A DNA stretch of 22,781 nucleotides from a virus. A program made the translations under genes and the position numbers. The notes under the pieces are model-generated. The model was not told the origin of the DNA. It ran no database searches and saw only the letters and a list, made by a program, of their open reading frames with translations. Below, in pieces: positions 1 to 22,781 of the stretch. The DNA is taken from IMG/VR virus record IMGVR_UViG_3300028809_000074, positions 1 through 22,781 of that record, one strand, 5' to 3'. Each line of letters begins with the position of its first letter. The first letter of the stretch is position 1.

Positions 1-2
1 GG

Positions 3-449
3 GCACGGCGAGCTCTTGGACTGCTCCGCGACTCTGATGGGTATCGACACTACGCGGTGCTGCACGTTGTCTATGGGTGGCCAGACCCGTTCCTGCGAAC
101 GCTGGCGCCGGAAGCAAGAGCGGCGTTGGGGCCGGAGTATGGCGCGCTGGCGAGGTACACGGACGCCGTCGAAGAAAGGCGGCAGGAACTCGTGAAGGCG
201 GAAGCGGGTCGATGGCCGTCGGCCTATGCGTCGACTCCAGCCCTTGCGGACATCGAGTTGCGGCGCTCCCGACTTGCCCTGGCGGACCGGATCATCTCAA
301 GCGGTGACGCGCTTCGAGCGGCGACCGACCGCTTTGAGACACCGAGTAAGGCCGAGCGTGAAGCCTTCGTGTCGCGGGTCAGAGTGGAGGCCAACCGAAT
401 GCTGACCGAGGCGTCGCTCGCATTTCGGGATGCGTGGAGGCGGGTGTGA
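3..449 (+). CDS. Hypothetical protein, 5'-truncated by the window edge
   Basis: The frame is open from the first bases of the window, so the gene probably begins upstream. The first in-window start codon is GTG at 57, but the residues encoded before it (ending DGYRHYAV) look like ordinary protein. The visible product is mostly helical and rich in Ala, Arg and Glu, with an aromatic stretch (VVYGWPDPF) near the start. No membrane segment or catalytic motif is visible. It is followed by a second small gene through a GTGA stop/start overlap, so the two are probably co-translated. Its place just before the late genes would suit a small regulatory or DNA-associated phage protein, but I do not recognise the family and assign no function. 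Confidence 0.6.
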   Translation, partial: ARRALGLLRDSDGYRHYAVLHVVYGWPDPFLRTLAPEARAALGPEYGALARYTDAVEERRQELVKAEAGRWPSAYASTPALADIELRRSRLALADRIISSGDALRAATDRFETPSKAEREAFVSRVRVEANRMLTEASLAFRDAWRRV

Positions 450-802
450 CTGTGATGAGGGTTAGACCGAGATCTGGCGACGGCAGTCTTGTCGTTGGCG
501 CGACGAAGCTCGCTTGGATCTACGGCAAGTCGCGGAACTGGGCTCGGCGGCTTCTTCGTTCGTGGGCAGAGGCTCAGGCGCGTGGAGGTCCGGTTCGGGT
601 GTTTACGAGACCGGATGGCGCGCTCTGTACGACGATGGCTGTGCTCTATCAGCACATGCCTCCGGGCAAAGACCTTGAGCTATATCGGAGGGTCGATTCG
701 CTTACGGTCGACGTGTCCGACGCTCACCGTAGGATCGATCAGAATGTGCGGCGGACCACGGAGCTCGAATATCGGGTCGCGCGGGTTGGAGGTGTCAGGT
801 GA
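434..802 (+). CDS. Hypothetical small protein, possible helix-turn-helix
   Basis: This 122-residue product starts at GTG 434. GTG 446 is a good alternative because it overlaps the upstream stop as GTGA, the junction type used elsewhere in this genome. The segment KLAWIYGKSRNWARRLL followed by a basic stretch and VFTRPDGALCTTMAVL resembles a winged helix-turn-helix read-head, and the last 40 residues look helical and coiled-coil-like. A DNA-binding role is inference only. The stop codon overlaps the start of the next gene (GTGA at 799), so genes 1 to 3 look like one operon. Confidence 0.55.
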   Translation: MEAGVTVMRVRPRSGDGSLVVGATKLAWIYGKSRNWARRLLRSWAEAQARGGPVRVFTRPDGALCTTMAVLYQHMPPGKDLELYRRVDSLTVDVSDAHRRIDQNVRRTTELEYRVARVGGVR

Positions 803-1197
803 CGAAAGATCTGGATCGAGAAGAGCTCGACCGCTGGACCAAGGAAGAGCGGGACGAACAGTTGCGATTGGGGTGGGAGCGGCACCTCGCCGAACTGAGC
901 ACCTCTATTGCCCCCGTAATTAGGTTGCTCTGGACGCGGATGTTAGAGGCGATTCCTGGTCTGCCTGCCCCGTACGCCGGCGCTTTCGAAGATGGCAGCT
1001 TCCAGATGACCTGGGAATCTGTACGCTTTCACTTCAACATCGAGATCGCGGCTACCGGCGAAGCGGAGTGGTTCTATCTTGACCGTGAAACGCGTGAGAT
1101 GTCCGGCGGCGGGTTTTGGCCGGCGGAGCGACCGCCGGCCTACCTGATTGAACAGCTCGCACTTGTGTCGTCCGCTCGCACGCTTACACCCCGGTGA
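799..1197 (+). CDS. Hypothetical protein
   Basis: This 132-residue product starts at GTG 799, overlapping the previous stop by four bases. The N-terminus is charged and helical. The middle (IPGLPAPYAGAFEDGSFQMTW) and the following alternating strand pattern (FHFNIEIAATGEAEWFY) resemble a small beta-sheet domain found in many uncharacterised bacterial proteins, but I cannot name the family. The 3' end overlaps the 3' end of the leftward antitoxin gene by 14 bases, so the operons converge with no room for a separate terminator. It may therefore be an accessory gene next to the toxin-antitoxin pair rather than part of the virion module. No function is assigned. Confidence 0.6.
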   Translation: MTKDLDREELDRWTKEERDEQLRLGWERHLAELSTSIAPVIRLLWTRMLEAIPGLPAPYAGAFEDGSFQMTWESVRFHFNIEIAATGEAEWFYLDRETREMSGGGFWPAERPPAYLIEQLALVSSARTLTPR

Positions 1198-1492
1198 GCG
1201 CGATCCGCTTGTTCCCGATGACAGCGACCAACTCGAGCTCGCCGCCGAGAGCCTCGACGTAGCGGCGCAGGGTCGACACGAGGTGATCGTCTCTCCGCTC
1301 AACCTTGGAGAGCTCGGCCTGGGTCATTTCTGCGACCACGGCGACCTCTGACTGCGTCTTGCCGGCGGCCTCACGTAGCTCGCGAAGGTGCATTGCGAGT
1401 AGCTCGCTGCGGACCTCTTGGTTGAGGCGCTCGACGCGCTCGGGCGTCATCTTCGACGCCTTGATGGCATTCCAGGGCTTCATGTAGGTCAC
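1184..1492 (-). CDS. HigA-like antitoxin, XRE-family DNA-binding protein
   Basis: This 102-residue protein has a helical N-terminus (MKPWNAIKASKMTPERVERLNQEV) followed by a helix-turn-helix of the XRE type around residues 35-80 (LRELREAAGKTQSEVAVVAE, then MTQAELSKVERR). The end of the domain (ISTLR-like VSTLRRYVEALGGELEL) is characteristic of antitoxins paired with Gp49-like HigB toxins. Such proteins bind and neutralise the toxin and repress their own promoter. The start is GTG at 1492, overlapping the toxin stop by four bases (GTGA); an internal ATG at 1483 is a possible alternative. It lies downstream of the toxin, the reverse of most toxin-antitoxin pairs but normal for the higBA arrangement. 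Family assignment is from recognisable sequence pattern. Confidence 0.85.
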   Translation of the reverse strand: MTYMKPWNAIKASKMTPERVERLNQEVRSELLAMHLRELREAAGKTQSEVAVVAEMTQAELSKVERRDDHLVSTLRRYVEALGGELELVAVIGNKRIALTGV

Positions 1493-1824
1493 CTTCCGTG
1501 TAGGTAGTCGAGTAGTAAGCGCTCGGCTTTCGGCACCATCTCTTCGTAGAATCGGTCCTGTCCGGTCTTGTCCCCGCCAAGGATGAGTAGGGCCTGTCGC
1601 TTCGGATCGAATGCGTACAGGATGCGCAGCGGTCGGCCGCCTGACTGGACCCGGAGCTCTCGCAGAGCGAGTTTCGAGCCATTGATCGCGCTCGAGTGTG
1701 GGTAGCCAAGCGCCACGCCGCGAGCCTCAAGCAGGCCCACGACACGGTAGACCGCGTCCGTGTCGGATTCGTTCAGGTTGGCGTACCAGGCCTCGAACTC
1801 GTCCGTGACCACGATCTCGGTCAT
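1489..1824 (-). CDS. HigB/RelE-superfamily toxin, phage Gp49-like
   Basis: This 111-residue protein matches the Gp49-like (DUF891/PF05973) branch of the RelE/ParE fold: an N-terminal helix with FEAWYANL, then LALRELRV, the strand RPLRILYAFDP, the strand QALLILGG, and the closing motif GGDKTGQDRFYEEMVPKAERLL. Family members are ribosome-dependent mRNA-cleaving toxins held in check by the adjacent antitoxin. The length is normal and no key segment is missing, so the toxin is probably functional. It is the first gene of a two-gene leftward operon whose second gene is the antitoxin. In a phage such a pair commonly stabilises a prophage or blocks competing phages, but the role here is inference. 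Confidence 0.88.
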   Translation of the reverse strand: MTEIVVTDEFEAWYANLNESDTDAVYRVVGLLEARGVALGYPHSSAINGSKLALRELRVQSGGRPLRILYAFDPKRQALLILGGDKTGQDRFYEEMVPKAERLLLDYLHGR

Positions 1825-1830
1825 GGCTAG

Positions 1831-1859
1831 AGCATGACTCTGAGTGAATAGTCAGTCAA
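1831..1859 (-). promoter_or_regulatory. Putative promoter and operator of the toxin-antitoxin operon
   Basis: Reading leftward, TTGACT (1859 to 1854) is followed after 17 bases by CATGCT (1836 to 1831), a plausible sigma-70-type pair with a weak -10. Half-sites TGACT (1835-1839) and AGTCA (1850-1854, repeated at 1854-1858) sit inside it and would suit antitoxin autorepression. If this -10 is used, transcription would begin at or very near the ATG at 1824. That would fit the absence of a Shine-Dalgarno sequence before the toxin. The call rests on motif matching only. Confidence 0.4.
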
Positions 1860-1929
1860 GTGCATGGGGCCATCGGGGGCCTCCTAGATGCGGTTTCGAC
1901 GGGCTTTGTGCGATTCTAGGGGTTCATAG

Positions 1930-1945
1930 GGGGTCATTTGACCCC
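1930..1945. promoter_or_regulatory. Perfect inverted repeat, candidate operator
   Basis: GGGGTCA and TGACCCC are perfect inverted 7-mers separated by two bases. It lies in the gene-poor gap between the divergent toxin operon and the rightward genes, where repressor sites are expected. The binding protein is unknown. Confidence 0.4.
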
Positions 1946-1972
1946 ATTTAAGCCCATGGGTGTAAGGCCATC

Positions 1973-1986
1973 GCTACCGCGGTAGC
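1973..1986. promoter_or_regulatory. 14-bp perfect palindrome, candidate operator
   Basis: GCTACCGCGGTAGC is a perfect palindrome of 14 bp, about 30 bases from the GGGGTCA/TGACCCC dyad in the same gap. It could be a repressor-binding site. No promoter element next to it is convincing. Confidence 0.35.
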
Positions 1987-2001
1987 CGAAGACGTCCCTC
2001 C

Positions 2002-2046
2002 GGCGGCGACGACGGCCTCCCCCTCCCCTCCTCCGTCGTCGCTGCC
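2002..2046 (+). promoter_or_regulatory. Strong hairpin with a 14-bp stem and pyrimidine loop
   Basis: Arms 2002-2015 and 2033-2046 pair over 14 positions with a single G.U wobble in RNA. The 17-nt loop is pure C and T. The 3' arm is followed by CACCTATTTTATG, so a short T-run begins about five bases later and the ATG of the small downstream reading frame follows at once. It could be a weak terminator for rightward transcription or a structured leader controlling the 2056 start. Which of these cannot be decided from sequence. Confidence 0.5.
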
Positions 2047-2055
2047 ACCTATTTT

Positions 2056-2295
2056 ATGCGCTACCCATCCGCCAGACGTCGCGACAGGCGACCGAGCCTG
2101 ACGACCTACGCGTCGCCGTTGACCGACGAGCAGATTGGTGACGCGTTCGATCGGCAGGCCATGTTCGGCTACGCGCTCGCTCACATCGAGCCGACGGCTG
2201 AGCTTATCGCGATGTGCTACCGAGCGCTCGCAGCGGCGGGTGTCGAGGCGCTTCCCGTCGACGAATGCCAGGTCGACGCGGACTTGCTGCTGTAG
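2056..2295 (+). CDS. Small hypothetical protein, uncertain
   Basis: This 79-residue reading frame starts at ATG 2056. The first 18 residues are Arg-rich and unconvincing. From about residue 22 (TDEQIGDAFDRQAMFGYALAHIE) it looks like an ordinary amphipathic helical protein with codon choice like the neighbours, ending in an acidic tail. There is no Shine-Dalgarno sequence, and the start sits directly after a strong hairpin, so translation may be controlled or inefficient. No alternative in-frame ATG or GTG start improves it. I do not recognise it. If it is not a gene, the gap from 1825 to 2551 is non-coding. Confidence 0.4.
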   Translation: MRYPSARRRDRRPSLTTYASPLTDEQIGDAFDRQAMFGYALAHIEPTAELIAMCYRALAAAGVEALPVDECQVDADLLL

Positions 2296-2466
2296 GCGCA
2301 GGCTCTTGCTCGTCCGCAACGGATGAGCCACTGTAGATGGGCTTGGACGCCTGCTTCTCCCTCGACATCGAAGCGGGTGCGGGTCGACGTACTGCTCGGC
2401 GGCGGCTCCTCGTCGAGCTGACGGTCCGAGTCGACGTCTCGTATCTCTCGCCTTCCGGAAACGCGC

Positions 2467-2481
2467 GCGATCTCAGATCGC
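2467..2481. promoter_or_regulatory. 15-bp palindrome upstream of the terminase genes
   Basis: GCGATCT and AGATCGC flank a single central C, giving a perfect odd palindrome. It is immediately followed by a second, larger dyad, and both lie within 90 bases of the terminase small subunit start. It is a candidate binding site for the terminase small subunit or for a late-gene regulator. Confidence 0.4.
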
Positions 2482-2484
2482 CGG

Positions 2485-2521
2485 GTGTGAACGCCGACGT
2501 CAACGGAAAAGTCGTTCACAC
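2485..2521. promoter_or_regulatory. 9-bp inverted repeat, candidate packaging (pac/cos) site
   Basis: GTGTGAACG (2485-2493) and CGTTCACAC (2513-2521) are perfect inverted repeats around a 19-nt centre that itself contains CCG..CGG. The region 2296-2551 holds no convincing gene, and packaging recognition sites of many phages lie directly upstream of or within the small terminase gene. A late promoter operator or an RNA hairpin in the terminase leader is an alternative. No T-run follows, so a terminator is unlikely. Confidence 0.4.
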
Positions 2522-2551
2522 ACCTACGCTTAGGCCCCCTACAGAATCGAC

Positions 2552-3112
2552 ATGCCGACCCAGGGTCCGCACAATCGTCCCACATTGGCGCACGCTGAGT
2601 GGGTGGCCGAAGCCGTGCGGCTCTACACCAAGGGGTGGCCGTATCGACGCATCGGGAAGAAGCTGGGGGTCCACTTTACGACCGTGCGTGAGGCGGTCCT
2701 CAAAGAGTTCGCTCGCATCCGGCTGAGCGACGACGAGCTGCGTTCGGAGCGTGAGGCGATGATCGCTCGGTACGCCGAGAACGAGGCCGACCTCGAGGCG
2801 GTCAAACGAACGTTCCTGCCCCACGCAAAGACCGGAAACCCCGACGCGGCCGACGTCGTCATCAATGCCACGAAGGCCATCGACAAGGTTCGGGTCTCGG
2901 TGGCGAACCTGCTCGGACTCCAGGCGCCGAAGCGTACGGAGGTGACCGGAAGAGACGGTGCGCCGCTAGCTGGGGAAGTCACCCCGGAAGCTGCCGCCGC
3001 GCTCGTTCGCGAGGTGTTCGGAGACAAGGCAGCCAAGGCGGCCGATGGCGATCGCGACGAAGACAGCCACGCCGGCGCTAACGCCGTACCGGAAGAGTCT
3101 CCCTCCGAATGA
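2552..3112 (+). CDS. terS: Terminase small subunit (DNA-binding)
   Basis: This 186-residue protein has an N-terminal helix-turn-helix (residues about 16-50: EWVAEAVRLYTKGWPYRRIG, then KKLGVHFTTVREAV), a central helical region expected to oligomerise (residues 60-125), and a charged disordered C-terminus. Small terminase subunits recognise the phage DNA packaging site and load the large subunit. The call rests on the helix-turn-helix and on its position directly before, and overlapping, the large subunit, since small subunits share little sequence. The last 68 bases also encode the first residues of the large subunit in another frame. ATG 2552 is preceded by the dyad-rich non-coding stretch. 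Confidence 0.8.
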   Translation: MPTQGPHNRPTLAHAEWVAEAVRLYTKGWPYRRIGKKLGVHFTTVREAVLKEFARIRLSDDELRSEREAMIARYAENEADLEAVKRTFLPHAKTGNPDAADVVINATKAIDKVRVSVANLLGLQAPKRTEVTGRDGAPLAGEVTPEAAAALVREVFGDKAAKAADGDRDEDSHAGANAVPEESPSE

Positions 3113-4394
3113 GTACGCCGCGCTCGATGCGTGGCTGACCAGCTTTTACCCATTTCAGCGCCGATGGATCCTCGATTCGTCGGACATGTCGATCTGCAAC
3201 AAGTCTCGACAGATCGGACTGTCGCACTCGACGTCGGCCGTCGGCGTGCTTTGGGGGGCCTTTCACGGCGAACTCACGACTATCATCTCGATCGGCGACC
3301 GCGAGTCGGTGGAGGTTCTCGACAAGGCGCGGAAGCACGCAACGGTGCTCGCTCGGCTCGGCTCGCGAATGGCGATGCCCGGGCGCAAGGACAATGCGAA
3401 CGAACTCTCGTTTGCGAGCGGCGGGCGTGTCCTCGCTCTGCCCTCAAGCGGCGGACGAAGCTTCTCGGGGAACGTATTCCTCGACGAGTACGCGTACCAG
3501 GAGCACGCATCGAAGGTCTGGGACGCTGCCGCAGCAGTAACGATGCTCGGCGGAAGGCTCCGTGTAGCGAGCACTCCAAACGGGGTTGGGAACGACTTTC
3601 ACGGACTCTGGGAACGAGCGACCGCCGCGGAATCGCCGTGGTCGGCACACGAGATCTCGATCGACGATGCCATCGGTGATGGCTACCCGGTCAACATGGC
3701 GAAGTGCTGGGAACTCGCGAAGGGCGACCAGCGGCTGTTCGACCAGCTCTTTCGCTGCTCGTTCCTCGACAACATCCTCCAGTACATCCCGAGCGAGACC
3801 ATCGACGTAAGCGGTACCGACGAGGTAGCGCCTCCCGGTGATCAGCACTTCGCGGGGCTCGACATCGGGCGAGAGAACGACCTGACGGTTTTGCTTGTTG
3901 TTCGAGTGGTCAATCGCGTTGCCTGGGTCGTTCACATCGAGACGATGAAGCGCACCGACTCGGATGGTCTCGAGGCGATGGTCGCGCGAGCTTTCGACCG
4001 ATGGAAGCTCCGGAAGCTCGCTGTCGACTCGACGGGGCTGGGCACGTTCCCGGCTGAGCGTCTCAAGAAGAAGCACCATCGCGTCGATCCGGTGACCTTC
4101 ACGATCAACACGAAAGAGGATCTCGCGACGGGCCTCTACACGTCGATGCGGAACGGGATGCTTCGTATCCCGAACACCGACGCGGCGCTCCCTGGATGCG
4201 AGCCCGGCACGGCCGCCGCGCTTCGAGCTGACATCGCGTCCATTCGGCGCATTGTCACATCGGCGGGCAACGTTCGTTACGACGCGCCGCGCACGGCCGA
4301 GGGGCACGCTGACCGCGCGTGGGCGCTCGCGCTAGCGCGCCATGCGATGGGAACCGAAAGCGCGATCGTGGCCGCCCTCCGAGCTCGTGCATGA
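3045..4394 (+). CDS. terL: Terminase large subunit, Mu gp28-like ATPase-nuclease
   Basis: This 449-residue packaging motor protein shows a complete set of motifs: a Walker-A-like KSRQIGLS (residues 53-60), Walker B FLDE (145-148), coupling motif STPNG (176-180), and an RNase-H-like nuclease with acidic residues D273 (GLDIGREND), D328 (AVDSTGLG) and D423 (HADRAWALAL). The atypical Walker A is the form seen in Mu gp28-like terminases. It pumps DNA into the prohead at the portal and cuts it. ATG 3045 is the only good start: no later in-frame ATG or GTG precedes conserved sequence, and AAGGCGG sits just upstream. This gives a 68-base overlap with the small subunit. The stop overlaps the start of the membrane protein gene (ATGA). 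Confidence 0.95.
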   Translation: MAIATKTATPALTPYRKSLPPNEYAALDAWLTSFYPFQRRWILDSSDMSICNKSRQIGLSHSTSAVGVLWGAFHGELTTIISIGDRESVEVLDKARKHATVLARLGSRMAMPGRKDNANELSFASGGRVLALPSSGGRSFSGNVFLDEYAYQEHASKVWDAAAAVTMLGGRLRVASTPNGVGNDFHGLWERATAAESPWSAHEISIDDAIGDGYPVNMAKCWELAKGDQRLFDQLFRCSFLDNILQYIPSETIDVSGTDEVAPPGDQHFAGLDIGRENDLTVLLVVRVVNRVAWVVHIETMKRTDSDGLEAMVARAFDRWKLRKLAVDSTGLGTFPAERLKKKHHRVDPVTFTINTKEDLATGLYTSMRNGMLRIPNTDAALPGCEPGTAAALRADIASIRRIVTSAGNVRYDAPRTAEGHADRAWALALARHAMGTESAIVAALRARA

Positions 4395-5200
4395 CCTATC
4401 TGCTTCCCGCCCTCGTGGGCGCCATCGCTATCGCGGTCTACGTATGGAGCAACGGCGTCAATCCCTGTCCTGACGGCATTCGATATACGTCTGGAGAGCT
4501 ACAGCCGAAGCCTTTCCATCGTCGGTGGAACCACTGGAACCCCAGGGTTCTCACTGCTCTTACTTGGCTTTCTTTCGTCGCACTCGCGGCGAGTATGGGC
4601 AATTGGCAGAAGGCGGCACTGTTCGCCGCGCTGCCGGGCGTGTGGGTCTGCGCCACGCTCCCGACGACGGTAGATGGACCGTCTATCGCTTTCGCATGGG
4701 GTGCCTCGATAGCGTGGTCTACAGGGCATCACGGGCTCGCGATTGCGTGCTCGATACTCGGCGGCTTCATCCACGAGCGCTCGCCCATGTTCGCCGCGGT
4801 CTACGCGTGGACGCCGTGGCTGCTCGTAGGGCTCGCCTCCCCTTTCCTGCTCGGACTCCGCGGGGCCGCGAAACCCAAATGGGGCATCGGCAAAGTCTCT
4901 GAGGAGCTCTGCGGCCACGACCTTCGTGGCGCCGTCCGAGCCCACCGACGCTTTCAAGACTTCCTCGACTGGCGCCAAGTGGTGTTTCCGCTCCGTGCAG
5001 TACTGCCGATGGCGGCGTACTACGGAGTGACGCCGGCCGCGTGGGCCTCGTTCGCGGTCGCGTTCGCATCGCGGCTCGTCGGCACCGATACAGCCCGCTT
5101 CATGCTTTGGGCGGCACCACCGATGGTTGCCGCGCTCCCTAACGACATTCCAGCGTGGATGGTGCTCGTGCACGTCGTGTCGTTCGTGAGGATGTTTTGA
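4391..5200 (+). CDS. Polytopic membrane protein of a glycosylation cassette
   Basis: Starting at ATG 4391, which overlaps the terminase stop as ATGA, gives 269 residues; an upstream extension to 4319 would be Arg-rich and lie inside the terminase gene. The protein opens with a membrane helix (residues 4-19) and has about seven to nine hydrophobic segments. Two conserved-looking motifs are in or near membranes: FIHERSPMF at about residues 134-142, and GTDTARFML at about residues 236-244. A His-Glu pair and a Asp-x-x-Arg element of this kind recur in bacterial polysaccharide-related membrane proteins with GT-C-like topology, but I cannot place it in a family. Its coupling to two glycosyltransferase genes suggests lipid-linked sugar handling at the inner membrane. 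Function is inference. Confidence 0.75.
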   Translation: MTYLLPALVGAIAIAVYVWSNGVNPCPDGIRYTSGELQPKPFHRRWNHWNPRVLTALTWLSFVALAASMGNWQKAALFAALPGVWVCATLPTTVDGPSIAFAWGASIAWSTGHHGLAIACSILGGFIHERSPMFAAVYAWTPWLLVGLASPFLLGLRGAAKPKWGIGKVSEELCGHDLRGAVRAHRRFQDFLDWRQVVFPLRAVLPMAAYYGVTPAAWASFAVAFASRLVGTDTARFMLWAAPPMVAALPNDIPAWMVLVHVVSFVRMF

Positions 5201-5934
5201 TTCGCCTCATCGTAACCGGCCGCAACACTCGACCGTTCCTCGAGAGGCACACGAAGGAGCTGCTCGAGCAGCGCGGCGCATGGCGCTGCACCTGGATCGA
5301 TGACGCGAGCGATGACGGGTCTGCGGACGTTGCCGAGGCGATGTCCCGTGGCGACCCGCGTGTGACGGTCGTTCGGCGAGAGCATCGACGTGGCCCGCTC
5401 GCTAATGTGATTCAGGCGGTTGGCGCCACGCCTCCGGAGGACGTCGTCGTTCTCTGGGATGGCGACGACTTCTTTGCGCACGATCGAGTGCTGGAGCGCA
5501 TCGCCTACGAGTTTGCCAAGCCGGACGTCTGGATGACGTACGGGAGCTTCGAGACGGTCGACGGTCGAACGATGTATCGCGGAGAGTATCCGTGCGAGGT
5601 CGTTGATGACGGTACGTACCGAAGCGCGGCTTGGCTCTGCGGTCCGCCCCGAGCGTTTCGGGCGTGGCTCTTTCAGGCGCTCCCGGTCGGTTGCCTTCTC
5701 GACGACGACGGTGAACCGTGGCGGACGGCGACGGACCAGGCGACGTGTCTTGCTTTGCTTGAACTCGCTCGCGAGCACGCCAGGTACATCGACGACGTTC
5801 TATACATCTACAACGACCACAACCCGCAGTCGGACCATCACGTCCGTCTACGTGAACAGTCAGAGGCATGCTGGCGGGTGAGGCGGCGACCACGGTTGCA
5901 GGCACTCGAGAGCGCGCCGTGGTTCGGTCGATGA
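5197..5934 (+). CDS. Family 2 glycosyltransferase
   Basis: The best start is TTG at 5197: it overlaps the preceding stop (TTGA), has GAGG at 5188-5191 about five bases upstream, and begins the first beta strand of the fold (LIRLIVTGRN). The 245-residue product has the GT-A motifs: IDDASDDGS (residues 34-42) for nucleotide binding and WDGDD (87-91) as the DxD metal and sugar-nucleotide site. Such enzymes transfer a sugar from an activated donor to a lipid, glycan or protein acceptor; donor and acceptor are unknown here. The C-terminal third contains an Asp-rich segment (LLDDDGEPW) and TDQATCLALLELA, probably acceptor-side helices. It is the middle gene of three coupled genes. Confidence 0.85.
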   Translation: MIRLIVTGRNTRPFLERHTKELLEQRGAWRCTWIDDASDDGSADVAEAMSRGDPRVTVVRREHRRGPLANVIQAVGATPPEDVVVLWDGDDFFAHDRVLERIAYEFAKPDVWMTYGSFETVDGRTMYRGEYPCEVVDDGTYRSAAWLCGPPRAFRAWLFQALPVGCLLDDDGEPWRTATDQATCLALLELAREHARYIDDVLYIYNDHNPQSDHHVRLREQSEACWRVRRRPRLQALESAPWFGR

Positions 5935-6977
5935 AGCTCGTTCTCGTCATGATCGTGCGCAATGAGGCGCGCGGTATCGAGCGCACGCTTCAGTCGGTCC
6001 GCGATCACATCGACGGATGGCTCATCCTCGACACCGGCTCAACGGACGGCACGCAGGAACTCGCCAAAAAGGCGCTCGAAGGAGTCGACGGCCGACTCGT
6101 CGAAGAGCCCTTCGTCGACTTCTCGACCACGCGCAATCGGGCATTGGAACTCGCCGAGGATATCTTCGGCGCAGGCACCTGGTGCCTGATGATGTCCGGC
6201 GACCAAGTTGTCGAACAGGCTGACGCGCTGCGTCCCGTAGCTGTTGCTGCCACGAAGAAGGGCATCCCCGCCGTCTCCCTCGACATCCGGTCTGGCGGTC
6301 TCGACTACGTCCAGACCGTCCTCACAATGGCCGGCACGGGCTGCAAGTACACGGGCGTGACGCACGAGGTGCTGATTGCGCCCCGGACGAAGCTCGCTCG
6401 AGAGTTACGGCCCGTCGCTCCTCGCATCGTAAACACGGCGCCCGCCGAGGACAAGACGGCGCGATGGAAGCTTGACGTTGAGCTCCTCGAGGCCGACCGG
6501 GCAAAGACCCCCGACCCGCGGACAACGTTCTACCTCGCGCAGTCGTACGAGTGCCTCGGCGACTACGAGCGTGCCGCGCAGCTCTACACCGATAGATCCG
6601 ACGACGCCGGCGGGTACTGGGAAGAACGCTTCATTGCAATGCTCCGCACCGCCCGGTGCTTCTGGCGCCTCAAGCGCCCAGCATCGCAGGTCATCCGGGC
6701 GTACGAATTCGCGCACGCGTTCTGCCCCGAACGCGCCGAGCCCCTAAACGACCTCGCCAAATACCTTTGGGAGATGGGCGCGCCTGTCATTGCCCACGGC
6801 GTAGCGAAGAAGGCCGCGACGCTTCCGTGGCCCAAGAACTCGACGCTCTTCATCGAGCGACCCGTTTACGAGCACGAGGCGCGCGACCGCCTTCACGCTC
6901 TCGAGCGAGCGCTCTACCCCGCGCCACCGACACGCGAGCTCAAGCCTGCCGAGCCTGCCGTCCACCTCAGCGTGTGA
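5931..6977 (+). CDS. Family 2 glycosyltransferase with C-terminal TPR-like helices
   Basis: Start ATG 5931 overlaps the previous stop as ATGA and gives 348 residues. Residues 1-150 form a GT-A domain of the SunS-like type: MIVRNEARGIERTLQSV, then LILDTGSTDGT (32-41), STTRNRALE (65-73) and GVTHEVL (142-148). The usual DADE metal motif is replaced by MSGDQ (88-92), leaving a single acidic residue. Residues about 195-290 look like tetratricopeptide helices (TTFYLAQSYECLGDYERAAQ), which in this family bind the acceptor. The C-terminus is Pro and Glu rich. It may glycosylate a virion protein or a host surface glycan, but no acceptor is identifiable from the sequence. Confidence 0.85.
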   Translation: MKLVLVMIVRNEARGIERTLQSVRDHIDGWLILDTGSTDGTQELAKKALEGVDGRLVEEPFVDFSTTRNRALELAEDIFGAGTWCLMMSGDQVVEQADALRPVAVAATKKGIPAVSLDIRSGGLDYVQTVLTMAGTGCKYTGVTHEVLIAPRTKLARELRPVAPRIVNTAPAEDKTARWKLDVELLEADRAKTPDPRTTFYLAQSYECLGDYERAAQLYTDRSDDAGGYWEERFIAMLRTARCFWRLKRPASQVIRAYEFAHAFCPERAEPLNDLAKYLWEMGAPVIAHGVAKKAATLPWPKNSTLFIERPVYEHEARDRLHALERALYPAPPTRELKPAEPAVHLSV

Positions 6978-7003
6978 TTCGTCTCTGAGACCTCACCCAC
7001 CCC

Positions 7004-8431
7004 ATGAAACTACGAGACGCTCTCGCAAGCGCGAAGTCGCACGCCTTTGCGCGCTTCGACTCGTGGGTCAACGAGTTTACGGGCTTCTCGACTTGGCGCG
7101 ACAAGACTACCTACGGCAAGTTCGCTCCGTCGGCGCGACTCTCCGATACCGAGCTCAGTGCGCTCTATCACGGCGATGACATCGCGGCTCGCATCGTTGA
7201 TGCCATCCCGCAAGAGATGCTGCGGGAGGGATTCGACGTCCTCACCGGCGATGCCAAGCTCGACGCGTACATCTCCGAGAGGCTCGAGCAGCTTCGCGTC
7301 CGCGATCGATTCGTCGAAGCGATGCGATGGGCCCGCCTCTACGGTGGCGGCGCGCTGCTCATCGGCGCCGACGACGGCCACGACGCGACATCTCCGCTCG
7401 TTCCCGAGGACGCTGACGACCTGAAGTACCTGCATCCGATCGACCGTCGGATGCTCTGGCCGCTCGAGTGGTATCCGGCGGGTCACGCCAAGTTCGGCGA
7501 GCCGCGGATCTACGCTGTCACGATCGTTGGCGGGACCGAATCGATGGTCTCGACCGTCCACGAGTCGAGGCTCATCCTCTTCCGTGGAGCCCCAACTGAC
7601 GTCTACGAGCGAGCGCGCTACGCGTCTTGGGACCTCTCGGTCCTTCAGCGGCCGTACGAGGTTCTCCGCTCGTTCAACGTCGGGTGGAAGGCCGTCGAGG
7701 TAATGCTCACGGACGCCAATCAGGGCGTCTTCCGCATGAGCGGACTCGCGGACATGATTGCGAGCGGCGAGCAAACGCTGCTTCGCAATCGGCTCCAGGT
7801 CAACGAGCTGTATCGCTCCGTCGTTCGTGCACTCGTTGTCGACGCGGAGAGTGGCGAAAGCTTCGACCGTCAGGCCACAAGCTTCGCGGACATCCCGCAG
7901 GTGCTCGACAAGCTGATGCTGCGCATGGCGGCATCCGTCCCGATGCCGGTCACGATCCTGATGGGTCAGTCGCCGGCGGGCATGAATGCCACGGGCGAGA
8001 GCGACTTCCGCTGGTTCTACGACGGACTTCGCTCGAACCAGACCCGCGATCTCGCTCCGAGACTGCGTCGTGTCATCGACGTCATGCTTCGGGCTCAATC
8101 GTCGCCAACGGGCGGCGTCGTCCCGAAGACGATGACCATCACGTTCCCGCCGCTCTGGACGGAGACGCCTCTCGCCGAAGCGCAGCGCCGGCAAGCCATC
8201 GCCACCACTGATGCATCGTACGTGCAGGCTGGCGTCCTCCTCCCTGAGGAGGTCGCACTATCTCGATTCACGCCGCAAGGTTTCGGCGATGAGATCGTGC
8301 TGTCTGACAAGGGCCGCGCCGAGCGAGAACGCGTGCTCGACGAGGACCTTGCTGGGATGCAGGGCGGACAGCGAGACGAATTGAACGACGATGCCGATCC
8401 GACGACGTCCGCGCCGGCCGACGAAGCCTGA
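7004..8431 (+). CDS. Portal protein (DUF1073/Phage_portal_3 family)
   Basis: This 475-residue protein has the DUF1073-type portal pattern: an N-terminal region with FTGFSTWRDKTTYG, LYHGDDIAARIVDAIPQEM (about residues 54-72), WARLYGGGALLIG (about 108-120), the crown and wing region, and GMNATGESDFRWFYD (about 326-340). A dodecamer forms the vertex channel for DNA entry and joins head to tail. ATG 7004 has no Shine-Dalgarno sequence; the preceding bases are C-rich (CCTCACCCACCCC) and follow an 11-bp palindrome at 6981-6991. The 3' end overlaps the head morphogenesis gene by 41 bases. It is separated from the terminase by the glycosylation cassette, an unusual interruption. Confidence 0.92.
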   Translation: MKLRDALASAKSHAFARFDSWVNEFTGFSTWRDKTTYGKFAPSARLSDTELSALYHGDDIAARIVDAIPQEMLREGFDVLTGDAKLDAYISERLEQLRVRDRFVEAMRWARLYGGGALLIGADDGHDATSPLVPEDADDLKYLHPIDRRMLWPLEWYPAGHAKFGEPRIYAVTIVGGTESMVSTVHESRLILFRGAPTDVYERARYASWDLSVLQRPYEVLRSFNVGWKAVEVMLTDANQGVFRMSGLADMIASGEQTLLRNRLQVNELYRSVVRALVVDAESGESFDRQATSFADIPQVLDKLMLRMAASVPMPVTILMGQSPAGMNATGESDFRWFYDGLRSNQTRDLAPRLRRVIDVMLRAQSSPTGGVVPKTMTITFPPLWTETPLAEAQRRQAIATTDASYVQAGVLLPEEVALSRFTPQGFGDEIVLSDKGRAERERVLDEDLAGMQGGQRDELNDDADPTTSAPADEA

Positions 8432-9287
8432 GCGCATCCCGCCTCGAGCGGCACGCTTGGCCCTCACTCCGCAGCCGCCGCGGGCGGTACAGCTCTACCT
8501 CGGCGTCGAGTTGCGACGCACTGCTCGCCGTATCGAGCAAGCCATCCTCGAGACGGTCGAGCCGCATGTTGAACGATTCGCGGCGCCGGATCCCGAGCCG
8601 AAATCCGACGCACACGTCGACGCGCCGCCGCCCTACGACGACGACCCTCGCGGAGTCATCTCGTCGGTAAACGACATGGTCCAGAGCATTCTGGACGATT
8701 ACCTAGGCGAGGCCGACAAGGCGAGCGAGAAGGCGGCTGAGCGAATCGTCACTCACTCGAAACGAGAGTTTGGCCGTCTCGGCATCAAGCTCCTGAAGGA
8801 AGAGCCGTCGTTCAAGCGACGTATCAAGGAGTGGCGCAAAGAGAACGTCGACCGCATCGTGTCGCTGTCGAAAGCGAAGGTCGACCGCGTCGAGGTGCTC
8901 CTCAAGAACAAGGCTGGCATGCGCGTCGAGGCGCTCCGCAAGTCGATTCAGGAGTCCGTCGGCGCAACTAAGAATCAGGCGTCTCTAATCGCCCGTGATC
9001 AAGTTCTGAAACTGAATGGCCAGATTACGCAGGCGCGCCAGGAAGCGGCTGGAATTACTGAATTTGTTTGGTGTACCTCTAATGATGAGCGCGTCAGAGG
9101 GCGCCCCGACGGTCTCTACCCCGACGCGAAGCCCTCGCACTGGGCGCTAGAGGGTAAGCGATTCCGCTGGGACGACCTTCCGAAGATTGGTCCAAACGGC
9201 GAGCGCGGGCGTCCAGGCGAATTTTGGGGTTGCCGCTGCGTTCCATATCCGATTTTGCCTGAATTGGAAGAAAAGGGACTCGGATAA
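8391..9287 (+). CDS. Phage head morphogenesis protein (SPP1 gp7 / Mu gpF-like)
   Basis: The 298-residue product ends in the MuF-type minor head domain: ARDQVLKLNGQITQARQEAA, then ITEFVWCTSNDERVR, a substrate-like WALEGKRF, and the closing PGEFWGCRCVPYPILPE. The N-terminal 60 residues are Arg and Pro rich, and the middle is charged and helical. Family members bind the portal and travel with the DNA or help capsid assembly. ATG 8391 lies within the portal gene and the first 40 residues are low-complexity, so a later start is possible. Part of the conserved C-terminal domain is markedly AT-richer than its surroundings (hand count 44% GC at 9041-9090 and 43% at 9241-9300, against about 60% at 8521-8580). 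Confidence 0.88.
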   Translation: MPIRRRPRRPTKPERIPPRAARLALTPQPPRAVQLYLGVELRRTARRIEQAILETVEPHVERFAAPDPEPKSDAHVDAPPPYDDDPRGVISSVNDMVQSILDDYLGEADKASEKAAERIVTHSKREFGRLGIKLLKEEPSFKRRIKEWRKENVDRIVSLSKAKVDRVEVLLKNKAGMRVEALRKSIQESVGATKNQASLIARDQVLKLNGQITQARQEAAGITEFVWCTSNDERVRGRPDGLYPDAKPSHWALEGKRFRWDDLPKIGPNGERGRPGEFWGCRCVPYPILPELEEKGLG

Positions 9288-9293
9288 CCAACT

Positions 9294-10226
9294 ATGGCAG
9301 ACCCCGCAGCGTTCTCCAGCCCGGCACTCGATGTCGCGAGCGATACGGATTACGACACCCTCGGCGACGACTACGACGGTACTGCGCTCAAGGCGACGCC
9401 GACGACCGCGCAGATCGAGCAAGGCTTCGCGCGACCCGGTCACCAGCTTGATGCGCAACACCTGAATTGGCTGCACAACCAATTTGCGGAGATTGCGAAC
9501 GCAATCATCGGGCAACTTCAGCGCACGCCGCACGTACAGGTCATCACCGAGACGACGGCGAGTGTCGCGATTCCGAGCTGGGCAAAGGTTGTCGAGGTCT
9601 TTGTAAAGGGCGGAGGCGGAGGTGGAGGAGCGGGCTTAGATTCCACGTATGGCGGCGGTGGCGGCGGCTCAGGATACGAGACGCGCATCACACTTCCGCG
9701 CAACTCGGTTCCTGACACGGTCTCCGTTGTCATTGGCGCCGGCGGTATAACCAATACCGATGGCGAACCGTCGACCGTGTCTGGCGGCAATCTAGTTGTC
9801 CAGGCGGATGGGGGCAAGGGCGCCGGTGCTAGCGGCAACGGTGGCGACGGATATTGCGGCGGTGGAACTGGCAGCCAGGCTGACACTGACAATGGCGCCG
9901 ACGGCGGCAGCGCCGGTGGTGACGGAAATGCCTCTGGAGGCTCTACGCTGGCCACTCCTGGAGCTGGTATGCGCGCCTCACTCGGCGGAGGGGCGAGCGG
10001 CCCCGGCGGAGCCGGTGGAGCTTTCGGATACGGCGGTGGTGGTGGCGGCGGCGGCTTCGCTCTTGATGGCGGCCCCAGTGGCGAGGCGGGTGGGGGGGCA
10101 ACGCCCGGAGCCGGAGGTGTTGGTTACGGAGCCGGCGGTGGTGGCGCAAGCGAGAACAACGCGACTGGCGGCGCCGGCGCCGATGGCGTCGTCGTAATCA
10201 CCTGTTGGGGCGGTTCGGACGAGTAG
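9294..10226 (+). CDS. Glycine-rich adhesin-like or head-fibre protein
   Basis: The 310-residue protein has an N-terminal anchor-like part (residues 1-80, including FARPGHQLDAQHLNWLHNQF, a pattern common at the base of phage fibre proteins), a strand pair (VITETTASVAIPSWAKVVEV), and from residue 106 onward long Gly runs to the end, closing with a beta strand (GVVVITCW). This matches the glycine-rich domain (Gly_rich) found in phage fibres and tip adhesins, where Gly segments pack as polyglycine II helices. Its position between the head morphogenesis and protease genes points to a capsid-attached fibre rather than a tail tip. The start ATG 9294 follows the upstream gene after six bases. A run of seven G at 10092-10098 lies in the Gly-coding part. 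Confidence 0.75.
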   Translation: MADPAAFSSPALDVASDTDYDTLGDDYDGTALKATPTTAQIEQGFARPGHQLDAQHLNWLHNQFAEIANAIIGQLQRTPHVQVITETTASVAIPSWAKVVEVFVKGGGGGGGAGLDSTYGGGGGGSGYETRITLPRNSVPDTVSVVIGAGGITNTDGEPSTVSGGNLVVQADGGKGAGASGNGGDGYCGGGTGSQADTDNGADGGSAGGDGNASGGSTLATPGAGMRASLGGGASGPGGAGGAFGYGGGGGGGGFALDGGPSGEAGGGATPGAGGVGYGAGGGGASENNATGGAGADGVVVITCWGGSDE

Positions 10227-10248
10227 CCCCGCACGAAGCATCACCTAA

Positions 10249-10298
10249 CCCGGCGCCAATTGGCGCACCGGGCCAACCAAGTTTTGTCCGGAGGCGAC
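10249..10298 (+). promoter_or_regulatory. Structural-gene leader element, copy A (protease)
   Basis: CCCG (10249-10252) pairs with CGGG (10269-10272), and GCGCC (10253-10257) with GGCGC (10262-10266), around an AATT loop, leaving a two-base bulge (AC) on the 3' side. Nine bases later comes TTTTG (10282-10286), then CCGGAGG and ATG 10299. This copy shares the GCGCACCGGGCC block and the spacing to the T-run with copies B, C and D, but its nine-base spacer has no upstream partner for the outer helix seen in the others. Confidence 0.7.
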
Positions 10299-11393
10299 AT
10301 GCCGACCAGCATCCTAGCGACCGTCGGCGCGTTCGATGAGTCTACGCGCTCGGTCGAGATCCTCGCGTCGACACCGAAGCCGGTGGACGGCGAAGCGCTC
10401 GCCACGTGGGACCTCGAACGGTTCCTGAAGAACCCCGTCATCCTCTGGGCGCACGACACGGACGAGCTTCCCATCGGGCGCGCGGAGGACGTTCGCATCG
10501 ACGAGGAAGGCCTCAAGATGCGCGTCATCCTCGCGAGCGCGGCGGTCACGCCTCTCGCCGAACAGGTCTGGAATGGCGTGAAGGAAGGCATCGTCCGAGC
10601 AGTCAGCGTTGGCTTCGAGCCCGGCCAGGCGAGCAAGAACGACGGCGTTACGACGCGCACAGCAAGCGAGTTACTTGAGGTCTCATTCGTCCCGGTCCCG
10701 AAAGACGAAGACGCGGGCATCCTAAGCCCCGAGGAGCGTGCCAGGCGGGCTTCTGCAGCGGCGTCAGAATTGGCAAGGCACCGCGCCAAGCGAACGGACG
10801 CAGCGGACCTGCGCGTCGACAACATTGGCCACTTCGACGCCGCGCAGATGTCCAAGGTCGAGTGGACCCCGTGGGGCACCGCTCGCATCAAGGCACGAGT
10901 GTCGAGAGTCGGCGTCCTCGACTACCCCGGCCGTCGAGAGCTCCGACCCCGCGACGAGGTGATGCGTGCGGACTCGATCGCGTCGCTCAAAGGCGTCCCG
11001 GTCGTCGACTTCGTGGACCACAAGGACCTCGTTGGCCCAGACGACTTCCGAAAGAAGGTTCGAGGCTTCGTCGAGGAAGCTCACGCCGACGGCGACTACA
11101 TCGCTGCGACGCTGCACATCCACGACGGTCCCACGCTCGACGCGATTCGCAATGGCGAGCGCCTCGACATCAGCGCTGGGTACATCGCGCCGGTCGACGC
11201 GAATCCCGGCGAGTGGCAGGGCGAGCGTTACGACGTTGTTCAACGTGACATCGTCTACAACCACGTTGCCCTCTGCCCACCGGGGCGAGGACGAGCCGGC
11301 CGCGAAGTGGCCTTGAAGCTCGACTCCCAAACATCATCGCATCGGCAAGTCGCGACGGTCATGGCTGACCAAGTGCGACGCGTCGCACGCTGA
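10299..11393 (+). CDS. Prohead protease with two tandem protease domains (HK97-type plus DUF2213)
   Basis: Start ATG 10299 has GGAGG upstream and gives 364 residues. Domain 1 (about 1-150) is an HK97-family prohead serine protease with the triad visible as H52 (LWAHDTDELPIG), S103 (VRAVSVGFEP) and E127 (LLEVSFVPVP). After an Ala and Arg rich linker, domain 2 (about 185-340) matches DUF2213: GVLDYPGRRELRP, FVDHKDLV with H241, LDISAGYI with S292, and YNHVALCPPGRGRAG (from 320). Prohead proteases remove scaffold and delta domains before DNA packaging. Both domains keep their His and Ser, so either or both may be active. It precedes the scaffold and capsid genes, as expected, and is the first gene with the repeated leader element. 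Confidence 0.9.
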   Translation: MPTSILATVGAFDESTRSVEILASTPKPVDGEALATWDLERFLKNPVILWAHDTDELPIGRAEDVRIDEEGLKMRVILASAAVTPLAEQVWNGVKEGIVRAVSVGFEPGQASKNDGVTTRTASELLEVSFVPVPKDEDAGILSPEERARRASAAASELARHRAKRTDAADLRVDNIGHFDAAQMSKVEWTPWGTARIKARVSRVGVLDYPGRRELRPRDEVMRADSIASLKGVPVVDFVDHKDLVGPDDFRKKVRGFVEEAHADGDYIAATLHIHDGPTLDAIRNGERLDISAGYIAPVDANPGEWQGERYDVVQRDIVYNHVALCPPGRGRAGREVALKLDSQTSSHRQVATVMADQVRRVAR

Positions 11394-11408
11394 ACATCAA
11401 CCACTCAC

Positions 11409-11472
11409 CGTGGACAGCCTGAGCGCGCATCGCGCATCGGGCCAGTCGCGTTTTTGCCAGAGGTACATTCCT
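11409..11472 (+). promoter_or_regulatory. Structural-gene leader element, copy B (scaffold)
   Basis: The inner helix is CCTGA (11418-11422) with TCGGG (11437-11441) and GCGC (11423-11426) with GCGC (11432-11435), with bulged A 11436. The A-T pair here replaces a G-C pair of the other copies. The outer helix is CGTGGAC (11409-11415) with GTCGCG (11445-11450), one G bulged. TTTTTG (11451-11456) follows directly, then AGAGG and ATG 11473. Confidence 0.7.
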
Positions 11473-12171
11473 ATGTCCGAGAAGACGTTTGTTCGTCTCG
11501 ACAATCGAGACTACGAGGTCGGGAGCCAGGCGCATCTCGACAAGATCGACGAACTCCACAAGGCCGAGCTCGACGCGCTCCAGAAGCGTCTCGATGCGGC
11601 CGAAGAGGAGAAGCAGGAAGAGCGCAAGAAGCGCGAGGCCGCTGAAGGCGAGAAGGACGCGGCGAAGGAAGACGCCCGTAAGGCTCGCGAAGAGGCTGAC
11701 GGCGAGAAGGCCAAGGCCGACGAGGAGCGCAAGAAGCGCGAGGAAGAGGAGGAAGAGAAGGTCCGCGAGGGCACGCGTCTCCGTCGCCGCGCTGAGCGCC
11801 TTCTCGCTGCTGCTCGCGAGGTCGAGGAGGAATCCCCGTCCGAGGAAGAGCGCGCGAAGCGCGAAGAGGACGAGGAGAAGAAGATGGACGGCCTTAGCGC
11901 CAAGGAAGTTATGGTCCTTGCGATTCAGGCCCACTCCAAGGGCTTCGACGCTAATGGCAAGTCGGATGACTACGTGCGTGCTCGGTTCGACGCACTTGAG
12001 GAGTCTGTCCGTGAGCGTCGTGGCGTCAACGGCGTGGCGCGCGTCGCGCAGGCGCTAGCGCATCGGCTCGACAGCAACGATGGCGAGGACGCCATCGACA
12101 AAGCTCGCAAGGCCCGTGATGAGGCCATGGCCAACGCCTGGAAGGCTGGCCGCAACGGAGGTTCGCGATGA
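11473..12171 (+). CDS. Capsid scaffolding protein (coiled coil)
   Basis: Start ATG 11473 (preceded by AGAGG) gives 232 residues; the longer frame from 11410 would run through the leader element. After a short N-terminal part (MSEKTFVRLDNRDYEV) residues about 25-160 are an almost pure Glu, Lys, Arg, Ala coiled coil, and the C-terminal 70 residues are mixed helical (VMVLAIQAHSKGF, then RKARDEAMANAWKAG). The charge pattern, the length and the place between the protease and capsid genes identify it as the internal scaffold that guides capsid assembly and is then removed by the protease. The family cannot be named because the low-complexity sequence is uninformative. The stop overlaps the decoration protein start (ATGA). 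Confidence 0.8.
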   Translation: MSEKTFVRLDNRDYEVGSQAHLDKIDELHKAELDALQKRLDAAEEEKQEERKKREAAEGEKDAAKEDARKAREEADGEKAKADEERKKREEEEEEKVREGTRLRRRAERLLAAAREVEEESPSEEERAKREEDEEKKMDGLSAKEVMVLAIQAHSKGFDANGKSDDYVRARFDALEESVRERRGVNGVARVAQALAHRLDSNDGEDAIDKARKARDEAMANAWKAGRNGGSR

Positions 12172-12740
12172 GTGCTTCGAATTTCGTTCAGTCCAGCGTG
12201 ACGATCTCTCCGGTTGTCGGGACTCCCGGGACCGAGGCAGATCCCGGCTACGATAAGACCGTCGAGACGCGAATCGCCAGCGGCCCAATGGGCTTTGGCG
12301 ACTACGTCAAACTGAGTGGCGAGGAGGGCTGTGCCCTTCCGGCCGAAGCCGCTGACGTCACCGCGGGCATCGGCGGTGTTGTCCTCGGCAATGCAAGCCG
12401 CGGCAGCGGCGGAAGCGCGTACATCACTGGCGGCTACGTCACGGGTGACGTGGTCCCGGTCATGATTCGCGGTCGCGTCTTCGTGGCGGCTGAAGGCCCG
12501 GTGAGCGCGCTCGCTGTTCCGTACGTGAACTTCACGGCGGACAATGGTGCGTTCCGCGGCGATACGGGCGGCGGCAACGCTGCGGCCCTTCCCGGCGCGC
12601 GATTCATCCACGGTGCCGCGACGGGCGGCGTTGCGGTCCTCGAGATCAATCACCTCGGCGCCGCGGTTGGTCCGACTGGCGCGACGGGTCCGACGGGTCC
12701 GACGGGTCCCACGGGTCCCACGGGTCCTGCGGGCGAGTGA
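12168..12740 (+). CDS. Capsid decoration protein with collagen-like tail
   Basis: The 190-residue product starts at ATG 12168, overlapping the scaffold stop. Residues about 1-165 are a beta-rich domain (DYVKLSGEEGCALPAEAADV, AGIGGVVLGNASRG, VVPVMIRGRVFVAAEGPVS, AVPYVNFTADNGAF) resembling DUF2190-type head decoration proteins, which bind the outside of the capsid lattice. The final 23 residues are Gly-X-Y triplets, mostly Gly-Pro-Thr, a collagen-like stalk that probably projects from the head. Its placement between scaffold and major capsid genes supports a capsid role. Attachment of the stalk and its binding partner are unknown. The domain assignment is by pattern and position, and the collagen repeat is directly visible. 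Confidence 0.75.
   Translation: MSASNFVQSSVTISPVVGTPGTEADPGYDKTVETRIASGPMGFGDYVKLSGEEGCALPAEAADVTAGIGGVVLGNASRGSGGSAYITGGYVTGDVVPVMIRGRVFVAAEGPVSALAVPYVNFTADNGAFRGDTGGGNAAALPGARFIHGAATGGVAVLEINHLGAAVGPTGATGPTGPTGPTGPTGPAGE
12669..12737 (+). repeat. Collagen-like Gly-X-Y coding repeat
   Basis: Near-identical 9-bp units (GGTCCGACG and close variants) encode seven Gly-X-Y triplets plus Gly-Glu at the end of the decoration gene. Tandem repeats of this type can gain or lose units by slippage in steps that keep the frame. Confidence 0.85.
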
Positions 12741-12770
12741 TCGCCAACTAGCCACCACATAACAACTTAC

Positions 12771-12837
12771 GCTCCGTCCGAGCCTGGGCGCCTCGCTGCG
12801 CACCGGGCCGGCGGAGCTTTGTCCGGAGTTCACCGAT
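12771..12837 (+). promoter_or_regulatory. Structural-gene leader element, copy C (major capsid)
   Basis: The inner helix is CCTGG (12783-12787) with CCGGG (12803-12807) and GCGC (12788-12791) with GCGC (12798-12801), with bulged A 12802. The outer helix is GCTCCG (12771-12776) with CGGAGC (12812-12817), six perfect pairs. TTTG (12818-12821) follows directly, then CCGGAG and ATG 12838. It is the longest gap in the structural region, 97 nt. Confidence 0.75.
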
Positions 12838-13821
12838 ATGAGTATCGAGGCATTTTACAAGCGTCGTCTTCGTGAGTCGCTTTCGCAGCACTTCGACGCG
12901 AACGAGACGCTGTTTCTCGAGCGTGAAGTCACGCAGCTCCGCGCGAAGATCTTCGAGGTGCAGTTCCCCGAGCTGAAGGCTCGCCGGTTTGCACCGAAGG
13001 CCACGGATATCGCGGCTAGCGCGGACACCTACGCGTTCAAGGTTCTGAAGCCCGTCGGCAAGGCGGACCTCATTAGCTACAAGTCGACCGATATCCCTCG
13101 CGTGGATATCGAAGCGGCTGAGGTGCTCGGCAAGGTCTATCCGATCGGCGCAAGCTTCGGATGGGATATCAACGAACTCCGAGAGTCCGTCCGTCTCAAC
13201 GTGCCGCTCTCGCAGCTCAAGGCGCGTGTTGCTCGCGAGAGCATCGAGCGGAGCATCGACTTCGTCCTCGCGTTCGGCGCGCCGCCCGACGCCACGGGCG
13301 CGTACCCGACGACCGGCATGAACGGGCTTATCAATAACCCGTACGTCACCTCTCAGGGCATCACGCCGGGTCTGTTCTGGGACATCGCCGGGACCCCGAA
13401 GGCGGCGGATCTGATCCTCAAGGATCTGAGCACCGCCATCTCTGAGATCCGTCAGGAGTCGAGCGATACGTTCAATGCGAACACGCTCATCCTGCCGCCC
13501 GCGCACTACGACTATATCCAGCAGACGCCGTTCAGCACCTTCACCGGGAAGTCGATTCTCTCGGTTCTCCTCGAGAACAACCCGGGCCTGATGGTCGATC
13601 GCTGGCATTTCCTCACCACGGCTGGTGCTGGCGGTGGGCCGCGTGCACTCGTCTACCAAAACGACCCCACGATCCTCGAGGCGGTCGTCCCGCAAGAGTT
13701 CGAGGTCATGCCTCCCGAGGTGAAGGGCTTCGAGTTCCTTAACAACTGCCACGCGCGTTGCGGCGGTGTGAAGGTCTACCAACCCTCCGCGATGCGGTAC
13801 GTCGATTTTGCGACCTCCTGA
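12838..13821 (+). CDS. Major capsid protein (DUF2184, HK97 fold)
   Basis: The 327-residue protein matches the DUF2184 family of HK97-fold capsid proteins: an N-terminal helical arm (FYKRRLRESLSQHFDANETL), the E-loop and A-domain strands (PIGASFGWDINELRES), RESIERSIDFVLAFG, a GMNGLINNPYVT segment, and closing strands (EFEVMPPEVKGFEFLN, then CGGVKVYQPSAM). About 415 or more copies usually build a head of this class. There is no obvious long delta domain, which fits a separate scaffold gene upstream. It has its own leader element, in keeping with the very high expression expected. The stop overlaps the next start by one base (TGATG). Confidence 0.93.
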   Translation: MSIEAFYKRRLRESLSQHFDANETLFLEREVTQLRAKIFEVQFPELKARRFAPKATDIAASADTYAFKVLKPVGKADLISYKSTDIPRVDIEAAEVLGKVYPIGASFGWDINELRESVRLNVPLSQLKARVARESIERSIDFVLAFGAPPDATGAYPTTGMNGLINNPYVTSQGITPGLFWDIAGTPKAADLILKDLSTAISEIRQESSDTFNANTLILPPAHYDYIQQTPFSTFTGKSILSVLLENNPGLMVDRWHFLTTAGAGGGPRALVYQNDPTILEAVVPQEFEVMPPEVKGFEFLNNCHARCGGVKVYQPSAMRYVDFATS

Positions 13822-14213
13822 TGTGTACTTTGCATAGCCGAGTAGCAGTGAACTTCCGGCAGCACGGCGGTTTCCTCCTCAAGGAGGGCGAGACCGCCGT
13901 GTGCCCGGACACGCTACCGACGTTCGTGCAGAGGTACATCGCAAAGCTCGTCGACACTGGTGTCGCCTCCGTCAAGGCATGCGACCGCGCTATGCCCAAA
14001 GCGGAGGCGAAAGCCGAATGGAGCAGCCAGGATGGCGCTATGCAGACTGGCGATCAAGCCTTCGGCTCTCCGGAGCCGGCGGCGCAGGTCGACCTCGTGC
14101 CTGCCGAATCGCCAGCCGACATGACGAGCAACGAGCCTCTGCTGGTGCAGACGGAACCATCGCCTGATGCGCATTCCTATAACGGTCGGCGCCACGGAAA
14201 GCGACGGAGGTGA
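13821..14213 (+). CDS. Hypothetical head-associated protein
   Basis: Start ATG 13821 overlaps the capsid stop by one base and gives 130 residues; the frame is open further upstream inside the capsid gene but that part is a shadow. Residues 1-55 look folded (VAVNFRQHGGFLLKEGETA, LPTFVQRYIAKLVDTGVASV), and the rest is a disordered-looking, Pro, Ala and Glu rich tail ending in a basic cluster (NGRRHGKRRR). The position just after the capsid gene suggests a minor head or head-completion component. I do not recognise the family. Confidence 0.65.
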   Translation: MCTLHSRVAVNFRQHGGFLLKEGETAVCPDTLPTFVQRYIAKLVDTGVASVKACDRAMPKAEAKAEWSSQDGAMQTGDQAFGSPEPAAQVDLVPAESPADMTSNEPLLVQTEPSPDAHSYNGRRHGKRRR

Positions 14214-14216
14214 CCA

Positions 14217-14420
14217 ATGAAGATCAAGAGCATGGCACCGTTCGCGTTCCGCAAGATGAGTGTCCCGAAGGGTGAGTCGGAAATCGACTTCGACGCGCTC
14301 TCCAAGGAAGACCGCAAACGATTCGATACCCTCGTGAAAGCGGGGCTAATCGAAACGCTCGAACCGATGCCGAAGGCAAAGCCAAAGAAGGCCAAGTCCA
14401 GCGGCGAACCATCGGCCTGA
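14217..14420 (+). CDS. Small hypothetical protein
   Basis: This 67-residue product starts at ATG 14217, two bases after the previous stop region (GGAGGTGACCAATG gives a clear Shine-Dalgarno). It has a short acidic helix (IDFDALSKEDRKRFDTLVKAG) and a Lys-Pro rich tail. The pattern of a small helical domain with a basic tail recurs in phage head-tail regions, but no family is evident. Confidence 0.65.
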   Translation: MKIKSMAPFAFRKMSVPKGESEIDFDALSKEDRKRFDTLVKAGLIETLEPMPKAKPKKAKSSGEPSA

Positions 14421-14423
14421 CCC

Positions 14424-14705
14424 ATGATGTCCCTTGCCGCCTTCCGTGCGCGGTTCCCTGAGTTCCGCACGGCTACCGACGACTTCCTCCAGGTTGTACT
14501 CAACGAGACGGCCCTCGAGGTCGACGAATCGGTCTTCGGCGCAAAGACGGACACTGCGCACGGCTTCCTCACCGCTCACCGGCTGTTGAACCACCCTTAC
14601 GGGCGGAGTCAGCGGCTGGAGAGCGGCGCAGGACTCGACGACCGATGGCTGCAGGAATTCGAGCTCCTAAAGCGGCAGGTCGTTCCAACCATCTTCGTTA
14701 TCTGA
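14424..14705 (+). CDS. Head-tail connector protein (DUF4054-like)
   Basis: The 93-residue all-helical protein has the DUF4054 pattern: FRARFPEFRTATDDFLQVVLNE at the N-terminus and GFLTAHRLLNHPYG in the middle. Family members are adaptors that dock under the portal and extend the DNA channel. The start is one of two adjacent ATG codons (14424 or 14427) after TGACCC. It stands in the normal order between the capsid gene and the neck proteins. Confidence 0.8.
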   Translation: MMSLAAFRARFPEFRTATDDFLQVVLNETALEVDESVFGAKTDTAHGFLTAHRLLNHPYGRSQRLESGAGLDDRWLQEFELLKRQVVPTIFVI

Positions 14706-14706
14706 G

Positions 14707-15585
14707 GTGGCAGCATTCAAGAAAGCGCCCATTCGCGACATCGATCGCGGGTGGAAAGACCTGATGCGCCGTCTCGCTACGACGAATACGGAGATTACCG
14801 TCGGAGTTCACTCGCAGGACGGCGACGTACCGAAGAAGCTCGCAGAAGGCGAGGATGACGAGGGGCTAACCCTCCTCGAGGTCGCCGCCGCGCACGAGTT
14901 CGGGATAGGCGTTCCTCGCCGCTCGTTCATTGCCGATTGGCAGGACGAGAACAGAGAACGGCACAAGCAGCAAGTCGCCGTGATGGCCAAGTCCATCGCG
15001 GCTGGCAAGATGACCGCCAAGGTTGCCGCCGAACGTCTAGGCAATCTCTGGGTCGGCGAGGTTCAGAAGCGCATCGCCGCCGGCATCAAGCCGGAGCTAA
15101 GTGAGCAGCGGAAGAAGGAGAAGAAGTCCTCCGTTCCGCTGATTGATACAGGGCAACTTCGCTCCTCGATCGCGTACGCCGTCAACGGGAAGCTGAGCCC
15201 GTCAAAGGCATACACCGAGCAAGTGAACGCGCCGGCTATCGCTGCGGCGAAAGCGCAGAAGGAGGCCGAGCGTGAGCGGAAGAAGAAGGTTGCTGCGATC
15301 AAAAAGGCGGCCAAACAGTCGCTTCGCAACGCATCCACGCTTCTGAAAAAAGACCTAAAGAAGGCGTCGAAGTCGACCGCTAAAGGCCTGAAGAAGGCGT
15401 CAAAGAAAGCCGCGAAGACGATCGAGCGCGGAGCCAGGAAGGCTGCCGCCGCGACGGCGCGGAATGCAAAGAAGGTTGCGAAGAGGCTCTCTCGCAACGC
15501 CTCGCGCACCGCGAAGAAGAACTCTCGCGTCGTAAAGAAGAAGCTGAAGCGGACCAGGGCCAAGAAGAAGCCGCCGCAGGAGTGA
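14707..15585 (+). CDS. Neck or tail-completion protein with histone-H1-like basic tail
   Basis: This GTG-start gene (14707, one base after the previous stop) encodes 292 residues. Residues 1-165 match the virion morphogenesis type of HK97-gp10/Mu-gpG-like proteins: ITVGVHSQDGD, LLEVAAAHEFGIGVPRRSFIADW (about 56-78) and PLIDTGQLRSSIAY (about 144-157). Residues 191-292 are a Lys and Ala rich tail with 41 Lys or Arg and 3 acidic residues in 102 positions, resembling histone H1 C-terminal domains. A normal family member stops near residue 165. The tail could bind the DNA end in the neck channel or non-specifically bind DNA in the cell; this is inference. Confidence 0.82.
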   Translation: MAAFKKAPIRDIDRGWKDLMRRLATTNTEITVGVHSQDGDVPKKLAEGEDDEGLTLLEVAAAHEFGIGVPRRSFIADWQDENRERHKQQVAVMAKSIAAGKMTAKVAAERLGNLWVGEVQKRIAAGIKPELSEQRKKEKKSSVPLIDTGQLRSSIAYAVNGKLSPSKAYTEQVNAPAIAAAKAQKEAERERKKKVAAIKKAAKQSLRNASTLLKKDLKKASKSTAKGLKKASKKAAKTIERGARKAAAATARNAKKVAKRLSRNASRTAKKNSRVVKKKLKRTRAKKKPPQE

Positions 15586-15588
15586 CCC

Positions 15589-16239
15589 ATGGTCAACTGG
15601 TCGGAGATCTGTCCCGTCCTCAAGCAGGTCTTCACAACGCTTGCGACAGACCAGCTGGAGAGCCCATCGCCGGAATGGCGCGCCGAGTGGCACGACCGGC
15701 ACTGCGACTACATCCATCCGGAGCAGGAACTTGCTCTGTATCTGCGGGTCACGTCATGCGTCGGAATCGGCGAGGACGAGACTCGATACGACGAGGTCGT
15801 CGAGGACGATGCCGTCGTCGACGTCACCGAACGACAGTGCGGGCTTCGCAGGTTCGTGCTTAACGTCCAAGCGGAGCTGACGGAAACCGAGGATGGCAAG
15901 TCTGCCATCAATACGCTCGAGCGGATTCGTACACGTCTACGTCGTACGTCCATCCTAGGCGAGCTGCTCGATGTCGACGTTGCTCTTGTAGAGGTCGGCT
16001 CCGTCCAAAACATCTCGCTCACGTTCGACAGCCGAGCGTGGTCGGTCGCGAGCATGGACGTCACCTTCTGCGCCGCAGTCAACGACTCTGACCCGGTGCC
16101 TACTGGGTGGATTGAGCGGATTGTCATTAGCTCTGACGTCGATGGCGCGTCGACGCAGCTGACCGACGAAGAACTACCGGACTCTCCGCCGGCTGAAGAC
16201 GACGACGGCGGCGACGAGGACGAAGGGCCGACCCCGTAG
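15589..16239 (+). CDS. Neck/tail terminator protein (LIC_12616-like)
   Basis: The 216-residue product (ATG 15589, three bases after the stop) has the pattern of LIC_12616-family neck proteins: a first helix (WSEICPVLKQVFTTLATDQL), a strand-turn pattern (LYLRVTSCVGIGEDE), RRFVLNVQAELTET, an INTLERIRTRLRR helix, and a closing VASMDVTFCAAVNDSD. These form the ring that ends the tail and meets the connector. The C-terminal 35 residues are almost all acidic (Asp and Glu), an uncommon tail for the family. The opposite charge of the preceding protein's basic tail invites the idea that the two pair, which is inference. The gene is followed by the leader element before the sheath. Confidence 0.75.
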   Translation: MVNWSEICPVLKQVFTTLATDQLESPSPEWRAEWHDRHCDYIHPEQELALYLRVTSCVGIGEDETRYDEVVEDDAVVDVTERQCGLRRFVLNVQAELTETEDGKSAINTLERIRTRLRRTSILGELLDVDVALVEVGSVQNISLTFDSRAWSVASMDVTFCAAVNDSDPVPTGWIERIVISSDVDGASTQLTDEELPDSPPAEDDDGGDEDEGPTP

Positions 16240-16261
16240 GGGACCGCCAAGAAACTTTATT

Positions 16262-16326
16262 CGTGGCACACGCTCGGGCGCTGACGGCGCACCGGGCTGG
16301 CCGCGTTTTGCCAACTCGGAGACGCG
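16262..16326 (+). promoter_or_regulatory. Structural-gene leader element, copy D (tail sheath)
   Basis: The inner helix is CTCGG (16273-16277) with CCGGG (16292-16296) and GCGC (16278-16281) with GCGC (16287-16290), with bulged A 16291. The outer helix is CGTGGC (16262-16267) with GCCGCG (16300-16305), with one G.U pair. TTTTG (16306-16310) follows directly, then CGGAG and ATG 16327. Confidence 0.72.
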
Positions 16327-17658
16327 ATGTCGCTCATCGACCAGATCATTAATCTTGTCATCACGCTCGATACGCGTGCGCCGTCGCAAGCCGGCTTCGG
16401 AACGCCGCTCATCCTTTGCTACCACGAGGCGTGGGCTGATCGGGTGCGCGAATACTCGTCTCCAGACGAGATGCTCGACGACGGTTTTACGACCGACGAC
16501 CAGGCGTACAAGGACGCGCAGATCATCGTTTCGCAGAGCCCCCACCCGTCGACGTTCAAGGTTGGTCGCCGCGATACTCCACTAACTCAGAAGATCGACA
16601 TCACGCCTACCGTCACGAAAGCGGGATTCGTCTACACCGGCTCGATCGCTGGCCAGACCTGGACCGTTACCGTGCAGGCGGAAGACTTGGTTGCGGACAT
16701 CTGCGACGACATTGTCACGGCCGTCAATGCGCTATCGAACGACGTCGTAACGGCCACCGATGGGACGTCCAAGGTAACCCTGACTGCGGACGATGCGGGA
16801 GCAGTTCACGCCTTCACGTTTGGTCCAGGCCTGGACGTCATGGACGTCACAACCGACTCGACGACCGACGATGAGCTCGCAGCCATCGTTGCGGCAGATT
16901 CGGATTGGTACGGGCTCACCATTGCGGACTCCCAGAGCAAGGACACGATCGTGCTCGGTGCCGCGTGGGCGGAGACGCAAAAGAAGATTTTCCTTGCGCA
17001 AACCGCCGACGCAAACTGCCTTAGCAGCGGTTCGTCGACGGACACGATGGCGGCGCTCAAGGCCGCCTCGTACAAGAACACGGCGACCATCTGGCATCGC
17101 CACATCGGCGGGACCGAACGGCTCGCTACGGGCTGGCTGAGCACGATTCTCGTTCCGGACCCCGGAGGCGCAACCCCGGCCTTCAAGGAGGTCTCCGGCG
17201 TCACCGTGAACACGATGAGTACGACCGGGATGAACACCGTCCTCTCGAAGAACGGCTCCGTCTACGTGAACGACGCGGGGCTCAACATGACCTTCGAGGG
17301 CAAGTCCGCACAAGGTCAATTCATTGACACGACTCGTGGCCTTCACTGGCTCGAGGCACGCATCAAGGAGGCGCTGATCCAGCTTTTCGCAAGCTCGCAG
17401 GTTGTGCCCTTCACCGATGCTGGCGTCGAGGCCGTGAAGAACGCTATCCGTGGTGTGCTAGGCCAGGGCGTAACCAACGGCTTCCTGTCGGAGGACGTGA
17501 CCCCGGTGGTGACGGCGCCGTCCGCCAGAAGCGTCTCGTCGACGAATCGAGCAAACCGACGCCTCCCCGACGTCCGATTCACTGCCGCGCTCGCTGGCGC
17601 GATCCACGGCCTCGAGAACGCCGGTGGTCCCGGCATCAACGGCGTCATCCAGGTCTGA
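16327..17658 (+). CDS. Tail sheath protein (DUF3383)
   Basis: The 443-residue protein matches DUF3383 sheath proteins: MSLIDQIINLVITLDTRAP and GFGTPLILCYHE at the N-terminus, ATIWHRHIGGTERLATGWLS in the central part, and the C-terminal domain with INMTF-like LNMTFEGKSAQGQFIDTTRG, HWLEARIKEALIQLF, and FTAALAGAIHGL. The sheath is the contractile cylinder around the tube and is made in many copies. Residues about 85-200 form an extra Thr and Val rich beta domain (TAVNALSNDVVTATDGT), probably surface exposed. It has its own leader element (copy D). Confidence 0.92.
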   Translation: MSLIDQIINLVITLDTRAPSQAGFGTPLILCYHEAWADRVREYSSPDEMLDDGFTTDDQAYKDAQIIVSQSPHPSTFKVGRRDTPLTQKIDITPTVTKAGFVYTGSIAGQTWTVTVQAEDLVADICDDIVTAVNALSNDVVTATDGTSKVTLTADDAGAVHAFTFGPGLDVMDVTTDSTTDDELAAIVAADSDWYGLTIADSQSKDTIVLGAAWAETQKKIFLAQTADANCLSSGSSTDTMAALKAASYKNTATIWHRHIGGTERLATGWLSTILVPDPGGATPAFKEVSGVTVNTMSTTGMNTVLSKNGSVYVNDAGLNMTFEGKSAQGQFIDTTRGLHWLEARIKEALIQLFASSQVVPFTDAGVEAVKNAIRGVLGQGVTNGFLSEDVTPVVTAPSARSVSSTNRANRRLPDVRFTAALAGAIHGLENAGGPGINGVIQV

Positions 17659-17666
17659 GTTCCTCG

Positions 17667-17714
17667 CGAGCGACATCGCGCTCGTGACCCCACTACAACG
17701 CGGGCGGCGCCCGC
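17667..17714 (+). promoter_or_regulatory. Two hairpins in the tail tube leader
   Basis: CGAGCG (17667-17672) pairs with CGCTCG (17679-17684) around six bases, and GCGGGC (17700-17705) pairs with GCCCGC (17709-17714) around a GGC triloop. They lie in a 71-nt gap between the sheath and tube genes, followed by AGCGGAGC and ATG 17730. Neither is followed by a T-run, so these are not typical terminators. The gap lacks the motif of elements A to D. Confidence 0.5.
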
Positions 17715-17729
17715 AGAGCGGAGCAGAGC

Positions 17730-18167
17730 ATGGCTCGCAGGCTCACGGTCTACTCGTGCAATCAGGTCAAGTGCATCGTGGGTGCGTTCCCTATCGAGTC
17801 CGGACGGAGCGATGGTGACTTCATCACGATCTCCCAAACGGAAGAGAGCTATACGTACAAGCAAGGCGTCGACGGCGAAGGGACACGCAGCTTTACAGGA
17901 GCTCGCCTCTGCCGCGTAAGCATCACTGTCATGCAGACGAGCGCCGCAAACGCCTTCCTGTCGGCTCTGCACAAGGGCGACATCGAGGCGAACGGCGGCG
18001 CCGGCGTCGTTCCGCTGAGCATCTCGGATCTCGGCGGACTCTCGCTCTTCTTCAGTCCCGAAGCGTGGATCGTAAAGATGCCCGACCAGACGTACGCGAA
18101 GGAGGCGGGCACCGTCACGTGGGAGTTCGACTGCCACAACGTTCAAAACTTCGCCGGTGGTCACTGA
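17730..18167 (+). CDS. Tail tube protein (DUF3277)
   Basis: The 145-residue protein has the DUF3277 pattern: SCNQVKCIVGAFPIESG near the start, a DFITISQTEESYTYKQGVDG segment, RVSITVMQTSAANAFLSAL, and the closing ETWEFDCHN-like TVTWEFDCHNVQNF. Hexamers of it stack to form the inner tube through which DNA leaves. Its length is normal. ATG 17730 is preceded by GGAG. Sheath then tube is the standard order of contractile tails. Confidence 0.9.
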   Translation: MARRLTVYSCNQVKCIVGAFPIESGRSDGDFITISQTEESYTYKQGVDGEGTRSFTGARLCRVSITVMQTSAANAFLSALHKGDIEANGGAGVVPLSISDLGGLSLFFSPEAWIVKMPDQTYAKEAGTVTWEFDCHNVQNFAGGH

Positions 18168-18170
18168 TAA

Positions 18171-18647
18171 ATGGCTCGTTCGACAAAGCAACTCACGATC
18201 GGGAAACACGAATACGAGCTCATGACGCTCGGCGCTCTAAAAGGCGCCGAGCTGTGGCTCGATCTCCTTCGGATCATTGCGGTGCCCATCGAAGCCCTGG
18301 CTTCCAAGGAGAAGGCCGGAGAGGACGAGATCGTTACCGCAATCGCGGCGGCGGTCCGATCCATCGACCACGCGACCGCAGCGAAGTTCTACGCCGCGTT
18401 TGGTCCGATGTCGAAGGTTCGCGTTCCGGGACAATCCGTAGGCGAGCCCGAGCGATGGCCGACGCTTGAGGGAGCGGTATTCGACGATCACTTCGCGGGC
18501 AACTACGTCGAAATGACCGAGTGGCTCGTACAAAGCATCAAGTTCAACTTCCTCGGTTTTTTCGGCGATGGGTCGCTCGCCAGTCTCGCCGCAAAAGTGC
18601 GGGCGGCCACCAAAGACTTGAAGTCTACGACGACGTCGACTGGCTAG
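18171..18647 (+). CDS. Tail assembly chaperone, short form
   Basis: The 158-residue product starts at ATG 18171, three bases after the tube stop. Its position between the tube and tape measure genes, its small size, its charged N-terminal domain (QLTIGKHEYELMTLGAL) and the KFNFLGFF segment near the slippery site identify it as the tail assembly chaperone comparable to lambda gpG or P2 gpE. Such proteins coat the tape measure during tail assembly and are absent from the mature virion. A second reading frame downstream is reached by a -1 shift. The short form ends at TAG 18645-18647. Confidence 0.82.
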   Translation: MARSTKQLTIGKHEYELMTLGALKGAELWLDLLRIIAVPIEALASKEKAGEDEIVTAIAAAVRSIDHATAAKFYAAFGPMSKVRVPGQSVGEPERWPTLEGAVFDDHFAGNYVEMTEWLVQSIKFNFLGFFGDGSLASLAAKVRAATKDLKSTTTSTG

Positions 18648-18805
18648 TCTGGCGCGTCCTCCTCCACGAGCGCGCGCCCGTAAAGTCGCTACGCGAGATC
18701 GAAGAGTGGTGGTCCATCGACGACCTGCTGAGCGCGAACATCGCCCTCGATGTTGTCGACGAGTTCGACCGGAAGGCCCGTGAAGAACTGGAACGGGATA
18801 AGTAG
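18171..18805 (+). CDS. Tail assembly chaperone, long form by -1 frameshift
   Basis: Reading from 18171 through 18563 and then, after slipping back one base, from 18563 to 18805 gives about 211 residues: 131 from the first frame and 80 from the second. The second frame (RRWVARQSRRKSAGG, then YDDVDWLVWRVLLHERAPV and the acidic helix IDDLLSANIALDVVDEF) has protein-like composition but no credible start of its own; its first GTG at 18521 has no ribosome-binding site and lies inside the first frame. This matches lambda gpGT and P2 gpE+E' organisation. The coordinates cover a spliced-in-frame reading, not a single continuous frame. Confidence 0.82.
18557..18563 (+). other. -1 ribosomal frameshift slippery heptamer
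   Basis: The sequence T TTT TTC (positioned as X XXY YYZ with codons TTT and TTC in the first frame) is a canonical slippery site and lies in the overlap of the two chaperone frames, before the short-form stop. Downstream pairing is available (CGGCGA at 18563-18568 with TCGCCG at 18586-18591), although it begins right at the slippery site rather than after the usual 5-9-base spacer. Confidence 0.85.
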
Positions 18806-18812
18806 GTAATCG

Positions 18813-20420
18813 ATGGGAGTGCTCCGTGAGCTGGTTGCCAAGTTTTCTGTTTCCTTCGATGACGCCGAGCTCAAGAACGGCATAGCTGCGATCGGAGACG
18901 CTGTCGGAGGACTCAAAGGCCTGGCTGGCGCACTGGGCGCCGGGGTTGCGCTTAGCGCGGTCCGGGAGTTCACCACCTCAATCGCCGACCAAGCTATCGC
19001 GCTCGAGAACCAGAGTCTCCAACTCCGAACGAGTACCGATCAGATCCAGCGGCTCCAACAGGCCGCCACGATGGCAGGCGCGTCCAGTGAGGCGATGACC
19101 GCCGCGCTGACGAAGCTCAGTCAGACGTCGAAGAAGCCTGACGAAGCGCTAATGCGCATCGCCGATCGCGTGTCGGCTATTCACGACCCCATCAAGCGCG
19201 CGCGCTACGGGACCATCCTCCTCGGCGACAGCTACCGAGACCTCGCGCCGCTCCTCGAGAAAGGCCGCAAGGGTATCGGGTCGCTCGTCAACGAGGCCGA
19301 CTCTCTGGCCGGCGTCTTCGACAAGAGCACCATCGAGGATGCGCGTGCGCTACGCGCCGAGATGGGCAAGCTGAAGGTCTTCTGGGATGGCCTAAAGACC
19401 CAGCTCGGCTCGGCCTTGCTGCCCGTCATGCGCGACCTTACAGCATTGCTCGTCCCGCTCGCAGTGCGCTTCCGGCAGCTAACGAAGAACACTCAGATCT
19501 TCAAGACTGTCGCCTTCGCTCTCGGTGGCGCCGGCATCTTCAAGGCGATCGCCGCATTCGGCGGTCTCCGAAAGATGCTGATGCTTCTGACGAACCAGTT
19601 CCTAAAGGTCATTGCGCCCATCCTCATCCTCGAGGACTTCCTTGTGTTCATGCAAGGAGGCAAGTCCGCATTCGGGGAGATCGTAGACAGGCTCTTTGGG
19701 AAGGGCTCGGCGGACAAAGTTCGCGCTTGGGTCACGGAGACCTTCAACCGGGTCAAAACGTGGCTAAGTGACACGTATACCGAATTCAAGCCGGTCATCG
19801 AGGAGATCATCGTTCTCGCAAAGCGGATGGTTACCGAGCCCGGCGTCGTGTGGCAGGAGTTCACCGACGGCATGAAACAGATGTGGTCTGACCTCGTCGG
19901 TTGGATCAAGAGTTCGTGGCTTGGCCTCGCGTTCGCGTCTATGATCGGGGCAGGCGTAGACGGTTCAATTCAATTCCTTAAGAACCTTTATCAGGCGTTT
20001 ACCTGGTTGTTCGACTACGTCTCGAAGAGATTGACAGAGACCTTCGACGGCCTCTCGAAGGCGCGCGAGATACTCGCCAAGATTCCCGGACTAAGGTCGC
20101 TCGACAATAAAGTCTTTGGCAAGACGTTTACCGACTCGGTGCTTGGCAAGAGCGCGGAAGAGAAGCAGCGAGATGACTGGTTTGAGGCGGCTCGCGCTCG
20201 CGGCGCCCAACTCGAGCGAGACAACCTAGCCAACGGCGCTGCGGCCAGAGCGGGCGCACCGTCCGTAACCACGACGGTGGAGGCTCCGGTGAGCGTCAAC
20301 GTTACGGTGGCGCCCGGGACACCTGCGCAGACTGCGAACCGCGTTGCCTCCGAGGCCGCCAAGGCCATTCAGAAGAGCAACCAAGCGACACGCTCGGCTC
20401 TCGTGCCGGGAGCAGGGTGA
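18813..20420 (+). CDS. Tail tape measure protein
   Basis: The 535-residue product is the longest gene of the window and lies directly after the chaperones, as tape measures do. It is largely helical, with an N-terminal segment (VAKFSVSFDDAELKNGIAAI), a Gly and Ala rich hydrophobic stretch (GLKGLAGALGAGVALSAV, about 32-50), a membrane-like middle region (FKTVAFALGGAGIFKAIAAF, about 230-250, and FLKVIAPILILEDFLVF, about 265-282), and a Thr, Val and Pro rich C-terminus. It sets tail length and may enter the host envelope on infection. At the usual 1.5 angstrom per residue the tail would be about 80 nm, short for a myovirus. Confidence 0.88.
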   Translation: MGVLRELVAKFSVSFDDAELKNGIAAIGDAVGGLKGLAGALGAGVALSAVREFTTSIADQAIALENQSLQLRTSTDQIQRLQQAATMAGASSEAMTAALTKLSQTSKKPDEALMRIADRVSAIHDPIKRARYGTILLGDSYRDLAPLLEKGRKGIGSLVNEADSLAGVFDKSTIEDARALRAEMGKLKVFWDGLKTQLGSALLPVMRDLTALLVPLAVRFRQLTKNTQIFKTVAFALGGAGIFKAIAAFGGLRKMLMLLTNQFLKVIAPILILEDFLVFMQGGKSAFGEIVDRLFGKGSADKVRAWVTETFNRVKTWLSDTYTEFKPVIEEIIVLAKRMVTEPGVVWQEFTDGMKQMWSDLVGWIKSSWLGLAFASMIGAGVDGSIQFLKNLYQAFTWLFDYVSKRLTETFDGLSKAREILAKIPGLRSLDNKVFGKTFTDSVLGKSAEEKQRDDWFEAARARGAQLERDNLANGAAARAGAPSVTTTVEAPVSVNVTVAPGTPAQTANRVASEAAKAIQKSNQATRSALVPGAG

Positions 20421-20423
20421 GCG

Positions 20424-21167
20424 ATGGCCGCCAAGAAGCGGGACGAGCAGTCAAACGAGTCCTGGGTGCTGCTCACGTGGCAGCTACCCAAGAGCATCCT
20501 GCTAACCGAGGTGCAGTTCGATGTCGTGACGACCGAGTCCTACGAGGCGGTCATGGCCGTCTCGAGGCACCCGGTCGAGCGAGGTGCGCCCGTCGTCGAC
20601 CACGCACGGCCGGAGCCGGTTCGACTACAGCTCGAAGGCTTCGTGTCGAACGCGCCGCTTCCGAGCAACATCCGAAAGCTCGACCTGTTGGATTGGGGAG
20701 ACATGCCCCGACCACTGACCTACTCGAGCCAGAAGCCCGAAGGTCCCCCTCTCCTGTCGCCCGGTGCGCTGACGGGAGCGGTGACGAAGATCGTGTCCAA
20801 TCTCATATCCCCGGAGAAGCCACTCCCGAGAGTTGTGAATTCCTTCGGCGCGAGAGGCTCGGCCATCGACCGTGCATACGACGTGTTCTCCAAGCTTGAG
20901 CAGGCTCGTGACCAACGCGCACTGGTGACGGTCTCGACGCGCTACCACGACATCCCGAACATGCTCATCGAGCGCATCGCGGTCGATCGAACGGTCGAGA
21001 GCGCCGGTGGTCTGCCATTCCAGATTGAGCTCACTCAGATCCGGATCGTCGACACCCAGACGGTGAGCTTCCCGGTGCCCTCGGTGCCGCGCGCGAAGCC
21101 CGAGCAAAAGAAGGGCAGCCAGCAGCCGCAGGCGTCGGTGCTGCATAACCTGACGTTCGGCAGCTAG
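20424..21167 (+). CDS. Baseplate Dit-like protein
   Basis: The 247-residue protein has the pattern of Dit-like phage baseplate proteins: FDVVTTESYEAVMAVSRHPV and ERGAPVVDHARPEPVRLQLE (about 33-72), then a long central helix and DQRALVTVSTRYHDIPNMLI with the strand IELTQIRIVDTQTV at the end. It forms the hub collar connecting tube to baseplate. The start is ATG 20424, four bases after the tape measure stop. The C-terminal tail is Gln, Lys and Pro rich. It opens a baseplate run with plug, hub and spike genes in the Pam3-like order. Confidence 0.88.
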   Translation: MAAKKRDEQSNESWVLLTWQLPKSILLTEVQFDVVTTESYEAVMAVSRHPVERGAPVVDHARPEPVRLQLEGFVSNAPLPSNIRKLDLLDWGDMPRPLTYSSQKPEGPPLLSPGALTGAVTKIVSNLISPEKPLPRVVNSFGARGSAIDRAYDVFSKLEQARDQRALVTVSTRYHDIPNMLIERIAVDRTVESAGGLPFQIELTQIRIVDTQTVSFPVPSVPRAKPEQKKGSQQPQASVLHNLTFGS

Positions 21168-21175
21168 GTTCTCTC

Positions 21176-21517
21176 ATGCCTACGTTCACGTCGCGCTACG
21201 TGCTCCCGACCCAGCAAGGGGTTCCGTTCTACACGCAGCGCCTCACGCTCGACGGGCGGGACTTCAACTTTCGCTTTGCCTGGAATCAGCGACTCGAGCG
21301 ATGGTACCTCGACATCCGCGACGGCGCCGACGTGCCGCTGCTCGTAGGCCTGAAGCTCGTGACCAACTGGCCGCTGCTCCAAGCCTATCACCACGACGAG
21401 CGATTGCCGCCTGGTGAGCTGGTCGTGTTCACGTCGCTCCCTGACACGTCACCTCCCGGCTACATGGATCTCGGCATCGGTCTCCGCTGCGAACTCGTTT
21501 ACGGCGACGTCACATGA
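21176..21517 (+). CDS. Baseplate plug protein (Pam3 gp18-like)
   Basis: The 113-residue protein matches the small all-beta baseplate plug described for cyanophage Pam3: FNFRFAWNQRLERWYLDIRD, VGLKLVTNWPLLQAY, LPPGELVVF and GYMDLGIGLRCELVY. Such proteins close the tube end and sit under the Dit-like ring. ATG 21176 follows the previous gene after eight bases. The last four bases overlap the next start (ATGA), so the two are translated together. Confidence 0.9.
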   Translation: MPTFTSRYVLPTQQGVPFYTQRLTLDGRDFNFRFAWNQRLERWYLDIRDGADVPLLVGLKLVTNWPLLQAYHHDERLPPGELVVFTSLPDTSPPGYMDLGIGLRCELVYGDVT

Positions 21518-22389
21518 CGCAACTGTTCGGACGCAGCGTAGATGTCGTCGTTGGCAACAAGCGGCTCACGGGTCTGGACTGCGCGTTCGAGATCGAGAAG
21601 AGCCTGCTCCCCGAGCCGAACAAGTGCTCGCTCAAGATCTACAACCTCGCCGAGGATACGCGCGCGCACTTTGAGGAGCTGGCTCCGCGACAACGCTGGC
21701 AGACGAAGGGCATCCCCGTTCGCATCGAGGCAGGCTACGGCGACGACCGGGCGATCCTTTGGATCGGCGAGCTTCGCAACGTGGTCACGGAGATTGACGG
21801 TCCGGACTGGGTCACGTCGATGGACTCGGGCGATGGGTACCTCGCCTACCAGAACTCGCGCGTAAACCTCTCCTTTGGGCCAATGACGCCCGTGGCCACC
21901 GTGCTCCAAGCGCTCGTGGCCAAGCTCGGAATCGGCGCCGGAAACGTCGCTACGGTCATCGGCAGCCTGGAGGTCGACGGCGTCGGAATGCTCTACCCGA
22001 ACGGCATCGTGCTTTCGGGCAGCGTGGCCCAGGAGCTCACCGACTTTTGCCGGTCTGCAGGGCTCGAGTGGAGCATCCAAGACGGCGTCCTTCAGATCCT
22101 CGACCGCGGGCAAGCGTCGCGCGGGCAGGCGATCCGTCTCTCGTCGGACACGGGCATGGTCGGTTCGCCGTCGGTCGATGTCGACGGCATCCTGTCGGTG
22201 AAAACGCTTCTCATTCCCGACGTACGCGTCGGCAGCATTCTCGTCGTCGACTCTGCGCGCATCAAGGGCACCTACCGGCTCGAGAAGGCGACGTGGAGCT
22301 GCGATACGTCGTCCGACGACTGGTACATCACGATGCAGGCGCGACGCTATCCACCTCGCTTTGAAGGTCCCACGAACCCAGGCGCGTAA
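21514..22389 (+). CDS. Baseplate hub protein (gp27-like)
   Basis: The 291-residue product has the hub-domain pattern of gp27/gp44-like proteins: SVDVVVGNKRLTGLDCAFEI, NKCSLKIYNLAEDTRAHFEEL, the strand IPVRIEAGYGDDRAILWIGEL, DSGDGYLAYQNSRVNLSFG and a C-terminal beta domain (IRLSSDTGMVGSPSVDVDGI, LLIPDVRVGSILVVDS). It forms the trimeric hub that carries the spike and passes the tube down to it. The start at ATG 21514 overlaps the plug stop by four bases. No lysozyme domain is fused here, so any lytic enzyme must be elsewhere. Confidence 0.9.
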   Translation: MTQLFGRSVDVVVGNKRLTGLDCAFEIEKSLLPEPNKCSLKIYNLAEDTRAHFEELAPRQRWQTKGIPVRIEAGYGDDRAILWIGELRNVVTEIDGPDWVTSMDSGDGYLAYQNSRVNLSFGPMTPVATVLQALVAKLGIGAGNVATVIGSLEVDGVGMLYPNGIVLSGSVAQELTDFCRSAGLEWSIQDGVLQILDRGQASRGQAIRLSSDTGMVGSPSVDVDGILSVKTLLIPDVRVGSILVVDSARIKGTYRLEKATWSCDTSSDDWYITMQARRYPPRFEGPTNPGA

Positions 22390-22392
22390 ACC

Positions 22393-22781
22393 ATGGCGAT
22401 CGAACCCACCGACGCGGAGGTCATCCGCGACGCCATCAACGCGCGTCTGCTCGACGTGTGGACCGCCACGATCGGCCGAGTCGAGTCCTACGATCCGAAG
22501 ACGCAGACCGCGAACATCCTGCCCGTCGTTCGCCGACCGCTGCAGTCCGCCGACGGGCACATCGGGCACGAGGACCTGCCCGTGCTTCCCAACGTGCCGG
22601 TGCTTCAGCCGCGCGCGGGCGGATTCTTCGTACACCTCCCGCTCCAGGCGGGCGACACCGTGCTCGTCGTCTTCACCGCCGACTCGTTCCAGATGTGGCG
22701 CAACTCGGGATCGGTGACGAATCCGGGCGACCTGCGACGGCATTCGCTATCGAACGCCATCGCGATCCCTGGAGTGTTCCC
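22393..22781 (+). CDS. Baseplate spike protein (gp138 N-terminal/gpV-like), 3'-truncated
   Basis: ATG 22393 opens a frame that runs off the window after 129 codons. The visible part has the gp138 N-terminal OB-fold pattern: TATIGRVESYDPKTQTANIL, DLPVLPNVPVLQPRAGG, LPLQAGDTVLVVFTADSFQMW, the motif DLRRHSLSNAIAIPGV. Trimeric spikes of this family carry the membrane-piercing beta-helix at the C-terminus, which is not in view. It directly follows the hub gene with a three-base gap, completing the Dit, plug, hub, spike order of the simple contractile tails. Confidence 0.88.
   Translation, partial: MAIEPTDAEVIRDAINARLLDVWTATIGRVESYDPKTQTANILPVVRRPLQSADGHIGHEDLPVLPNVPVLQPRAGGFFVHLPLQAGDTVLVVFTADSFQMWRNSGSVTNPGDLRRHSLSNAIAIPGVF

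Follow-up and report, generated by a model that had tools for sequence, protein, structure and literature searches.

The window, which is the whole 22,781-base IMG/VR virus record analyzed in this study, is a fragment of a contractile-tailed phage. Its gene content included terminase, glycosyltransferase, portal, Mu F-like, protease, scaffold, decoration-type, major capsid protein (MCP), and neck genes, followed by sheath, tube, tail chaperone, tape measure, and baseplate genes. From the portal to the sheath, most genes were found to abut or overlap, and real gaps occurred only before the protease, scaffold, MCP, and sheath genes. The initial annotation, which described a leader in each of these gaps, had given their lengths as 72, 79, 97, and 87 nt, and these values were exact (10227-10298, 11394-11472, 12741-12837, and 16240-16326, respectively). 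Its naming of the four downstream genes held as well, as seen in the following gene features.

10299..11393, + strand: prohead protease gene (phrog_530, 2.5e-40; DUF2213 and Peptidase_S78)
11473..12171, + strand: scaffold-like coiled-coil gene (weak match to the C-terminal part of phrog_530, 6.9e-9)
12168-12740: decoration-type gene (phrog_563), overlapping the end of the scaffold-like gene
12838..13821, + strand: MCP gene (phrog_264, 3.2e-64; PF09950, 1.1e-43)
16327..17658, + strand: tail sheath gene (phrog_205, 1.5e-91; DUF3383)

Each of the four gaps contained one copy of a repeated element, a compact module of 43 nt. From 5' to 3', the element is composed of a left arm (consensus GCCTGG-GCGC), a loop of 5-6 nt, and a right arm GCGC-A-YCGGGC with one unpaired A, the two arms forming a hairpin of 10 bp with the bulged A on its 3' side. 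The right arm is followed by one pyrimidine, exactly six variable nucleotides (N6), the tail GYTTT(T)GYC, the Shine-Dalgarno sequence, and the ATG. The copies and their parts are given below.

10248..10289, + strand: copy 1, protease leader (44.3 bits); left arm 10248-10256 (one base short), loop 10257-10262, right arm 10263-10273 with the bulged A at 10267, N6 10275-10280, tail GTTTTGTC 10281-10288
11417..11458, + strand: copy 2, scaffold leader (49.0 bits); left arm 11417-11426, loop 11427-11431, right arm 11432-11442 (A-U replaces G-C), N6 11444-11449, tail GTTTTTGCC 11450-11458
12782..12824, + strand: copy 3, MCP leader (60.3 bits; orthologous copies in two relatives, G001 and L158); left arm 12782-12791, loop CTCGCT 12792-12797, right arm 12798-12808, N6 12810-12815, tail GCTTTGTC 12816-12823
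16272..16313, + strand: copy 4, sheath leader (48.9 bits); left arm 16272-16281, loop 16282-16286, right arm 16287-16297, N6 16299-16304, tail GTTTTGCC 16305-16312

The shared core proposed in the initial annotation was recovered in 4/4 copies as GCGC / loop / GCGC / A / YCGGGC / Y / N6 / GYTTT(T)GYC, where the spacer was exactly 6 nt in every copy when counted from the pyrimidine after CGGGC. The inner stems that it had listed were only partly borne out: a hairpin was present in all four leaders, but in the protease leader the CCCGG/CCGGG and GCGC/GCGC pairings cannot both form fully because one left-arm base is missing. The protease copy has 9 pairs and a two-base bulge, with A.C at the outermost position. 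All four copies were associated with a start codon on one strand (+), with 25 (protease), 30 (scaffold), 29 (MCP), and 29 (sheath) nt between the stem and the ATG. The loop and N6 varied among the copies; the stem, spacing, and tail were kept, and the right arm and bulged A were nearly invariant. In addition, the scaffold and sheath copies had extra upstream sequence in common (CGTGG-ACA-GC), as did the protease and MCP copies the sequence TTTGTCCGGAG. An N-terminal extension of the encoded proteins was considered and rejected: the core reads Ala-His-Arg-Ala in one frame, which matches the reading frame of the gene only in the protease leader, the distance from this frame to the ATG being 36 nt in the protease leader and 40 nt in the MCP and sheath leaders, with an extra T in the scaffold leader.

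The element was absent from the gaps before the tube (71 nt) and tape measure (165 nt) genes, the sequences of which were unrelated. The tube-gene gap (17659-17729) included two other GC hairpins that lack the GYTTTGYC tail. The apparent 165-nt gap lies under an overlapping reading frame 3' of the tail assembly chaperone gene (18521-18812, +), and this frame may be a candidate frameshifted extension of the chaperone, as would be expected from its position.

The repeated element is real and not a chance repeat. When each copy was scored with a matrix built from the other three, it received 28.2-31.4 bits, and the maximum of the same test on 100 shuffled windows was 17.4 bits. By a count of motif positions, the four copies reached 19.5-20 of 20, compared to at most 15 in the rest of the window and at most 16 in the remainder of the 115-kb relative G001. 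Furthermore, all six pairs among the four leaders of the window were alike beyond shuffling (p <=0.005).

Relatives of the phage were better found with the terminase and a four-row MCP alignment than by protein scans with the MCP alone, the sheath, or the portal, which added few. A strict-pattern search of viral contigs identified one true homologue of the element, in G001 (IMGVR_UViG_3300012973_001074, 115.5 kb), and the other matches had no left arm by inspection. The single copy in G001 lies immediately 5' of an MCP gene whose product is 59% identical to that of the window, and it is identical to the window MCP copy at 42 of 43 nt. A second scan, covering 2.9 million viral contigs, considered the hairpin only and made no use of the tail or of gene position. 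It returned 19 stretches, two of which were in phages that share the gene order of the window (G001 and L158), both immediately before the MCP gene and on the coding strand. The phage L158 (IMGVR_UViG_3300043449_001220; MCP 44% identical) had one copy, which scored 47.3 bits with a model built without L158 and kept the six-nucleotide spacing, with the tail GCTGTGCC. A weaker match (20.0 bits, E 0.008 over 386 kb) was found in the gap before the decoration gene of L094. It reads CCCTGAGCGGG-AAATA-CCTGCTCGGGG, T, GGCGGA, GCATTGTC, with the bulged A absent, and is probably a diverged copy. The resulting homologue set included seven copies from four metagenomic records. In the MCP tree, the window, G001, and L158 formed a supported clade (98/96).

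The homologues in these three relatives sit before structural genes and are not scattered. The description of the element in the initial annotation as one for the most abundant virion proteins was not supported as worded: prohead proteases are not among the abundant proteins of virions, and the relatives have only a single copy, located at the MCP (G001, L158) or decoration gene (L094). The four-fold use is therefore special to the window phage; a search for reuse of one leader within the genomes of relatives recovered only weak short matches. Since the four leaders of the window are alike beyond shuffling and the MCP leader has orthologues in relatives, the MCP leader probably came first, with the scaffold, protease, and sheath genes receiving duplicates of it in the lineage of the window.

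Traces of a broader distribution were observed at the MCP gene. An exact 14-mer, GCGCCTCGCTGCGC, was present in the MCP leaders of the window, G001, and three other relatives (L089, L117, and L124), and it was absent from the remainder of the 1.6 Mb of sequence fetched, which was partly redundant. The MCP leaders of these three relatives had no match by models R1 or R2, and their predicted fold differs, with a long CTTCGGG...CCCGAAG stem and a tail that is not single-stranded. They may contain a relic of the same leader. As leaders in their own right, they are well conserved and about 100 nt in length (L089 16987-17086, L117 845-942, and L124 7856-7955), and include a GAGCC hairpin and the long CTTCGGG/CCCGAAG stem adjoining the Shine-Dalgarno sequence. 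They constitute a candidate second family of structured leaders in the same phage group. The element was absent from the other relatives searched, which included L118, L120-L123, L029, L137, and more. Many relatives without the element had other hairpins 5' of the same genes, and hairpins before structural genes were common in this phage group. The protease-gene gap of L089 (14602-14706) also contained a tRNA-like sequence on the minus strand, with a GGTTCGAATCC-like T arm, which was not called by ARAGORN.

The frequency of GC-rich hairpins before the structural genes of these phages, together with the clear duplication of the window copies, would be expected if the element were a functionless mobile or chance repeat, similar to REP sequences, spread by recombination in intergenic DNA. 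This explanation is nevertheless very improbable, as chance was excluded by the shuffles, and the element occurs in one orientation, always at a start codon, and is kept at the MCP leader of diverged relatives. Moreover, the copies differ from each other in the loop and N6, with the stem, spacing, and tail retained.

Among the seven copies, 98.6% of the cells of the proposed stem form standard pairs, compared to 22-46% for slid partners. Two-sided changes were observed in three pairs (G-C to C-G, G-C to A-U, and C-G to G-C), and one-sided variation in three pairs was only to or from U.G or G.U, and one stem pair was U.G in 5/7 copies. A U.G pair present in most copies and a bulge on one side are usual for RNA but would be strange in a DNA palindrome. 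The alignment was hand-fitted to the hairpin, and loops were padded with N (alignments A7, A10, and A11) because plain MAFFT alignments (A3 and A6) misplaced the left arms. The covariation score was reached by 0/500 shuffles, where it should be noted that the hand-fitted alignment holds seven sequences, that much of the signal comes from L094, and that related sequences can exceed shuffles in this tool even without structure. For the first five sequences, which excluded L094 and L158, covariation was not above shuffles. In the predicted ensembles, the hairpin formed with a pair probability close to 1 in three leaders (scaffold, MCP, and sheath) and for the most part in the protease leader. Because the seven copies pair at 98.6% of cells, with three two-sided changes and a common U.G, the element is best read as RNA and would be part of a transcript. 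The proposal of the initial annotation that this is one repeated cis-acting, RNA-like leader thus gained from the base-pair changes across homologues, within the reach of seven sequences in a hand-fitted alignment.

The same observations bear on whether the inverted repeat could instead be a DNA signal, namely a late-gene promoter or operator bound by a transcription factor of the phage or host. Two conserved sequence blocks at a fixed spacing with variable DNA between them would suit such a site, phage capsid genes are commonly preceded by promoters, and in G001 a strong GC hairpin is located 5' of the element. We consider this reading improbable: U.G is the most frequent pair at one stem position, RNA pairing is retained throughout the variation, the dyad symmetry is broken by the bulged A, and we know of no promoter class with this block spacing. 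A scan of 6900-18900 for sigma-70 promoters (-35/-10 hexamers 16-18 nt apart), the only class scanned, identified none. In addition, the tail ends a few nucleotides before the Shine-Dalgarno sequence, and a promoter ending there would therefore leave almost no leader. The hairpin in G001 mentioned above (L024 7855-7900; AACGCCCCGC/GCGGGGCGTT) is followed by only a weak T run and is possibly a terminator or attenuator before the capsid gene.

In the window, no intrinsic terminator (a GC stem followed directly by a T run) was found on the + strand of 6900-18900, and the element itself differs from a terminator in that 7 nt separate the stem from GYTTT. The lack of a terminator consensus to read through in the cassette weighs against an elongation element, in which antitermination or pausing RNA, similar to put or the target hairpins of RfaH/LoaP, would renew the modification of RNA polymerase along the late operon. 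Bulged hairpins in leaders spaced over one long + strand operon would fit this role. However, they are positioned with respect to start codons, a constraint that elongation would not impose, and no NusG paralogue was identified in the fragment; among the explanations considered, we regard this one as the least probable.

With the repetition, placement, orientation, spacing, and base pairing of the element observed, along with its conservation before the MCP gene in two relatives, we favor with moderate confidence a 5' leader module that is transcribed as part of virion-protein mRNAs and most likely acts constitutively in cis to raise expression. The stable bulged-A hairpin ends 25-30 nt 5' of the start codon, and between the two lie a short stretch containing U and the Shine-Dalgarno sequence. 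This is just 5' of where the 30S subunit would sit. The hairpin could thereby mark or protect the upstream border of the cistron as a roadblock or 5' stabilizer, preventing decay from the 5' side and pairing with upstream sequence, and the stretch between the hairpin and the start would give the 30S subunit room to land. The proposed outcome is a strong expression of the first gene in each translation-coupled block. Compared to shuffled leaders, the accessibility of the Shine-Dalgarno sequence was higher in the scaffold and MCP leaders and lower in the protease leader. A simple on-off switch is unsupported because the Shine-Dalgarno sequence is not consistently hidden. A switch based on its sequestration was also rejected as a candidate, as the long-range pairing of the protease leader (CCCCG/CGGAGG and ACGAAGC/GUUUUGU) was absent from the other three leaders.

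What counts against a constitutive leader is that the sequence conservation of the right arm and tail exceeds the need of a plain roadblock hairpin, which makes recognition by a protein the strongest rival. An RNA-binding protein of the phage or host would bind the bulged-A hairpin and the GYUUUGYC tail and coordinately repress or activate translation of the protease, scaffold, capsid, and sheath, for example by feedback from an unassembled virion protein. The near invariance of the right arm, bulged A, six-nucleotide spacing, and tail next to a variable loop and N6 is in line with such binding, as is the coordinate placement on four assembly genes. On the other hand, no candidate binding protein was identified in the fragment, the single copy in relatives leaves no regulon there, the Shine-Dalgarno sequence is not consistently occluded, and the probable copy in L094 lacks the bulged A, and we therefore hold an RNA regulon to be rather unlikely. 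Its fuller form, a virion-assembly regulon of a dsDNA tailed phage in which one RNA-binding protein acting on four leaders would set the protease:scaffold:capsid:sheath ratio from the late operon, is slightly less likely still.

The element appears to be undescribed, a possibility raised in the initial annotation. At the gathering threshold, no family of Rfam release 15 matched in the window, L024, L089, L117, or L124, and a relaxed threshold added chance-level matches only, none of them at the elements. No description of the element was found in open-access papers. A blastn search of GenBank phages with the MCP leaders of the window and L158 returned weak matches in unrelated genes only. An element of host genomes was also considered and rejected, as 49 strict-pattern matches in genome contigs look like coding coincidences by inspection. 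Model R2 had two matches at E<0.001 per genome in 379 Myxococcota genomes, a number close to chance; one was in an apparent coding sequence, and the other was a hairpin near the apparent end of rpmF. The Myxococcota genomes contained only distant MCP relatives (<=32% in the loci read), and the element was absent there.

The closest parallels among known systems are the SAS/ESAS elements of cluster K mycobacteriophages, start-associated repeats with inverted repeats whose function is unproven, in which a 13-bp GGGATAGGAGCCC motif at the start is accompanied by 17-bp imperfect inverted repeats in the non-structural half of the genome (PMC3203893, PMC12699233). Both are short repeated elements directly 5' of several translation starts within a single phage, where an inverted repeat with a variable spacer lies beside a conserved motif, and SAS/ESAS are likewise nearly always in one orientation. 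In contrast, the SAS consensus was absent from the four leaders, which have GYTTT(T)GYC instead, located 6 nt after the hairpin; the arms are 9-10 bp with a fixed, one-sided bulged A, and the genes are structural. As the motif, arm length, and gene class differ, the element is not a member of SAS/ESAS. The mRNA of T7 gene 10 carries a stem-loop near its 5' end. In the leader of this major capsid gene, an element 5' of the Shine-Dalgarno sequence supports strong translation (PMC8748333). The T7 leader may serve by analogy as a functional model, since one copy of the present element also sits in the leader of a major capsid gene; however, the two are unrelated in sequence, the T7 leader is AT-rich and occurs once, close to the promoter, and enhancer activity is putative here. 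The operator hairpins of MS2 and PP7 have a 5'-side bulge and overlap the replicase start codon. The element is similarly a short hairpin close to a translation start and has one bulged A, but its bulge is on the 3' side, it lies ~30 nt upstream, and it belongs to a dsDNA phage, with no known ligand. Closer to the window, the MCP leaders of L089, L117, and L124 are similar in being ~100 nt leaders before an orthologous MCP gene that share the 14-mer.

Tailed phages need the right ratios of capsid, scaffold, protease, and tail proteins, and few descriptions exist of leader elements that recur before several structural genes. The element looks like a real, undescribed signal for making virion proteins. 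Occurring before four genes of a single phage and before the capsid gene in relatives, it offers a natural experiment in the tuning of late phage mRNA. It also adds an RNA motif absent from Rfam, with a possible use as a leader for gene expression in hosts of high GC content.

Two further features were observed outside the structural cassette. Between the terminase and portal genes, the window encodes two family-2 glycosyltransferases (5155-6977, +), the second of which is kept at 92% in L098, a near-identical phage with a portal identity of 98%. Finally, the window is mostly coded on the + strand, and two overlapping minus-strand genes at 1184-1824, a Gp49-like gene (PF05973) and a helix-turn-helix gene, look like a toxin-antitoxin pair of the HigB/HigA type.
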